NCBI RefSeq assembly: GCF_026410255.1
Contig: NZ_JAPMLL010000012.1
Span: 1-64,000 of the forward strand
DNA length: 64,000 bases
Source of the DNA: Xanthomarina sp. F1114
GTDB taxonomy: Bacteria > Bacteroidota > Bacteroidia > Flavobacteriales > Flavobacteriaceae
Direction: 5' to 3'
The notes under the pieces are model-generated. The model saw nothing but the letters and a program-made list of their open reading frames with translations. It searched no databases and was not told where the DNA came from. The translations under genes and the position numbers were made by a program. This document shows positions 1 to 64,000 of this stretch, in pieces. How positions within the stretch are numbered: position 1 is the first letter of the stretch; each line of letters starts with the position of its first letter.

Positions 1-168
1 TTTTTTTTTGGTGTTATTAAAATACTCTGTAAGTGCTACTTCTAAAAAAGAAAATTCATATTCCTGACACTTTTATTCCAAATCTTTAAAAAAAATAAAA
101 AATAGGGGTAACAAAAAAGAACCTGAATTTATATAAGGGTGAATAACAATTTAAAAACCTATTTAATT

Positions 169-1212
169 ATGAAAACTACGAATCTATTTCATCCTAATTC
201 AAACATTTTGAATACGGTGAGCAAAACCTTAAAAACACTTTTGGGAACTACTCTTATGGCTAGTTTAGTATTGACAAGTTGTAGTCCAAACGAAGAGATT
301 GACTATGTACCAGCTCAAGCTCCAGAAAGACCTACAGCTCAAGATTTTTCAAATATTAGAAATCAGGCTCTAGATAATATTACCCAAAACTTCCAATTTA
401 ATGCAGACGATGGGTTTATAACCCTAACCTCTAATCATGGTGTTAGTATCTCTATTGATGGAAACTGCTTAACTAAAAATGGCAATGCTGTAACTGGAAT
501 GGTTGACTTAGAATATGTGGAGATTTTTGAAAAAGGTAATATGATTACCACTAATAAACCTACCATGGGGATTATGCCAAACGGCGATAAAGCTTTATTG
601 CTAACCGGTGGAGAATTCTTTTTAGAAGCTACCCAAGACGGAGTTGCACTAGAAACAAATTGTAGCATGCAATTAGATGTTCCTACAGCATTAACCGGAG
701 GTGCAGATAACGCAATGATTCTTTGGTATGGCAATTTAGACGAAGACGGAAATCTTGCCTGGGAAGAAGCTGAAAATGATACTGGTGCTGAAGGACAAAA
801 TGGTGTTTTTACACAAAACACTACTTATTATGTCATGTTTGATCAATTTGGCTGGACTAATATTGACAGATTTTACAACGACCCAAGACCAAAAACAACA
901 ATTAACGTTAGCGTTCCAACTGGATATAATAACCTTAATAGTGCAATTTACTTATCTTATGACGGTGAAGAATCTGGGCTAGCTCAACTTGACACATACG
1001 ATCCACTTACAGGAAAATTTAGTGAACACTACGGACAAATTCCTATTGGATTAGAATGTCATCTAGTTTTTGCAACAGAAGAAGATGGAAATTGGAGATT
1101 TGCTGTAAAGCCAGTTACCATTGCTGAAGATGGATCTACAATATTTACCTTATCTGAGACTTCTATAGCTACAGAGAACGAGCTGATACTACAAATTAAT
1201 AATCTGCCTTAA
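169..1212 (+). CDS. Hypothetical flavobacterial lipoprotein
   Basis: The predicted product is an exported lipoprotein of about 347 residues. I chose the ATG at 169 rather than the in-frame GTG at 139 because it begins a normal signal sequence. A hydrophobic stretch ends in the lipobox LTSC followed by SPNEE, so the mature protein should be lipidated on Cys. The remainder is acidic, rich in beta-strand-like segments, and has no domain I recognise. A possible fold is a series of Ig-like or beta-sandwich modules, given phrases such as TTINVSVPTGYNN. It is followed by a strong terminator and then the PKD-protein operon, so it is probably a single-gene unit. Function is unknown. Confidence 0.8.
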   Translation: MKTTNLFHPNSNILNTVSKTLKTLLGTTLMASLVLTSCSPNEEIDYVPAQAPERPTAQDFSNIRNQALDNITQNFQFNADDGFITLTSNHGVSISIDGNCLTKNGNAVTGMVDLEYVEIFEKGNMITTNKPTMGIMPNGDKALLLTGGEFFLEATQDGVALETNCSMQLDVPTALTGGADNAMILWYGNLDEDGNLAWEEAENDTGAEGQNGVFTQNTTYYVMFDQFGWTNIDRFYNDPRPKTTINVSVPTGYNNLNSAIYLSYDGEESGLAQLDTYDPLTGKFSEHYGQIPIGLECHLVFATEEDGNWRFAVKPVTIAEDGSTIFTLSETSIATENELILQINNLP

Positions 1213-1223
1213 TTTAACCTTGA

Positions 1224-1256
1224 AAAAAGCGATGGTTGTAGAGACCATCGCTTTTT
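1224..1256 (+). terminator. Rho-independent terminator of the lipoprotein gene
   Basis: An 8-bp perfect stem GCGATGGT/ACCATCGC (1229-1236 with 1244-1251) has a 7-nt loop, an A-run before it and TTTTT after it. It separates the first lipoprotein from the PKD/CHAT operon. Confidence 0.9.
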
Positions 1257-1288
1257 GTATTTTAGCAAGGACCTAATTATTAAAAATC

Positions 1289-3244
1289 ATGAGAAAATCA
1301 TTTACTTTTATACTTTTTTGCTGTTGTTTTCAATGGCTTTTTGCACAAAATACACCTTCTCAAGATTCAATTTCTCGTGTTGCAACTATTAAAAATCAGG
1401 AAGAAGGAACAACTATCCAGTTTTTTCCAGAAACTCCAGCTTTAGAACAAATTGCTGGAGCACCTAAAGCCTTCTACTCCTATTATTGGGAATTTGATGA
1501 TGGTAGCTTTAGTAAAGAAGAAAACCCAAAACACAGCTATAAAACCCCCGGTAATTACGAAGTAAAACTATGGGCTACCAATAATTATGATACTGGCAAA
1601 CCTCCAAGTTCCAGGCCAAAAAAAATTACGGTTAGTAAAACAGATGCATCTTTAAAAGATGAAGCTTCAATGACCGAAGATTTCTCACTTCAACGGAATA
1701 GAGAACCTATGCCAGAAGAAGATATGGTATTAATTGTAAGCTATAAGAACTATTTAAACTACACCGCAAACGGAAAACTATATCTGTTTTATAATGAACA
1801 AAAATATAAAGCAGACAACTTTAATATTGAAGATATTAGAACCTATCACAATGAGAAACATTTGGCTAAAACCGATTTTGTTTATACTAACAATATCGAC
1901 AACTCTGAATACACATTATTGGCTTCGGCAGAAAATGAGCTTTTAAATCTAAAAACCAAACCCCAAGATTCTACTATAAAAACCAACCTTCCTTTAACCT
2001 TAGAAGCTTCAAAAGCCTATTATAGAAATTATGAGCAGTTCGAGTTTAATAATATGGAACCTAATGAGGAACGGAATTTGTTTTTCACCTTAAAAACACC
2101 ACCAGAAATGCTAAAAGATACTAGCGCCATAATTTCTGTTAGAGGAGTTTACGTGCCCGATGCTAATTTTGACAACCACAAAGTGAAAGACATGGAAATG
2201 GAGATTGTAACCTCTCACGATCCTAACAAAATGTCTAGTAACAGTACCTTTATGAATTATAGATTGGTACGCCATAAAACCTTGAAATATAAAATTAAAT
2301 TTCAAAATAATGGTGAAGGACCTGCACGAACTATTAGGCTAGAAACTGACATTCCAGATATGCTGGACAAATCGACCATTGAGGTTACAGATATGTATCC
2401 AAAATGTGAAATATGTCCAAAAGAAGAAGTTCAATATAGCTGTTTGGATACTACCTTTACAGATACTCAAGCTATTTTTACTTTTAAAAACATCTATTTA
2501 CCTGGCAGTGAACAGAAAAATGTAAAAGTCTACGATTCTACCAAAGGTTTCGTTACCTACAACATAAAATTTGCCAAAGATTTTCACAAGCAAAAAACCA
2601 AAAGCCGCACAGCCATCATTTTTGACAAAAACGAACCTATTATTACAAATTATTCAACCACTAGATTTGTTCCAGGAATTTCTATTGGGGCCAAAGTGGG
2701 ATATAATATGTTTTCAGACTTAATAAATTCTGAAAGTTACTTTCTAGGTGCTACCATTTCACCATATAAATCCTATCGTTGGTATTGGCAAGTTGAATTA
2801 TTAAACAGTTTTCATTCGTACAACGACAAAACAAAAATTACCGATGAATTTGTTCGAGGCACTCAAGACCTTGAGTTTTTACAACGGACTACCACAAATT
2901 CCAGTTATAAAAATGTAGATTGGGAAATTCCGGTGCTTATGCGTTATAACCTTAACAACTATATTGGATTAGGTGCTGGGGTACAAGGTATGTTTACGCT
3001 AAGCGAAAAGCAAACACAGGATATTTTAATAGAACAATTTGAAGGCAATACAGACGACTATTTAATAAATAGTGCAGAAGCTAAAAATGAATACAAGGAA
3101 GCTTTTAGCAATTTTAGAGCTGGCTTATTGTTTGAGGTAACAGCCGGATTCGCACGTATTGGCCCAAGTATTGGTGCTCGGTATGTGCTTAATTTTAAAG
3201 ACGATTATAACTATTTGCAATTGTATGCCATTTGGAAGTTCTAA
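1289..3244 (+). CDS. PKD-domain protein with C-terminal outer-membrane barrel
   Basis: This 651-aa protein starts with a signal peptide (MRKSFTFILFCCCFQWLFAQ). A PKD domain follows at about residues 65-115, with the diagnostic run YYWEFDDGSFSKEENPKHSY. A middle region around 310-450 contains HDPNK and KIKFQNNGEGPA, typical of the conserved repeat/DUF11-like domain of Bacteroidota surface proteins. From about residue 460 the sequence alternates like an outer-membrane beta-barrel (ISIGAKVGYNMFSDLI to the C-terminal LQLYAIWKF, ending in aromatic Phe). It therefore probably spans the outer membrane with adhesive or binding modules. The TPR-CHAT protease gene starts 32 bp downstream, so the two are probably co-transcribed and the barrel may work with that protease. 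The exact function is not known. Confidence 0.75.
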   Translation: MRKSFTFILFCCCFQWLFAQNTPSQDSISRVATIKNQEEGTTIQFFPETPALEQIAGAPKAFYSYYWEFDDGSFSKEENPKHSYKTPGNYEVKLWATNNYDTGKPPSSRPKKITVSKTDASLKDEASMTEDFSLQRNREPMPEEDMVLIVSYKNYLNYTANGKLYLFYNEQKYKADNFNIEDIRTYHNEKHLAKTDFVYTNNIDNSEYTLLASAENELLNLKTKPQDSTIKTNLPLTLEASKAYYRNYEQFEFNNMEPNEERNLFFTLKTPPEMLKDTSAIISVRGVYVPDANFDNHKVKDMEMEIVTSHDPNKMSSNSTFMNYRLVRHKTLKYKIKFQNNGEGPARTIRLETDIPDMLDKSTIEVTDMYPKCEICPKEEVQYSCLDTTFTDTQAIFTFKNIYLPGSEQKNVKVYDSTKGFVTYNIKFAKDFHKQKTKSRTAIIFDKNEPIITNYSTTRFVPGISIGAKVGYNMFSDLINSESYFLGATISPYKSYRWYWQVELLNSFHSYNDKTKITDEFVRGTQDLEFLQRTTTNSSYKNVDWEIPVLMRYNLNNYIGLGAGVQGMFTLSEKQTQDILIEQFEGNTDDYLINSAEAKNEYKEAFSNFRAGLLFEVTAGFARIGPSIGARYVLNFKDDYNYLQLYAIWKF

Positions 3245-3276
3245 TCTGGAAAAAAACTATTTTGTATGAGTCTCTT

Positions 3277-5847
3277 ATGAAAAGAAAACTCCTTCTATTG
3301 CTTTTTTGTATTGGAAATTTTGCTTTTTCGCAGAGTTTAGAAGAAACTATTTATTCTACTACCGAAAAATTTATCGCAAATAAAAGTTTACAAACCCTTG
3401 ACGTTTTAAGTGAAAAGGAAATTGCTTTTAAAAATCAGATTACAACAAAAGACGAACAACTAGCTTTTGTCTTCTTGCTCTGCAACAAAGCTTTTTATTT
3501 AAAAGATTTAAATAGGTTTAATCCAGCCATAAAATCTTATGAAACCGCCTGGACATATTATAATGAAAATGAGCTTGCCAAAATTTCTGATTATGATATT
3601 ATTGAATTTTGCTTAAAACCTCTAGGAAACCTATACACGAAAACCAACAATTATACAGATGCCGAAAATACCATAAAGCAGTATCTATCTATAGCAAAAA
3701 AAAGAGAAGACCAGACTCAATATATTGCTGGTATAATCAATCTGGCTGTACTTTATCAAACCCGAGGGATGCATCAATCGGTGGTAGATTTAATAAATAA
3801 AAACCTTGATATTTCAAAAATTGACCCTAAGCAACAAGACAAGTTAAACACACTTAAAGCTTCTAGTTTAATTGCTTTAAATAAACCAAAAAATTCCGAT
3901 TTAGAAAACAACATTGTCTTTCACGACTCCAAAAACCAATACAACAGATACCAATTGGAATACGAGTTGGCTTTAAAAAGTGGCGATTATATGTCGGCTT
4001 TAAAGCATTTTAATAAGTCTTTATTGTTTCAGAAAAGTGACTCTCTTTCCAAAAGAGAAATCGCTAAAAATCATCTACAAAAAGGACAATTAGCATATTT
4101 ACTTCAGGATTTTGAAAAAGCCAATACAAACTTACAACTTGCTTTACAGATTTTACTTCCTAATTTAAAAGGAGAATCTATTCCTGAGAAAACAACATTA
4201 TACGCAGAAAATACGTTTATAGATATTTTTGATTTACTAGCCAGACTTCAAGTAAACCCTGAAAAAGCACTTAAATATTACAATTTAAGCTTTTATGTAT
4301 CAGACTTATTAACTGAAAATCTCACATCTCAAGAGTCGAAAATTGCCAATCAAACAAATAATAGAAACAGATCTGAATACTGCATAGAACTACTTTTTAA
4401 AAGCTATCAAAAAAACTCAGACACAGCAATATTTACTTCTGCTTTAACTTATGCAGAAACATATAAAGCATCTATTTTAAAAGACGTTTTCAAGAAGAAA
4501 TCCTTGCTACAACAACATCCAAAAGATAGTTTATTAATTAAAGAACAGAAACTACTTAAGCAACAAGAGCAGATTACAGATATACTAATAAAAACACAAC
4601 TAGGTTATAAAACTTCAACAAACGACAGTCTTAACAAACAACTTTTAAACCTTAGTATTGACTTAAAAAAGCTTCATTCTTACATTGATGCCAAATATCC
4701 TCAAACTAAAAACCATCTGGATATTATAAAAATTCAAAAACAGCTTCAAGCAGACAAAGCAAATCTGGCTGTATATTTTTATGGGAAACACGCTATCTAT
4801 CTGTTTATCATTTCAGAAAAAAACACAGAGTTCTTAAAAATAGAATTGACAGACAGTTTTAAAAACGACATAACTAGCTTTATTCATTTATTTGATACTC
4901 CTTCAGCAATCAACAATAATATTAAAGAGTATACAAGTCAAGCTTATAACTTGTACCAACTGCTGAAAGTAGAAAAAGTATCAAATTCTAAAAACCTTAT
5001 TATTATTCCTGACGGTTTATTAAATTTTATTCCCTTTGAAGCTTTATTAACTAAAAACATTGAAAGCAGTAATTTTTCGAAAATGCCATTTTTGGTAAAA
5101 CAACAAACTTTGGCCTACAACTCCAGTATTGAGTTTTATTTACAAGCAAAGACCGCATCAAAAACCACGAACCTTTTAGGTGTTTTTCCTGTGTTTGAAA
5201 ACAGTAATCAAATGCTTCGCTATTCTGTAGATGAAGCTCAAGCTATAAAGGCTGAAACTCACGGAAATGTTTTAATGCATGCCGAAGCTAGCAAACAGAA
5301 TTTTATTGATTCTGTTTCAAAATACGATATTTTGCACCTTTCTACACATGCTACAGGAGGCGACTTCGTAAACCCAGCAAGTTTAGCTTTTTATGATGAA
5401 CCTATGCTGTTAAATGAATTATACAGTTTAAACATAAATCCAGAGCTGGTTGTTTTAAGTGCTTGTGAAACCGGAATTGGCAAACTACAAAAAGGTGAAG
5501 GTGCAATGAGTATTGCCCGAGGTTTTCAATATGCTGGCGCAAAAAACCTTTTGTATTCTTTATGGCAAATAAACGATGCCTCTACTGCCCGACTAATGAC
5601 ATTGTTTTATAAAAACTACCTAAAAACTAATTCAGCTTTTATAGCCAACAGACAATCTAAACTTAACTATCTAAATGATAAATCTATAAGTAATATAAAG
5701 AAGTCGCCTTACTATTGGAGTGCTTTTGTTTATTATGGAGAAGTAGTTCATGAAACTAGTTCGAAGTTATTTTTATATTATTCCCTTGGAGCATTAGCAG
5801 CATTAATTATTGTATTTTTATACTTTAGAAAAAAAAACGCACAATGA
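3277..5847 (+). CDS. TPR-CHAT family cysteine protease (paralogue 1)
   Basis: The product is 856 aa when started at the ATG at 3277, which begins a signal peptide (MKRKLLLLLFCIGNFAFSQ); an upstream in-frame start at 3232 lies inside the previous gene. Residues of about 20-420 are helical TPR-like repeats. A coiled-coil-like linker follows, and the C-terminal CHAT (caspase HetF associated with TPRs) domain covers about 530-830. The expected catalytic dyad is present: His691 in LHLSTHATGG and Cys730 in LSACETG. A membrane helix (YYSLGALAALIIVFLYF) and a short basic tail end the protein. I infer a periplasmic protease anchored in the inner membrane by its C-terminus. Its stop overlaps the start of the retropepsin gene by 4 bp, so the two are translationally coupled. 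Substrate unknown. Confidence 0.88.
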   Translation: MKRKLLLLLFCIGNFAFSQSLEETIYSTTEKFIANKSLQTLDVLSEKEIAFKNQITTKDEQLAFVFLLCNKAFYLKDLNRFNPAIKSYETAWTYYNENELAKISDYDIIEFCLKPLGNLYTKTNNYTDAENTIKQYLSIAKKREDQTQYIAGIINLAVLYQTRGMHQSVVDLINKNLDISKIDPKQQDKLNTLKASSLIALNKPKNSDLENNIVFHDSKNQYNRYQLEYELALKSGDYMSALKHFNKSLLFQKSDSLSKREIAKNHLQKGQLAYLLQDFEKANTNLQLALQILLPNLKGESIPEKTTLYAENTFIDIFDLLARLQVNPEKALKYYNLSFYVSDLLTENLTSQESKIANQTNNRNRSEYCIELLFKSYQKNSDTAIFTSALTYAETYKASILKDVFKKKSLLQQHPKDSLLIKEQKLLKQQEQITDILIKTQLGYKTSTNDSLNKQLLNLSIDLKKLHSYIDAKYPQTKNHLDIIKIQKQLQADKANLAVYFYGKHAIYLFIISEKNTEFLKIELTDSFKNDITSFIHLFDTPSAINNNIKEYTSQAYNLYQLLKVEKVSNSKNLIIIPDGLLNFIPFEALLTKNIESSNFSKMPFLVKQQTLAYNSSIEFYLQAKTASKTTNLLGVFPVFENSNQMLRYSVDEAQAIKAETHGNVLMHAEASKQNFIDSVSKYDILHLSTHATGGDFVNPASLAFYDEPMLLNELYSLNINPELVVLSACETGIGKLQKGEGAMSIARGFQYAGAKNLLYSLWQINDASTARLMTLFYKNYLKTNSAFIANRQSKLNYLNDKSISNIKKSPYYWSAFVYYGEVVHETSSKLFLYYSLGALAALIIVFLYFRKKNAQ

Positions 5848-6299
5848 CTACAATTGAAGATTTAAGTCTAAAGGATTTTCTTTTAGAAAAAGGATACACA
5901 AAAATTAAATTGAAACTTACCAAAACGAATCACTTTGAAATAAAAGCCACAATTAACGGTATTAAAGGTCTTTTTATTTTAGATACTGGCGCATCTAGTT
6001 CTTGTGTAGGATTTGATGCTGTTGAAACTTTTAAATTAAAAGCAAAAGATTCTGAAATAAAAGCTGCTGGAGCTGGAGCTGTAGATATGCTTACTCAAAT
6101 TTCTAAAAAAAATAAAATTAAAATAGGGAAATGGAAAAAAGACAAGATAGCTCTTATTTTATTTAACTTAAGTCACGTAAATACAGCTTTACTTACCCAT
6201 AATGCGCAACCTGTTGACGGTATTATTGGTGCTGACATTTTAAAAAAAGGAAAAGGTATTATTGATTACGACAAGAAGTACTTGTACCTTAAACTATAA
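5844..6299 (+). CDS. Retropepsin-like (clan AA) aspartic protease
   Basis: This 151-aa protein carries the aspartic protease signature FILDTGASSS with catalytic Asp47, and the later hydrophobic-Gly motif DGIIGADIL at about 127-135, as in bacterial retropepsin-like proteins that act as homodimers. There is no signal peptide or membrane helix, so it should be cytoplasmic, whereas the CHAT protein upstream appears to be periplasmic with only a short basic tail inside. The ATGA overlap with the CHAT stop implies coupled translation and a functional link. The substrate is unknown; possible targets are the CHAT tail or the nearby response regulator, but nothing in the sequence decides this. Confidence 0.85.
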   Translation: MTTIEDLSLKDFLLEKGYTKIKLKLTKTNHFEIKATINGIKGLFILDTGASSSCVGFDAVETFKLKAKDSEIKAAGAGAVDMLTQISKKNKIKIGKWKKDKIALILFNLSHVNTALLTHNAQPVDGIIGADILKKGKGIIDYDKKYLYLKL

Positions 6300-6319
6300 G
6301 TTTCATTTTTTATTTATTT

Positions 6320-6327
6320 TAATTTTG
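6320..6327 (+). promoter_or_regulatory. -7 box of the response-regulator gene
   Basis: TAATTTTG matches the Bacteroidota -7 consensus TAnnTTTG and lies 31 bp before the ATG at 6359. No TTG is found at the usual -33 distance, so an activator or read-through from the CHAT operon may also contribute. Confidence 0.4.
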
Positions 6328-6358
6328 TTAAATTCAAGTTCTAATTAATTAATAACTC

Positions 6359-6985
6359 ATGCAAGCTTCCATAATAATAGCAGACGATCATCCCTTAATA
6401 TTAAAGGGTCTAAACGACTTTTTATTGGAGAAAGAATACAATGTATTGGCAAGTGCTGTTAATGGCAAAGAAGCTTTTGAGCTTATAAAAAATCACAAAC
6501 CAGAAATTGCTATTTTAGATATACAAATGCCTTTTCTTACAGGCTTAGAGATTGCCGAACAGTGTAAAGAGCTTAACTACGCCACAAAAATTATACTTAT
6601 TACTTTTGAAAAAGATGAAGCTATCTATAAACAGGCCAAATCTTTAAACATTTATGGCTATGTTTTAAAAGAATTTGCTTTAGCCGAAATTGAACATTGT
6701 ATTGATGCAGTAACAAAAGACATCCCTTATTTTAGCGAAGAATTGCTTTCCTACTTGGAGGTTGAGGAAGCTCCAGAAGAAATTGACTCTCTTACGCCAA
6801 CAGAAATAGATGTTTTAAAACATATTTCTGATAATAAGACGGCAAAAGAGATTGGGGAGTTAATGTTTATTTCTTTTAGAACAGTAGAAAAGCATAAAAG
6901 TAATATTAACAAAAAACTGAATCTAGCTCCTACAAAATACAGCTTATTGTTTTGGGCAAAAGAGAATAAGAACCATTTAAAGTGA
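6359..6985 (+). CDS. NarL/LuxR-family response regulator
   Basis: This 208-aa two-component regulator has an N-terminal receiver (about 1-120) with acidic pocket D9/D10, phospho-acceptor Asp54 in AILDIQMP, the Thr of ILITF and the Lys of VLKEF. A C-terminal LuxR-type helix-turn-helix follows at about 143-205 (LTPTEIDVLKHISDNKTAKEI and FRTVEKHKSNI). No histidine kinase gene is adjacent, so its partner is encoded elsewhere. It lies 59 bp after the retropepsin gene on the same strand. A perfect 18-bp palindrome begins 4 bp after its stop codon and another lies 300 bp further on; such two-fold sites fit a LuxR-type dimer, so I infer that this regulator controls the small transcripts proposed downstream. 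Confidence 0.92.
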   Translation: MQASIIIADDHPLILKGLNDFLLEKEYNVLASAVNGKEAFELIKNHKPEIAILDIQMPFLTGLEIAEQCKELNYATKIILITFEKDEAIYKQAKSLNIYGYVLKEFALAEIEHCIDAVTKDIPYFSEELLSYLEVEEAPEEIDSLTPTEIDVLKHISDNKTAKEIGELMFISFRTVEKHKSNINKKLNLAPTKYSLLFWAKENKNHLK

Positions 6986-6988
6986 AAT

Positions 6989-7006
6989 ATACGTAGTACT
7001 ACGTAT
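6989..7006. promoter_or_regulatory. 18-bp perfect palindrome, putative response-regulator operator A
   Basis: ATACGTAGTACTACGTAT is its own reverse complement over all 18 bases. It sits 4 bp after the response-regulator stop and 10 bp before conserved core element A. Its centre lies about 43 bp upstream of the transcription start proposed at 7041, the usual spacing for an activator that overlaps the upstream promoter box. Assignment to the adjacent LuxR-type regulator is inferred from proximity and dyad symmetry. Confidence 0.6.
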
Positions 7007-7016
7007 TGTTTGACGT

Positions 7017-7050
7017 GCTAATAATTGCGATATTTGTTTTGCTATTAATT
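7017..7050 (+). promoter_or_regulatory. Conserved core element A (activator-dependent promoter and 5' end)
   Basis: GCTAATAATTGCGATATTTG (7017-7036), four bases, then GCTATTAATT (7041-7050). The same string with one change per block occurs at 7324-7357, and a shorter version lies on the minus strand at 45013-45035. GATATTTG resembles a Bacteroidota -7 box (TAnnTTTG) with a poor first base, as expected for a promoter that needs an activator. There is no TTG box at the normal distance. Confidence 0.5.
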
Positions 7051-7115
7051 AGTTCTTAGGGAGAATTATGAAAGCTCTAAATAGTTTTAAATTATTTAGG
7101 GCTTTCTTCATTTAT
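7041..7115 (+). ncRNA. Candidate small RNA A, ending in a hairpin
   Basis: The proposed transcript starts near the conserved GCTATTAAT and ends after a strong hairpin. Its 14-bp stem pairs 7070-7083 with 7093-7106 (13 Watson-Crick pairs and one G-U) around a 9-nt loop, followed by the T-rich TTCATTTAT. A 20-codon reading frame starts at 7068, but its start codon touches the hairpin arm and it has no counterpart in copy B, so I favour a non-coding RNA. The promoter-operator arrangement upstream is repeated at copies B and C. Confidence 0.4.
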
Positions 7116-7295
7116 ACACTTTTCTTATAACTTGGCTATAACCGGAATTTAAATTTAATTATTGACAAGCTATTATTTTCAAACCAATAAATGGCTTAAA
7201 AATCTTTATAAACACAGCTAATTAGCACAAAATACATATTTAAAGCACGTAAATAGATTCCTTATAATTAGTAAATAATCTGTCCAAATAGAAAA

Positions 7296-7313
7296 ATACG
7301 TATTAATACGTAT
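7296..7313. promoter_or_regulatory. 18-bp perfect palindrome, putative response-regulator operator B
   Basis: ATACGTATTAATACGTAT is a perfect dyad of the same length as operator A and shares the outer ATACGTA/TACGTAT arms. It lies exactly 10 bp before core element B, the same spacing as in copy A. Only the central four bases differ (GTAC in A, TTAA in B), and they remain palindromic, which suggests selection for dyad symmetry. Confidence 0.6.
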
Positions 7314-7323
7314 AGGTTAACTA

Positions 7324-7357
7324 GCTAATAATTCCGATATTTGACTAGCTATTAATC
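7324..7357 (+). promoter_or_regulatory. Conserved core element B
   Basis: GCTAATAATTCCGATATTTG, four bases, then GCTATTAATC. It differs from core A at one base in each block while the linkers around it have diverged, so the blocks appear constrained. It has the same -7-like GATATTTG and the same distance to the upstream palindrome. Confidence 0.5.
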
Positions 7358-7424
7358 AATTATCTTTTAAGGGAAAACCTATAATAACTCTGTGTAACAT
7401 GAAACACAGGGTTATATTTCCTTT
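7348..7424 (+). ncRNA. Candidate small RNA B, ending in a hairpin
   Basis: The proposed transcript begins at GCTATTAATC and runs through a purine-rich AAGGGAAAA to a 12-bp hairpin. The arms are 7384-7395 and 7404-7415 (one G-U pair, 8-nt loop), followed by ATTTCCTTT. The stem sequence is unlike that of copy A, yet both stems have CTCT on the 5' arm facing AGGG on the 3' arm, each with a G-U pair. Only an 11-codon frame is present, so it is unlikely to be coding. Confidence 0.4.
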
Positions 7425-7463
7425 AAAAATTTAAAGTGCACCTAAATCTAAAATTTTTAAACC

Positions 7464-7565
7464 ATGGACAACGAATCCGAAACTGTCAATAAAGTTTTTA
7501 TCATTGGGCTGGTTATTATTGTTGTAACCGTAATTTCAATGAACGTACTTGTTAACTTCATTTAA
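7464..7565 (+). CDS. Small single-span membrane protein (33 aa)
   Basis: A 33-residue frame starts MDNESETVNK and continues into a clean hydrophobic segment (VFIIGLVIIVVTVISMNVLV) before the stop. The layout of an acidic-polar N-terminus and one helix fits a small inner-membrane protein. There is no clear ribosome-binding site, which is normal for Bacteroidota. It lies downstream of candidate small RNA B and could be expressed by read-through. I do not recognise a family; coding status rests on composition and frame only. Confidence 0.5.
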   Translation: MDNESETVNKVFIIGLVIIVVTVISMNVLVNFI

Positions 7566-7572
7566 TTTTTTT

Positions 7573-7610
7573 AATAAAAAAAAGCGTAACTAAAATTATA
7601 ATTACGCCTT
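7573..7610 (-). terminator. Terminator downstream of sucB
   Basis: Read on the minus strand, the stem GCGTAA/TTACGC (7602-7607 with 7584-7589) is extended by neighbouring A/T pairs and followed by a run of eight T. It closes the sucA-M23-sucB operon and may also stop transcripts of the 33-aa gene from the other side. Confidence 0.7.
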
Positions 7611-7635
7611 TTCTATACACTAATATATTAAGAAC

Positions 7636-8862
7636 TTATAGTTCTAAAGCCCTTTTAACATCGTTATTCATTAATAATTCTGTTGGATTTTCTAAAGCTT
7701 CTTTTACTGCAACTAAAAACCCTACTGATTCTTTACCGTCAATAATTCTATGGTCGTAAGATAAAGCCACAAACATAATTGGTCTAATCTCCACTTTTCC
7801 ATCTACAGCTACTGGACGCTCTACAATATTATGCATTCCTAAAATACCACTTTGTGGAGGGTTAATAATTGGAGTAGATAACATACTTCCAAAAACTCCC
7901 CCATTAGAAATAGTAAAGGTTCCACCTGTCATTTCATCTACAGTAATCTGACCGTCTCTAGCGCGAATAGCTAAACGTTTTACTTCAGATTCAACTCCTC
8001 TAAAGCTTAAGTTTTCGGTGTTTCTCATTACTGGTACCATTAATCCTTTTGGTCCAGAAACCGCAATTGAAATATCTACAAAATCGTAAGAAATCATTTC
8101 GTTTCCATCTATCATTGAGTTTACTGCAGGATACATTTTTAAAGCTCGAACAACAGCTAAAGTAAAGAAAGACATAAATCCTAAACCTACACCGTGCTTG
8201 TTTTTAAAAGTTTCTTTATACTCGTTACGCAAAGCAAAGATTGGTGACATATCAACTTCGTTAAACGTAGTTAACATAGCAGATGTATTTTTAGCTTCTA
8301 CTAAACGTTCTGCCACTTTACGACGTAACATAGACATTCTACTTCTGGAAGATCCTCTGTTCCCTCCTGTAGGCGTTCCCATAGAAGGTACGGCTTGCAC
8401 AGCATCTTCTTTAGTAACACGGCCATCTTTTCCAGTTCCAGAGATACTTGAAGCTTCGATACCTTTTTCTGCTAAAATCTTTTTAGCAGCAGGACTTGCT
8501 GTTCCAGTTGCATAGGTTTTAGCTTCTGCAGCTGGTTTTTCTTCTTTTTTAGGAGCCTCTTCCTTTTTAGAAGCCTCCTCTTTTGCTTCTTTCTTAGCAG
8601 GAGCAGAATCTCCTTCTGGCTTAGAAGCACTTGTATCAATTAAACAAACAACAGCTCCAACCGCAACAGCATCACCTTCTTCAGCTTTAAGTGTAATAAT
8701 TCCACTAGCTTCAGCTGGTAATTCTAATGTAGCTTTGTCGCTATCTACCTCAGCAATAGCTTGGTCTTTCTCTATATAATCTCCATCTTGCACTAACCAA
8801 GTTGCTATTTCTACTTCTGTAATTGACTCTCCTGGTGAAGGAACTTTCATTTCTAAAATCAT
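7636..8862 (-). CDS. sucB: 2-oxoglutarate dehydrogenase E2 (dihydrolipoyl succinyltransferase)
   Basis: This 408-aa E2 subunit transfers the succinyl group from lipoate to CoA in the TCA cycle. The N-terminal lipoyl domain (1-75) has the modified Lys43 in [10 protein letters not shown] Lys/Glu/Ala-rich linker (about 80-115) leads to the peripheral subunit-binding domain (about 117-155, [13 protein letters not shown] and [11 protein letters not shown]). The catalytic domain ends with the acyltransferase motif [12 protein letters not shown] (His371, Asp375). The length fits the succinyl type with a single lipoyl domain. It lies on the same strand as sucA, but an M23 peptidase gene stands between them. 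The 204-bp gap before its start could hold its own promoter. Confidence 0.96.
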
Positions 8863-9066
8863 AATTATAATTTTATTTGTAATCTATTTGCTTACGTTGT
8901 TTTTGTTCTATTTCTTTTGTCCTATGGTATCCAATAATTTAAAGCTTAGGACACGTCTTTAAATTGTGTATTGCACTAGTTTTTTTTGTTGAATTAACTG
9001 AACATAATATTCTGCTTTTAAATTACAAAAAAATTATTTTCAATTTTTTATAATTGCATCATACAA

Positions 9067-10029
9067 TCAACTTCTATTTTTTACTAAATCTCCTTTAATA
9101 GGGAGATAATCTTGTTTTAATTCTTCGTTAACATAAATCCTGTTAAAAAACAGTTTCCCACCTGTAGCAATATTCATATTTCCGGTATTCTGTAAACTCA
9201 AATGTAAATGAGGTTCACTAGATTTTCCAGAATTCCCACTTTGAGCTAATAAGGTTCCTTCTCTTACAAACAGCCCTTCTCTAACTACAATAGATTGGTG
9301 TTTTAAATGGGCTAATACAATATATTCCTGATTTGCTGTTTCTAAAATAATTGTATTTCCAGTAACCTGTTCTGTATTTAATTCTCCCGGAATATTATCT
9401 TCTATTCCTGTTATAACTTCTACTACAGTAGCATCACAAGGCGCTAAAATATCTTTTCCAAAAGCGTAATAATCTTCATTTATTTTTCCGTCTTGAGTAT
9501 GAGTTACACCTTCTTTCATTATTACGAAATCGTAGGCATACTTATGCTTTTCATTAGTATGATGAGAATTTTCTTTTTTTGAAACTCCTCCCCACAACAC
9601 AAACCATTCCTCGTTAAAAGGTAATGTCATTTTTGTAATATTCCTTTCTAGAACAGTTAAACCATCTGGCTTATGATACGTTAGTTCAAAACTACTAAAT
9701 CTATTATATTGATCTAATTGAATCTCTAAATCTCTAAGTTCCGAACCAAATGTTATTTTATAAAGTTCGGATTGATCAATTTGTTTTCTGAATTCAATTT
9801 TATCAATAGGTCCTAATTCTCTATGTAAATTATTAAAAAATGTTCTCGTTTTTCCTAAAGATGACGTTCTTTTCACCTTATAATTATACATATAATAAAT
9901 GGCATCAAAATTAACGTCGTTATAATACGCTTCAAATTGAGCAACCACCTTTTTATACTTATCTTTTTCTTGCGAAAAAGACGTTATGGTAACAAATAGT
10001 AATAGAAAAACAAGCAATCTCTTATTCAT
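9067..10029 (-). CDS. M23 family metallopeptidase (secreted)
   Basis: This 320-aa protein has a signal peptide (MNKRLLVFLLLFVTITSFSQ). The N-terminal half (about 20-130) resembles a small NTF2-like or DUF3887-type domain, a tentative reading. The C-terminal half is an M23/LytM-type zinc peptidase: KYAYDF supplies the Asp ligand and EPHLHLSL supplies His274 and His276. Enzymes of this group usually cut peptidoglycan cross-links or related peptides in the periplasm. Its start codon directly abuts the sucA stop with no gap, so it must be translated from the sucA message. Its position between sucA and sucB is odd and has no obvious metabolic reason. Confidence 0.85.
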   Translation of the reverse strand: MNKRLLVFLLLFVTITSFSQEKDKYKKVVAQFEAYYNDVNFDAIYYMYNYKVKRTSSLGKTRTFFNNLHRELGPIDKIEFRKQIDQSELYKITFGSELRDLEIQLDQYNRFSSFELTYHKPDGLTVLERNITKMTLPFNEEWFVLWGGVSKKENSHHTNEKHKYAYDFVIMKEGVTHTQDGKINEDYYAFGKDILAPCDATVVEVITGIEDNIPGELNTEQVTGNTIILETANQEYIVLAHLKHQSIVVREGLFVREGTLLAQSGNSGKSSEPHLHLSLQNTGNMNIATGGKLFFNRIYVNEELKQDYLPIKGDLVKNRS

Positions 10030-12789
10030 TTAACGCTGATTGTTTTTAGATTTATCAAAAACATAGTCTATAACTTCCTTATGACGTTTCTTAGAACGTA
10101 CAGAACTTCCTGCTGCTGGAGCACCATAAGGTCTTCTTGACGCTACTCTAAACGTTTTAACCTCGTCAACATGCATTAACATATGACTGTAAGCCCCCAT
10201 ATTTCTTGGTTCTTCTTGAGCCCAAACAATATCGTCCGCATTTTTATATTTCTTTAAAATAGCTTGAATATCGTCCATAGGTAATGGGAATAACTGCTCT
10301 ATTCTTACTAAAGCAACATCGTCTCTTTCTAGTTTTCCTCGTTCTTCAAGTAAATCGTAATAGAATTTACCTGTTACAAACACTAGGGTTTTAACTTTAT
10401 CTGCTTTAGCTTTCTCGTCGTCAATAAGCATTTTAAATTCACCGTTTGCAAATTCATCAACAGTAGAAACAACTAATGGGTGACGCAACAAACTCTTTGG
10501 AGTAAAGACAATTAAAGGTTTTCTAAATTTAGTTTTTACTTGTCTTCTTAATAAATGAAACATGTTAGCAGGCGTTGTACAGTCTGCCACAAACATATTG
10601 TCCTTAGCACAAAGTTGTAAATAACGCTCCATTCTACCCGATGAATGTTCTGCTCCCTGACCTTCGTAACCATGAGGTAATAATAAGACTAAACCATTTT
10701 GGATTTTCCATTTATCTTCGGCAGCCGAAATATATTGGTCAATCATTATTTGCGCTCCATTACTAAAGTCTCCAAATTGTGCTTCCCAGATAGTTAAGGT
10801 TTTTGGGCTTGCCATAGCATATCCATAATCAAAACCTACCACACCGTATTCAGAAAGTAAGGAGTTGTAGATATAGAATTTCCCTTGTTTATCGCTAATA
10901 GAGTTATGCAGTACAATCTCTTCTTCACTATCTTCAACTTTTACCACCGCATGTCTATGAGAGAATGTTCCTCTTTCTACATCTTGTCCAGACATTCTAA
11001 CATCGAATCCTTCTTCTAAAATAGATCCATATGCCAAATGTTCTGCCATAGCCCAATCTAACTTATTGTCGTTAAACATTGTCTGTCTAGATTCGACTAA
11101 ACGAGATATTTTACGAATAAACTTTTTATCTTCAGGTAAAGATGAAAGTGCTTTTGTAATTTTTTCTAAACCTGCTTTTGGATAAGTAGTATCTACAGGT
11201 TTTAACATTTTATCTTCGTCTACTGTAATATAGTTCTCCCATTCATTTTGCATAAACGGGGTAATTTCTGTTTTTTCAATTTTTCGAGAATCTTCTAAGT
11301 TCTCTTCTAGTTTATCTTTATAATCTTTTTCTAACTTTTCTACATATGCTTTATCAATAATACCTTCTGCTATTAATTTTTCAGCATAAATATCTCTTGG
11401 GTTACTATGTTTAGAAATAGCTTTATAAAGTTTTGGTTGTGTAAAACGAGGCTCATCTCCCTCATTATGTCCATATTTTCTATAACCTAATAAGTCTATA
11501 AATACATCACGCTTAAATTTCATTCTAAAATGAAGTGCAAATAACATGGCGTGTACTACAGCTTCGGCATCGTCTGCATTAACATGTAAAACAGGCGACA
11601 GAGTTACTTTTGCAATATCTGTACAGTAAGTACTTGATCTGGCATCTAGATAATTGGTTGTAAAACCTATTTGGTTGTTAACTACCACGTGAATGGTTCC
11701 ATTGGTTTTATAGCCATCCAACTGCGCCATTTGAATAATCTCGTAAACCAAGCCTTGTCCAGCAATAGCTGCATCTCCATGCACAATTATTGGCAATACT
11801 TGCGACGGATTATCGGCGTATTTATCATCTTGTTTTGCTCTTGCTATTCCTTCCACCAGAGCACCAACAGTCTCTAAGTGCGACGGATTAGGAGCAATAT
11901 TTAAGTTTATTTTTTTACCAGCATTTGTAATTCTATCGCTGGTCCAACCTAAATGGTATTTAACATCTCCATCAAAAACTTCTTGTTCGTAATCTTTTCC
12001 ATCAAACTCACTAAAGATATCTTTAGCAGATTTTCCAAAAATATTTGTTAAAGTACTTAAACGCCCTCTATGAGCCATTCCCATAACAAACTCTTTGACA
12101 TCGTTCTCGGCTGCATTTTCAATTAAAGCGTCTAAAGCTGGAATTAAAGATTCTCCTCCCTCTAAAGAGAAACGCTTCTGACCTACATATTTTGTATGTA
12201 AGAAGTTTTCAAAAGAAACGGCCTCGTTTAGTTTTTTAAGGATGTATTTTTTTTGATCAGCACTAAAGTTTGGCTGATTATCGTTGATATTAAGCTTATT
12301 CTGAATCCATTGTATTTCTTCAGGCTTTCTTATATACATATACTCCGTACCAATAGAACTGCAATAAATTTTTTCCAGGTGCGTAATAATGTCCTTTAGC
12401 GTATTGGAACCAATACCTATAACTTCTCCTGCGCTAAATACAGTGTTTAAATCGTCTTTAGACAAACCAAAATTTTCTATAGCCAATGTAGGCGAGTATT
12501 GCCTACGATCTCTTACAGGGTTTGTTCTGGTAAACAAATGTCCTCGAGTTCTATATCCATCTATAAGCTGTATAACTTGAAACTCTTTTGTTAGGCTTTC
12601 CGAAACATGTTCGCAAGAAATTGGCTCTACCGATTGATCGATATGGCCAGAAGACTCGCTTCCAAAATCGAAACCTTGGAAAAAAGCTCTCCAACTAGGC
12701 TCTATGGAATCTGGGTTTTGTAAATATTGGTCGTATAATTCAGCGAAGTAAGCTGTATGTGCGGCATTTAAAAAGGAATACTTGTCCAT
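10030..12789 (-). CDS. sucA: 2-oxoglutarate dehydrogenase E1 (thiamine-dependent)
   Basis: This 919-aa protein is the decarboxylating E1 component of the 2-oxoglutarate dehydrogenase complex. The N-terminus has the E2-binding segment YSFLNAAHTAYFAELYDQYL, typical of OdhA. The thiamine diphosphate site is visible as GMAHRGRLSTL, GDAAIAGQGLVYE and VVNNQIGFTT, followed by the transketolase-like middle domain (GFDYGYAMASPKTLTIWEAQ) and the C-terminal domain with EEPRNMGAYSH. Length is normal. It heads the operon sucA, M23 peptidase, sucB. The start ATG at 12789 is supported by the family N-terminus and by a -7 box about 40 bp upstream. Confidence 0.97.
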   Translation of the reverse strand: MDKYSFLNAAHTAYFAELYDQYLQNPDSIEPSWRAFFQGFDFGSESSGHIDQSVEPISCEHVSESLTKEFQVIQLIDGYRTRGHLFTRTNPVRDRRQYSPTLAIENFGLSKDDLNTVFSAGEVIGIGSNTLKDIITHLEKIYCSSIGTEYMYIRKPEEIQWIQNKLNINDNQPNFSADQKKYILKKLNEAVSFENFLHTKYVGQKRFSLEGGESLIPALDALIENAAENDVKEFVMGMAHRGRLSTLTNIFGKSAKDIFSEFDGKDYEQEVFDGDVKYHLGWTSDRITNAGKKINLNIAPNPSHLETVGALVEGIARAKQDDKYADNPSQVLPIIVHGDAAIAGQGLVYEIIQMAQLDGYKTNGTIHVVVNNQIGFTTNYLDARSSTYCTDIAKVTLSPVLHVNADDAEAVVHAMLFALHFRMKFKRDVFIDLLGYRKYGHNEGDEPRFTQPKLYKAISKHSNPRDIYAEKLIAEGIIDKAYVEKLEKDYKDKLEENLEDSRKIEKTEITPFMQNEWENYITVDEDKMLKPVDTTYPKAGLEKITKALSSLPEDKKFIRKISRLVESRQTMFNDNKLDWAMAEHLAYGSILEEGFDVRMSGQDVERGTFSHRHAVVKVEDSEEEIVLHNSISDKQGKFYIYNSLLSEYGVVGFDYGYAMASPKTLTIWEAQFGDFSNGAQIMIDQYISAAEDKWKIQNGLVLLLPHGYEGQGAEHSSGRMERYLQLCAKDNMFVADCTTPANMFHLLRRQVKTKFRKPLIVFTPKSLLRHPLVVSTVDEFANGEFKMLIDDEKAKADKVKTLVFVTGKFYYDLLEERGKLERDDVALVRIEQLFPLPMDDIQAILKKYKNADDIVWAQEEPRNMGAYSHMLMHVDEVKTFRVASRRPYGAPAAGSSVRSKKRHKEVIDYVFDKSKNNQR

Positions 12790-12827
12790 ATAAAATGAAA
12801 AACTAAAACGTTTAAACTAAATTTATA

Positions 12828-12835
12828 CAAAAGTA
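12828..12835 (-). promoter_or_regulatory. -7 box of sucA
   Basis: On the minus strand TACTTTTG fits TAnnTTTG and is about 38 bp before the sucA start. A TTG at the -33 distance is not evident. Confidence 0.4.
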
Positions 12836-12904
12836 CAACATTTAGTAAAATTAGGGATGCTTTTATTACTTTTATACGCTAGTAAGTATAACAAATTTCA
12901 CAAA

Positions 12905-13447
12905 ATGAAAAATCTAAAGTCTTTTTACAGAAATTATACCATTTTTATAATTGTGTTTTGCCTATTTTCTGCACAAATGATGGCCCAAGAAAACACGTAT
13001 AATCAAAAAAGTGATTTTTGGAACCATGTGCGTTTTGGAGGAGGTATTGGTTTAAGTTTTGGAAATGAATTTTTTAGCGGAACTTTAGCTCCAAGTGCTA
13101 TTTATCAATTTAATGACCAATTTGCATTAGGACTTGCTCTTAGCGGAACTTATAACTCGCAGAAATATTATTATAAATCCACTATTCTTGGAGGAAGTAT
13201 TATAGTGCTTTTTAATCCCATTAACGAAATTCAAATCTCTGCCGAGTTTGAAGAAAACAACGTGAATATTAATTGGGATAACAGATTAGGATTTGCAAAC
13301 GAAAACTATTGGTATCCTTCTCTCTTTCTAGGTGCTGGTTACCGTACAAGATATGTAACCATTGGAATTAGGTACGATGTTTTATACGACAATAAAAAAA
13401 GTACTTATGCTGATCCATGGATGCCTTTTATACGCATATACTTTTAA
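12905..13447 (+). CDS. Small outer-membrane beta-barrel protein
   Basis: This 180-aa protein starts at the ATG at 12905 (MKNLKSFYRNYTIF); an earlier in-frame ATG at 12857 would place extra residues before the signal peptide. The signal peptide ends at MMAQ. The mature part has alternating aromatic and glycine-rich strands (RFGGGIGLSFGNEFFSGTLAPS, then FALGLALSGTYNSQ) and ends with FIRIYF, a typical terminal strand of Bacteroidota small barrels. Sequence written here is limited to short pieces; no enzymatic motif was seen. It is divergent from sucA and convergent with the 116-aa gene. Confidence 0.7.
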   Translation: MKNLKSFYRNYTIFIIVFCLFSAQMMAQENTYNQKSDFWNHVRFGGGIGLSFGNEFFSGTLAPSAIYQFNDQFALGLALSGTYNSQKYYYKSTILGGSIIVLFNPINEIQISAEFEENNVNINWDNRLGFANENYWYPSLFLGAGYRTRYVTIGIRYDVLYDNKKSTYADPWMPFIRIYF

Positions 13448-13473
13448 CAGATATAATTGTTAGATAGAAAAGT

Positions 13474-13824
13474 TTAACTGTATTGGTTTTTAAACCATAC
13501 TTTTTGCCATTCTCTTTGAAGTAATAAAAAAGTAACTTGTTCGGATAGCACAAGCATATCGCTACCATCTAACTGTTTTACCTTGTATTCTGGCACATCT
13601 ATAATATATAGAAGGTTTAAGTAATCCATAAACTTTTCCTGAATTAACTTATAAATTGTTTCATGCAACATAAGTTTTAAACTAGACGGCAAAATATCTT
13701 CGTTAAAACTTAGATCTATATTAGCATACAAAAAATCCTTGTTTAGCTGCTGTACTAATTTCTTATACAAATCCTCCTTAATAGAATGATCTAATATTTC
13801 TTGAGTTGTTTGAAGTTGCTTCAT
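13474..13824 (-). CDS. Conserved-looking hypothetical protein, 116 aa
   Basis: A soluble, predominantly helical protein without signal peptide or membrane helix (MKQLQTTQEILDHSIKEDLY). The sequence alternates amphipathic helices and ends in LLLQREWQKVWFKNQYS. I do not recognise a family. It is 27 bp downstream of the polyprenyl synthase on the same strand, so the two are probably co-transcribed. Normal codon use and the operon position support a real gene. Confidence 0.65.
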   Translation of the reverse strand: MKQLQTTQEILDHSIKEDLYKKLVQQLNKDFLYANIDLSFNEDILPSSLKLMLHETIYKLIQEKFMDYLNLLYIIDVPEYKVKQLDGSDMLVLSEQVTFLLLQREWQKVWFKNQYS

Positions 13825-13851
13825 GTATTAATCAACCTTACTTTAATAAAA

Positions 13852-14826
13852 TTACACTTTTCTACTCATTAACTCTTTTCCAAAAGTTATCAACTCTAAT
13901 TTCTTTTCGTTAGGAACATGTAATTTTTCTAAAACTAAAAAGGCTTTATTGGTGTAGTTTTCAATTTCTTTTTGTGTAGCTTCAGCCGAACCACTAGAAA
14001 TAAAAATTTGTCTAGCTGTGTTTATTTTTTCAGCATGTTCTGTTGTATTTAAGCTAAATAAATGAATCAATTCTGTCTTTTTCTCTGGCTTAGCAAATTC
14101 CACCGCTTTTAAATACAAAAAGGTTTTTTTGTTTTCTATAATATCTCCCCCAACTTGTTTTCCAAAAGTTTTTGGATCGCCAAACACATCTAAATAGTCG
14201 TCTTGTAATTGAAAAGCTATTCCGAGGTTTCTACCAAACTGGTATATTATGTCTTGATCTTCTTCTGAAGCATTTGCTACAATTGCCCCCATTTTCATAG
14301 CAGCACCCACTAAAACTGCGGTTTTGTACTCAATCATTTTTAGATATTCCGGAATAGACACATCGTCTCTGGTTTCAAAATCCACATCAAATTGCTGACC
14401 TTCACAAACCTCTAGAGCTGTTTTACTAAACAGTTTTGCCAAACTTTGAAATGTATTCGCATCATAGGTTTCAAATAATTGATAAGCTAGAATTAGCATG
14501 GCATCACCTGAAAGAATTCCTGTATTTAAGTCCCATTTTTCATGAACCGTTTCCTTACCTCTTCGCAATGGTGCATCGTCCATTATATCGTCGTGTACTA
14601 AAGAAAAATTATGAAACATTTCAATACTAAGAGCTGCATTTAAAGCTGTTTTGTAAGAGCCATTAAAAATCTCGGCTGCCATTAAAGTTAAAACAGGTCG
14701 CAATCTTTTTCCGCCCAATTTTAGAATATAGTTTATAGGATTATATAAAGATTCTGGCTGTCTTTTTTTTGTAAAATCACCTAAATATGAAGTAAAGGCT
14801 TCCTGATAAAATGATACTTGTTGCAT
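13852..14826 (-). CDS. Polyprenyl diphosphate synthase
   Basis: This trans-prenyl diphosphate synthase (324 aa from the ATG at 14826, MQQVSFYQEAF) extends allylic diphosphates with isopentenyl diphosphate. It shows the first aspartate-rich motif LVHDDIMDDAP, the GGKRLRP substrate-binding motif before it, and the second motif FQLQDDYLDVFGD. An upstream non-ATG start would add six residues and is less likely. Products in this phylum include precursors of menaquinone side chains or undecaprenyl carriers; the chain length cannot be read safely from sequence. It is divergent from the TetR-RND efflux operon. Confidence 0.92.
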   Translation of the reverse strand: MQQVSFYQEAFTSYLGDFTKKRQPESLYNPINYILKLGGKRLRPVLTLMAAEIFNGSYKTALNAALSIEMFHNFSLVHDDIMDDAPLRRGKETVHEKWDLNTGILSGDAMLILAYQLFETYDANTFQSLAKLFSKTALEVCEGQQFDVDFETRDDVSIPEYLKMIEYKTAVLVGAAMKMGAIVANASEEDQDIIYQFGRNLGIAFQLQDDYLDVFGDPKTFGKQVGGDIIENKKTFLYLKAVEFAKPEKKTELIHLFSLNTTEHAEKINTARQIFISSGSAEATQKEIENYTNKAFLVLEKLHVPNEKKLELITFGKELMSRKV

Positions 14827-14909
14827 CACACAAAAATAGTGCAATTACAGCTACTAATCCAATAAGTTTATATGAATATTAACAAATATGAAAAACCCCG
14901 GAAACTATT

Positions 14910-14940
14910 TTGGTTTTTATAGTTTCCTATTGTACATTTG
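14910..14940 (+). promoter_or_regulatory. Bacteroidota-type promoter of the tetR-efflux operon
   Basis: TTG at 14910-14912, a 20-bp spacer, then TACATTTG at 14933-14940: a good match to the -33 TTG / -7 TAnnTTTG consensus. Transcription would begin around 14945, a few bases before the ATG at 14951. This rules out the in-frame start at 14888, which lies upstream of the promoter, and implies a nearly leaderless message. Confidence 0.7.
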
Positions 14941-14950
14941 CCCATTAATT

Positions 14951-15562
14951 ATGAGAGACAAAATACTTATTAATGCGGCAGATATGTTTTTAAACTATGG
15001 GTTTAAAAGTGTAACTATGGACGATATAGCCAATAATATTGGTATTTCTAAAAAAACTATCTATCAGCATTTCGACACAAAATCAAAGTTAATTGAAGCT
15101 ACAACACTATATATGTTTGAGTTTATTGCTCATGGAATAGATTGTATTTGCGCTTTAAACAAAAACCCCATAGACGAGATTTTTGAAATAAAAAAGTTTA
15201 CTATGGAGCATTTAAAAGACGAAAAATCATCGCCTCAGCATCAGCTTCAAAAGTATTATCCTAAAATTTTCGACAAGTTAAAAACCAATCAGTTTTGTAT
15301 TATGCAAGACTGTGTTACAAACAATTTAACTCGTGGTGTAAAAGAAGGCTATTACAGAGATTCTATAAATATTAACTTTATTTCAAGGTTATATTTTAAC
15401 ACCATGATGTGTTTAAAAGATCCAGAGTTATTCCCATTAAATGATTTCTCGATGAGAACACTTATGGATAATTTTTTAGAATATCATATTCGTGGAATTA
15501 GCACAGAAAAAGGAATTTTAAAATTAAACAGCATAATCAACATCAATCAAAATACGATATAG
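14951..15562 (+). CDS. TetR/AcrR family transcriptional regulator
   Basis: This 203-aa regulator carries an N-terminal TetR helix-turn-helix (about 1-48): INAADMFLNYGFKSVTMDDI and IGISKKTIYQHFDTKSKLIE. The C-terminal ligand-binding region is variable, as usual. It is the first gene of the run with the TolC, adaptor and RND genes (14 bp to the TolC gene), so it probably senses a pump substrate and represses its own operon. The start at 14951 is chosen from the promoter position. Confidence 0.9.
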   Translation: MRDKILINAADMFLNYGFKSVTMDDIANNIGISKKTIYQHFDTKSKLIEATTLYMFEFIAHGIDCICALNKNPIDEIFEIKKFTMEHLKDEKSSPQHQLQKYYPKIFDKLKTNQFCIMQDCVTNNLTRGVKEGYYRDSININFISRLYFNTMMCLKDPELFPLNDFSMRTLMDNFLEYHIRGISTEKGILKLNSIININQNTI

Positions 15563-15576
15563 ACATCTTAACTTAT

Positions 15577-16920
15577 ATGAAAAACACATCATTCCTCCTC
15601 TTAAGTTTCCTTTTCTCCTCCATCCTGTTTTCGCAAGAAGTTCCTGAGAGTTTCACTTTACAGGAAGCTATAGACTATGCTTTAGAAAACAACCGTGCAG
15701 CAAAAAATGCTGTTCGTGATATTGAAGCAGCCGAAAAACAAAAATGGGAAACAACAGCCACAGGTTTGCCACAAATTAATGGCGCTGTAGATTATCAAAA
15801 TTGGTTAAAACAACAAGTTTCCTTACTTCCGGGCGAATTAGCTGGAGGTGCTCCTGGCACATATATGCCTGTTACTTTTAGTCCAAAACAAAACTTGAAT
15901 GCTACAGCTACATTAAATCAGCTAATTTTTGATGGCTCTTATATAGTAGGCTTGCAGTCTGCAAAAGTGTATTTGGAAATTTCAGAGAATGCTAAAACTA
16001 AAACAGATTTAGAGGTGCGCCAGGCTGTTATTAATGCCTATGGAAATGTACTATTGGCAGAAGAAAATTTAGCAATAGTGAACAAAAACATAGAAGTTCT
16101 TCAAAAAAACTTAGATGAAACCACCAAGATCTACGAAAACGGTTTGGCCGAAGAAGAAAGCGTAGAGCAATTGCAAATTACTTTAACTAGTTTAGAAAGC
16201 TATTTAAACAACGTAGTAAGACTAAAAGATTTAGCCTATAAAATGTTTAATATTACACTTGGGATAGATTTAAATCAAAACACAACATTAACAGAAAATC
16301 TAGAGACCCTAACACTTCAAAACATTTCTTTAGAATTACTTGAAACCGATGAAAACATCGAGAACAGTATCGATTACCAAATAGCCAAAAATCAGGAAGA
16401 ATCTAAAGAGCTTTTATTAAAATTAGAAAAGAGCTCTTTTTTGCCAAGTATTAATGCTTTTATAAATGCAGGATATAGCGGGTATAATGAAACATTCGCT
16501 TTTACCCATAAAGACCAAGAATGGTATGGCTCCTCTCTTTTAGGGGTTAGTTTAAACATTCCTATTTTTAGTTCTGGAATGCGTAGTGCAGCTACTCAAC
16601 GCGCACAGATTGATTTAGATATTGCTAAAGAAGATCTAACAGAAACCGAACAACAATTAAAATTCGAAATAGCTGCTGCTAAAAGCGATTATCAGTTTGC
16701 TATAGAAGAATACGAAAACAAGCGTCAAAATTTAAATTTATCCGAACGTATTGAGCAAAAAAACCAAACAAAGTTTTTTGAAGGAATTGCTTCTAGTTTC
16801 GATTTAAGACAAGCACAAACACAGCTTTACAGCGCACAGCAAGAATTTCTACAGTCCATGTTTAACGTTATTGCCAAAAAAGCAGAGCTAGAAACCATAT
16901 TAAACACTATTAACTATTAA
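15577..16920 (+). CDS. TolC family outer-membrane efflux protein
   Basis: This 447-aa protein has a signal peptide (ending LFSQ) and the two-fold long-helix pattern of TolC proteins: FTLQEAIDYALENNRAAKNA near the N-terminus and SERIEQKNQTKFFEGIASSF near the C-terminus. It forms the outer-membrane channel of the tripartite RND pump encoded by the next two genes. Confidence 0.93.
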   Translation: MKNTSFLLLSFLFSSILFSQEVPESFTLQEAIDYALENNRAAKNAVRDIEAAEKQKWETTATGLPQINGAVDYQNWLKQQVSLLPGELAGGAPGTYMPVTFSPKQNLNATATLNQLIFDGSYIVGLQSAKVYLEISENAKTKTDLEVRQAVINAYGNVLLAEENLAIVNKNIEVLQKNLDETTKIYENGLAEEESVEQLQITLTSLESYLNNVVRLKDLAYKMFNITLGIDLNQNTTLTENLETLTLQNISLELLETDENIENSIDYQIAKNQEESKELLLKLEKSSFLPSINAFINAGYSGYNETFAFTHKDQEWYGSSLLGVSLNIPIFSSGMRSAATQRAQIDLDIAKEDLTETEQQLKFEIAAAKSDYQFAIEEYENKRQNLNLSERIEQKNQTKFFEGIASSFDLRQAQTQLYSAQQEFLQSMFNVIAKKAELETILNTINY

Positions 16921-16945
16921 GCCAATTAACTATTATATCATACTC

Positions 16946-18157
16946 ATGAAAAACATAAAAATCCTCCTCCTCTTAGCAGTCATTATCACCTCTTGTGGTG
17001 ATAAAAAGACCAAGTCTTTTGATGATGTGCTGAGCTCTAATAATTTAACAGAACTAAAAGAAAAACGTAGCGAAATTGACACTGAGCAACAAAAACTCAA
17101 TGATCAAATAGCATTACTTAATGAAAAAATTTCCAAATTAGATACCGTAAAAAGAATCCCTCTAATTACAACCTTTCATGCCAAAGCCGAAGTTTTTAAA
17201 CACCAGCTTGAAATTCAAGGAAATGTTACTACCAAAAACCTTATAGTAATTACTCCAGAATACAATGGTATTTTAACAGATGTCTATGTCAAAGAAGGTC
17301 AAAAAGTAATAAAAGGACAGCTTTTGGCCAAAATTGACGATGGAGGTTTGAGTCAGCAATTAGCTCAATTAGAAATACAAGCCAATTTAGCTAAAACCAC
17401 TTACGAGCGTCAAAAACGTTTATGGGATCAAAATATTGGAAGTGAGATCCAATTTTTACAAGCTAAATCTACTTTCGAATCTCAAACAGAAGCTGTAAAC
17501 CAGTTAAAACAACAAATGGCTAAAACCAATATTACAGCACCGTTTTCTGGAACTATAGACGATGTAATTACAGAACAAGGTAGTGTTGTTGTTGCTGGAC
17601 AATCACAAATTCTAAGAATAGTAAATCTGGAAAACATGTATATAGAGACTGATGTTCCAGAAAGATACATTTCAGATATTACCGTAGGAAAACATGTTAT
17701 TGTTGAGTTTCCTATTTTAGGAAAAACATTAGAAACTGAAATCCGTCAGGCTGGAGATGTTATCAATCCAGCTAACCGAACTTTTAAAGTAGAGGTTAGT
17801 ATTCCTAATAAAAATAAAACCATCAAACCTAACTTAACTGCTCGTCTTAAAATTAACGATTATACTAATGAGAGTGCCATATTAATCCCTTTAAGTATTA
17901 TTTCTGAAAACGCTCAAGGCGAACAATACATTTACACCATAACCAATAAAAACGAGAAAGCAGAAGGGGAAGTTAAACGTGTTATCATAAAAACCGGTAA
18001 AACCCAAGGCGATGTTATAGAAGTGCTTGAAGGTGTAGAAGATGGTTCAGAAATTGTAAAAGAAGGCGCAAGAAGTGTTAAAGACGGACAAACCGTAAAA
18101 ATCATTGAATTGCCAAATGACAATAAGAAGGAGATCAACCAAAATTCTAACGACTAA
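16946..18157 (+). CDS. RND efflux periplasmic adaptor (membrane-fusion lipoprotein)
   Basis: This 403-aa adaptor has a lipoprotein signal (MKNIKILLLLAVIITSCGDK, lipobox ITSC). A coiled-coil segment occupies about 35-70 and again about 130-170. The lipoyl/barrel-sandwich halves are recognisable in GILTDVYVKEGQKVIKGQLL and TAPFSGTIDDVITEQGSVV. A beta-barrel domain and a membrane-proximal domain follow. It links the RND permease to the TolC channel. Confidence 0.93.
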   Translation: MKNIKILLLLAVIITSCGDKKTKSFDDVLSSNNLTELKEKRSEIDTEQQKLNDQIALLNEKISKLDTVKRIPLITTFHAKAEVFKHQLEIQGNVTTKNLIVITPEYNGILTDVYVKEGQKVIKGQLLAKIDDGGLSQQLAQLEIQANLAKTTYERQKRLWDQNIGSEIQFLQAKSTFESQTEAVNQLKQQMAKTNITAPFSGTIDDVITEQGSVVVAGQSQILRIVNLENMYIETDVPERYISDITVGKHVIVEFPILGKTLETEIRQAGDVINPANRTFKVEVSIPNKNKTIKPNLTARLKINDYTNESAILIPLSIISENAQGEQYIYTITNKNEKAEGEVKRVIIKTGKTQGDVIEVLEGVEDGSEIVKEGARSVKDGQTVKIIELPNDNKKEINQNSND

Positions 18158-18170
18158 AAACTAGCCACTA

Positions 18171-21100
18171 ATGACTAAGAAAAAGAAAAAACAAGTCGAA
18201 AAAGAATTTGGTTTAGCATCATGGGCTATCAACAACAAAACCACCATGTATGTTCTTATTCTGGTAATGTTTTACTTAGGTGTAGCTGCTTTTTTCCATA
18301 TGCCTCGCGAAAGCTTCCCAGAAGTAAACGAAACCAAAATATACGTAAGTTCTATCTATCCTGGAAACACAGCCGAGGATGTTGAAAAATTAATTACGGA
18401 TCCTTTAGAAGACGAGCTTAAAACAGTAAGTAACGTTGTAGAAATAACCTCAACTTCTCAAGAAGATTTCTCCATGATTATTGTGGAATTCGATGAGCAC
18501 CTTACTGTAGAGCAAGCTAAACAGAAAGTAAAGGATGAAATAGACACCAAAACGGCTGGAGAAGACTGGCCAATGTCTAATGGTGCAAAAGTAAAACCCG
18601 ATGTATTCGAGTTGAGTTTATCGGAAGAAATGCCCATTTTAAATATTAATATTTCTGGAGATTACCCAGTTGAAAAACTTAAGGAATACGGAGAATATCT
18701 TCAAGATGAAATTGAAGATCTATTAGAAATTAAAAAAGTAGATATTCGTGGAGCTCAAGATAAAGAGGTAGAAGTTGCTGTAGACATTTATAAAATGATG
18801 GCTGCAGAGGTAACTTTTAACGATATCTTAAACGCCATTAACAACGGAAACGTTACTATGTCTGCCGGAAACTTAATAGCCAGTGGACAACGTAGAAACA
18901 TTCGTATTTTAGGCGAAATAGAATCGCCTGAAGAACTTAGAAACTTTGTTGTAAAAGCCGAAAAAGGTCATGCTATTTATTTAAAAGACGTGGCCACCGT
19001 TACTTTTCATGAAGAGGATAAAACCACTTTTGCTCGCGAATTTGGTGAACCAGTAGTCATGCTGGACGTTAAAAAACGTGCTGGAAAAAACATGGTTGCT
19101 GCAGCAGAACAAACACAAAAAATTGTACAAGAAGCCATTGACAATGTATTTCCTCAAGACTTAAAAGTTACAATTGCCAACGACCAATCTTCTGTAACCA
19201 TTGCACAAGTAGACGATTTAGTAAACAATATTATTTTTGGAGTTATTCTTGTTGTAACTGTTTTAATGTTCTTTCTAGGCTTTAGAAACGCCATATTTGT
19301 TGGGTTTGCAATCCCAATGTCTATGTTTATGTCGCTAATGATATTAGATGCCTTAGGCCAAAGTTTAAATACCATGGTTCTTTTTGGTTTAATTATGGGA
19401 CTTGGAATGCTGGTAGACAACGGAATTGTGGTTGTAGAAAACGTCTATCGTCTTATGGACGAGGAAGGCATGAGTCGTCTAGCAGCTGCCAAAATGGGAA
19501 TTGGCGAAATTGCATTTCCTATTATAATTTCAACGGCTACAACGGTTGCCGCCTTTATTCCTTTAGGTCTATGGCCAGGTATTATGGGAGAGTTTATGAT
19601 GGTTCTACCCATTACCCTTTCCATAGTTTTAGGCTCCTCCTTATTTGTTGCTGTTTTCTTTAATTCTGTATTGGTATCTCAATTTATGGAAACAGAAGAC
19701 AAAGACATGCCTTTAAATAAAATTATTAGAAACTCTTCTATAATAGCCGTAATAGGTATTCTTATATTTATTTTTGGCGGCGATTACCGTGGACTTGGTT
19801 CCTTAATGGTTTTTACTGCTATCATGCTGTGGGTTTACAGATTGTTTTTACGTAAATGGGCCAATAGCTTTCAAACAAAAACACTTGTTAAATTAGAACG
19901 CTGGTACGAAGGTCAGTTACGCTGGGCTCTATCTTCTTGGCGACCTTATGTTTTAACTATTGGAACTTTTCTTTTACTAATAGCTGCATTTGTTGCTTTT
20001 GGAATTTCACTTAGTACACAACGTACTAAAGTGGAGTTTTTTCCAGATAACAAACCCAACCAGATTATTGTTTATATTGAATATCCGCAAGGTACTGCCA
20101 TTGAGAAAACAAATGCCATTACAAAAGAAATTGAAAAAATTGTTTATAGTGTTATAAACGATAATCAGTATAAAGATGGCGATTATAATTTTATGGTAGA
20201 AAGCGCTGTATCGCAAGTTGGTGAAGGTGCAGGAAACCCACGAGCAGATAGTGGATCCTCGGCTGAGATGCCACATAAAGCAAAAATTACCGCCTCCATG
20301 CGCGAGTATAAATATCGTCGTGGGGAAGACAGTGAATTATTGCGTCAAAAAGTACAGCAATCTTTAGTAGGTGTTTTTCCCGGAATTCTAATTTCTGTTG
20401 AAAAAGATGAAAATGGCCCCCCAGCAGGTTCTCCTATTAATATTGAAATTGAAGGAGACGATTACGACGAGCTAATTAGAACAGCCGAAAATATGCGTGA
20501 ATTCATTAATAACAAGAATATTCCTGGTATTGATGAACTTAAAATTGATGTTAACAAAGATAAACCATCCATGAGAGTGGTTGTTGACAGAGAAAAAGCT
20601 GGAGAATTAGGAATTAGCGCTGCGCAAGTAGGACAACAATTAAGAAATTCTATTTTCGGATCTAAAGCTGGAATTTATAAAGAAGATGGAGACGACTTTG
20701 ATATTTATGTGCGTTTTAACGAAGAGAACCGTTATAATACCAGTGCCCTTTTTAATCAAAACATCACTTTTAGAGACAATACTGGACAGATAAAAAGCGT
20801 TCCAGTTTCGGCAGTAACCAGGCATGAAAACACCTCTGGTTTTAGTGCTATTAAACACAAAAACACGAGCCGTATTGTTACTGTTTATTCGGCATTATCT
20901 CCTGGATTTATTGATGCAGGTGCCATTATAGCGCAAATTCAAAATGAAATGAAAAGCTATAAAGGTATTTCTAAAAACATAAAAGTAGATTATACGGGAC
21001 AAATTGAAGAACAACAAAAGCAACAAGACTTTTTAAACGGCGCTTTATTAACTGGTTTAGGGTTAATATTCTTCATCTTAATATTTCAATTTAACTCCAT

Positions 21101-21674
21101 TTCAAAACCGGCCATTATTATGCTGGCTATCTTTTTAAGTTTTATTGGGGTTTTTGGTGGAATTGTAATCACCGGAAGTTCTTTTGTAATTATGATGACT
21201 ATGGTTGGTATTATTTCGTTGGCAGGAATTGTAGTAAATAATGGGGTGGTTCTCCTCGATTATGGTGAATTACTTATCGGCCGAAAAAAGCAAGAATTAG
21301 GTGTAGATAGCGATACATATTTAGAAGAAAAAGATTTATATGAAACCATTGTACGCGCCGGAAAAGCGCGTTTACGACCGGTTTTATTAACAGCTATAAC
21401 AACCATTCTTGGTTTAGTTCCGTTAGCTATTGGGTTAAACATTAATTTCTTTTCGTTTTTTAAAGAATTTGATGCCGATATTTATATGGGTGGAGATAAC
21501 GTTGTTTTTTGGGGTCCATTAGCCTGGACAGTAATTTACGGGTTAATTGTAGCTACATTTTTAACTTTAATTATTGTACCCGTGTTATTTTTCTTAATAA
21601 CTAAATTTAAAATGTGGTTGCGTAGCAAAACCAGAAAAGAACCACAACTTGAAACCCTAGAAGAACAAAACTAA
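18171..21674 (+). CDS. RND efflux transporter permease (AcrB/HAE1 type)
   Basis: This 1167-aa inner-membrane proton-driven pump has the twelve-helix, two-fold RND layout. Helix 1 lies in NNKTTMYVLILVMFYLG, followed by the first porter domain (PRESFPEVNETKIYVSSIYP). Helix 4 contains GLGMLVDNGIVVVENVYRL, where the usual Asp-Asp proton-relay pair is Asp-Asn; one Asp is kept. The second half repeats the pattern, with SLAGIVVNNGVVLLDYGELL in helix 10 and a C-terminal helix 12. It is longer than AcrB (about 1049 aa) through cytoplasmic and periplasmic insertions such as the segment before helix 7 and that near residue 1040. It is the last gene of the efflux operon and is followed by a terminator. 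Substrates are unknown. Confidence 0.94.
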   Translation: MTKKKKKQVEKEFGLASWAINNKTTMYVLILVMFYLGVAAFFHMPRESFPEVNETKIYVSSIYPGNTAEDVEKLITDPLEDELKTVSNVVEITSTSQEDFSMIIVEFDEHLTVEQAKQKVKDEIDTKTAGEDWPMSNGAKVKPDVFELSLSEEMPILNINISGDYPVEKLKEYGEYLQDEIEDLLEIKKVDIRGAQDKEVEVAVDIYKMMAAEVTFNDILNAINNGNVTMSAGNLIASGQRRNIRILGEIESPEELRNFVVKAEKGHAIYLKDVATVTFHEEDKTTFAREFGEPVVMLDVKKRAGKNMVAAAEQTQKIVQEAIDNVFPQDLKVTIANDQSSVTIAQVDDLVNNIIFGVILVVTVLMFFLGFRNAIFVGFAIPMSMFMSLMILDALGQSLNTMVLFGLIMGLGMLVDNGIVVVENVYRLMDEEGMSRLAAAKMGIGEIAFPIIISTATTVAAFIPLGLWPGIMGEFMMVLPITLSIVLGSSLFVAVFFNSVLVSQFMETEDKDMPLNKIIRNSSIIAVIGILIFIFGGDYRGLGSLMVFTAIMLWVYRLFLRKWANSFQTKTLVKLERWYEGQLRWALSSWRPYVLTIGTFLLLIAAFVAFGISLSTQRTKVEFFPDNKPNQIIVYIEYPQGTAIEKTNAITKEIEKIVYSVINDNQYKDGDYNFMVESAVSQVGEGAGNPRADSGSSAEMPHKAKITASMREYKYRRGEDSELLRQKVQQSLVGVFPGILISVEKDENGPPAGSPINIEIEGDDYDELIRTAENMREFINNKNIPGIDELKIDVNKDKPSMRVVVDREKAGELGISAAQVGQQLRNSIFGSKAGIYKEDGDDFDIYVRFNEENRYNTSALFNQNITFRDNTGQIKSVPVSAVTRHENTSGFSAIKHKNTSRIVTVYSALSPGFIDAGAIIAQIQNEMKSYKGISKNIKVDYTGQIEEQQKQQDFLNGALLTGLGLIFFILIFQFNSISKPAIIMLAIFLSFIGVFGGIVITGSSFVIMMTMVGIISLAGIVVNNGVVLLDYGELLIGRKKQELGVDSDTYLEEKDLYETIVRAGKARLRPVLLTAITTILGLVPLAIGLNINFFSFFKEFDADIYMGGDNVVFWGPLAWTVIYGLIVATFLTLIIVPVLFFLITKFKMWLRSKTRKEPQLETLEEQN

Positions 21675-21730
21675 AAATTGTTATCATTTAAATTATTGCT
21701 TTCCCTAAGCAGTAATTAATAGCGGGAAAA

Positions 21731-21758
21731 GCCTCGACAAATGTTGAGGCTTTTTTTT
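21731..21758 (+). terminator. Terminator of the RND efflux operon
   Basis: The stem GCCTCGACA/TGTTGAGGC (one G-U pair) has a 2-nt loop as drawn, probably opening to a tetraloop or larger, and is followed by eight T. Confidence 0.9.
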
Positions 21759-21781
21759 ATTTAATAATCAGTTAACTTCCT

Positions 21782-21789
21782 TAAATTTG
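21782..21789 (+). promoter_or_regulatory. -7 box of aspS
   Basis: TAAATTTG matches TAnnTTTG and is 23 bp before the aspS ATG. The -33 position holds T-rich sequence without a clear TTG, and overlaps the end of the efflux-operon terminator region. Confidence 0.45.
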
Positions 21790-21812
21790 CAACCTATTTA
21801 ATAAATTGAAAT

Positions 21813-23567
21813 ATGTATAGAAGTCATACTTGTGGTGAATTAAGAGCATCACACATCGATACGGAAGTCACTCTTTCTGGTTGGGTACAAAAATCTCGTG
21901 ATAAAGGTTTTATTGTTTGGGTAGATTTACGCGATCGATACGGTATTACACAATTGGTTTTTGATGAAGAACGCACACCAAAAGCCATGATGGAGAAAGC
22001 GCAAAATCTTGGTCGTGAATTTGTAATTCAAGTGACCGGAACTGTTATTGAACGTGCTTCTAAAAACCCAAATATTCCTACTGGTGATGTAGAGATATTG
22101 GTTTCTAAAATGGATATTTTAAACGAATCTGTATTACCGCCTTTTACCATTGAAGATAAAACGGATGGTGGCGAAGATATTAGAATGAAATATCGCTATT
22201 TAGATATTCGAAGAAATCCGGTAAAAAACAGCTTAATTTTTAGACATAAAGTCACTCAAGAAGTTAGAAATTATTTATCTAATGATGGTTTTATTGAAGT
22301 TGAAACACCGTACTTAATTAAATCCACTCCAGAAGGTGCTAGAGATTTTGTAGTACCTTCTAGAATGAACGAAGGCGAGTTTTATGCCCTGCCTCAAAGT
22401 CCTCAAACCTTCAAACAACTATTGATGGTTGGTGGCATGGATAAATATTTTCAAATTGTAAAATGTTTTAGAGACGAAGATTTACGCGCAGACAGGCAGC
22501 CGGAATTTACACAAATTGACTGCGAAATGGCTTTTGTGGAGCAGGAAGATATCTTAAATGCTTTTGAGGGTTTAACCAGACATCTTTTAAAAGAAGTTAA
22601 TGGGGTTGAAATAAACGAATTCCCAAGAATGCTTTACGACGATGCTATGCGTTTATATGGAAACGATAAACCAGACATCCGTTTTGGGATGGAATTTGGC
22701 GAATTAAACGATGTGGCACAACACAAAGATTTTGGTGTATTTAATTCTGCCGAATTAGTTGTTGGAATTGCTGTTCCAGGAGGAAATAGCTACACAAGAA
22801 AAGAAATCGACAAATTAATTGACTGGGTAAAACGCCCTCAAGTTGGTGCTTTAGGTATGGTTTATTCTCGTTGTAATGACGATGGAAGCTATAAATCTTC
22901 TGTAGATAAGTTTTACAATCAGGACGATTTAGCCAAATGGGCTGAAAAAACGGGTGCAAAACCTGGCGATTTAGTTTGTGTACTTTCAGGAGATAAAAAT
23001 AAAGTACGTGCCCAATTAAGTGCCTTACGTATGGAATTAGCAGAACGTTTAGGCTTACGTAAACCTAACGAGTTTGCACCACTTTGGGTACTAGACTTCC
23101 CATTATTAGAATGGGATGAAGAAACCGAACGTTATCATGCCATGCACCACCCTTTTACTTCACCAAAGCCAGGGCAGTTAGAATTATTGGCTACAAATCC
23201 GGGAGAAGTAAAAGCCAATGCCTACGATTTAGTATTAAACGGAAATGAAATTGGTGGAGGTTCTATTAGAATTCACGATAAAAAAACACAAGCTTTAATG
23301 TTCGATTATCTAGGTTTTACGGAAGAGGAAGCTAAAGAACAATTTGGCTTCTTAATGAATGCCTTCGAATATGGTGCACCTCCACATGGTGGTTTAGCTT
23401 TTGGTCTGGATAGATTGGTTGCTATTCTAGGTGGTCAGGAAACTATTAGAGACTTTATTGCTTTTCCAAAAAACAATTCTGGACGCGATGTTATGATTGA
23501 TGCACCAGCACCACTCGATAATAAACAGCTTGAGGAACTAAGTTTAAAGCTTAACTTAAAATCATAA
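21813..23567 (+). CDS. aspS: Aspartyl-tRNA synthetase
   Basis: This 584-aa class II synthetase charges tRNA-Asp. The N-terminal OB-fold anticodon-binding domain (about 1-110) contains [20 protein letters not shown]. Class II motifs follow: motif 2 in [20 protein letters not shown], and motif 3 in [15 protein letters not shown] near the C-terminus. The bacterial-type GAD insertion lies at about 285-410. The length is typical of the bacterial enzyme. It is a single gene between two terminators. Confidence 0.98.
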
Positions 23568-23579
23568 AAATTAAAAATA

Positions 23580-23607
23580 TGTCCCGATAGTCATCGGGAC
23601 ACATTTT
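23580..23607 (+). terminator. Terminator of aspS
   Basis: A perfect 9-bp stem TGTCCCGAT/ATCGGGACA (23580-23588 with 23593-23601) has a 4-nt loop and is followed by CATTTTTTA. Confidence 0.8.
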
Positions 23608-23623
23608 TTAGTAGCTTTAGTTC

Positions 23624-23725
23624 ATGAGAAAGAAGATTGTTAAAGTAATTTTATACATAGTGTTAATTCTAACAGCTATCTTGTTTGGATTATATACTTA
23701 TGCTTATTTTGCTATGAACAATTAG
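23624..23725 (+). CDS. Small single-span membrane protein (33 aa)
   Basis: The 33-residue frame MRKKIVKVILYIVLILTAIL... has a basic N-terminus and one strong hydrophobic helix, ending YAYFAMNN. It sits between the aspS terminator and the ClC gene (23 bp away) and could be co-transcribed with ClC. No family is recognised; support is from composition and position. Confidence 0.5.
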   Translation: MRKKIVKVILYIVLILTAILFGLYTYAYFAMNN

Positions 23726-23748
23726 TTTAAATTAAACTCACTCTGTAA

Positions 23749-25548
23749 ATGAATTTAAAGTCTATAATAAAACCATTTATAATTTGGAGGTATAAACATA
23801 TCTCTCAAAAGAACTTTGTTTTATTATTGAGCATTTTTGTTGGTTTATCTACTGGTATAGCTGCTTTAACACTAAAAAATATTACCTATTCCATTCAGGT
23901 ATTCTTAAAAAAGGGAATTGTTTTTTCTGAAAATCAACTCTATTTTATTTTACCTTTTATAGGTTTACTTTTAGTGTTTATAATTAAAAAGTATTTGTTT
24001 AGCAAAGAAATGACCCCTTCGGTTCCTCCTTTTATTAAAAGAGCCGTTCCTTCACTTTTATACTCGCTTCTAAGACAAAAAGGATTACTTTCTTATAAAC
24101 TTATTTATCATCCAATTATTTTAGCACCTTTAACCGTTGGTTTTGGTGGTTCTGTTGGATTATTAGGACCTGCTATTACTTCTGGTTCTGCTATAAGTTC
24201 CAATTTAAGTAGGTTATTACGAATTGATAAAAAAACAAGAACTTTACTTATTGCCTGCGCTACGGCTGGAGCTATTGCATCTATGTTTAAATCGCCCATT
24301 GCTGCTATTGTTTTTGCTGTAGAAGTATTCAGTTTAGACCTTACCTTTGCATCTTTATTGCCTTTATTAATAGCATCTATTTCATCTGTACTAACTTCTT
24401 ACTTCTTTTTGGGAGACGAAGTGCTTTTCGATTTTACCCTTACAGATAAGTTCTCAATTAGTGATACTGCATTTTATATTATTTTAGGTTTAGGCACTGG
24501 AATAGCCTCCATATATTTCACTAAAATTTACTTTGCGGTTTATGCTTTTTTTGACCGGTTTAAAACCAAATTTATCAAACTATTAGTTGGTGGTATTACA
24601 ATTGGTGTCATGCTGTATTTTATTCCTCCACTATATGGAGAGGGTTTAAGCTTTACAAAAGATCTGTTCGAAGGCAATTATCTACACGCTTTAGGCAGTT
24701 CGATATTCGATAAATACCTCGATAATATTTGGATAGTTATTGTTCTATTAATTGGATTTACCATTTTTAAAGCTATAGCAATGACCATCACCTTTGCAGC
24801 TGGCGGTGTAGGAGGAGTTATTGTACCAACCATGGTAATGGGTAGTGCTTTAGGAAATGTGGTTGCCAAAGTACTAAATAGTATAGGCTTTGGACATCAA
24901 GTTTCTGAGTCTAATTTCACTTTAGTGGGAATGGCAGGATTAATTGCAGGAGTTATCCATGCGCCTTTAACGGCCATCTTTTTAATTGCTGAAATTACCG
25001 GAGGTTACGAACTGTTTTTACCACTTATGATTACTGTTGCAATTTCATATTTAATTACTAAAAATTATATGGAACATACTATATATACAAAAGAATTAGC
25101 TGAAAGAGGAGATTTACTAACTCACGACAGAGACCAAAATGTTCTCACTACTATGAATTTGGAAAGTGTTATTGAAAAAAACTTTATTACATTACATCCA
25201 GAAATGTCTCTTGGCGATATGCTTTATAAAGGTGTTTCAAAGTCCAACAGAAATCTATTTCCTGTAGTTAATGAAGATCATGCTTTGGTAGGTATTATTC
25301 TTTTAGACGACATTAGAAGTATCATGTTCGATCAAGCTTTATACAATTCTACTTCTGTTGAAACTTTTATGCAAACTCCACCGGGTTATATTGATTATAA
25401 CAAAGACAGTATGCGCCAAGTAATGAAAAAATTTCAAGATACAAATGCTTGGAATCTACCCGTAATTAAAGACGAAAAATACTATGGCTTTGTATCAAAA
25501 TCTAAATTATTAACGGCATACAGACGTGAACTACTTAATTTTACTTAG
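23749..25548 (+). CDS. ClC-family chloride channel/transporter with CBS domains
   Basis: This 599-aa membrane protein has the ClC core (about 25-440) and two C-terminal CBS domains (about 460-590, VIEKNFITLHPEMSLGDMLY and PPGYIDYNKDSMRQVMKKF). Selectivity-filter regions are visible: TPSVPPF in place of GSGIP, FGGSVGLLGPAITSGSAI for the GREGP region, and GAIASMFKSPIAAIVFAVEV. In GREGP the Glu is the gating/proton glutamate; here the aligned residue is Leu139 (GLLGP). Loss of this Glu usually abolishes proton coupling, so this may be a passive chloride channel. The small gene at 25549 follows with no gap. Confidence 0.92.
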   Translation: MNLKSIIKPFIIWRYKHISQKNFVLLLSIFVGLSTGIAALTLKNITYSIQVFLKKGIVFSENQLYFILPFIGLLLVFIIKKYLFSKEMTPSVPPFIKRAVPSLLYSLLRQKGLLSYKLIYHPIILAPLTVGFGGSVGLLGPAITSGSAISSNLSRLLRIDKKTRTLLIACATAGAIASMFKSPIAAIVFAVEVFSLDLTFASLLPLLIASISSVLTSYFFLGDEVLFDFTLTDKFSISDTAFYIILGLGTGIASIYFTKIYFAVYAFFDRFKTKFIKLLVGGITIGVMLYFIPPLYGEGLSFTKDLFEGNYLHALGSSIFDKYLDNIWIVIVLLIGFTIFKAIAMTITFAAGGVGGVIVPTMVMGSALGNVVAKVLNSIGFGHQVSESNFTLVGMAGLIAGVIHAPLTAIFLIAEITGGYELFLPLMITVAISYLITKNYMEHTIYTKELAERGDLLTHDRDQNVLTTMNLESVIEKNFITLHPEMSLGDMLYKGVSKSNRNLFPVVNEDHALVGIILLDDIRSIMFDQALYNSTSVETFMQTPPGYIDYNKDSMRQVMKKFQDTNAWNLPVIKDEKYYGFVSKSKLLTAYRRELLNFT

Positions 25549-25800
25549 ATGAAAATTTCTTTAATTAAATATATAACCTTTTTCTTTTTTATCCTTTCTA
25601 TTGGCAGCATTGCATCTGGATATTTTTTAGATGAGACTTACTCACAAAAACTTATTGGTTTTGGGGTTATTGGTCTATTTCTTATTGTGTTTCCGTTATT
25701 TTCTTATTATAGATGGAAAGACAGAAACCTAAAAGATTATATGATTACAAAAGAAAGTTTAGACAAAATGCGAGAGTATAAAGAGGGAAAAGATGTTTAG
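25549..25800 (+). CDS. Small membrane protein with two helices, 83 aa
   Basis: The ATG directly follows the ClC stop codon, so translation is coupled. Two hydrophobic segments are seen (YITFFFFILSIGSIASGYFL and KLIGFGVIGLFLIVFPLFSY), followed by a charged C-terminal tail (RWKDRNLKDY to the end). No known family is recognised. It may assist the ClC protein. Its stop overlaps the convergent tadA stop. Confidence 0.75.
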   Translation: MKISLIKYITFFFFILSIGSIASGYFLDETYSQKLIGFGVIGLFLIVFPLFSYYRWKDRNLKDYMITKESLDKMREYKEGKDV

Positions 25801-26246
25801 TTTAGGTTTCTTTTTTCAATAAAAAAACGCTTCATAAGCTCTGTTGCTTCTTCGGCTAAAACACCTCCAAGCATTGTAGTTTTTGGATGTAGTTGTGTAT
25901 TTAATGTTAAGCAGCCACGTTTTTCGTCTCTAGCACCATAAACTATTTTAGATATTTGGCTCCAATACAACGCACCAGCACACATTTGACAAGGTTCTAG
26001 AGTTACATAAAGTGTACAGTTTTGAAGATATTTTCCTCCTAAAAAATTGGCAGCAGCAGTAATAGCTTGCATCTCGGCATGCGCTGTTACATCATTTAAA
26101 AGTTCGGTTAAATTATGCGCTCTAGCTATTATTCTATTATCTATAACTATTACAGCTCCAACAGGTATTTCGCCTTTGCGGAAAGCTTCTTCTGCTTCCT
26201 GTAAAGCTTTTTTCATAAAATAGGTGTCATCCAACAAATTTTCCAT
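25797..26246 (-). CDS. tadA: tRNA-specific adenosine deaminase
   Basis: This 149-aa zinc deaminase converts adenosine-34 to inosine in the anticodon wobble position of tRNA-Arg(ACG). The cytidine-deaminase fold signature is complete: His56-Ala-Glu58 (HAEMQA) and Cys86-x-x-Cys89 (PCQMC), with GEIPVGAVIV before them. Its last codons overlap the convergent small membrane gene by 4 bp. Confidence 0.93.
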   Translation of the reverse strand: MENLLDDTYFMKKALQEAEEAFRKGEIPVGAVIVIDNRIIARAHNLTELLNDVTAHAEMQAITAAANFLGGKYLQNCTLYVTLEPCQMCAGALYWSQISKIVYGARDEKRGCLTLNTQLHPKTTMLGGVLAEEATELMKRFFIEKRNLN

Positions 26247-26260
26247 AGATGTAAAAATAA

Positions 26261-26293
26261 AAAAAGACAGCTATAAACCTATAGCTGTCTTTT
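26261..26293 (-). terminator. Terminator of the M36 metallopeptidase gene (bidirectional shape)
   Basis: The perfect 9-bp stem GACAGCTAT/ATAGCTGTC (26266-26274 with 26281-26289) is flanked by A/T runs on both sides. On the minus strand it lies just after the peptidase stop and before tadA. Confidence 0.85.
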
Positions 26294-26315
26294 ATTTTCA
26301 ATTTAAAAAAATCAA

Positions 26316-28970
26316 TTACTTTTTAATAACCTTATGGTTTGCACTAAAAGTCTCTCCGTTTATATTTAATATATAAATACCAGACTGTAAGTTATTAATA
26401 TCAATTTCTACTTGGTTAAACAGCTCTACCTCTTTAGATAGTACTTGTCTTCCATTAATATCAGTAATAGAAAGTGTTACTTGACCATAGTTTTTAGCAG
26501 TTTTAATAAACAAACGACCGTTAGTTGGGTTTGGATATACTTGGTAGCTACTAGTATTAAATTCTTCAACACCTATAGTTGTACAAGCTGCAAATTCAGG
26601 ACCATCAAAATCTGGTCTAGTAAAATCTTCTACTTGATCTGTTCTACTAAAACCATAACCTTCATCTGCATCTAAACCAACTCCTCTGTTAGCAAAAACT
26701 TCCCAAATTAGACATTGATCTTCACCTCCAGTTAGCGCCATATCTGCTGATAAGATAGCATCTCTACCAGTTACAAATCCTGGCGTACACCCTTGAAGTT
26801 TTAACCCGTCCAATACTATTTGCATAACTTTATTGTTTCCACCTGTTCCTTCATATAAATCTGGATCAAAACCATATTTATCTACATAAGCCCAAGTTAA
26901 GTCCCACAAAACAGTAGCCCAAATAAAGCCTATTCCGTGTGGTACAGCAACGTTTAAATCGTTAGTATCAATATATGTATAATCGTTTATTGCAAAATCT
27001 GTGCTATAAGGAGCTTCTCTAATTCCTATTCCATCAATTGGTTGCGATGTTGCATATGTTCCTATCGGTCTTGCATCTTCAGGCTGATCACCTGCTTTCA
27101 TAGTTAGCATTAATGCAAACCAGTCAGACCATCCTTCTCCCATTTGCTCTTTATTAGTCAAACAGTTAGTATCAGGACCACCTGTTAATCTAGTAGAAAT
27201 ACCATGCCCATACTCATGTGCAACAATACCATTATCGAAACTACCATCTTTCATATAATTCCCAGTTCCTTGTAAAGTAACATTAACGGTTTGCGTCTCC
27301 ATAACATTAAGTATGGCCTGGATATCACCGTTACTCATAAATACAGAAGGGATTGTAAATAGTGGATCTGCTTCTCCCGCCATGTTTACATAAGGCACAT
27401 ATTCCGGGTCGTTACCTGGATCTGGATAGTTATATACAATAACTGCAATAGCTCCGGCATCTTCTGCATTTCTAATTTTGTCTACAAAAGGACAAGTACC
27501 TCTTTGTATAACTGCAATCTTTCCAGCTACATCACCAAATGTGTTACAACCTTCTGTTGGGGCATCCGAACCATCGTCCACTAACACTAATTCTCCCGTA
27601 ACAGGGTCATCTCCAATTCCAGTAATATTGTTTGGAGGCGTAGTTGCAGGGTTTACAGCTGGATATGTTCCTGCAACAGATGTATTATTAACAGTTACTA
27701 AGTTTTGCACACCTCCTGGTGGAGACCATAAATACATTTGCATTCTAGGAGCATAACCATCTATAGGAGTTGCAAAATTGGCGTTATTTGTTGCTTCTCC
27801 ATCTTGTCCTTGAGCTTGAACGGCATCGTTGCCTATGCCACCATTACCATAATTATTTTGTTGAAAGTTACCTGAAACTTCATCAAAACCATAACGGTAC
27901 CATACATCATGCATAATATTACTTACGTAAAACATATTTGTTATGGACGCGTCTTGATATCCATTTGGTTCTTGTTCTAAATTTAATGGAAAATCAAAAT
28001 TTAAAGAAGCTGTTCCGTCTGGAGAATATCCTGGAGTATTTGTAGCTGCAGTATCTTCGTATGCATATACATTATTTCCTCTGGTAATTGTATATTCTGC
28101 ACCAGCCGCTCCGTTGGTATCATGCCATCCATAAGGAGAAGCTACATCGTCTGAAGGTGAACTCAACAAAGTTCTTCCTCCAAAGCTAGGAGCTTCTACT
28201 GGGAATGCGAAAACATTATATGAAGATCCATCTGCACCAAAAGAGTTTGTTTTAAATAAAGTAAAGTCTTCTTTTGAATTAGCATGGTAGGCATGGTTTG
28301 AATGATCACCATCACCAAAATCACAAGATAAAACCCAGTCATTTTTATCAATTATTTGACCGCTTACAGCATCTACACGTACACTCCACCAGTTTTTTCC
28401 GTTTAAAGCGTTAATGTTTAAGTCCCAAGCTAGTTTTAATTCACCTAACTCTTCTGAATACGAGTAAACTAATTTTACAGGAATATTAGTTTGAGATACA
28501 TTTGCTCCATTATAAACAAACTCATTTCCTTTACCTGAAATTAGTTCTAAGCCTTGAACATTTCCTAAGTTTAATTGAGAAGCTGCATTTTCTAAAGCTG
28601 CTTGTGCATTAATTTGTGGAGTAATAGTATTTACCTTTTGCCCAATTTGACTTATTAAATTATTGGAATAGTAAAAAACAGCATGGTCTTTTATAGCAAC
28701 ACTAGAAACAGCATTAAAAATCCCTATCCCATGGTAACGTTGGTTTACGTACACATGGTTAATTTCTGTACTTTTTGAAAAGTACTCGTTAGTTACATAT
28801 AAATCCTGAATATCATTATCAGTAAGATTATACGCTGCTTTGTTTCTAAGCAAATAAGTTTCGATAACATTGCCATACTTGGAATCAGCTAAGTTATGCT
28901 GTGCAAAACCTGCCAAACCAAAAAACAACATACCGACAACTAATAGTCTTTGGAGGTAATTCTTTTTCAT
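26316..28970 (-). CDS. Secreted M36 (fungalysin) metallopeptidase with PA domain and T9SS sorting domain
   Basis: This 884-aa exported zinc peptidase has a signal peptide ending GLAGFAQ. A fungalysin-type propeptide follows (about 25-200), then the catalytic region with VAHEYGHGISTR (zinc ligands His585 and His589, Glu586) and the downstream acidic ligand region GEGWSDWFAL. A protease-associated (PA) domain is inserted before it (about 455-565, GKIAVIQRGTCPFVDKIRNA). The C-terminus is a type A type IX sorting domain (about 800-884, YQVYPNPTNGRLFIKT to HKVIKK). The protein should be secreted across the outer membrane and attached or released after sorting-domain cleavage. It likely degrades external proteins. 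Confidence 0.93.
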   Translation of the reverse strand: MKKNYLQRLLVVGMLFFGLAGFAQHNLADSKYGNVIETYLLRNKAAYNLTDNDIQDLYVTNEYFSKSTEINHVYVNQRYHGIGIFNAVSSVAIKDHAVFYYSNNLISQIGQKVNTITPQINAQAALENAASQLNLGNVQGLELISGKGNEFVYNGANVSQTNIPVKLVYSYSEELGELKLAWDLNINALNGKNWWSVRVDAVSGQIIDKNDWVLSCDFGDGDHSNHAYHANSKEDFTLFKTNSFGADGSSYNVFAFPVEAPSFGGRTLLSSPSDDVASPYGWHDTNGAAGAEYTITRGNNVYAYEDTAATNTPGYSPDGTASLNFDFPLNLEQEPNGYQDASITNMFYVSNIMHDVWYRYGFDEVSGNFQQNNYGNGGIGNDAVQAQGQDGEATNNANFATPIDGYAPRMQMYLWSPPGGVQNLVTVNNTSVAGTYPAVNPATTPPNNITGIGDDPVTGELVLVDDGSDAPTEGCNTFGDVAGKIAVIQRGTCPFVDKIRNAEDAGAIAVIVYNYPDPGNDPEYVPYVNMAGEADPLFTIPSVFMSNGDIQAILNVMETQTVNVTLQGTGNYMKDGSFDNGIVAHEYGHGISTRLTGGPDTNCLTNKEQMGEGWSDWFALMLTMKAGDQPEDARPIGTYATSQPIDGIGIREAPYSTDFAINDYTYIDTNDLNVAVPHGIGFIWATVLWDLTWAYVDKYGFDPDLYEGTGGNNKVMQIVLDGLKLQGCTPGFVTGRDAILSADMALTGGEDQCLIWEVFANRGVGLDADEGYGFSRTDQVEDFTRPDFDGPEFAACTTIGVEEFNTSSYQVYPNPTNGRLFIKTAKNYGQVTLSITDINGRQVLSKEVELFNQVEIDINNLQSGIYILNINGETFSANHKVIKK

Positions 28971-29001
28971 TTCTATTTGATATTTTTAAATTTGAATTTG
29001 T

Positions 29002-29009
29002 CAAATATA
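29002..29009 (-). promoter_or_regulatory. -7 box of the M36 metallopeptidase gene
   Basis: On the minus strand TATATTTG matches TAnnTTTG about 32 bp before the ATG. No TTG appears 19-21 bp further upstream. Confidence 0.45.
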
Positions 29010-29118
29010 AGCCCCATCTTCTTATTATTATAATATAATCATAATAAATCTTTAAAATACTTTATAAAGCAATTAAATTAACAGTTATTTTAATAATTTT
29101 ACCACATAAATTACACCT

Positions 29119-30891
29119 ATGGCCACAGGCTTTTTAAACTCTATTGAATCTTCAGAAGATTTACGCAAACTTTCAAAAGAACAACTTCCAAAATTGGCTG
29201 AAGAATTAAGACGTTTTATTATTGATATTATTGCAACCAAGGAAGGCCACTTAGGGGCTAGTTTAGGAGTTATTGAGCTTACCATTGCTTTGCATTATGT
29301 AATTAATACACCAGAAGATCTTTTGGTATGGGATGTTGGACATCAAGCCTATGGACATAAAATATTAACTGGCAGAAAGGATATCTTTCATACTAATAGA
29401 CAACTACATGGAATAAGTGGGTTTCCAAAAAGAGATGAAAGTAAGTTTGACACTTTTGGAGTTGGACATTCTTCCACTTCTATTTCTGCTGCTTTAGGAA
29501 TGGCGCTTGCCTCGAAACTTAAAGGTAATTTAACCAGGCAACATGTGGCTGTTATAGGAGATGCATCTATAGCTAGTGGTATGGCTTTTGAAGGTTTAAA
29601 TCATTCCGGTGTTACAGATGCCAATTTACTAGTTATTTTAAACGATAATGCCATAGGAATTGATCCTTCTGTCGGTGCTTTAAAACAGTATTTAACCAAC
29701 GTCAAGAAAGGAACTGAAAAGCAGGATAATATTTTTGAAGCTCTTAATTTCAATTACTCTGGTCCTATTGATGGACATGATATCTATAAACTTATTTCTG
29801 AATTAGAACGACTTAAAACTGTAAAAGGTCCTAAGTTTCTACATATAATTACCAAAAAAGGGAAAGGCCTAAAACAGGCTGAAGACAATCAAGTTACATA
29901 CCATGCGCCAGGAAAATTTGATGCTATAACAGGAGACTTAATTACGAAACCAAATCTAAAACAGGCTCCAAAATATCAAGATGTCTTTGGTTTTACCTTA
30001 GTGGAATTAGCTAGAAATAATCCGAAAATTATTGGAATTACACCAGCTATGCCTACAGGAAGTTCTTTAAAATATATGATGGCAGAAATTCCTGAACGTG
30101 CTTTTGATGTAGGAATAGCAGAGCAGCATGCTGTGACGCTTTCGGCTGGAATGGCAACTCAAGGACTTATTCCCTTTTGTAATATTTACTCTACTTTTTT
30201 ACAACGGGCCTACGACCAAATTATCCACGATGTAGCTTTACAGAGCTTGCCAGTTATTTTTTGCTTAGATCGTGCTGGCTTGGTTGGACAAGATGGTGCA
30301 ACACATCATGGGGTTTTTGATTTGGCCTATTTACGCTGTATACCAAATCTGATTATTTTTGCGCCCAGAAACGAAGTGGAACTTCGAAATATACTTTATA
30401 CAGCTCAATTAGGTAAATTAAAGCACCCTCTTGCTATTAGATATCCTAGAGGAAGAGGTAGTACTTTAGACTGGCAACAAGATTTTTTAGAGATTAAAAC
30501 AGGAACAGGAGCTGTTTTAAAAGAAAACGGAACAATAGCCGTTTTGAGTATTGGTACTATTTCAAGAAACTGTACGGAAGCCATTAATTTATTACCAGAT
30601 ATACATACTGTTTCTCATTACGATATGCGTTTTGTTAAACCTTTGGATGAAAAATTACTTCACGACATTTGTAAAAAATATCAATCCATAATTACTGTTG
30701 AAGATGGTTGCATTACGGGAGGATTTGGAACAGCCATATTAGAGTTTGCTGCACAGAATAATTATAAAAACACCTTCAAAACCTTAGGTGTACCAGACCA
30801 GTTTATTGAACACGGCACAACAGAAGAGTTGCAACAATTATGTGGCATAGATAGCTTATCTATTTCTAAAGCCCTTATTGAACTTCTATAA
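29119..30891 (+). CDS. dxs: 1-deoxy-D-xylulose-5-phosphate synthase
   Basis: This 590-aa thiamine enzyme condenses pyruvate and glyceraldehyde-3-phosphate in the first step of the MEP isoprenoid route. The N-terminal diphosphate-binding domain shows DVGHQAYGHKILTGR, GVGHSSTSISAALGMA and GDASIASGMAFEGLN with LNDNAIGIDPSVGAL. The middle pyrimidine domain shows FDVGIAEQHAVTLSAGMA, and a transketolase C-terminal domain follows. It is somewhat shorter than the E. coli enzyme (620 aa). It forms a functional partnership with the polyprenyl synthase encoded earlier, but is not linked to it. Confidence 0.95.
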   Translation: MATGFLNSIESSEDLRKLSKEQLPKLAEELRRFIIDIIATKEGHLGASLGVIELTIALHYVINTPEDLLVWDVGHQAYGHKILTGRKDIFHTNRQLHGISGFPKRDESKFDTFGVGHSSTSISAALGMALASKLKGNLTRQHVAVIGDASIASGMAFEGLNHSGVTDANLLVILNDNAIGIDPSVGALKQYLTNVKKGTEKQDNIFEALNFNYSGPIDGHDIYKLISELERLKTVKGPKFLHIITKKGKGLKQAEDNQVTYHAPGKFDAITGDLITKPNLKQAPKYQDVFGFTLVELARNNPKIIGITPAMPTGSSLKYMMAEIPERAFDVGIAEQHAVTLSAGMATQGLIPFCNIYSTFLQRAYDQIIHDVALQSLPVIFCLDRAGLVGQDGATHHGVFDLAYLRCIPNLIIFAPRNEVELRNILYTAQLGKLKHPLAIRYPRGRGSTLDWQQDFLEIKTGTGAVLKENGTIAVLSIGTISRNCTEAINLLPDIHTVSHYDMRFVKPLDEKLLHDICKKYQSIITVEDGCITGGFGTAILEFAAQNNYKNTFKTLGVPDQFIEHGTTEELQQLCGIDSLSISKALIELL

Positions 30892-30910
30892 GCTCTTTTC
30901 CTAAAAATAA

Positions 30911-30945
30911 AAAGGCGACTTTTTTCAAGTCGCCTTTATTTTTTT
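30911..30945. terminator. Bidirectional terminator between dxs and the BNR-repeat gene
   Basis: The stem GGCGACTT/AAGTCGCC (30914-30921 with 30927-30934) has A-runs before and T-runs after it, so it can work for both convergent genes. Confidence 0.92.
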
Positions 30946-30956
30946 GATTTAAAGCA

Positions 30957-33900
30957 TTATTTAATAATAAACTTTTTTGTTTCGGTGAATTGCCCTTGAG
31001 TAAATTTAGCCAAATATAAACCAGGTCTTAAATTTAATGACATTTGCTTCTTACCATTAGCACTTAAATTTAGTCGCTCTTTAGAAATTAGCTGGCCACT
31101 TAAATTATAAATTACTAAATCTAATTCTCCTAGATTAGACTTAGAAGAAATGGTAATTTCTCCATTAGAAACGGTAGGATATAAAGATAAATCTGAAGCT
31201 AATGTAACTTCCTCTACACTTAAAGCATCTGGAGTAAACATACCAGAAAACACACCTCTACCGTGTGTTGCCGCATACACCATATTATCATTTCTTAGAT
31301 CTAAATCTAATACTTTTACATTACTCATTCCATTAAAAGCAGAGTGCCAGTTTGGAGATGCATCGGAAAAATTATTAGTATACCAAACTCCTAATTCTGT
31401 TCCAATTAACACTTCTTCAAGATTTAAAGGGTTCTGTAAAATTGTTTTCACTGGAAGATCTGGTAAATCACCATCTTTTGCTTCCCAGGTTGCACCACCA
31501 TCACTAGTATACCATACATTATTTACTCCATAATTATGCATAGTTACAAAAATATCGTTTTCAGATTGTCCAAACTCAATATCAGACACACTTCCTACCA
31601 ATAAATTTCCATCAATTCCTTCCCAAGAAGGACTTGCATTATTAGCGTTTGAAACTATTAAAATATCGCCAAGTCGGGTTCCAACAATTAATTTAGTCGT
31701 TCCTGTAGTATATGGAGATACCGTTAATGCTGTTACAGGAGCAGCTAATAATTCATCTGTTAGATTTGTACTAGATAAAGTACCTGAAGATTTTATTCCT
31801 GAATACCTCTTAACAACATAATTAGCGCCAGAAGAATAATTAGAATACAAAATATCCAAATTAGAATCTAAAGCTTGAGGGTTTATAAAAGACCCATTAC
31901 TGGCATTTTCATTATTAATAGTAACGTTTGCCCCCAATGATCCATCTGCAGCTAAATAACGCAAATTAATTCCTGCATTGTACACATAGTTTCTAATAAA
32001 ATATCTATCTGTACCATCTTGATCGAAGAAAGTGTAACCTCCATCTCCCCCATAAGGTTCAATAGCATCATCTACTCCATTAGGATTTGCATTTTGCATT
32101 AGCTGTGTTCCGTTATCCTGTAAACCTCCAGCAAAATAATCTCCAGAAAATGCAGTTGTTGGAGCTACACCTAATGAATAGAACTGAGATGTATTATAAC
32201 CTGTATTTCTAGATTCTGTGGTTGTTCCTCCGTTTGGAGAATAATAAACTCCTCCATCATTTCCAATAACAATTTTGTTAGGATTAGAATGTCCAAAGGC
32301 CAAAATATGTTGATCTGCATGTACTAATGGCACATCTAGGTTGGCTAAGTTATTATTATTAGACCATTTAGATATTTGGTTCCACGCATTTGCACCGTTT
32401 GTTGACTTAAACATATCGATACCTCCGGCATAAACAATTTCATCGTCAGTAGGATCTACTTCTAATAACAAATCGTAGAAGGCTTGCCCTCTAGTAAAGT
32501 CTCCAGCTGGTATTGCATTGTCTGCATCGTTTGGTAGCGGTTTATTTTGTACCAAATACACAGGCTGAAAACCTGTTGTTGTTTTTTTAATATTTACCCC
32601 ACCAGGTACTTCTGACAACACATAAACTTTATCTGGAACCGTAGCAGAAACAGCAATCTGTGTTCTTAAAGCTCCATTAACAGCATAAGCTTGTGTAAAC
32701 GTATTTCCATCTGTCGACGAGAAAATAACACCACCACCGTCTCCGTATAATTTACTAGGAGTGGTTGACATCCATATTTTGCCATCAGCTCCAATTTCTA
32801 AATCGTTAGGGCAGTATCTATGTCCTCCTTCGGTTAATGGTAAGTTAATATCAACCCAATTAGCACCACCATCCACAGATTTATATAACCCATAAGACAA
32901 ACCTCCGATAGTTGTTGCAGCGTTTGAAGAAGAATATAGAGCATCTGCAGCAGCCACATAAATCTCTGAAACTCCTCCATTATTTCTAACTTTCACATCG
33001 TTAATATGCTGAACTCCTGGAACAACCAAGGCTGTAAAATCTCCAGAGGAAGGATTTAAACTACCATTGACTACTCCTGAAGCCATAGCAGCTTCTAGAG
33101 TGTCACCATCTGCCATACTAATCATAACAGAAGGGATTGTTATTGTAGCATCTGTACCTCCCATTGGCACTGGTTCTCCTGGCACATTATTCATTACAAT
33201 TGCGGCAATAGCTCCCGCATTTTGTGCGTTTTTAACTTTATCAACAAACGCACACTGTCCTCTTCTTATTAATGCAATTTTTCCAGCTGCACTAGGCCCA
33301 AAAGAATTACATCCTTCAGTAGGAACCCCAGATGAATCATTTGCTAAAATAAAATCGGCAGTAATAGTAGTTGTAATTTCGGATCCAAAATTTGTAGTTG
33401 GATAAGACTGATAGTTTCCAGCAATTCCAGCTGGTGAGTTTACAGTAATATTAGAGGCTGAAACAAAATAACTTACTCCCGTATTACCTCCAAAAACATT
33501 TACCCAGGTATCTCCACCATCAGTAGATTTCCATAATCCGTCTCCATTAATAGAGCCATCGGTATGACCTACATAAGATTCTCCCGTTCCTACATAGAAT
33601 GTATTTGTATCATTAGGGTCGTAAGCTATACTTGAAACTGCAAAATTTTCAGGAAGATCTAATCTTGTCCACACACTATTTGGGCTAGAAATATTCGTGT
33701 TTTTCCACAAACCTCCACTTACTCCACCAGCAATAACTGTATTGTCTGTTGGATCGTTAGGATCGAACATTAATGCTCTTGTTCTACCTCCAACATTATT
33801 TGGTCCACGCTCCATCCATCCATTATCTAACGCATCTCCCGGGACTCTTCCTGCAGACATAGTCTCTTCTCTTTGCTCAAGAAGCTCTTTTTGTAATTCT

Positions 33901-34199
33901 GCTACTTTAATTGGTGTAGGTCTTCCTAAATCTGGATTCATAGTTAGAATCCATTGCTCTTCATTATACTTGTTTGGCGTTAATCTATGTTCCTTTCTTT
34001 CTTTTTTAGACAGTAGTAATTCTGCTTGAAATGGACTATTAGCCAAGTGTTCTTTGTGTTTTTGCTTCAGTTCTTCTACTGAGACTACAACATCATCATT
34101 CTTTTCAACATCTTTCTTAGGTGAATCACAATTAAAAACTGCTAAAAGGAGGGTCGCACTAAATAAAACATTAAAATTTTTTATGTAAAATTTTTTCAT
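30957..34199 (-). CDS. Secreted BNR/VPS10-like repeat protein with PA domain and T9SS sorting domain
   Basis: This 1080-aa surface or secreted protein has beta-propeller (BNR/Asp-box, sortilin-like) repeats: GLWKSTDGGDTWVNVFGG, LYKSVDGGANWVDI, VIFSSTDGNTF, VWYTSDGGATWEAKDGDLP. A PA domain (about 245-385, GKIALIRRGQCAFVDKVKNA) interrupts the propeller. The C-terminus is a type IX sorting domain (LSLYPTVSNGEITISS to KKFIIK). The N-terminus (AVFNCDSPKK) resembles a lipoprotein signal, although Asn at -1 is unusual and would be odd for a sorting-domain substrate. Proteins of this type in Bacteroidota are often named glycosyl hydrolase or sortilin-like; the enzymatic activity is unproven. Confidence 0.85.
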   Translation of the reverse strand: MKKFYIKNFNVLFSATLLLAVFNCDSPKKDVEKNDDVVVSVEELKQKHKEHLANSPFQAELLLSKKERKEHRLTPNKYNEEQWILTMNPDLGRPTPIKVAELQKELLEQREETMSAGRVPGDALDNGWMERGPNNVGGRTRALMFDPNDPTDNTVIAGGVSGGLWKNTNISSPNSVWTRLDLPENFAVSSIAYDPNDTNTFYVGTGESYVGHTDGSINGDGLWKSTDGGDTWVNVFGGNTGVSYFVSASNITVNSPAGIAGNYQSYPTTNFGSEITTTITADFILANDSSGVPTEGCNSFGPSAAGKIALIRRGQCAFVDKVKNAQNAGAIAAIVMNNVPGEPVPMGGTDATITIPSVMISMADGDTLEAAMASGVVNGSLNPSSGDFTALVVPGVQHINDVKVRNNGGVSEIYVAAADALYSSSNAATTIGGLSYGLYKSVDGGANWVDINLPLTEGGHRYCPNDLEIGADGKIWMSTTPSKLYGDGGGVIFSSTDGNTFTQAYAVNGALRTQIAVSATVPDKVYVLSEVPGGVNIKKTTTGFQPVYLVQNKPLPNDADNAIPAGDFTRGQAFYDLLLEVDPTDDEIVYAGGIDMFKSTNGANAWNQISKWSNNNNLANLDVPLVHADQHILAFGHSNPNKIVIGNDGGVYYSPNGGTTTESRNTGYNTSQFYSLGVAPTTAFSGDYFAGGLQDNGTQLMQNANPNGVDDAIEPYGGDGGYTFFDQDGTDRYFIRNYVYNAGINLRYLAADGSLGANVTINNENASNGSFINPQALDSNLDILYSNYSSGANYVVKRYSGIKSSGTLSSTNLTDELLAAPVTALTVSPYTTGTTKLIVGTRLGDILIVSNANNASPSWEGIDGNLLVGSVSDIEFGQSENDIFVTMHNYGVNNVWYTSDGGATWEAKDGDLPDLPVKTILQNPLNLEEVLIGTELGVWYTNNFSDASPNWHSAFNGMSNVKVLDLDLRNDNMVYAATHGRGVFSGMFTPDALSVEEVTLASDLSLYPTVSNGEITISSKSNLGELDLVIYNLSGQLISKERLNLSANGKKQMSLNLRPGLYLAKFTQGQFTETKKFIIK

Positions 34200-34450
34200 G
34201 AGTATATATATTTAGTTAAAAATAATTTAATTAATTCGATACCACAAAAAAAAGCAGGTATTTTTTTTTGAACTAATACACTGTGTACCATAGCTCTGTA
34301 TATAAAAACGTTTCATTATTTTTTTAAAAAGCTGAAAAATAGATATTTCAAACCATAAAAAACGTTTAGAAAATACTAGATTTAAAATGCTACAAAATTA
34401 AAATTGCTTATAATGAAGTAAAAATTAATTATATTAAATAGTTAATAATC

Positions 34451-34582
34451 TTACTCAGAGTCGGCGTAGTATTGCTGCGTATTAACCTCAGAAGCTGTTG
34501 TTTGATTTATTTCTTTAAGTGCTAAAACAGAAGCAAATACAACAAATATAATAACAATAGCTCCTAGTATATTTTTTTTCAT
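34451..34582 (-). CDS. Small exported or membrane peptide, 43 aa
   Basis: The frame MKKNILGAIVIIFVVFASVLAL is followed by a polar tail ending in acidic residues (QQYYADSE). The N-terminus resembles a signal anchor. It stands alone in the 486-bp gap between dgt and the BNR-repeat gene. No family recognised. The rest of this gap is AT-rich with nothing else I can support. Confidence 0.5.
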   Translation of the reverse strand: MKKNILGAIVIIFVVFASVLALKEINQTTASEVNTQQYYADSE

Positions 34583-34685
34583 CTTGAGGTCAGATTTGGG
34601 ATCTTAGATAAGTAAAAGTAATTTATTATACTTTTTTAAACAAGAAATATTGAAAAAAAAACGACTAACGTACGTAAGATTATAC

Positions 34686-36029
34686 TTATAAAGCAATCGC
34701 TTTTATCTTCTTATATTTTAAAATAGCCTGACTATCGGACAATAAAGACACATAATGACATACACTTAAAAGCTTGGTGTAAGTTGAGCTTTCTTCTTCA
34801 AAATAAAGATCTGGAATACTCTTAAGAATCAACAAATCGTAATGAGAGGCTTTTTCTTGAGTCTTATTTATTAGAGCTTTTGTATAGACACCTAAAAGTG
34901 TTTGTATAACTTCAAAACCAACAATTTCTTTATCGATTACTTCTTCAGACTGATAGACCTTTTTTACACTTATTTTAATAATGTCGTTAATTTGAGCTTC
35001 ATACTGACTTTTATCTAACAAACCAGTTGAAAAATTATCGTTTAAAATAGCTTCTTCGTTAATTAAAAACACATCAACCGCTTCATTAATTAAAGTATTA
35101 ATAGCTAAGGCTCGCAAATAGCTTATGCGATCCTGGGTATTAGAAAGCTGGTGATACTTTTCTGAATTAATTGTATTCTTTACCAGATTAATAAGATATT
35201 CTAAGGCATACTCCTCTTGGATAAGCCCTAAGTTAATTCCATCTTCAAAATCTATAATAGTATAGCAAATATCGTCTGCAGCTTCTACCAAATAGGTTAA
35301 AGGATGTCTAGAAAAACTGAAATCTTCATCTGCACCTCTTTTTATCAAGCCTAACTCGTTTGCAACATCAACAAACAGTTCTTTTTCACTTTGAAAAAAC
35401 CCGTATTTTTTATCAGCAATATGATTAGTCGGTTTTTTAGGCAATGATTCTTTGGGGTATTTTGTAAAAGCGCCAAGCGTAGCATAACTTAGACGCAGAC
35501 CACCTTCTCTACCAATTCGATTTTGGGTAGCAATTTTAAAACCGTTGGCATTCCCTTCAAAATCGCATAAATCTTGATATTCTTTTAAGGTTAATTCCTT
35601 TTTATACTCTTTTCCTGCTCCAGATATAAAGAATTGGCCAATAGCTTTTTCTCCAGAATGTCCAAAAGGCGGATTTCCAATATCGTGAGCCAATGCTGCT
35701 GCTGCTACAATAGCCCCGAAATCGTTAGCTTGATATCCGTGAATAGTTTGTAAATGCGGGTATTTTTCTAGCAACTTAGCACCTACTTTTCTTCCTAAAG
35801 TCCTTCCAACAACACTTACTTCCAAGCTATGGGTTAGTCTGGTATGTACAAAATCTGTTTGAGACAAAGGAATTACTTGAGTTTTATCTTGAAGACTTCT
35901 AAACTCTGATGAGAATATAATTCTATCGTAATCTACTTCAAAGCCCAAACGTGTTTCGTCTTGTTCTTTTCTTAAACGCTTATTTGTATCTCCATAACGT
36001 TTTAAGGAGAGTAATTGTTCCCAATTCAT
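34686..36029 (-). CDS. dgt: Deoxyguanosinetriphosphate triphosphohydrolase (dGTPase)
   Basis: This 447-aa HD-domain enzyme hydrolyses dGTP (and perhaps other dNTPs) to the nucleoside and triphosphate. The N-terminal motif FSSEFRSLQDKTQVIPLSQT is followed by the HD-domain residues RLTHSLEV, AAALAHDIGNPPFGHSGE and EAADDICYTIIDFEDG. The length fits the bacterial Dgt type. It stands as a single gene on the minus strand, divergent from the TonB receptor. Confidence 0.93.
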   Translation of the reverse strand: MNWEQLLSLKRYGDTNKRLRKEQDETRLGFEVDYDRIIFSSEFRSLQDKTQVIPLSQTDFVHTRLTHSLEVSVVGRTLGRKVGAKLLEKYPHLQTIHGYQANDFGAIVAAAALAHDIGNPPFGHSGEKAIGQFFISGAGKEYKKELTLKEYQDLCDFEGNANGFKIATQNRIGREGGLRLSYATLGAFTKYPKESLPKKPTNHIADKKYGFFQSEKELFVDVANELGLIKRGADEDFSFSRHPLTYLVEAADDICYTIIDFEDGINLGLIQEEYALEYLINLVKNTINSEKYHQLSNTQDRISYLRALAINTLINEAVDVFLINEEAILNDNFSTGLLDKSQYEAQINDIIKISVKKVYQSEEVIDKEIVGFEVIQTLLGVYTKALINKTQEKASHYDLLILKSIPDLYFEEESSTYTKLLSVCHYVSLLSDSQAILKYKKIKAIAL

Positions 36030-36264
36030 AGTTCCTATTTATCTGCTGCAAGATACATTTTTTAACGTTTTAATACATCTTCATATATAAACAATTCAAA
36101 TGAACTTGGTGTTAAGATATCATTTCTAAAATCAGCGTCTTATGTAAACTCAATAACATTAAGCTAACCGTTTTATTACAAAGGCATAATCTAGGATTAA
36201 CAGCCACTTTACATTGTTGGGGTTTCTTTGCATCAACAAAAATACTAAAGAACTAAAATTAATA

Positions 36265-39078
36265 ATGAAACATATTTTTCTCTTTTTTTTACTATTTATT
36301 TCATTAACTACTTATGCCCAAAACACGGGTTCCTTAACCGGAAAATTAATCGACTTAGATTATAACAACGAACCATTAGTTTTTGCCAACATATTACTAA
36401 AAGGAACCATAAAAGGAACCACATCAGATTTCGATGGTTTATATAAAATGAATGATCTTGAACCAGGAACTCACACTGTTATCTATAGTTTTATTGGTTA
36501 TGAAACGCAAGAAATTGAAGTTGAGATTATAGCAAATAAAGAAACAGAAATGCATGTTTCTATGAAAGCCAGCGCGGCTTCTTTAGATGAAATTATCATT
36601 CAAACAACAACTAGTAGAGAAAGTGAAGCTGTTTTACTATTAGATCAAAAAAAAGCTATTGAAATAAAGCAACATATTGGGGCGGACGAATTATCTAGAA
36701 AAGGAATTAGTGATGCTGCAGGAGCTGTTACAAAAATCTCTGGCGTTTCCAAACAAGAGGGTTCCAGTAATGTTTATGTTCGTGGTTTAGGAGACAGATA
36801 TTTAAATACAACTCTGAACGGGCTTTCAATCCCTTCTACAGATGTTAATAAAAAGAACATCGACCTGGACATCTTCTCTTCAGATATTATTCAAAACGTA
36901 TCAATAAGCAAAGCTTATACCTCAAAATTTTATGGTGACTTTTCTGCAGGGAATATAGATATTTCTTCAAAAGATTATAATGGAAATGGTTTTTTAGATG
37001 TTTTTACTTCTACTGGCTTTAATACCAATGCCATTGACAAGAATTTTGTTAGAAGTGAAGGAACAGGTTATTTTGGATATTATGGAAGATACGACCAAAA
37101 TCCATTTGCAGTTATTTTATCTCATGGAGTGGATCCAGTAAATGCAGGCTCTCCTATTAATGTGGGTTATGGCGCTTCGGCAGGAAAATCATTCGACTTT
37201 AAAAATGGATCTCGTATCAGTGTATTCGCTACAGCTTCGTTTAAAAATAATTACGAATACAGAAAAGGGTCTGCCGTAGATTATACGCTTACCGAAAAAA
37301 AGGCCTTTATAGATAATGCTGAAGAATATGAATACGATACCACAACAACTGCCATGGCGAATGTGAATTATCGTCTGGATGATAACAATGCTATTAAATA
37401 CAATTTCTTATTTATAAATAATTCTTCAGATGTTGTAGGCTATTTTGGAATAGATGGAAAAGGAAGAAACAGAGATGCTCAAGCAAATTCTGACGAAGGT
37501 TTTTATCAAATGAATGTGCAATTCGACCAAACTCAAATGTTTGTCAATCAATTATTAGGAACTCATACTTCAGGGAAATTTGATATAGATTGGGCTTTTG
37601 GTTATAACTCTGTATTCTCTAAACAACCAGACAGAAAACGTATTAGCGTTGAAAACTACCAATATGCCTTAGATAACGACATCAATACAAATCCTATTTT
37701 TTATAGCAATGTGGTATTTGACAACCAACGTTACTTTCAAGATATTCAAGATGAAGAATTCAGTGGAAGAATAAATCTGGCCTATAATATTAACGAAAAA
37801 CTAAAATTGAACTTTGGACTTAACGGAAGAAGTAAACAGAGAAATTTTGAAAACATCCGTTATGGCTATGACATTGTAGAAAATGGCTACCAGATATTTG
37901 ATGTAAACAATTTTAATAGCGTTTTTACTTTAGAAAACTTAAATCTCATCCCTGAGGATAACGGTGTTTATGAAATAAAAGTCATCAATAATATTCCAAG
38001 CCTTTCAAATACCAATAGACCTGGATTACCAGAAAACACTTATATAGGTACATTAGATATTTATTCAAGTTATGTAGATGCTGAAATTACAGCTGGAGAA
38101 AAATGGCTATTTGTTCCTGGCATAAGAATGGAATCTATTAAACAAGATATTGCATTCGATGTTATTAACTTAGGAAATCAAGGTAAAAATAAAATCACTT
38201 CTAATGAGAACTTCTTCCTCCCAAGTTTAAATGTAAAATATGCCTTAACTAGTAATCAGAACCTTCGTTTTTCTGCAAGTCAGACGGTTTCTATCCCAGA
38301 ATTCAAAGAAGTGGCACCTTTTGTTTACGAAGATATTTCTACAAAAATTGGTGGAAACCCAGATTTACTAGACAAAGGATATTCAAAAATTATTAACCTC
38401 GATTTAAAATACGAGTGGTTTTATACTAAAAGCGAAATTATATCACTAGGGGTATTTACCAAAGAAATTAACGATCCTGTAAACCTAGTTGTTGGTGCAG
38501 ATGCTACAGGAACACAGCGTTATTTTAGAACAGGAGATAAGGCAAATGTATACGGAATTGAAGTAGAATTAAGAAAAAACTTAATAAGCGATGAAAATAA
38601 AAACCCAAAGTTATCTCTAGGTTTTAACGCTACCTATATGAAAACTAAACAGGATTTATATAGTACTATAGATGGAAATTATTACGATGTGAGTTTTAAT
38701 AAATCTGAAGACCAACTTCAAGGTGCTTCTCCATTAATATTAAATGCTGATATCAACTACTCTCCAACTTTTGGAAACTACAAACCCATAGCCAATTTAG
38801 TTTTCTCTTATTTCTCTGACAGAATAGACGCCTTAGGCTCTGGCCAATTAGGAAATGTTGTAGAAAAAGGTGTTCCAACTCTAGATTTTATATGGAGAAA
38901 TAACTTTAATAATAAGTTAGAAATAAACCTTAGCATTAAAAACCTGTTAAATCCAACCATAGAATATTTTAGAGAAACAACCTTAGGAGATATTGCCGTA
39001 AACTCGGCCAATGGTAAAGGAATTACAGATTATAAAAAAGGTATGGACTTAGGAGTACAACTTAAATATAAATTTTAA
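36265..39078 (+). CDS. TonB-dependent receptor with carboxypeptidase-like regulatory domain
   Basis: This 937-aa outer-membrane transporter starts at the ATG at 36265 (signal peptide MKHIFLFFLLFISLTTYAQ). The N-terminal CarboxypepD_reg-like domain (about 24-105, GSLTGKLIDLDYNNEPLVFA) leads to a plug domain (about 125-230, SNVYVRGLGDRYLNTTLNGL) and a long beta-barrel ending LGVQLKYKF. The lipoprotein gene follows 38 bp downstream, so the two probably form a pair. No SusD is present, so a glycan-uptake role is less likely. Near porin and phosphate-transport genes it could take up a phosphorus-containing ligand, but this is inference from position. Confidence 0.92.
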   Translation: MKHIFLFFLLFISLTTYAQNTGSLTGKLIDLDYNNEPLVFANILLKGTIKGTTSDFDGLYKMNDLEPGTHTVIYSFIGYETQEIEVEIIANKETEMHVSMKASAASLDEIIIQTTTSRESEAVLLLDQKKAIEIKQHIGADELSRKGISDAAGAVTKISGVSKQEGSSNVYVRGLGDRYLNTTLNGLSIPSTDVNKKNIDLDIFSSDIIQNVSISKAYTSKFYGDFSAGNIDISSKDYNGNGFLDVFTSTGFNTNAIDKNFVRSEGTGYFGYYGRYDQNPFAVILSHGVDPVNAGSPINVGYGASAGKSFDFKNGSRISVFATASFKNNYEYRKGSAVDYTLTEKKAFIDNAEEYEYDTTTTAMANVNYRLDDNNAIKYNFLFINNSSDVVGYFGIDGKGRNRDAQANSDEGFYQMNVQFDQTQMFVNQLLGTHTSGKFDIDWAFGYNSVFSKQPDRKRISVENYQYALDNDINTNPIFYSNVVFDNQRYFQDIQDEEFSGRINLAYNINEKLKLNFGLNGRSKQRNFENIRYGYDIVENGYQIFDVNNFNSVFTLENLNLIPEDNGVYEIKVINNIPSLSNTNRPGLPENTYIGTLDIYSSYVDAEITAGEKWLFVPGIRMESIKQDIAFDVINLGNQGKNKITSNENFFLPSLNVKYALTSNQNLRFSASQTVSIPEFKEVAPFVYEDISTKIGGNPDLLDKGYSKIINLDLKYEWFYTKSEIISLGVFTKEINDPVNLVVGADATGTQRYFRTGDKANVYGIEVELRKNLISDENKNPKLSLGFNATYMKTKQDLYSTIDGNYYDVSFNKSEDQLQGASPLILNADINYSPTFGNYKPIANLVFSYFSDRIDALGSGQLGNVVEKGVPTLDFIWRNNFNNKLEINLSIKNLLNPTIEYFRETTLGDIAVNSANGKGITDYKKGMDLGVQLKYKF

Positions 39079-39116
39079 ACACAATTAATAAACAATCAAA
39101 ATCAAACTAGAAAAAA

Positions 39117-40283
39117 ATGAAAAACAACTTAATTTTTGGATTAGCAATAGTAAGCATGCTTTTCTCTTGCTCCACAGACGACACATCAGACATTAACTTA
39201 CCTGATAATAATTCAGGCAATGAAACCCCTGATTCAGAAACTATTTTTCTCTCGGGCACTTATAACGAAGATCTTATTCTAGACGCCAACAATACATATA
39301 AAGTAAATGGCTCTTTAATCATGGCTAGCGGAACTACACTAGAAATTCCAGCTGGAATGACTATTAAAGCTTTAGCTTCTGGTGCTAATGTTTATGTAGC
39401 TATTTCTCAAGGTGCAAAAATAATTGCTAACGGAACAGCAAGTAATCCAATTGTATTTACATCGGATGCTTCTTCGCCTTCTGCTGGAGATTGGGGAGGC
39501 TTAATTCTCTTAGGAAAAGCGCCAATTAACTCTGTTACAGGAACGGCTACCTCAACTTCAGAAATTGCCAGCTTACCATTTGGTGGAACTAATCCTACTG
39601 ACAATTCCGGAAGTCTACGTTATGTACGTGTAGAATATTCTGGAGGTTCGGCAGATGGACAATCAGAAAACAACGGTTTCTCCTTCTATGGGGTTGGAAA
39701 CGGAACTACCGTTGAATATATCCAGGCTTTTGAAGGAAAAGATGATGGTGTTGAATTTTTTGGAGGAACAGTAAATGCAAGCTACGTTTCGGTTATCAAT
39801 GCGCAAGACGATTCTATTGACTGGACAGAAGGTTACACCGGAACCATTACTAATGCTTATGTAAAACATGGAGACATTCATGATAAAGGTATTGAAGCAG
39901 ATGGTTATAACACCGATTTTAGCAATGCAGGAGGATACTATTCTAAACCAACAGTTACTAACTTAACTATTATAGGTCAGGGTTCTTCAACAGCAAACGA
40001 AGCCATAAGGTTAAGAGCTGGAACCCAAGGGATCTTTAATAATGTTTTAATTGAAGGTTTTGAAGAAGCTTTCGATATTGATGGAGATGCAGGAGATAAT
40101 CCAACTGGCGCAGGAGTACTTAATGGTAACCTATCTGTTACCGATATCACATTTATAGATGTGACTTTAAAAATGAAAAATGATACTGCCGAAACTTTTA
40201 CGGAAGCAGATTTTATTTCTGGAGAAGAAAATGGAACAGGAACAGATTATGCTTCTTGGGGAGCATCCTGGACTGTTGAATAA
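39117..40283 (+). CDS. Beta-helix-like lipoprotein, partner of the TonB receptor
   Basis: This 388-aa lipoprotein has the signal MKNNLIFGLAIVSMLFSCST (lipobox FSC). The body repeats short strand-turn units (TYKVNGSLIMASGTTLEIPA, NPIVFTSDASSPSAGDWGGL, YVRVEYSGGSADGQSENNG) that suggest a right-handed parallel beta-helix. It follows the TonB receptor and is likely its surface-exposed partner. Proteins of this kind are often seen beside TonB receptors in Flavobacteria, some in phosphate-limited expression sets; I cannot confirm this here. Confidence 0.75.
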   Translation: MKNNLIFGLAIVSMLFSCSTDDTSDINLPDNNSGNETPDSETIFLSGTYNEDLILDANNTYKVNGSLIMASGTTLEIPAGMTIKALASGANVYVAISQGAKIIANGTASNPIVFTSDASSPSAGDWGGLILLGKAPINSVTGTATSTSEIASLPFGGTNPTDNSGSLRYVRVEYSGGSADGQSENNGFSFYGVGNGTTVEYIQAFEGKDDGVEFFGGTVNASYVSVINAQDDSIDWTEGYTGTITNAYVKHGDIHDKGIEADGYNTDFSNAGGYYSKPTVTNLTIIGQGSSTANEAIRLRAGTQGIFNNVLIEGFEEAFDIDGDAGDNPTGAGVLNGNLSVTDITFIDVTLKMKNDTAETFTEADFISGEENGTGTDYASWGASWTVE

Positions 40284-40301
40284 ACAATAATGAATTAGTC
40301 T

Positions 40302-40344
40302 AAAAAGTAAAAAGCATCTCCAATTTGGTATGCTTTTACTTTTT
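40302..40344. terminator. Terminator between the lipoprotein and YwqK-like genes
   Basis: A long A/T-rich hairpin, AAAAAGTAAAAAGCAT against ATGCTTTTACTTTTT, with one bulged A and a 12-nt loop. T-rich on both strands, it serves both convergent genes. Confidence 0.85.
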
Positions 40345-40358
40345 AAGTATCATACAAT

Positions 40359-40712
40359 TTAATTGAGATGCATGCTCGCGGACTTCTTAGTCCATTCGCT
40401 AACACTTGCGATTGCATTGTTATTATAATCTACTTCTTTTAAAGTTTTATCATTCCAATAAAACCATTTGCCGACTTTCTTCCCATTATCATAATTTGCA
40501 GAAATTGCTTTTTCACCTGCTGTGTTAAAACTCAACCACTCACCTTGAAGTTTCCCATCTAGAGAATAAGTCCCAGTTTGGCTTATTACTCCATTGTCGT
40601 GATAATAAATCACTTCAATTAAGTTGGTGTTCTTGTTGAATTTTAATTCTCTCCCTTGTGCAAAAGAGCCCACAGAAATTAAGAAGGTGAAAAGCATGAT
40701 CATGTTCTTCAT
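40359..40712 (-). CDS. Secreted MORN/YwqK-like repeat protein
   Basis: This 117-aa protein starts at the ATG at 40712 (MKNMIMLFTFLISVGSFAQG), giving a normal signal peptide; the longer in-frame start at 40772 lies upstream of the predicted -7 box. The body has MORN-variant repeats of the YwqK type: EVIYYHDNGVISQTGTYSLD, GEWLSFNTAGEKAISANYDN, GKWFYWNDKTLKEVDY. Although such proteins are often named antitoxins, no toxin is present. A promoter with a -7 box and a four-fold 11-bp repeat directly upstream suggests PhoB-type control. Function unknown. Confidence 0.8.
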   Translation of the reverse strand: MKNMIMLFTFLISVGSFAQGRELKFNKNTNLIEVIYYHDNGVISQTGTYSLDGKLQGEWLSFNTAGEKAISANYDNGKKVGKWFYWNDKTLKEVDYNNNAIASVSEWTKKSASMHLN

Positions 40713-40738
40713 AATTATTGGGTTTATATGTTCTCTTC

Positions 40739-40746
40739 CAAATATA
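40739..40746 (-). promoter_or_regulatory. -7 box of the YwqK-like gene
   Basis: On the minus strand TATATTTG fits TAnnTTTG, 26 bp before the ATG at 40712. The 11-bp repeats begin about 11 bp upstream, where the -33 box would be, the usual placement for a PhoB-type activator. Confidence 0.55.
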
Positions 40747-40754
40747 ACTATTCG

Positions 40755-40797
40755 GAAACATTTTAGCAACATTAAATTAACATTAACTTTACATTAG
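40755..40797. promoter_or_regulatory. Four-fold 11-bp direct repeat, PhoB-type operator
   Basis: The core ACATT recurs at 40758, 40769, 40780 and 40791, exactly 11 bp apart, three times as ACATTA and once as ACATTT. Tandem 11-bp repeats are the signature of OmpR/PhoB-family winged-helix dimers (the E. coli Pho box is built of 11-bp units). It lies between the YwqK-like gene and the OprP porin gene. Assignment to PhoB is supported by the phosphate genes nearby but not proven. Confidence 0.55.
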
Positions 40798-40984
40798 AGG
40801 CTTAAATATTTGATTTTAAATGAAGTAAAAGCAACTGTAATGATTATTTTTTTAATAATTACTTAATGTTCCAGTTACAATAAGGTCATTAATAATGCTG
40901 ATCTTTGGACTGTCTTAAGACAATTAAATAAGTAATTTCATATAATCTATTAGTTTTTGTCGACTATTTTATCATGAATTCTAT

Positions 40985-41012
40985 GGCTGCTTTTGGCCAA
41001 GGCAGCCTTTTT
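40985..41012 (+). terminator. Orphan intrinsic terminator in the leader upstream of oprP
   Basis: The stem GGCTGC/GCAGCC (40985-40990 with 41002-41007) can be lengthened by TGGCCA inside the loop, and is followed by TTTTT. No gene ends here on the plus strand. It could terminate a short RNA started after 40800 or attenuate read-through towards the porin gene. Confidence 0.65.
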
Positions 41013-41029
41013 AGCATACCTTAAATTTA

Positions 41030-41057
41030 ATATTTAGGAAACATTAATTTAATATTA
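41030..41057 (+). promoter_or_regulatory. Possible PhoB-type repeats upstream of the OprP porin gene
   Basis: ATATTT at 41030, ACATTA at 41041 and ATATTA at 41052 keep the 11-bp phase of the stronger site at 40758-40796. GAAACAT, as in that site, precedes the second unit. The ATG of the porin is at 41096. It is degenerate and AT-rich, so confidence is low. Confidence 0.3.
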
Positions 41058-41095
41058 AAGTTAGTTCTTTGTAGCGACAAAAACTAAAGCCTAAA

Positions 41096-42295
41096 ATGAA
41101 ATTTAAAGTAACTCTAATTATTTTATTAGTTTCCTTCCAATTTGTAACCGGACAAGAAACATCTTCTTCAAAATTTGGGAAAGGCATCTTAAATATTGTT
41201 GGACAAGACAGCACTTGGTCTATGAAGGTTGGTGCTAGAATGCAATTTTTAGCTCTGGCTAGCTGGGAAAACAATGATGGGGAACTTATGAATGGTAAAA
41301 CTGCTTTTTTAGTAAGAAGAGCTAGATTAAAATTTGATGGTTTTGCTTTAACTCCAAAATTAACATATAAATTACAATTGGGGTTTACCAATAGAGATAT
41401 GGCTGGAACCTCAATTTACACCAGTAATACACCAAGATTTATTTTAGACGCAGTCATGATGTGGAATTTTTACAAAAATTTCGAATTGTGGTTTGGACAA
41501 GCAAAACTTCCTGGAAATAGAGATGGTATTATTTCTTCTGCAAATCTTCAGTTTGTAGATAGATCCATTTTAAGTGCAGAGTTTAATATAGATAGAGATT
41601 TAGGAATCCAACTTAGGCATTATTTCAACCTAACAGACACCTTTGTTGTTAGAGAGGCCTTAGCTATTTCACAAGGTGAAGGCAGAAATATAACCACCGG
41701 AAATGCTGGAGGTTTTCAGTATACTGGACGTATAGAATTGTTACCCTTAGGCTTGTTTCCTAATAAAGGAGACTATATTGGAGGCTCTATTTACAGACCC
41801 GAAACACCCAAAATAGCCATTGGTGCTACTTACGATTTTAACCATGATGCCGTTAAAACCAGAAGTAATCAAGGTGTATTTATGGAAACAGATTCAGGTT
41901 TTTATGAAACAAATATTTCTACATTCTTTATAGATGCTATGTTCAAATATAAAGGCTTTTCTTTTATGGGAGAATATGCAGACCGAAATGCCTCAGATCC
42001 AATTGCAAAAGATGAAGAAGGTGTTCCTACAGGACAAATTGTACAAGTTGGAAAAGCTATAAATCTTCAGGGGGGGTACTTATTTAAAAATAATTGGGAA
42101 ATAGGAAGTAGATTCTCCACGGTAGATTTAAGCAATAGTACGGTTGGACCAACTCAGGTTGACGAATATACTTTAGGTATTTCTAAATATATTGTTGGAC
42201 ATAAATTAAAAGTCCAATCAGATGTTACTTATATAGATACAGAGATAATAAACAGCAGATTAGCTTATAGGCTTCAGTTTGAAGTTCATTTCTAA
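41096..42295 (+). CDS. Phosphate-selective porin (OprO/OprP family)
   Basis: This 399-aa outer-membrane porin has a signal peptide (MKFKVTLIILLVSFQFVTGQ). A beta-barrel pattern follows: SMKVGARMQFLALASWENND, FLVRRARLKFDGFALTPKLT and YKLQLGFTNRDM are characteristic of the OprO/OprP family, as is LWFGQAKLPGNRDGIISSA. The last strand ends LAYRLQFEVHF. The PiT transporter gene follows at 75 bp on the same strand, so porin and permease form a phosphate route from the outer to the inner membrane. Confidence 0.9.
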   Translation: MKFKVTLIILLVSFQFVTGQETSSSKFGKGILNIVGQDSTWSMKVGARMQFLALASWENNDGELMNGKTAFLVRRARLKFDGFALTPKLTYKLQLGFTNRDMAGTSIYTSNTPRFILDAVMMWNFYKNFELWFGQAKLPGNRDGIISSANLQFVDRSILSAEFNIDRDLGIQLRHYFNLTDTFVVREALAISQGEGRNITTGNAGGFQYTGRIELLPLGLFPNKGDYIGGSIYRPETPKIAIGATYDFNHDAVKTRSNQGVFMETDSGFYETNISTFFIDAMFKYKGFSFMGEYADRNASDPIAKDEEGVPTGQIVQVGKAINLQGGYLFKNNWEIGSRFSTVDLSNSTVGPTQVDEYTLGISKYIVGHKLKVQSDVTYIDTEIINSRLAYRLQFEVHF

Positions 42296-42370
42296 ATCAT
42301 AACGTTTTGGTAACATACTAACGAAAATCACATTAGATATTTGCAAATACTTTTAAGACACTAAAAATAT

Positions 42371-44674
42371 ATGGAAAATATATATCTCTTAATGATTGTT
42401 GCTTTAGCTGTTCTAGCTATTGCCGATTTAGTAATTGGAGTTAGCAATGACGCTGTAAACTTTTTAAACTCTGCCATTGGCTCTAAAGCTATCTCGTTTA
42501 AAACCATTATGATTGTTGCTAGTATAGGAGTAGCCATTGGTGCTGTTTTCTCAAGCGGAATGATGGAAGTTGCCAGAAAAGGGATTTTTAATCCACATGA
42601 ATTTATGTTCAATGAAATCATGATTATTTTTATGGCTGTCATGATTACAGACATCTTATTACTAGATTTTTTCAACACTGTTGGAATGCCAACTTCAACT
42701 ACGGTTTCCATTGTATTTGAGCTTCTAGGAGCATCTGTAGCTATGGCCTTAATAAAAGTTGCCCATGACGGAGGTGGTTTATCAGATGCTATTAATTATA
42801 TAAACACGTCCAAAGCTACAGAAATCATCTTCGGAATCCTCCTCTCTGTCGTCGTCGCCTTTACTGTTGGAGCCATAGTCCAATGGGTTGCAAGACTTCT
42901 ATTGTCTTATAATTTTGAAAAGAAAGCCAATTGGGTTGGAGCTCTATTTGGAGGAATTGCACTAACGTCTATTACTTATTTCATATTTATAAAAGGTTTA
43001 AACGGTACCTCTCTTGCATCTCAAAAATTTGGATTTTTAGGCAATACCTCTTTAGATTACTATATAGAGTCTCATGTTCTATTAATAGTTAGTCTTAGTT
43101 TAACTTTCTGGATTTTGTTATCTTACCTCCTAATAGCTATTTTTAAAACAAATATCTATAAACTCATTATTTTAGTTGGAACCTTTGCTCTAGCCTTAGC
43201 ATTTGCTGGTAACGATTTAGTTAACTTTATTGGAGTACCTATTGCCGGTTGGATATCTTATTCTACTTGGGCGGCATCTGGAATTCCTGCAGATGCATTT
43301 AGCATGGGCTTTCTAGCAGATAAAGTACCAACTCCTACCTTCTTGTTAGTGGGAGCAGGACTTATAATGGTGGCAACTTTATGGTTTTCAAGTAAGGCTA
43401 AAGCTGTGGTTAAAACCTCTTTAGACCTATCTAGTCAAGAAGAAACAAAAGAACGTTTTCAACCTAATTTCTTATCTCGAGGTTTTGTACGTTTTGCCAT
43501 TTTAGGATCGCAAATGTCTTCTTATATTCTACCGGAATCCTGGCAAGTAAAAATTGAAAAGCAATTTGAGAAACCGGTAATTCCATTAAAAAAAGATAAG
43601 ACATACGAGCTACCTGCTTTCGATTTGGTACGTGCAGCCGTAAATTTAATGGTTGCAGCTGTTCTAATTTCTATTGCAACCTCTATGAAACTGCCTTTAT
43701 CTACCACTTACGTAACATTTATGGTTGCCATGGGAACCTCTTTAGCAGATAGAGCCTGGGGTGCAGAAAGTGCTGTTTATAGAGTAGCCGGGGTGCTAAA
43801 CGTTATAGGAGGCTGGTTCTTTACGGCTTTTATTGCCTTTATATCTGCTGCTATTATTGCTTATTTCCTTAATTGGAACGTTAAAGTTATGGTTCCTATA
43901 TTTTTATTAATAGCTACTTTTCTTTTAGTTAGAAGCTATATAGCACATAAAAAGAAAACTCAAGAAACTAAAGAAGAAGATAGTTTAACCCGTGCTGAAA
44001 GCAGTTCTGTTCAAGGGGTTATTCACGAAAGTGCAGGTAATATTGCTAATGTTATTAAACGTGGAAATAGAATTTATACCAATGCCATTAATGGTTTAGC
44101 TAAGCAAGATTTAACTCTACTTAAAAAGAATAAAAAGCAAGTAGTAAAACTATCTAACGAAATAGATGAGCTTAGAGATCATATTTTCTATTTTATAAAG
44201 AATTTAGACGAGTCTAGTGTTGGAGCAAGTAGTTTTTACATTAATATATTAGGTTACTTGCAAGACATTGCACAATCTTTAGAATACATTTCAAAAGTGA
44301 GTCATAAACACGTAAATAACAATCATAAAAAACTTAAGTTCAGTCAGATAAAAGAGTTAAAAGAAGTGGATGAGCGTTTTGAAAGGTTGTTTGAAAACAC
44401 AAGACACGCGTTTGAATCTGGTTCTTTTGAAGAAATAGGTCTTATATTAAACAGAAAGAAAGAGATTGTAACTTTAGTATCAACTAAAATACATAAGCAA
44501 GTAGAGCGTACTAGAACAGAAGAGTCTAGTCCGAAGAATACTACTTTGTACTTCAGTCTTCTATTAGAAACAAAAGATTTATTAGCAGCTATTATGAATT
44601 TATTAGAAGAGTACCACAGTGCTTTTGATAGTTCTATTACACCAGCAAAAATTCCAGATGAACCAATAGAATAA
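42371..44674 (+). CDS. PiT-family inorganic phosphate transporter fused to a PhoU-like domain
   Basis: This 767-aa low-affinity phosphate transporter has the two PiT signature repeats: LVIGVSNDAVNFLNSAIGSK near the N-terminus and FAGNDLVNFIGVPIAG at about residue 277, plus STTYVTFMVAMGTSLADRAW in the second half. About twelve membrane helices extend to residue 535. The C-terminal region (about 555-760) is soluble, helical and charged, like DUF47/PhoU proteins, which are usually encoded by a separate gene next to pit. The fusion suggests in-cis control of the permease. It is followed by a terminator. Confidence 0.9.
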   Translation: MENIYLLMIVALAVLAIADLVIGVSNDAVNFLNSAIGSKAISFKTIMIVASIGVAIGAVFSSGMMEVARKGIFNPHEFMFNEIMIIFMAVMITDILLLDFFNTVGMPTSTTVSIVFELLGASVAMALIKVAHDGGGLSDAINYINTSKATEIIFGILLSVVVAFTVGAIVQWVARLLLSYNFEKKANWVGALFGGIALTSITYFIFIKGLNGTSLASQKFGFLGNTSLDYYIESHVLLIVSLSLTFWILLSYLLIAIFKTNIYKLIILVGTFALALAFAGNDLVNFIGVPIAGWISYSTWAASGIPADAFSMGFLADKVPTPTFLLVGAGLIMVATLWFSSKAKAVVKTSLDLSSQEETKERFQPNFLSRGFVRFAILGSQMSSYILPESWQVKIEKQFEKPVIPLKKDKTYELPAFDLVRAAVNLMVAAVLISIATSMKLPLSTTYVTFMVAMGTSLADRAWGAESAVYRVAGVLNVIGGWFFTAFIAFISAAIIAYFLNWNVKVMVPIFLLIATFLLVRSYIAHKKKTQETKEEDSLTRAESSSVQGVIHESAGNIANVIKRGNRIYTNAINGLAKQDLTLLKKNKKQVVKLSNEIDELRDHIFYFIKNLDESSVGASSFYINILGYLQDIAQSLEYISKVSHKHVNNNHKKLKFSQIKELKEVDERFERLFENTRHAFESGSFEEIGLILNRKKEIVTLVSTKIHKQVERTRTEESSPKNTTLYFSLLLETKDLLAAIMNLLEEYHSAFDSSITPAKIPDEPIE

Positions 44675-44703
44675 GCTCTAATAAACAATCTTTTTAAATT
44701 AAA

Positions 44704-44743
44704 AAAGCATCTCGTTCCAGACTATAGGAAGAGATGCTTTTTT
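44704..44743 (+). terminator. Terminator of the OprP-PiT operon
   Basis: The perfect 10-bp stem AAAGCATCTC/GAGATGCTTT (44704-44713 with 44731-44740) has a 17-nt loop and is followed by further T residues. Confidence 0.9.
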
Positions 44744-44937
44744 TATAACACTTAATAATAAAGAGTTAAAGTTTATACAGCAAGCAACTGCTTTCACTAA
44801 TTTAACTCAGACAATCCAAACTTTTGTATTTATTTAAAAGAATAAAATCATACACCTGAATAGTACATTTTAAAACGAATTTTATAACGCTCCTACTATA
44901 ATATAATTTACTAAAGTAGACCTTAAAACAAGTCATA

Positions 44938-45021
44938 AAAAAAACCAGTTTTCACTGGTTTTTTTAAATCGATTAATAGCAACCATCTATAAAATGAAAT
45001 GCTTATCCCTTAATTAATAGC
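44938..45021 (-). ncRNA. Candidate small RNA C, divergent from the LytTR operon
   Basis: On the minus strand, the proposed start is at GCTATTAATTA (45021-45011), followed by AGGG as in copies A and B. The transcript would end at the hairpin CCAGTGAAAACTGG (44959-44946) followed by a long T-run, a strong terminator. The length would be about 85 nt. No reading frame of useful length is present. The LytTR operators lie directly upstream of its core promoter. Confidence 0.45.
44941..44965. terminator. Bidirectional hairpin terminator of small RNA C
   Basis: The stem AAAACCAGT/ACTGGTTTT has a 4-nt loop and T-runs on both strands. On the plus strand no gene ends within 200 bp upstream other than the PiT gene, which has its own terminator, so its main user is probably the minus-strand transcript. 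Confidence 0.8.
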
Positions 45022-45035
45022 ATGTCAAATATCGC
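45013..45035 (-). promoter_or_regulatory. Conserved core element C
   Basis: Read on the minus strand: GCGATATTTG (45035-45026), four bases, GCTATTAAT (45021-45013). This is identical to copy A in both blocks and has the same spacing. The upstream GCTAATAATT part of copies A and B is absent, being replaced by GTTTTTTT. The element therefore comprises a -7-like GATATTTG plus a conserved transcript 5' end. Confidence 0.5.
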
Positions 45036-45062
45036 AAAAAAACTCACTTAAAACAGAGCCAA

Positions 45063-45096
45063 TGTATAGTTGGTACTAAAAACTGTATAGTTGGTA
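45063..45096 (+). promoter_or_regulatory. LytTR operator: two direct repeats 21 bp apart
   Basis: TGTATAGTTGGTA occurs at 45063-45075 and again at 45084-45096. The core ATAGTTGGT fits the published LytTR consensus [TA][AC][CA]GTTN[AG][TG] at all but one position, and a 9-bp repeat with 12 bp between copies is the standard LytTR arrangement. It lies 28 bp upstream of core C on the minus strand and 106-139 bp upstream of the LytTR regulator gene. Confidence 0.75.
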
Positions 45097-45141
45097 GTTA
45101 TTAAATAAAAACTTATACAAATTCGACAGGATATACAATAA

Positions 45142-45158
45142 TTAGCACCAATTATACA
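45142..45158 (-). promoter_or_regulatory. Third, inverted LytTR half-site near the regulator promoter
   Basis: The minus strand reads TGTATAATTGGTGCTAA, matching 15 of 17 positions of the first direct repeat (TGTATAGTTGGTACTAA). A second TGTATA lies exactly 21 bp further along the minus strand (45137-45132). It sits 31 bp upstream of the -7 box of the regulator gene, suggesting autoregulation. Confidence 0.5.
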
Positions 45159-45188
45159 TCTCTAATTCTAAACCAAATATTATATTAT

Positions 45189-45196
45189 TATATTTG
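45189..45196 (+). promoter_or_regulatory. -7 box of the LytTR regulator gene
   Basis: TATATTTG matches TAnnTTTG and lies 5 bp before the ATG at 45202, so the message would be almost leaderless. The -33 position has TTC rather than TTG. Confidence 0.45.
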
Positions 45197-45201
45197 AGAA
45201 T

Positions 45202-45936
45202 ATGATAAAAGCAGTAATTGTTGACGACGAGCCAAAAGCCATTAAAAGTTTGACTTGGGAATTAGGTAATTTTAACAATGAGATTCAAATTGTTGAAACT
45301 TTCACAAGTCCTGAAAAGGCTATCGCTTATTTAAAAATTCATACTCCAGATTGTCTTTTTTTAGATATTAATATGCCTACTATGGATGGGTTTCAGTTTT
45401 TAGATTGCATAAATCATAAAGACTATGCAGTTATTATTACAACTGCTTATAATGAATATGCTTTAAAAGCCCTAAAAAACGAAGCTATAGATTACCTCTT
45501 AAAACCAATAGATTCAGACGATTTAGAAGAAACCATAAAAAAAATAAAAAAATTCCATTCCAATAATTTCTCTATTTCAAAAGTTGAAGAAGTACTCTTA
45601 AACTTTAATGCCAATCTAAAACACCAAAAAATTATTTTAAACACAGATGGTAAACTAGTGTTTTTAAATATAGACGATATCCTATATGTAGAATCTGATG
45701 GTAATTACAGTACGTTTTTTATGACTTCAAATCAAAAAATGGTTGTGACCAAAAAAATTAAAGAGATTGATGCTATTCTGCCGGAAAGTTCTTTTTTTAG
45801 AATTCATAACTCCTATATTATTAACCTAAATAAAATAAAAGAGTTTGTAAAAAGTGAAGCTTATGTTCTTATGGAATCCAACAAAAAAATTCCAGTAGCA
45901 AGACAAAGAAAAACAGACTTCCTAAACAAACTCTAG
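45202..45936 (+). CDS. LytTR-family response regulator
   Basis: This 244-aa regulator has a receiver (about 1-120) with acidic residues D8/D9, phospho-acceptor Asp55 in CLFLDINMP, and the TTAYNEYALKALKNEAIDYL segment with conserved switch residues. A C-terminal LytTR DNA-binding domain follows (about 145-244, GKLVFLNIDDILYVESDGNY, FFRIHNSYIINLNKI). The kinase gene begins 4 bp downstream. Matching LytTR operators lie upstream in the same intergenic region, between it and the divergent small RNA C, so I infer that it controls both directions. Confidence 0.95.
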   Translation: MIKAVIVDDEPKAIKSLTWELGNFNNEIQIVETFTSPEKAIAYLKIHTPDCLFLDINMPTMDGFQFLDCINHKDYAVIITTAYNEYALKALKNEAIDYLLKPIDSDDLEETIKKIKKFHSNNFSISKVEEVLLNFNANLKHQKIILNTDGKLVFLNIDDILYVESDGNYSTFFMTSNQKMVVTKKIKEIDAILPESSFFRIHNSYIINLNKIKEFVKSEAYVLMESNKKIPVARQRKTDFLNKL

Positions 45937-45940
45937 TAAA

Positions 45941-47929
45941 ATGAAATGGTTTCTAAACAGTAGTAATTTTGCTTTTACATCTAAATACATTCTTTATTTT
46001 TTTGTAATAAGCTTCTTTTTATCTCCTCTAATTAGTCGAGCACAAATTAATTTAGATGATAATTATAAAATTCTTGTAGATCGTGTTGTAGAAAGTAAAG
46101 CAACAAATTATCAATATTTAGATTCTGTTTTTAGTGAGTTTTCTGCAGACACGCTAAAAATGAATTATCTTTTAAGAGTATCTAAACAAGCTCATTTTAT
46201 AAAAGGCGAAAGTTATGCACTTAATATGCTAGGAGAGTTTTACAGAAATACAACTAATTACGACAAAGCTATAAGCTTTCATGAAAAAGCCTTAGAAAAA
46301 GCAAAAAAAGCAGAAAGTATAGATTTAGAAGTTACAAGCTTAAACATGTTGGGGGTAGTTTACAGAAGATTAGATGTTATAAGAACAGCCTTGGACTACC
46401 ATAAAGAAGCTTTGGATTTAGCCGAAACAGTCAAGCCAATAACGCCATCGCTTAAGCACAGTATTGCAATTTCTCAAAATAGTATGGGAAATATTTATTT
46501 AGCTTTAAAACAATATGATATGGCTTTAGGCCTGTTTAAAAAATCCTTAGTTATAGAACAAGCATTAAACAATAAATTAGGCTTGGCCATTAACTATCAC
46601 AATATTGGTTATGCGCAAGAAGCAAAAGGCTTATTGGACGAGGCATTAAAAAACTATCAAACTTCTTTAAAATATAATAACGAAATAGACTCTGATATAG
46701 GTCGCGTTATTTGCTACAACAGTATTGCAAAATTAGATATTGCCAAAGGCAGATATGAAACGGCACTTCCCATAATTGAAACAGCCTTAGAGAAAGCTAA
46801 AGTAATTAACGATAAATATTATATTTCCACATCTTATTCTAATCTAGGATTAATTCAATTAAAAATGCAAAACTATAAGGCTTCTGAGAAAAACTTGAGG
46901 GAAGCTTTAAGAATTGCAAAAACATACCAATTAAAATCGCAAGAGGCAGAAACTTACAATCACTTGTCGCAATTAGAAGAGAACTTAGGTAATTATAAAA
47001 CTTCACTACTTTTTTATAAGCAACATGTGGACTTAGATAAAGCTATTACTGGCGAAAAGAATTTCCAATATGTTACCGATTTAATTTTAAAATATGAAAG
47101 TGAGAAAAAAAACAATCAAATTAAGGCGCTTGCCAGCGAAAATGAAATTGTAAAACTTAAACTCTCACAAAATAGAAGAATCTTAATACTGAGTTTAATT
47201 GGAGCGATTTTACTAATTGGAATATTTATTATTCTTCAAAGACAAGGACAGTTAAAAAACGAAAAAAAGATTGTAACTCTGGAGCAAGAAATGTTAAGAA
47301 ATCAGATGAATCCTCATTTCATCTTTAATTCTTTAAACTCCATCAAATTATTTATAATAAACAATGAAAAAGAAAATGCAGTTTATTATTTAAATAAATT
47401 CTCGAAACTTATTAGAAAAATACTTATTGCTTCCACAGAAAAAGAGATCAGCTTGCAAGATGAATTAGACACCATGGCTTTATATATGAATATTGAAAAC
47501 ATGCGTTTTTCTAATGAGATTAATTATCAAGTACATGTAGATACAAATGTAAATACTTCCGTAATTAGAGTTCCTTCTTTAATTCTTCAGCCTTTTTTAG
47601 AAAATGCACTGTGGCATGGGCTATCTTCAAAAGCTAGTGATAAGCAAATTGAATTAAATGTTAATCAAGACTCTTTAGACTATATTTCTATTGCCATAAT
47701 TGATAACGGAGTAGGACGTATTGTTTCGCAAAAACTAAAAGAAAAGAGAAAACTAAATCGGAAATCAGTAGGAATTGATATTACAAAGGCTCGATTAGCC
47801 AATTTCTCAAAAAGTTTTATAAACGATTATAAAATAGAGATTGAAGACCTATATGAAAATGGCAAGGCCTGTGGAACCAAGGTTATGGTTCATATTCCTA
47901 TAAAAAGAGCAGTCTTAAAAACAGCTTAA
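45941..47929 (+). CDS. TPR-containing sensor histidine kinase (LytS/YehU-type His_kinase)
   Basis: This 662-aa kinase has a signal peptide or N-terminal helix (about 14-36), a periplasmic region of about six TPR units (about 75-370, for example NYDKAISFHEKALEKAKKAE, GLAINYHNIGYAQEAKGLLD), a short coiled coil and a single membrane helix (about 408-428, RILILSLIGAILLIGIFIIL). The cytoplasmic part has the His_kinase motif MNPHFIFNSLNSIK with the phospho-acceptor His459, and an ATPase domain with ENALWHGL and IDNGVGR. It is the partner of the LytTR regulator upstream. TPR input suggests sensing of a protein or peptide in the periplasm. Confidence 0.94.
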   Translation: MKWFLNSSNFAFTSKYILYFFVISFFLSPLISRAQINLDDNYKILVDRVVESKATNYQYLDSVFSEFSADTLKMNYLLRVSKQAHFIKGESYALNMLGEFYRNTTNYDKAISFHEKALEKAKKAESIDLEVTSLNMLGVVYRRLDVIRTALDYHKEALDLAETVKPITPSLKHSIAISQNSMGNIYLALKQYDMALGLFKKSLVIEQALNNKLGLAINYHNIGYAQEAKGLLDEALKNYQTSLKYNNEIDSDIGRVICYNSIAKLDIAKGRYETALPIIETALEKAKVINDKYYISTSYSNLGLIQLKMQNYKASEKNLREALRIAKTYQLKSQEAETYNHLSQLEENLGNYKTSLLFYKQHVDLDKAITGEKNFQYVTDLILKYESEKKNNQIKALASENEIVKLKLSQNRRILILSLIGAILLIGIFIILQRQGQLKNEKKIVTLEQEMLRNQMNPHFIFNSLNSIKLFIINNEKENAVYYLNKFSKLIRKILIASTEKEISLQDELDTMALYMNIENMRFSNEINYQVHVDTNVNTSVIRVPSLILQPFLENALWHGLSSKASDKQIELNVNQDSLDYISIAIIDNGVGRIVSQKLKEKRKLNRKSVGIDITKARLANFSKSFINDYKIEIEDLYENGKACGTKVMVHIPIKRAVLKTA

Positions 47930-48044
47930 AACACTTTTTATAAAAAATAAAGAATGATGATTAAAACTTAAAAACCACCTGCTTTTTTTGTATTAAGTAA
48001 ATTAATTTTTTACTCTGAGTCTCTAAACTACAATCTCTCAGATA

Positions 48045-48078
48045 AAAAAAATAGAACGCTCTGAGTTTTTTCAGAGCG
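48045..48078 (-). terminator. Terminator between the kinase and the DUF1566 gene
   Basis: The 8-bp perfect stem CGCTCTGA/TCAGAGCG (48057-48064 with 48071-48078) has a 6-nt loop. On the minus strand it is followed by TTCTATTTTTTTT. It can close the minus-strand operon and possibly the convergent kinase operon. Confidence 0.7.
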
Positions 48079-48142
48079 CTCTATAAAACATTTAATAGAC
48101 CGTTAAAGAGCTATTTAATTTACTTCATTTTTTTTATAAACT

Positions 48143-49231
48143 TTAAAATGCTCTAATGGCGCGTACGCCTCTTAGTTGAACCTTATTGGAATTGTAAGCC
48201 TGTCTGTCGCTAAAACTCCAAAGTATTGCATGAGAACTACTACTTTCTCTAGAGCTCCAATAACCATAGGTTGTGCTTAGTTCTGTACCACCATGGAGTA
48301 AAGATTTAGAATTGATAATAGCCATGTTATTATCCATTTCTTCCAATTGATCTTGACTAGGTAAAAACCAATCGTTATAACCGCTACCTGTGTAAGCTCT
48401 AGCCAAACCTGCTGCGTAATCTGTTTCTACTGGCCCTTGTACAGCTATTATAGCGTCTGTATTAGAACTTCCATCCCAAAAGCTAGTTGCCCCAGTTGTT
48501 ACACTTGTACCGTTATACCATTGTATAGCAGAGCTTTGGTCTTCAACAGCACAAACTAAACCATGCTGGCCCGATGGATCTATCCAAAACACAATACCTC
48601 CTTCTCTATATTGACCTATAGCAGGAGGTTCAATAGCCGATATTCTGGCGTCTAATTCTGCCAATACGGATTCGATACCTGTTAATCTTGCATCAAAACT
48701 TGCTATATTTAAAGCAATTTCATCATCTACATAAATTTTAGTAGCTGCGTCTTGATTATCCGTTGGATTTACCACATCTTTTATTTGTTCATTGGCAGAG
48801 TTTCCAAAGGCCATAACATTTGCTAAATTTTGACTTTCGTCTGCTCTTTTTGCATACAAAGCATAAGGAACAGCTGTCATTTCTGTAGTACCTACCTCGG
48901 TTCCGTTTAAGGAAACAGTAAGATAATTGGCATCTTCACCCCAATTTAAAGTATTGTATGTTCCGGAAATGGCACTACCATTACCTATTTGCAAATTAAA
49001 TAAACCATTATCGTCTGTTGCTATGCTGTGGTTTTCAATATAGCTTGCTGTAGCTGTAGGACTTCCAAATTTTAAAGCAATTTGTATGGCTATATTTGAA
49101 TTTGTTATAGGATCGCCAGACGAATCGCTAGCAACACCTTGGTAATTAATAAAATCTTGTTGTGGGTTTTGTGCATAAGCTGTTAAGCTAACACACAAAA
49201 GGAATACGAAAGTTTGTAAAAATGTTCTCAT
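48143..49231 (-). CDS. Secreted protein with C-terminal Lcl/DUF1566 domain
   Basis: This 362-aa protein has a signal peptide (MRTFLQTFVFLLCVSLTAYA). Residues of about 25-130 form a beta-rich region seen in flavobacterial surface proteins (QDFINYQGVASDSSGDPITN). A short coiled-coil region follows (about 175-200, IASFDARLTGIESVLAELDA), which may trimerise it. The C-terminal domain (about 205-362) is the DUF1566/Lcl type, with GGIVFWIDPSGQHGLVCAVE, GYNDWFLPSQDQLEEM and YWSSRESSS. This modular plan resembles tail-fibre or adhesin tips. It is the second gene after the 160-aa sorting-domain protein, with 4 bp between them. Confidence 0.82.
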   Translation of the reverse strand: MRTFLQTFVFLLCVSLTAYAQNPQQDFINYQGVASDSSGDPITNSNIAIQIALKFGSPTATASYIENHSIATDDNGLFNLQIGNGSAISGTYNTLNWGEDANYLTVSLNGTEVGTTEMTAVPYALYAKRADESQNLANVMAFGNSANEQIKDVVNPTDNQDAATKIYVDDEIALNIASFDARLTGIESVLAELDARISAIEPPAIGQYREGGIVFWIDPSGQHGLVCAVEDQSSAIQWYNGTSVTTGATSFWDGSSNTDAIIAVQGPVETDYAAGLARAYTGSGYNDWFLPSQDQLEEMDNNMAIINSKSLLHGGTELSTTYGYWSSRESSSSHAILWSFSDRQAYNSNKVQLRGVRAIRAF

Positions 49232-49235
49232 TATG

Positions 49236-49718
49236 TTATTGTTTTATGATTTTAAATGATTTTGAATTTGTGGTATCCGTAAACTGTAGTTGTACCAAAT
49301 ACATACCGTCAGACAAGTGACTTAAATTTAAATTTTGTATAGCTTTATTAACAGTATAATTCCCAACCTGTTTTCCTATGGCATTATAAATTACAACACG
49401 AACATTCTCATTATTATCCGGTATGCTAATGTTTACCATATCTGTAACTGGATTGGGATAAATTTTAATAGTTTTACTTTCTATTAACTCTTCTACAGTA
49501 AGTGTGGCATTACTAGTGACTCCAGCCAAAAATCCTTGGTTAATATTAACTGTTGTCCCTTTTAAACCAATAATAGGTTCGCCAACCGTAGTGGTTAACT
49601 GATAATTGGAGTTACTATTAGTGCTACCTGCACTAGCCACCACTTGCTTGTCTATATTTTGAGCAAAAGTGCCAAGCACAAAGCCAAATAATAAAATAAA
49701 TGTTGTTTGTGTTTTCAT
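49236..49718 (-). CDS. Small secreted protein with T9SS type A sorting domain
   Basis: This 160-aa protein has a signal peptide (MKTQTTFILLFGFVLGTFAQ). A short mature part (TTVGEPIIGLKGTTVNINQG) is followed by a complete type IX sorting domain from about residue 80 (IKIYPNPVTDMVNISIPDNN to KSFKIIKQ). Proteins of this shape occur throughout Flavobacteria directly before Lcl/DUF1566 or tail-collar genes. With so little besides the sorting domain, it may serve as a surface anchor or partner for the next gene product. Confidence 0.85.
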   Translation of the reverse strand: MKTQTTFILLFGFVLGTFAQNIDKQVVASAGSTNSNSNYQLTTTVGEPIIGLKGTTVNINQGFLAGVTSNATLTVEELIESKTIKIYPNPVTDMVNISIPDNNENVRVVIYNAIGKQVGNYTVNKAIQNLNLSHLSDGMYLVQLQFTDTTNSKSFKIIKQ

Positions 49719-50192
49719 ACTGATGATAGTTTATATGGTTAATATTTTATAAAATTGTCGTTATATTTTATAGACTTCAATTCATGACCCCTCATGTAGG
49801 AAGCTTAAAAATTGGACAGTAACACATTTTAATGTTATAATTAATAAAAGGTTAACAGAAAGTGGGGTGTTTTTTACATTTTAGTCACTTAAAATATTTT
49901 ATAAAGAAAAAAGTATCATGGATGTTGAGAATCAATATATAAAGACAAAGAATTTAATTTTCTAAAAACACCCAAATACACAGAAAAATGAAACCATATA
50001 AACAGATATAGATATCAAAAGGAATAAAGAAAATGAAATAAAGTCTTTTTAATTATTTTTTATAGAAGTGCAGAAAGCTCCACACAAAATAGACAATACA
50101 AATACCAAGTTTAAAGAAACTACAGTCTTAGAATTAAGAAAAATTAAATGCAATTAGGACTAAAGAAAATAAAACGCCATTTAAATTAAAGA
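49719..50192. other. 474-bp intergenic region without recognised features
   Basis: This AT-rich stretch lies between two minus-strand genes. I found no reading frame above about 30 codons with sensible composition, no strong hairpin with a T-run, and none of the core elements seen elsewhere. The part near 49719-49800 should contain the promoter of the sorting-domain gene, but no clear TAnnTTTG box stands out. Confidence 0.5.
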
Positions 50193-53100
50193 TTAGGCTG
50201 CAAGTTTTTTGCGTTTTCTATATAAAACCACAAGTATTAAGAGTATGCCTATACTACTTACCACGTACCAAACCGTATGACCTTCCTGATCAACAATTGG
50301 CGAAATATCTCCAGAAACCACAAATCCTGCCCAATAATAAGGATGCTTTAAAGACATCACCTCTTTAGACGAATTTAAAAAATCTTGTTTTGCTTTTTTT
50401 AAGGCTTCTGCTTTGTCATTCCCATCCTTTAGGTGTTTATAGAATGACACCATAATTTGCTGAGTCGCATTATCTGGTACACTCCACAAACTAGATAAAA
50501 CAGATGGCACACCGGCAGCCGTAAAAGCCGTGTTCATAGACACAATGCCTTTTCCTGTTTTTAACTCTCCTACACCGGTATTACAAGCACTTAAAACAAC
50601 CATATTGGCGTTTAGGTTTAAGCCATACAATTCGGAAATATACAATTCGAAATCTTTATCTGTATCTGAAAACACTAAACTACTCAATTCAGAATCTTGG
50701 TCGTTTAAAAAAGAATGCATAGATAAATGTAAAATAGAGTAATTGTTGGATAGCTCCTGAAAAGCAGCTTTAGACGCCTCATTATGAGTATATACAACGC
50801 TATTTTCAAATAGTTTTGAAATAGATTGCACCTCTTTAATTGCGCCTGCTAAATAATAGGGTTCCCCTCTTACTGCTAATTGCGTCTCTGTTGGAGCATA
50901 TAAATTGTACGAAGGAGCAAATAAGGCAATCTTATCGTTTTTATTCTTAACCTTTATAGGCGAATCTATAAAGCTCAATACCGAAGCATAACTTATTTTT
51001 GTCTGGTTTAACAAGTAGTCGTTGTTTGAGACTAAAAGCTCAAAAGGTAAATAATGCAAAATACCATCTGGTATTATGTAGATATTGTTTTTACTCCCAA
51101 CCTCAACATCTTGAAGTAACATATTATATAAAGCTTCTGATTGTTTTTTTATATCTGCTACGGGGGCTTGAATATCTTTAACTTTTGAAAGTAAATTAGT
51201 TACTTGAGGTTTTAAACTGGCATAGTTACCTAGTTTTGTAATTTGTACAGTATTATTATCATAAATAATTCTGAATATATCCTCATCTACTATTCTATAC
51301 TTAATAATATATCGATTAATAGTTAGTTCCTTTTGATTGCGAGAATGTGTTGCGTTTATAACCTTAGAGATGTAAAAATCTTGCTGTTTTATTTGGTTTT
51401 GTACAGCTTCTAATTTTAAATTTTCTTCGAAAACAAGTTTTTGAATACTATCTGACTTTTTTAGAATATTTTTCTTTTTCAAATAGGTAATATTAGATCT
51501 TATGCGTTGCTCGTCATGGATAAGCTTATCTGTTTCCGTTTTATTAGATTGAGATCTATTTGCGATAAATGTATTTAATAAGTATTTAGCTTCAATAGTT
51601 TCAGTGAAATTTAAAAACAAACTTTCTTCCGCTTGTGAAAGTTGGTTGTTTGAAGCTTTGTCGAAGAAGTAAACGCTTATTTTATCATATATTTTTTCTA
51701 GCTTTTCATTTAAAAACTCATGATTAAAGTTAGACTCAAATTGTTTTAAAGCAATTTGGTATATTGTGTGTTTTAACCCATCATCTTTGAATGACGATGC
51801 TTCCTGGTTTTCGATAATATCTAATAGGAATTTAACATCATTTAAAACCAGACTTGGCGTAAAATCCTGATAAGTCATCGTTTTTATATCGAAATCTTTA
51901 TTGTCTTCAGAAAATGCTTCAAGCAGCTTATTAATATCCGTATAAACTTCCTTTTTATTGTTATTAAAACTTAATGCGATATGACTAACCAAAATTTCTT
52001 TTTCAAGAGATGGCCCTAAATTATCTTGAGTTTCAATTTTTGCTAAAAGTTTTTCGGCTTCTGCATCTTGTTTTTCATCAATATAGATTTTTATTTTTTC
52101 TATTATAAATTGATCTTCAAGATTCTTAAAACTTAATTTTTTATGAAATTCTAACCCTTTATTAAGGTAGGCTAAAGCTTTATCATTGTTTTTAGACCTA
52201 TAAAATGAAGCTACATTTAAATAGGCTGTTGCAATAAAGTCTGTTTCTATGTCGTCTAAAGTATTTTCAGAATTAATTGTTTTCATCTCATCAAAAAGTG
52301 CTAACATGAGTTCTTCTTGATTTGTTTCCCGATATATTTTTATTAAAGAAGCTCGAAATTGCAAATCTCTTTTAAAACCAATTTTTCCTCTCCTCGATTG
52401 CTGCGCCAAATCTGCATTGTCTTTGTACAACTGCATGGCTTTTTTCAAATAATTCTCAGCTTTTTTATAATTTCCTTCTAGCTCTTCATAATCTGAAAGA
52501 TTGGTATAAACTCCTATAAAGTAATCCATATTAGGATCTTCTATACTCTTAAACATCGCTTCAGACTTTTTAAGATATTCTAAGCGTTTAGATGGAATGT
52601 TTAAAAACTCATAACTATAAACTAAAGCTAAATCCAAGTAAATACTTGCCATATTATTGGCATTTCCAAATTCTATTTGAGGGTACAAAGCTTCAGCCTG
52701 TTTTAAAACACTTACAGATTTATTAAGTCTGCCAACCACACGAGATACAACCCCAGAGGTATGCAAGGTTTTCATTAAAACAATAGAGTCTATTTCTTGA
52801 CATTTATAGTGTTGCTCTATAGATTTTGCGACATATTTGTCGGTATCGGTCATACTTCTCATGTAGTTATGTGCAAAAATATACATGCGTCTATATGCTT
52901 GATAAAGTCTTTCTGGTTTTGCACCAGAGGTTTCAAGTTCTAAAACTTGTTTTTTAAGATTCTTATAGGCATCAGATTTGAGTTCTGCATTTGAAGTTGC
53001 AAGTTCGTTTTTACTCATTTCTAATAATAAATTTAGAAATGCCAAGGTGTCTTTTTGTTGCGTTTGTGCAAATTCAATGGCTTTCTCTCTTGGTTCTATA

Positions 53101-53225
53101 GCCTCTTTAAATTTAAATTTAAGTTGAAGAGAATCTGCTTTTTCAGTATAGGATTGCCAGGTGGCTTGACTAAATACCGAATGAAAGCTACAAAAACAGA
53201 TGAGTAGAATACTCAATTTTCGCAT
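50193..53225 (-). CDS. TPR-CHAT family cysteine protease (paralogue 2)
   Basis: This 1010-aa protein has a signal peptide (MRKLSILLICFCSFHSVFSQ), a TPR region over about 25-450 (for example NYKKAENYLKKAMQLYKDNA), a helical linker with a long coiled-coil-like stretch near 560-640, and a CHAT domain over about 680-970. The dyad is His837 in LHLSMHS and Cys881 in LSACNTG. HPYYWAGFVVSGD precedes a C-terminal membrane helix (VVSSIGILLILVVLYRKRKK). The topology matches paralogues 1 and 3. It lies downstream of the PPC-like lipoprotein on the same strand with a terminator between them, so it has its own promoter or partial read-through. Confidence 0.9.
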   Translation of the reverse strand: MRKLSILLICFCSFHSVFSQATWQSYTEKADSLQLKFKFKEAIEPREKAIEFAQTQQKDTLAFLNLLLEMSKNELATSNAELKSDAYKNLKKQVLELETSGAKPERLYQAYRRMYIFAHNYMRSMTDTDKYVAKSIEQHYKCQEIDSIVLMKTLHTSGVVSRVVGRLNKSVSVLKQAEALYPQIEFGNANNMASIYLDLALVYSYEFLNIPSKRLEYLKKSEAMFKSIEDPNMDYFIGVYTNLSDYEELEGNYKKAENYLKKAMQLYKDNADLAQQSRRGKIGFKRDLQFRASLIKIYRETNQEELMLALFDEMKTINSENTLDDIETDFIATAYLNVASFYRSKNNDKALAYLNKGLEFHKKLSFKNLEDQFIIEKIKIYIDEKQDAEAEKLLAKIETQDNLGPSLEKEILVSHIALSFNNNKKEVYTDINKLLEAFSEDNKDFDIKTMTYQDFTPSLVLNDVKFLLDIIENQEASSFKDDGLKHTIYQIALKQFESNFNHEFLNEKLEKIYDKISVYFFDKASNNQLSQAEESLFLNFTETIEAKYLLNTFIANRSQSNKTETDKLIHDEQRIRSNITYLKKKNILKKSDSIQKLVFEENLKLEAVQNQIKQQDFYISKVINATHSRNQKELTINRYIIKYRIVDEDIFRIIYDNNTVQITKLGNYASLKPQVTNLLSKVKDIQAPVADIKKQSEALYNMLLQDVEVGSKNNIYIIPDGILHYLPFELLVSNNDYLLNQTKISYASVLSFIDSPIKVKNKNDKIALFAPSYNLYAPTETQLAVRGEPYYLAGAIKEVQSISKLFENSVVYTHNEASKAAFQELSNNYSILHLSMHSFLNDQDSELSSLVFSDTDKDFELYISELYGLNLNANMVVLSACNTGVGELKTGKGIVSMNTAFTAAGVPSVLSSLWSVPDNATQQIMVSFYKHLKDGNDKAEALKKAKQDFLNSSKEVMSLKHPYYWAGFVVSGDISPIVDQEGHTVWYVVSSIGILLILVVLYRKRKKLAA

Positions 53226-53391
53226 AAGTTATAGGACTAATTTGGGATTAGCAATAACTCCTAATATACAACTTTTACTGAAAAAACCGTTGTTTTTTCC
53301 TACTTTTTCTCATTTCTTTGAATGTTCTTTTCCAAACTACCCACCCTAAACACCTTTCCCATAGCCTCTTATATGATGTATGTTTAAACAA

Positions 53392-53426
53392 AAACAAGGA
53401 ACAGCTCTAGAGAACCGAGCTATTCC
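53392..53426 (-). terminator. Terminator of the PPC-like lipoprotein gene
   Basis: The stem GGAACAGCTC/GAGCTATTCC (53398-53407 with 53417-53426, one mismatch) is followed on the minus strand by TTGTTTTTGTTT. Confidence 0.75.
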
Positions 53427-53448
53427 GTCAATCAAATATAATTTGCTA

Positions 53449-54399
53449 TTAATATGAGATTGTTTTTATTTTATATGTTTTATTAAAGTGTTCTGGTATG
53501 GGTTCTGTATCGAATGAAGACTTTCTTGATTTAACAAAGTCTGGATGCAGCTCTATATAGTATGTTCCAGGTGCTAAGGATTGACTCGATTTTATTCGAG
53601 AACGTCTACCATTGGAGTTTGGAGAGTCTGGATCTAACCATTCATGAATGATAGATACGGTAGAGCCATCTGATTTAAATAAACGCATTTGGATTCTCAT
53701 ATCACTCGGCATATCTAAAACCTCTGTTTCAATAAAACCTGGTTCAGTTAAATTAACTTTATACCAATCGTATGTTTGCTCATCAAAAGAACCAACACCA
53801 TAACCTATATGTCCTGCTATGGCATAAGCTTCGATAGTTTCGTCAAAAAGTATTTTTTTAGCAGTTGCTTGTGTATCATTGCTTTCAAAACAATCTACAC
53901 GACTAAAAAATTCCCACTCAATGGTATAAGATACAGGATAGTCGTCTACTGGTGCATTAAAAAACGGAAATACTTCTAATGAAAAAGTGGTTCCGGGATG
54001 AACCGAAAAGTAAGCTTCTCTATTTAACTCATTATTCGTGTTTGCAGAAGATCCTGAAACTATTGCGCCACCTGCATCAAGATCGTTAGATATGGTCAAC
54101 CAAGGTCTCAAATCAGGATGGTCTTGAGTTAATAAAACGCGTACGTATCCACCTCCAGGATCGGATGGAATAGTAATTACACCATCGTATCTATCTTCTT
54201 CATTTGGTGCAGTCCATTCGCTATTTATAGTTCCAAAAGCTGGTGTAGCAGTATAGGGTTCGCAATCATTTACTTCAATTATTGGTGGAGGTGTTACAGT
54301 GCCATCATCGTCGCTACTACAAGAAATTATAGCGAAGCCTAAAAATAGCAAGCCTAAATACAAAAGGTTTTTTGTGTTCATAGATTTTTTAGCCATCAT
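53449..54399 (-). CDS. Lipoprotein with PPC-like (pre-peptidase C-terminal) repeats
   Basis: This lipoprotein of up to 316 aa has a signal ending in the lipobox IISC followed by SSDDD. Starts at 54399, 54396 or 54381 (MNTKNLLYLG) are possible and the sequence does not decide. Two PPC-like beta-sandwich units are suggested by YDGVITIPSDPGGGYVRVLL with TFSLEVFPFF, and by FDEQTYDWYKVNLTEPGFIE with LAPGTYYIELHP. The protein is divergent from the ECF sigma gene, sharing a 119-bp intergenic region, and so may be co-regulated with it. It could be the surface ligand or substrate of the CHAT proteases on either side. This is inference. Confidence 0.75.
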   Translation of the reverse strand: MMAKKSMNTKNLLYLGLLFLGFAIISCSSDDDGTVTPPPIIEVNDCEPYTATPAFGTINSEWTAPNEEDRYDGVITIPSDPGGGYVRVLLTQDHPDLRPWLTISNDLDAGGAIVSGSSANTNNELNREAYFSVHPGTTFSLEVFPFFNAPVDDYPVSYTIEWEFFSRVDCFESNDTQATAKKILFDETIEAYAIAGHIGYGVGSFDEQTYDWYKVNLTEPGFIETEVLDMPSDMRIQMRLFKSDGSTVSIIHEWLDPDSPNSNGRRSRIKSSQSLAPGTYYIELHPDFVKSRKSSFDTEPIPEHFNKTYKIKTISY

Positions 54400-54518
54400 T
54401 TTTTTGTTTTTTAAATGTTAATATTACCCTTTTGTGTCAATTTTTTTAATAAGTAAACATAAGTGCCTAAAAACTTTATCTTTACTATATGTTTACATTA
54501 ATTCAATTTTTGTACTAA

Positions 54519-55067
54519 ATGATAGAAAAGAAATTGTTAATAGCTCTAAAGAACGACGATAAGTCTGCTTTAAAATCTATTTATATAGAATACAAACTTC
54601 CTTTTTTAAACTTTGCTAAAAAGTTTAACATCAGCGAAGACGATAGTTTAGACATATATCAAGATGCTATAGTTTCTTTAAGAGAAAACTGTATGAAGGG
54701 ACATTTAGACGATATGAAAAGTGAACTTAAAACATACCTATTTAGCATAGGAAAATATATGATTTATAAACGTTTAAAGGAAAAGCACAAGCTACATTTA
54801 GTAGATAGAGTTGTTGAAACCAGCGATTTAAATGACGATCATTTTAATGAAATTGATTACAGTTTTAATTCCAAACAAAAACAAATTCAAGAGGCATTTA
54901 AAAAATTAGGAAAGCAATGTCAAACCATACTAAACCTGTTTTATGTTCGAGGGTTTACTTTGGAAGAAATTGTAGACGAACTAAACTACAACAATTACAA
55001 CGTAGCGAAAAGTCAGAAATCAAGATGTTTACAAAAAATAAAAGACATAATTCTTAATAGCAAATAA
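54519..55067 (+). CDS. ECF-type RNA polymerase sigma factor
   Basis: This 182-aa sigma factor of the extracytoplasmic function type has region 2 at about 20-90 (FNISEDDSLDIYQDAIVSLR, LKTYLFSIGKYMIYKRLKEK) and region 4 at about 125-180 (IQEAFKKLGKQCQTILNLFY, FTLEEIVDELNYNNYNVAKS, CLQKI). Such sigma factors are normally held by a membrane anti-sigma. The next gene overlaps its stop by one base (TAATG), the classic arrangement for a sigma/anti-sigma pair. Confidence 0.93.
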   Translation: MIEKKLLIALKNDDKSALKSIYIEYKLPFLNFAKKFNISEDDSLDIYQDAIVSLRENCMKGHLDDMKSELKTYLFSIGKYMIYKRLKEKHKLHLVDRVVETSDLNDDHFNEIDYSFNSKQKQIQEAFKKLGKQCQTILNLFYVRGFTLEEIVDELNYNNYNVAKSQKSRCLQKIKDIILNSK

Positions 55068-55780
55068 TGGAAAAAATAGACTTGATAAATAAATACTTTG
55101 AAGGAACACTTTTGGAAGACGAGATAAAAGATTTTAACAGATTACTACTAAACGACAGTGATTTTAAAAAAGAGTTTGAATTTCAAAAGGAAATACAAGA
55201 ATCTTTAATTTTAAATGATCGGGAAAAAACAAAAAGACAGTTACAAGACTGGGATTTAGAATCCAGCAAAAAACCATTTAAGTATTGGGCAGTTGCAGCA
55301 GGATTAGTATTGCTGTTAAGTATATCTTTTACATGGTTTTTAACGCAAGAAAAACAAAGTAACGAAGAGTTATTCATTGCATATTTCGAACCGTATCGAA
55401 ATATTGTTCATCCTATAGTTCGAGGAGAAAGTAGTACAGATACACAAACTAAAGCTTTTGAAGCTTATGAAGAAAAAGATTTCGATAAATCAATTACACT
55501 TTTTAATAATATTCTAAAAAAGGACAGTAGTAATACAGTGATAGCTTTTTATAAAGCGAATGCCTTATTACAAAAGAACCAAACAACAGAAGCCATATCT
55601 ATTTTTAAAGAAAACATCAAGTCATCAGAATCTTTACAAGATAAAAACTTATGGTATTTGGCCTTAGCTTATGTAAAAGAAAACCATCTAGAGGAAGCTA
55701 CAAAAACCTTAAATCAACTGATAGCATTATCTGACTACAAATCGGAAGAAGCGAAGATTTTACTTAAAAAACTGGAATAA
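55067..55780 (+). CDS. Membrane TPR protein, candidate anti-sigma factor
   Basis: This 237-aa protein has a cytoplasmic N-terminal segment of about 70 residues (MEKIDLINKYFEGTLLEDEI...) similar in shape to the N-terminus of Bacteroidota anti-sigma factors (INKYFEGTL, then FKKEFEFQKEI). One membrane helix follows at about 73-92 (YWAVAAGLVLLLSISFTWFL), then a periplasmic region with about three TPRs (about 115-235). There is no zinc-binding HxxxCxxC motif. The 1-bp overlap with the sigma gene and the topology suggest that it restrains the sigma factor and that its periplasmic TPR part receives a signal. Its 3' end overlaps the convergent TPR-CHAT gene by 21 bp. Confidence 0.75.
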   Translation: MEKIDLINKYFEGTLLEDEIKDFNRLLLNDSDFKKEFEFQKEIQESLILNDREKTKRQLQDWDLESSKKPFKYWAVAAGLVLLLSISFTWFLTQEKQSNEELFIAYFEPYRNIVHPIVRGESSTDTQTKAFEAYEEKDFDKSITLFNNILKKDSSNTVIAFYKANALLQKNQTTEAISIFKENIKSSESLQDKNLWYLALAYVKENHLEEATKTLNQLIALSDYKSEEAKILLKKLE

Positions 55781-58700
55781 CTTTTTTCTAAACAACACCA
55801 AACCTACAACTGGAACTATTAACCAAAACCAATACCAATTGGTTTTAGTTTTGATAGGAGTTACATCTCCAGATATTACAAATCCTGCCCAATAGAATGG
55901 ATGTTTTAATAAGACATCGTCTTCATTTTTTAAATAATCTAATTTTGCTAATTGCAGAGCCTTATTTTTTGGAAATCCTTTTTCTAAATAGGTGTAAAAG
56001 TACAGCATTATTTGAGCTGTTTCCTTATCGGGCACTTTCCATAAACTGGTTACCAAACTAGAAACTCCAGCATAAGTAAATGCTTGAGAAACATTAACAA
56101 GACCTTCTCCTTTTTTTAACTTTCCAGCTCCCGTTTCGCAAGCACTTAAAACAGCTAAATCGGCATTTAAGGAGATGTTATAAAGTTCTGATAAAAATAA
56201 TTTACTGTCGTCGCCTGATGAAGAAAAGCTTAAATGAGAAAATTCAGGATTTGATTTATTGATTTCCGCATGCATAGCCAAATGTAAAGTACTGTAATTT
56301 TTTGCTGTTTTAAGAAAAACTTCTTTATTAGCGTCTTCACCTAAAAAAACATCTGCACCAAATAGCTCGCCAATTTGTATGGCTTCTAAAGATGCTCCTT
56401 TTAACTGGGCGGTTTTATCTTTATTTTCCTCCAACTGAAAACTACTATTATAAGTTGGTGCATAAATGCCTAAACTATTTTGTTTCGATTTAATTGAGTT
56501 AATCTGCTCGTTAAAAAGCAGTAAGGACGAAGCATAACTAATACATTTACTTTCTACTAAATATTTGTTATCTCCATCGATTATAGACTCAAAAGGAAGA
56601 TAATGTAGCACATCGTCTAAAATAAAGATGAGATTTGTATGACTCGAAATATCCAATACACTGTTTGGTAGAAGCTTTCTATAAGCTTGTTTAGCCAATG
56701 TTTTATAGGCATCTATATTTGGTTCTTTTAAAGAATGTACAAATTCATTTAAAAACTCATTAAGCTCATTAGTATCTGCAAGTTGATGAAGTTGTGTGAC
56801 ATCTTTTGTAATAGTAAAAACAAAAATGTGATTTTCTGTAAAACAGTATTTTATAATTTTTTGATCAGATTGAAGCTTAGACTTTAAATCGCTTATTTGA
56901 AATTTATTCTGTGTTTGATTAAAGTATGAAAAGAAGTTTTCTTTATACCATCGATTTAAAGAATCAATTTCTTTCTCTGTATCAAAAATCTTGGATTTTA
57001 ATGTTTTTTGATTTTCTAGACCCTCATTATCGCTGATAAACAATTGTTTTTTATAAAAATGAAGTGCATTTTTCAAATCACTTTCTTTGTTTAAAACAAC
57101 CTCTGGAATATTAATGTTTTTCCTTTCGGAACTATTTAAAAACCGTTTCCAACTAATTTTAGAATTAGATTCTTCTATTTTCTCCAAAACACCATCTAAA
57201 ATGCGCTCGTTGTCTATTAATAAAGCAGTTTGTAAAAGTTGTTCGTTTATTTGAATAGCTATTGCATAAACTTTATCATTGAAGGATGTGAATACATAAT
57301 TTTTAGAAAAAATATCAGAGACCATTTTACTTAGATTATGAGCTATTTCCGAATACAATTTTTTATGAGTTTCTCTGTAAGCAAGTTCATAATTTCTGCT
57401 GGCATCTAACAATAAATTAATATAGTGTAAATGGCTATATGGCTTGGAATTTAAATAAGTTAAATCTTTAATTTCTATATCTTCTAAAGGATCTTTTGGC
57501 AAATATTTAAACGCCGTTTTATAGAATGCGTCCATGGACTCAAAACTTCCTAAATGTGCTTCTAAGTTGGCTTCCTGTGCGTATAATTGCATTAATAAAT
57601 ATGGGTCTTTTTTCTCTTTTGCGCTTTCTATCCAATGTTTTATTCTTGTCTTAACCTGAGCATAGTTTTCATTGTTTATATATAATTGTATCAGATTTAA
57701 CTTATCACTTAATGTAAACACTGGAACCTCATCTTCACTCTCCAGGCTTAACACCTGTTCGTAGATTTTTATAGCACGATTAGCATCTTTATCTTTCAGG
57801 ATACTTGCTTCAAACCTGAGAAGTCCCATTTTATTTAATAATAAAAAATGCTTGTAGTAAGGTACGTTATGAGGGTTGTTTTCCGGATCGTTTATCCTAT
57901 AGTTGTCTATAAAATCCATTGCTTTTTTATTATAAGCAAAGGCATTGAGTGTATCTCCTTTTTTTAAGTTGAGCTTTGCGTAATATCGCCATAATTCTAA
58001 TTGCGTTCTTCCTTTAAAGACTTCATTAGACCAGTTATCTATATTGGTTTCTTTATTGTTTATAAGGTTTTCAGACTTTATTAAATACTTTTCGGCTGTA
58101 TCATAATCGCCGTGCTGTAAATACCATGTGTTTAACGAACCGTAAGCAATATTTAAAAAACTCTTATCATGATAAGATATATTTTCCCAGATATTAACCA
58201 CCTCTAAATAGGTGTCTAATTCCTTTTTATAATAACCTACAAATCCATAAACAATAGCTAAATGATGTTTCTGAATAGCAACGTCTGCATTCATTTTCCC
58301 TTGATTTGAAACATTTAGTTCAATGGCGTTTTTATAACGTTCAATAACTTTAGAATAGTCCCCAAATTTTCCCAACGCAAACCCAATATTAAACTCGGCT
58401 TCAGCAAGTAATCTATGGTTAGGTGCCAATGTATCTCCAAAGACCTTTTTAGCTCTCTGTGCTTCTTTTAAAGATTTTTCCCAATTTTTATTATAAAAAT
58501 ACTGCTCGAACAAATATTTATGGATATGTCCTTTAAAATAAAGATCTTTAATGTGATGTTTTTCAAAAAGAGCTAGAGCCTGGTTTGATTGAGTTATGGC
58601 AAGAGGAAAGTCTGAATGAAACTGGCTAACTAAAGCATCTGCAGCTATTTCTTTTAGTTTTGCTACATGATATTTTGTTTGTGTTGTATCTAAATAACTA

Positions 58701-58882
58701 GAAGTAATCTGTTTTCTAATTTTTTGTAATCTCTTATAATCTTTTTCCGTATAGTATTCTGATTTATTGTAATAAATAGAATCGGCAAGAGCTTCTAAAT
58801 TAGAAACCTCTGATGGGTTTTGAGAAAATATAGAATGAAAACTTATGAAGCAGATTGTATATAGTAAAACACTTAACTTCAT
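55760..58882 (-). CDS. TPR-CHAT family cysteine protease (paralogue 3)
   Basis: This 1040-aa protein has a signal peptide (ending FHSIFSQ), TPR-type helical repeats over about 70-480, a linker with helix-rich segments (about 570-680), and the CHAT domain over about 690-990. The dyad is His871 in LHLAMHAE and Cys915 in LSACETG. HPFYWAGFVISGD leads to a C-terminal membrane helix (WYWFWLIVPVVGLVLF) and a basic tail. It is convergent with the sigma/TPR pair, overlapping the TPR gene by 21 bp at the 3' ends. It is a close structural relative of paralogue 2 and a more distant one of paralogue 1. I infer that it is a periplasmic protease which could cut the periplasmic TPR part of the candidate anti-sigma factor. 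Confidence 0.9.
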   Translation of the reverse strand: MKLSVLLYTICFISFHSIFSQNPSEVSNLEALADSIYYNKSEYYTEKDYKRLQKIRKQITSSYLDTTQTKYHVAKLKEIAADALVSQFHSDFPLAITQSNQALALFEKHHIKDLYFKGHIHKYLFEQYFYNKNWEKSLKEAQRAKKVFGDTLAPNHRLLAEAEFNIGFALGKFGDYSKVIERYKNAIELNVSNQGKMNADVAIQKHHLAIVYGFVGYYKKELDTYLEVVNIWENISYHDKSFLNIAYGSLNTWYLQHGDYDTAEKYLIKSENLINNKETNIDNWSNEVFKGRTQLELWRYYAKLNLKKGDTLNAFAYNKKAMDFIDNYRINDPENNPHNVPYYKHFLLLNKMGLLRFEASILKDKDANRAIKIYEQVLSLESEDEVPVFTLSDKLNLIQLYINNENYAQVKTRIKHWIESAKEKKDPYLLMQLYAQEANLEAHLGSFESMDAFYKTAFKYLPKDPLEDIEIKDLTYLNSKPYSHLHYINLLLDASRNYELAYRETHKKLYSEIAHNLSKMVSDIFSKNYVFTSFNDKVYAIAIQINEQLLQTALLIDNERILDGVLEKIEESNSKISWKRFLNSSERKNINIPEVVLNKESDLKNALHFYKKQLFISDNEGLENQKTLKSKIFDTEKEIDSLNRWYKENFFSYFNQTQNKFQISDLKSKLQSDQKIIKYCFTENHIFVFTITKDVTQLHQLADTNELNEFLNEFVHSLKEPNIDAYKTLAKQAYRKLLPNSVLDISSHTNLIFILDDVLHYLPFESIIDGDNKYLVESKCISYASSLLLFNEQINSIKSKQNSLGIYAPTYNSSFQLEENKDKTAQLKGASLEAIQIGELFGADVFLGEDANKEVFLKTAKNYSTLHLAMHAEINKSNPEFSHLSFSSSGDDSKLFLSELYNISLNADLAVLSACETGAGKLKKGEGLVNVSQAFTYAGVSSLVTSLWKVPDKETAQIMLYFYTYLEKGFPKNKALQLAKLDYLKNEDDVLLKHPFYWAGFVISGDVTPIKTKTNWYWFWLIVPVVGLVLFRKKLFQFFK

Positions 58883-58892
58883 AAGCTATTAT

Positions 58893-59462
58893 TTACTTAT
58901 TATAGGTGGCAGCTACTTTTTCCAGTTCCATATACCAATCCTCTCCAAACTTTCTAATAAGTGCTTCTTTCACAAATTTATAAATAGGCACTTGTAATTC
59001 TTTTCCTAATGTACAAGCATCATCACAAATTTCCCATTTATCGTAGTTTACAGCTGAAAATTCGGTATAATCTTTTACTCTAACTGGATAAAGGTGACAA
59101 GAAACCGGTTTTTTCCAATCGATAATTTTTTGATTATTGGCTTCTTCAATAGCACAAAGAGCGGTGCCTTTTTTATCGAAAATAACATAAGCACAATCAG
59201 CTCCATCAATTAAAGGTGTTTCAAACTCATCAAATTCAGTAACAATAAAAGTACCTTGTTGTTCAATGGCTTCAATACCTTCTGGTCTTAAAAGATGTTT
59301 TATTTTAGGATAGATATCTTTAAGAATCTCAGTTTCATTTTCTTCTAAAGGTGCGCCAGCATCTCCATCTATGCAACAAGCACCTTTGCAAGCCGATAAA
59401 TTGCAGACAAAATCTTTTTCAATAATCTCTTCTGATACAATAGTTTTTCCTAGTTGGAACAT
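58893..59462 (-). CDS. DUF3109 family cysteine-rich protein
   Basis: This 189-aa soluble protein has the conserved cysteine pattern of DUF3109: CNLSACKGACCIDGDAGAPL near residue 22, then GADCAYVI, TALCAIEEA, PVSCHLYPVRV and WEICDDACTLG. The eight or more cysteines suggest a bound metal or iron-sulfur site related to the YkgJ zinc/iron-chelating family. Function is unknown. It lies 10 bp upstream of the TPR-CHAT gene (paralogue 3) on the same strand, so that protease may be transcribed from the DUF3109 promoter. Confidence 0.88.
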   Translation of the reverse strand: MFQLGKTIVSEEIIEKDFVCNLSACKGACCIDGDAGAPLEENETEILKDIYPKIKHLLRPEGIEAIEQQGTFIVTEFDEFETPLIDGADCAYVIFDKKGTALCAIEEANNQKIIDWKKPVSCHLYPVRVKDYTEFSAVNYDKWEICDDACTLGKELQVPIYKFVKEALIRKFGEDWYMELEKVAATYNK

Positions 59463-59583
59463 AAATATAAATGCTTAATAATATTGGTACAAAGATAAGT
59501 TATAAAAGAAAAATTAAACGCTTAAAAGAGGGAATAATCATTCCAAATTACCGAAATTTGCAACAGTTTTAATTTTATACAAG

Positions 59584-59787
59584 ATGAAGATTTTTAAACT
59601 ATTATTATCATTAATCGCCATTGGATTAATAATTTACAACCTTACTCAAGTGGATTTTAACGCACCTTTTGAAGGAGATAGCGTTGTTGCCTTTATTACC
59701 ATTCTTACTGCCATGTGCGCTTTAGCTCTATTGCAGATTTTACGAATTTCTCAAAAAATTGAAAAACAATCTAAAATAAAAAAATAA
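59584..59787 (+). CDS. Small membrane protein with two helices, 67 aa
   Basis: The product has two hydrophobic segments (KLLLSLIAIGLIIYNL and VVAFITILTAMCALALLQIL) and a basic tail (SQKIEKQSKIKK). Its stop overlaps the next ATG (TAATG), which supports a real gene coupled to the FAD oxidoreductase. No family recognised. Confidence 0.75.
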   Translation: MKIFKLLLSLIAIGLIIYNLTQVDFNAPFEGDSVVAFITILTAMCALALLQILRISQKIEKQSKIKK

Positions 59788-60395
59788 TGTTCGATGTGCT
59801 TATAATTGGTGGAGGAGCCTCTGGGCTTTCTTGTGCTTTGGTTTTAGGCTCTGCAAAAACAAAAGAATATGCCATAAACAAAAAGATTGGCATAATTGTA
59901 CATCAAAGATCTTCGCATCTGCAAACAGCCTTATTTAATAATGTTTTAGGCTTAACACCTGGTACTACAGGTGCTTCCATTCTAGAAAATGGCAAACAGC
60001 AATTAGCATCTTTATATCCTGAAGTGGAACAGATTTCGAATGAAAAAGTAAATCAAATTACTAAAACTAAATCTGGCTTTCTAGTAAAAACAAATAAAGC
60101 AGAATACAGTTCTAAACTAGTAGTTGTGACGGTTGGCTATACCGATTTGATGACCATTAAAGGCTTAGAAGAGTATATAGAACCTCATCCAAGAGCAAAA
60201 GCGAGCAAGAATAGAATTTGGTTAAAAAACACAGATCATGAAATTGAGAAAGGACTTTATGTGGCTGGTACTTTGGCAGGTTGGCGTAGTCAATTTGCTA
60301 TTGCAAGTGGTAGCGGCGCTCATGTGGCTACAGATATTCTAACTCTTTGGAATGGGGGAGAACCTACAAAGGTACATGATAAAATATCGAATTAG
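59787..60395 (+). CDS. Short FAD-dependent oxidoreductase (thioredoxin-reductase-like)
   Basis: This 202-aa flavoprotein has the Rossmann FAD motif MFDVLIIGGGASGLSCALVL at its N-terminus, a central segment KLVVVTVGYTDLM, and the C-terminal FAD motif GLYVAGTLAGWRSQFAIASG. The NADPH-binding insertion and the redox CxxC of normal thioredoxin reductases (about 310 aa) are absent, so it would be a single-FAD-domain form. Its partner may supply electrons, or it may be a remnant with a new role. Its stop overlaps the convergent S41 peptidase by 4 bp. Confidence 0.82.
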   Translation: MFDVLIIGGGASGLSCALVLGSAKTKEYAINKKIGIIVHQRSSHLQTALFNNVLGLTPGTTGASILENGKQQLASLYPEVEQISNEKVNQITKTKSGFLVKTNKAEYSSKLVVVTVGYTDLMTIKGLEEYIEPHPRAKASKNRIWLKNTDHEIEKGLYVAGTLAGWRSQFAIASGSGAHVATDILTLWNGGEPTKVHDKISN

Positions 60396-61984
60396 TCCTC
60401 TTTATTACTTAATTCAATTACTTCTTCAATCATAATATCTGTTTGATTAAGAACCTCTTCAAAGGCTCCATTTCCGAATAATTGGTCGGCAAGAGTTGCC
60501 TTTATGTATTGCTTAACTTCTTCGTTATAAGCCACAAAAGTAATATTGGCTTTAGTTTTTACATTTAAATAATCCTGAAATTGTAAAACCATATCATCAT
60601 CAAATTGAAAGTATTCAATAAATTCTTCTCTAGAAATATTATCGTAAGCATGACGGTCTTTTTCTAACTCTTCAAAAACAAAATTACCAATAAAACCTCG
60701 TCTGTCTAAAAAGGTCAAGGTTTCATTCTGCATACTCATATCTAGGGGAACAAAAACATCAGGGATAATACCTCCTCCTCCATACACCACTTTTCCTTTT
60801 GGAGTGGTAAATTTTAAAGAATCTGCTACTTCAATTTTTTCAGGATCTAAGAGTTCGCCACTTTCCAAGCGCTCAAAATACTCGTCGTAATAATCTCTAT
60901 TTCCGTTTTTATAAGAGCGTTGTATAGAACGTCCAGTAGGAGTATAATATCTAGAAACCGTTAACCTTATAGCACTCCCATCGCCCAAATCCATTTCGCG
61001 TTGCACTAAGCCTTTACCATAAGACCTACGCCCAACAATAGTCCCTTTATCGTTGTCTTGTAATGCTCCTGCTATAATTTCGCTAGCTGAAGCCGAGTTT
61101 TCATCTATTAAAACATAAACTTTCCCGTTTTCAAAGTCTCCTTTTTTAGTTGCAAAACTTTCTTCTATATCTCCTCTTTTATTTTTGGTAAAGAGAATAA
61201 GTTTGTCTTTTTCAAGAAACTCATCTACTATTTGTTCGGCAACTCCTAAAAACCCTCCTGGATTTCCACGTAAATCGACAGCCAACTCCGTAATTCCTGC
61301 TTTTTGCAATTTGTTGAGTTCTTTTTTAAATTCCTTATAAGTGGATTCAGCAAAACGATTAATTTTTATATAGCCTAATTTATCGGTTAACTTATATGCA
61401 GCATCCACACTTTTTATAGGAATATGATTTCTTTTTACTTTAAAATCTAATAATTCAGGTTCTCCTCTTCTATAAACTTTTAAATCTACTAATGTATTTA
61501 TAGGACCTTTAAGCTTTTTTATAATATCATTATTGCTCCAAGCTTTCCCAAATATGGAATCTCCATTAGCCATAATAATTCGGTCGCCACCAATAATCCC
61601 TGCTTTTTCACTTGGACCATCGTCAATAGTTCTAATTACAGTAATGGTGTCTTTATAAGTGTAAAAATTAATCCCAATGCCTACAAAGTCACCTTTCATA
61701 TTATCCGTTACACGTTCCATATCTTCCTTTGGAATATAAGTAGAGTGTGGATCTAAAGTACCAAGAATTCCATTTACGGTTACATCCACAATACTATCTG
61801 TATTAACGTCTTCTATATACTCGTAATCTATATAATCTATAAGTCTATTAAGCTTATCTTTCTTGCTGTTTTTGGTAAATAATCTATCGGAAGTATCAGA
61901 AAAATTTAATTTCCCACCAATATAAATACCGGCTGCAATGGCAACACCAATAATAAGTGGTAAATATTTTTTCTTCAGATTCAT
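60392..61984 (-). CDS. S41 family C-terminal processing peptidase
   Basis: This 530-aa periplasmic serine protease (Ctp/Prc type) has an N-terminal signal anchor (KYLPLIIGVAIAAGIYIGGK). An N-terminal helical part with DPHSTYIPKEDMERV is followed by a PDZ domain (about 85-170, GIGINFYTYKDTITVIRTID, GDRIIMANG) and the catalytic core: the serine cluster ENSASASEIIAGAL and a Lys about 25 residues later in GRRSYGKGLVQ. A C-terminal helical domain follows. It degrades or trims envelope proteins from their C-termini. Confidence 0.94.
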   Translation of the reverse strand: MNLKKKYLPLIIGVAIAAGIYIGGKLNFSDTSDRLFTKNSKKDKLNRLIDYIDYEYIEDVNTDSIVDVTVNGILGTLDPHSTYIPKEDMERVTDNMKGDFVGIGINFYTYKDTITVIRTIDDGPSEKAGIIGGDRIIMANGDSIFGKAWSNNDIIKKLKGPINTLVDLKVYRRGEPELLDFKVKRNHIPIKSVDAAYKLTDKLGYIKINRFAESTYKEFKKELNKLQKAGITELAVDLRGNPGGFLGVAEQIVDEFLEKDKLILFTKNKRGDIEESFATKKGDFENGKVYVLIDENSASASEIIAGALQDNDKGTIVGRRSYGKGLVQREMDLGDGSAIRLTVSRYYTPTGRSIQRSYKNGNRDYYDEYFERLESGELLDPEKIEVADSLKFTTPKGKVVYGGGGIIPDVFVPLDMSMQNETLTFLDRRGFIGNFVFEELEKDRHAYDNISREEFIEYFQFDDDMVLQFQDYLNVKTKANITFVAYNEEVKQYIKATLADQLFGNGAFEEVLNQTDIMIEEVIELSNKED

Positions 61985-62153
61985 GTATTGATATCAATTT
62001 TTATAATTGCCCCTTCTAATATTCTTCTTAATGATTTTCTATCCACAAAAGTTATTTGTCATGGAGCTATTTTATTGCTTTTCTATGACTAGGTATAATA
62101 TACAAACAATTACTTTTTATTTAGATCTTTATAGAATTTAATAGCATATTTTA

Positions 62154-62585
62154 CTAAGCTTTTAAATCTGCTATACAAACAAGATCAATCCCAGCTTTTC
62201 TTAAAAACTGTAAACCGGAGTCGTCTTTATATCCTTCTTTATAAACGACTCTAACAATTCCTGCTTGATGGATTAATTTACTACATTCCTTACATGGAGA
62301 CAGAGTTATATATAAAGTAGCACCTTTACAAGATTGGGTTGAAGAAGCCACTTTTAAAATGGCATTAGCTTCGGCATGTAACACATACCATTTTGTATAA
62401 CCTTCGTCATCTTCGCAATAATTCTCAAAACCTGTTGGTGTGCCGTTAAATCCATCGGAAATAATCATTCTATCTTTTACAATAATTGCGCCAACTTGTT
62501 TGCGTTCGCAATAAGATAGTTTCCCCCATTCTTTAGCAATTCTTAAATAGGCTTTATCATATTTAAGTTGTTTGTGTTCCTTCAT
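62154..62585 (-). CDS. Deoxycytidylate deaminase family protein (ComE operon protein 2-like)
   Basis: This 143-aa zinc deaminase, most similar to dCMP deaminases, which make dUMP from dCMP for dTTP synthesis. The zinc site is complete: His70-Ala-Glu72 (HAEANAIL) and Cys98-x-x-Cys101 (PCKECSKL), with VGAIIVKDRMIISDGFNGTP upstream. The size matches the family. It belongs to the minus-strand group with the HupE-like gene upstream and S41 downstream, with 169-183 bp gaps, so it is probably a separate unit. Confidence 0.9.
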   Translation of the reverse strand: MKEHKQLKYDKAYLRIAKEWGKLSYCERKQVGAIIVKDRMIISDGFNGTPTGFENYCEDDEGYTKWYVLHAEANAILKVASSTQSCKGATLYITLSPCKECSKLIHQAGIVRVVYKEGYKDDSGLQFLRKAGIDLVCIADLKA

Positions 62586-62768
62586 TGAAATTTATTTTCA
62601 TTTCCACCCAAATCTACTATCAGGTAGAAAAGTAAAAAACGCTCTATTAAATTAGTTATAGATTAGCAAGCATCTAAATTTAATAATATACAACGAAGAT
62701 AGGAGGTTCGTATTTTAATTACAACCAGAGAATTAAAGTTTTATGAAAACTTTAGGCAAAAACGAAGC

Positions 62769-63359
62769 TTATGCTAAAAACTCGCTATTTATAATCATTG
62801 GAATAACTAATCCAACCACAACTGCCGAAACAACCATAATCCAATCGCGTTTTGAAAACCTAAAAACAGTTTGCATAATGTATCCTAAAAACAGAACAAC
62901 AAAAACAATAATTATTTGGGCTATTTCTATCCCCAAAGCAAACTCTAAAAGTGTAATGAATTTATTATCAGATTGTCCTACCAACATTCTAAATTCTCTA
63001 GCAAAGCCTAAACCATGTATTAAACCAAAAAATAAGGTTGAGAGAAAAAGTACACCAATTTTTTCTTTTTGAGCTCCTTTTCCGGCAGTAAATACGTTAA
63101 AAAGTGCAACAACTAAAATAGTTACAGGTATTAAAAACTCAACTAATTTCCCATTAACGCTCACCACGTTATAAGCTGCTAACATTAAAGATAAGGTATG
63201 ACCTAAAGTGAAAACGGTAACTAGTAATAATACACGTTTCCAATCTTTAAAAAGATAAGGAACCGTTAATACAATTAGAAAAAGTACGTGATCGTAGCCA
63301 TTGATATCTAACACGTGATTCATGCCATACTCTACGTGAAACCAGAAATTATCGAACAT
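62769..63359 (-). CDS. HupE/UreJ family membrane protein
   Basis: This 196-aa membrane protein has about six helices and the HupE/UreJ hallmarks: an early HVLDINGYDHVLFLIVL, then FTLGHTLSLMLAAY and FFGLIHGLGFAREF with conserved His in helices. Members have been linked to nickel or cobalt uptake; no urease or hydrogenase genes are nearby, so the metal and role stay open. It begins 83 bp after the MscS gene. Confidence 0.88.
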   Translation of the reverse strand: MFDNFWFHVEYGMNHVLDINGYDHVLFLIVLTVPYLFKDWKRVLLLVTVFTLGHTLSLMLAAYNVVSVNGKLVEFLIPVTILVVALFNVFTAGKGAQKEKIGVLFLSTLFFGLIHGLGFAREFRMLVGQSDNKFITLLEFALGIEIAQIIIVFVVLFLGYIMQTVFRFSKRDWIMVVSAVVVGLVIPMIINSEFLA

Positions 63360-63441
63360 TATTTATTGTAGTTTTTTGGGTGGTTTCAAAGATACAATTT
63401 AAATTGAAATCAGCATATAGGCTCAATAATAAGATAGAAAT

Positions 63442-64000
63442 TTAGTGATCTTTTTTATCGTAATCTACAGATATTGGAATACTAGTTTGAGATCCATAAA
63501 GTTTTATTTCGGTAATATCTGCAGGCATATTTAGTCCGTTTTCCATAATTACTTGCTTCACATTTTTAACCACACCACTTTTTACTTCCATGGCTCGTTT
63601 TCTGTATTCCTTGGTTTTTGTCCAAAATAAAATTTTTAAATTTACAGTACTTACTCCTAAAGAATCTACCACCACAAAACATTCGTGATCGTGGTTTTCA
63701 ATAACTCCTTCGGAATTTCTAACAGCTTCTAATATCACTTTTTTAGCAGTTTCTATATCGTCATCATAATCGATTCCAACTAAAAAATCTAATCTAAAAT
63801 AACCGTCTTCTGTATAATTGTAAACAGCTTTTTTAATTATATCGCTATTAGGAATATAAACATCTCTTCCATCAAAAGTTTTCAATTTGGTATACCTAAA
63901 CTCTAGAGCAGTAATTTTTCCAAAAATAGTGTCTACCATTACGGTATCGTTTACGTCAAAAGGTCTACTAAAAGACAAAATAATACCTGAGATAAAATTT
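63442..64000 (-). CDS. MscS-type mechanosensitive channel, 5' part cut off by the window end
   Basis: The frame runs open to the window edge on the minus strand, and the codons before the first possible start encode more of the channel core (NFISGIILSFSRPFDV). About 185 residues are present, covering the pore-helix end and the soluble beta domain (FDVNDTVMVDTIFGKITALE, DGRDVYIPNSDI) and the alpha/beta C-terminal domain (RLDFLVGIDYDDDIETAKKV). The N-terminal membrane helices lie beyond the window. It is a pressure-relief channel of the inner membrane. Confidence 0.92.
   Translation of the reverse strand, partial: NFISGIILSFSRPFDVNDTVMVDTIFGKITALEFRYTKLKTFDGRDVYIPNSDIIKKAVYNYTEDGYFRLDFLVGIDYDDDIETAKKVILEAVRNSEGVIENHDHECFVVVDSLGVSTVNLKILFWTKTKEYRKRAMEVKSGVVKNVKQVIMENGLNMPADITEIKLYGSQTSIPISVDYDKKDH

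Follow-up and report, generated by a model that had tools for sequence, protein, structure and literature searches.

A predicted small RNA gene beside a LytTR regulator and its probable relatives beside other regulators in the Flavobacteriaceae

Bacterial small RNAs that occur as several sibling copies are already well known: FopS, Rsm, the CsrB copies, and LhrC are of this kind. In Bacteroides thetaiotaomicron, a member of the Bacteroidota, FopS/GibS are described as multi-copy small RNAs that share a conserved 5' portion and end in an intrinsic terminator (PMC11697453). The Gac/Rsm system of Pseudomonas (RsmX/Y/Z), as described, combines a response regulator and a palindromic upstream site with several redundant small RNAs that carry GGA-type motifs (PMC2375449). 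According to the description of sibling CsrB RNAs in Vibrio tasmaniensis, their differential regulation integrates different inputs (PMC6262261), and LhrC of Listeria is reported as a multicopy sRNA under the two-component system LisRK (PMC4132741). The closest example by taxonomy is Rfp18 from Flavobacterium psychrophilum, a conserved sRNA of the same bacterial family that is reported to affect protease mRNAs (PMC9723704); we compared it by its description only. The RNAs that we predict here share several of these features: multiple copies, a conserved 5' portion, an intrinsic terminator, and GGA-type motifs. Control by a response regulator from a palindromic site, and the integration of different inputs, would be further likenesses.

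The window that we analysed is a stretch of 64,000 nucleotides from Xanthomarina sp. F1114 (contig NZ_JAPMLL010000012.1). The first-pass annotation had proposed that a small RNA core, already present as copies A and B, recurs as copy C on the minus strand upstream of a LytTR operon, with a terminator behind it and with LytTR-type repeats in place of an 18-bp palindrome, and that all three copies share their promoter and 5' end. We found each of these elements (see the table). The 23-mer GCGATATTTG-N4-GCTATTAAT is exact in C, at 45013-45035 (-), and in A, at 7027-7049 (+), and a version with one mismatch, CCGATATTTG, lies at 7334-7356 (+) in B. Units A (7041+), B (7348+), and C (45021-) all read GATATTTG-N4-GCTATTAAT, and in C, N4 separates the -7 box from the start of the RNA. 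From 45021, the minus-strand RNA C would read GCTATTAATTAAGGG; its 3' end is ACCAGTGAAAACTGGT and a run of T, with the terminator ending near 44937 (fold z -2.76). The adjacent operon consists of the REC-LytTR regulator followed by the TPR histidine kinase.

Copies A and B lie in tandem behind a LuxR-type response regulator, and both of their 18-bp palindromes are perfect. (GacA is also a LuxR-type regulator with an 18-bp box.) The distance from the operator down to the start is fixed in units A, B, and C, and behind each start come a segment with GGG and a terminator. Windows that were shuffled contained 0.04 copies on average (up to 3 mismatches) and none reached 3, so the count of three in the window is not due to chance. 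Other genera also have two operator-bearing copies per locus (e.g., L031, L234, L266, and L279). The next gene of at least 90 amino acids behind A and B (7636-8862) is convergent. Two neighbors of these copies are worth recording. At 3232-6985, a TPR-CHAT protein, a retropepsin-like protease, and the LuxR-type regulator are encoded consecutively, and this group is kept beside RNAs A and B in several relatives. Also, RNA B is followed, before the E2 gene and in the same sense, by a 33-amino-acid ORF at 7464-7565 (+) that probably encodes a membrane helix.

Table. Features of the window discussed in the text (positions in nucleotides from the start of the window).
Feature	Position	Strand	Details
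Small RNA C, predicted, ~85 nt	44937..45021	-	inferred start G45021 to end of terminator T run
-7 promoter box of C, GATATTTG	45026..45033	-	TAnnTTTG with T at -12 replaced
Shared 5' motif of C, GCTATTAAT	45013..45021	-	sequence
Predicted LytTR operator of C: two ACCAACTATAC repeats, 21 bp apart	45064..45095	-	starts at -74
Second GCTATTAAT (GCTATTAATCGA) inside RNA C	44972..44980	-	immediately upstream of terminator
LytTR response regulator gene, divergent from C	45202..45936	+	Pfam Response_reg and LytTR
TPR histidine kinase gene, presumed partner of LytTR regulator	45941..47929	+	Pfam TPR_12 and His_kinase
LuxR-type response regulator gene, directly upstream of A/B	6359..6985	+	Pfam Response_reg and GerE
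LuxR-type operator of A, ATACGTAGTACTACGTAT, 18-bp palindrome	6989..7006	+	16-bp core at -51
Small RNA A, predicted	7041..7110	+	GCTATTAATTA, hairpin with AGGG at loop, terminator hairpin; fold z -4.61
LuxR-type operator of B, ATACGTATTAATACGTAT, 18-bp palindrome	7296..7313	+	sequence
Small RNA B, predicted, tandem with A	7348..7425	+	fold z -4.64
Candidate target or sponge site, TCCCTAAGCAGTAATTAATAGC	21702..21723	+	3' UTR of AcrB-family gene (18171-21674); complementarity to RNA A over 11 + 8 nt

We searched the whole source genome (3.25 Mb in 56 contigs) for the 23-mer with up to 3 mismatches and found 9 matches; the reversed pattern had 4. Four of the nine matches are small-RNA units, namely A, B, C, and a fourth unit, D (L005), which lies 62 nt behind a PAS-LuxR gene and before a co-directional lpd gene. 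Two are the 5' ends of mRNAs (L004 and L008). The others are L009, which is intergenic, contains GCTATTAAT, and has a terminator-like hairpin behind it; L006, which is intergenic; and L007, which is within a reading frame and looks like a chance match. L009 resembles units from two relatives (L184 from G004 and L188 from G003), with similar upstream sequence in the three species.

The genome also encodes two weaker members, so that several short, terminator-ended predicted units share sequence (A, B, C, D, L134, and L143). In L134, five bases separate TTTG from the G. This unit stands behind an atypical response-regulator-like gene (DUF5932 passes the cut-off and Response_reg does not) and behind what looks, by eye, like a gene for a histidine kinase. 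In L143, no -7 box is clear; the gene for a LytTR response regulator lies about 425 nt upstream. The family members stand with operators or hairpins and not at random sites, as the first-pass annotation had expected; its expectation does not extend to every occurrence, as the core is also found on some mRNAs and other RNAs without a recognised operator. Another locus of the source genome, L135, is beside an AlbA_2/DUF5929 gene with no regulator adjoining. It belongs to a conserved AlbA_2/DUF5929-linked small RNA with the same 5' end and no regulator next to it (L010, L105, L106, L109, L113, L135, and L096). One of these, L096, has LytTR-like repeats upstream.

To describe the distribution of the module, we scanned 84,980 GTDB species genomes, a set that may lack records of the source genome or of its nearest neighbors, with the pattern ATTTGNNNNGCTATTAATYAN{0,15}AGGG. 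Of the 43 stretches that matched, 37 look like intergenic units from Flavobacteriales, as judged by reading the sequences. The other six (L045, L053, L058, L071, L073, and L086) look like chance matches, and five of them are from outside the Flavobacteriales. Sorted by operator, the 37 units comprise 11 of the LuxR type (including L065, whose operator is degenerate, and L080, whose upstream sequence is cut and which was assigned by its RNA), 14 of the PAS-LuxR type, 6 of the LytTR type, and 6 others. A gene for the cognate regulator is adjacent in 28 of the 31 units from the three named classes. Among the misses, L061 and L080 have merely 103 and 15 nt of upstream sequence, and L065 has a family RNA and 550 nt of upstream sequence without a trace of a LuxR-type regulator.

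The six units with other operators are L044, L048, L052, L064, L074, and L078. L074 and L078 are behind an AraC-type gene, and L048 is behind another LuxR-type response regulator (Pfam was run on L074 and L048). We saw no adjacent regulator at L044, L052, or L064; by eye, L044 and L064 are near genes of the nitrate-transport or molybdenum-cofactor type. The same RNA module thus appears beside at least four types of regulators: LuxR-type response regulators, PAS-LuxR, LytTR response regulators, and AraC. For LuxR-type, PAS-LuxR, and LytTR, the predicted operator class follows the neighboring regulator gene. Two further proposals of the first-pass annotation, that the operator matches the class of the neighboring regulator and that the copies form a modular, regulator-linked RNA family, are borne out by this match, by a spacing that is specific to each class, and by searches that start from the regulator proteins (both described below).

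In an even draw of 199 genomes from the family, ATATTTGNNNNGCTATTAATYA had 33 matches in 23 genomes, which include the 5' ends of mRNAs and probably some chance matches, and the reversed pattern had 0. Separately, several relatives contain a longer repeated element that includes GCTATTAATTACGGAGGGA (L190, L191, and L198) or GCTATTAATAATTTCGGAGGGA (L183); it is present twice in G003.

We measured the spacing of each class from the first base of the operator to the G of GCTATTAAT, without requiring a -7 box, and we counted distinct sequences, including those from close species. The LuxR-type operator is within 300 nt of 36 copies; the offset is -51 in 26 distinct copies, and the remaining offsets are scattered. 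The PAS-LuxR operator is at -49 in 27 of 28 copies. LytTR repeats, recognised by a strict pattern, begin at -74 in 7 distinct class-C copies, and the other 7 offsets correspond to the second core of the same RNAs. The palindrome at a fixed -51 beside a LuxR-type regulator is a putative binding site.

A search for the LuxR-type operator followed by TTTG, which was independent of the RNA, had hits in at least 68 of the 199 genomes. Among the 150 matches listed, in which some operators were counted twice, the gap from operator to TTTG peaks at 27 nt (35 matches), with 14 at 26 nt and a mean of 4.5 matches per gap length outside 25-28 nt. Of 42 LuxR-type operator sites with gaps of 26-28 nt (40 regions examined, 52 rows listed), many precede protein genes and only 2 are followed by GCTATTAAT; two further positives, L093 and L031, were left out of the 40 regions. 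The peak at 27 nt does not depend on the RNA, so the LuxR-type operator appears to be a general activator site of the Flavobacteriaceae family, located before mRNAs as well. We also noticed the operator TACGTANNNNTACGTA at a fixed spacing before short, similar ORFs of 60-68 amino acids that probably encode a membrane helix (L271, L278, and L290).

In Flavobacterium psychrophilum, the -7 box TAnnTTTG is reported to span -12 to -5 (PMC9723704). By transferring this position from F. psychrophilum, we placed the +1 of A, B, and C at the G of GCTATTAAT. AnnTTTG is present in A, B, and C, and the T at -12 is replaced in C and in most of the operator-bearing copies. Just 3 of 35 operator-bearing copies have this T, versus 29 of the 43 copies in which no operator was recognised. 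mRNAs and chance matches belong to the latter group, as do a few units whose degenerate operator escaped recognition. The rarity of this T in the operator-bearing copies fits activator-dependent promoters. We strongly infer that transcription of the family RNAs depends on activators.

We also searched from the side of the regulators. Across 80 genomes from the family, we found 15 orthologs of the PAS-LuxR protein (at least 62% identity, nearly full length), including our own and that of one congener. The PAS-LuxR operator, with up to 2 changes, is present in all 15 of these loci, and 11 of them have an exact GCTATTAAT at 49 nt from the first base of the operator (in L307, this holds for the second copy only). 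Near variants of GCTATTAAT are found in L304, L311, and L313, and nothing similar in L314. Outside of this count were six weaker or partial matches: four without an operator, L318 with operators and no core, and L319, in which an operator precedes the same RNA body but the distance between them is shifted.

A search with the LytTR protein across 120 genomes from the family had matches in 46, and we examined the best 30 loci of these, including our own and that of one congener. The exact core is present in the divergent upstream region of 12 of these best 30 loci and is altered in L325 and L335; the other 16 have no recognisable core in that region. In other genera, the RNA typically consists of AAAGUGAUCGUGGGGAUUCACUU, then UGAUUAAAUGCUAUUAAUCA, then the terminator. 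An alignment of ten of these sequences gave a three-helix structure with 91% of the cells paired. Seven pairs have double changes, all in the terminator, and the first two helices hardly vary, so there is no covariation proof for those two. The corresponding model, R1 (built from ten LytTR RNAs, none from the window's genus), matches C at 44934-45017 with E of about 0.001 under a rough calibration. Outside of its own sequences, R1 scores best on L328, but on the opposite strand, and from E of about 0.01-0.1 its matches look like chance; the match to C therefore gives moderate support.

To characterize the module itself, we aligned 29 RNAs of the A and D type. Positions 10-27 (UARUUCUUAGGGAGAAUU) are nearly invariant and the terminator region is variable. 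The invariance of the first nine bases, GCUAUUAAU, reflects their use in choosing the copies (4 of the 29 were entered without these bases). We also surveyed the predicted folds of 61 operator-bearing copies, under a loose definition of the operator. The first nine bases are predicted to be 0.77 unpaired on average. GGG is missing from 9 of the 61 copies; in the other 52, its predicted unpaired fraction averages 0.52 and is close to 0 in type B. The exposed loop of A and D is thus not general. There was no match to Rfam at the gathering threshold in the window or in 20 loci. With a relaxed threshold, the sole match among 10 LytTR loci was L20_leader, in the RNA region of L328, at 28.8 bits versus a cut-off of 58.7 bits, and we rejected membership in a known Rfam family. 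LhrC is not known to resemble the RNAs of this family in sequence. As for small peptides, we rejected them because relatives, by eye, keep neither the ATG that follows AGGGAGAATT in A nor the short frames that overlap the second core of C.

We think it likely that C is a regulator-linked small RNA gene of the Flavobacteriaceae family, as regards both its architecture and its activation by the neighboring regulator. The RNA module that it shares with its relatives probably consists of the motif GCUAUUAAU(U/C)A, a GGG-containing element in most of the RNAs, and an intrinsic terminator, with a different activator in each class. The architecture, the matching of operators to regulators, the fixed spacing, and the recurrence were tested on the sequences themselves. 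These units are presumably transcribed in an activator-dependent manner. In the mechanism that we propose, the LytTR regulator would bind the two repeats at -74 and would bring RNA polymerase to a promoter with no T at -12 in its -7 box. The palindromes at -51 (A and B) and -49 (D) would serve LuxR-type regulators and PAS-LuxR, respectively, in the same way, and different signals would feed one pool of similar RNAs. Counting against this reading are the 16 LytTR loci without a core, the copies that lack GGG, the LuxR-type operators that stand before mRNAs, and L065 with its missing regulator. The shared motif may then titrate an RNA-binding protein; this protein would also read the motif where it occurs in mRNAs, curlin-like ones among them. 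This decoy role is the effector step and the least certain step; we tentatively favor it over base-pairing, and we would give it somewhat less than an even chance.

The mRNAs that begin with GCUAUUAAUYA include one with curlin repeats (L099, PF07012) and, by eye, L101 and L112. mRNAs for small exported proteins with the same start are among L115, L004, and L117 (the latter two from the source genome). That a curlin-repeat mRNA carries the motif in sense at its 5' end, and that complementary sites are not in excess (see below), favors a decoy over pairing. In several species, GCTATTAAT is also found in sense behind genes, directly before a terminator that contains AGGGA (L165, L170, L177, L194, and L192). 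The ends of the proteins encoded before L165, L177, L192, and L194 read, by eye, like T9SS sorting signals.

We searched for known partner proteins in 8 genomes of the genus and in 14 control genomes. CsrA (PF02599), RRM_1 (PF00076), and Hfq (PF17209) were each found in 0 of the 8, and in 3, 2, and 5 of the 14 controls, respectively. AGGGA fits the core of the CsrA site. Since we found no CsrA in the 8 genomes, we rejected a CsrA decoy; likewise, finding no RRM_1 in these genomes led us to reject a partner of the FopS/RbpB type, and finding no Hfq, Hfq-dependent base-pairing. Because none of the three proteins was found in the 8 genomes, there is no known protein partner at hand for titration, which counts against the decoy. 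With no Rfam family at threshold either, no known class fits.

The same activator-driven family might instead act by base-pairing, with the single-stranded 5' end GCUAUUAAUUA and AGGG as the seeds by which all members reach the same mRNAs, on the model of FopS/GibS. The first nine nucleotides, predicted to be mostly unpaired, and the nearly invariant positions 10-27 would suit this, and a single-stranded 5' seed with a terminator is the layout described for FopS (PMC11697453). There is also a candidate site in the window: 22 nt in the 3' UTR of an AcrB-family gene, directly before a terminator. The site is also present in the relative G004 (L195), but G004 is so close that this is weak evidence of conservation. 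Its duplexes with A and D are predicted at about -31 to -35 kcal/mol, but L150 and L152, which were selected by their seeds, reach similar energies with A or D, so the AcrB site is not strongly outstanding. More broadly, the complement of the A/D loop, TTCTCCCTAA, occurs 4 times in the genome, and 2 of these are the RNA genes themselves, versus 9 for the reversed pattern; there is no excess, and we rejected loop-complement targets because the site is rarer than its control. GCTATTAATYA has 40 sites in the source genome, 11 within reading frames and 29 intergenic (the reversed control, with 1 site, is a poor one because it contains CG), and few of the 40 are complementary to the start of a gene. 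The motif is shared in sense by mRNAs, and in the LytTR RNAs it is predicted to be partly buried in a stem, both of which argue against a seed. Base-pairing is a real possibility that we nevertheless judge to fall short of probable. We also considered pairing of the AGGGAG loop with CUCCC of the AlbA_2-linked RNA, and we dropped it because CUCCC is missing from the copy in the source genome.

It is improbable that the conserved block acts at the level of DNA, as a promoter and initially transcribed sequence that is favored by one holoenzyme, with RNAs that have no common function. A, B, D, and several mRNAs have the motif at +1 to +9, and it is strongly enriched downstream of the -7 box in the draw of 199 genomes, as this explanation would predict. 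But in other genera, the motif is internal to the LytTR-linked RNA, tens of bases below the promoter, which indicates an RNA motif and not only promoter DNA. The internal GCTATTAAT of C is the counterpart of this internal motif, and it is conserved in the relatives of C. Also, the conserved domain reaches +27 in classes A and D.

Instead of separate RNAs, the units could be cis-acting leaders or attenuators that serve the genes behind them, or they could belong to 3' UTRs; the terminator close behind the start, the lpd gene behind D, and the 33-amino-acid frame behind B would be consistent with this. We consider it very improbable, as C runs toward the 3' end of a convergent gene (42371-44674), A and B face a convergent gene as well, and class D keeps its regulator from genus to genus but not the gene downstream. 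We give almost no credence to a dispersed mobile repeat that was captured by chance near regulators: there are several copies per genome, but different genera have them at orthologous positions and with the same operator spacing, and the operator differs by class while the RNA is constant.

Returning to the decoy, a broader idea, which we regard as rather unlikely, is a post-transcriptional hub. GCUAUUAAU and a GGG-containing element would form a tag on regulator-dedicated small RNAs, on curlin mRNAs, and on other mRNAs; a protein yet to be discovered would read the tag; and the LuxR-type, PAS-LuxR, LytTR, and AraC systems would each make their own decoy. Whatever the effector, the regulator-linked family as we propose it would mean that unrelated signaling systems in a large group of marine bacteria converge because each has its own copy of an interchangeable regulatory RNA, and it would let many signals feed a single control point at the level of RNA. 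The family would offer a concrete entry into RNA-based regulation where Hfq, CsrA, and RRM_1 were not found, with the tag as bait for the partner. The pairs of operators and regulators are ready predictions of DNA sites for several LuxR-type and LytTR regulators. Among the titles and abstract openings that our searches of open-access literature brought up, none describes this RNA family, which is not proof of absence. If expression is confirmed, what would be new is one RNA module beside at least four unrelated classes of regulators, with a matching operator for three of them.

The known systems differ from this family in several ways. FopS bind the RRM protein RbpB (PMC11697453), whereas RRM_1 was not found in the window's genus. 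FopS/GibS are described with canonical promoters, and that description mentions no adjacent cognate regulator (PMC11697453); the family here has no Rfam match, and it is by description that we set it apart from FopS/GibS. For Rfp18, the account of the sRNA describes no linkage to a regulator (PMC9723704). LhrC is from another phylum, and one two-component system is named for it (PMC4132741). The CsrB copies, as described, belong to a CsrA system (PMC6262261), while the regulator classes and operators here are mutually unrelated. Unlike Gac/Rsm as described (PMC2375449), this family occurs in a genus where we found no CsrA/RsmA, it is linked to several classes of regulators instead of one, and most of its RNA genes adjoin their regulator.
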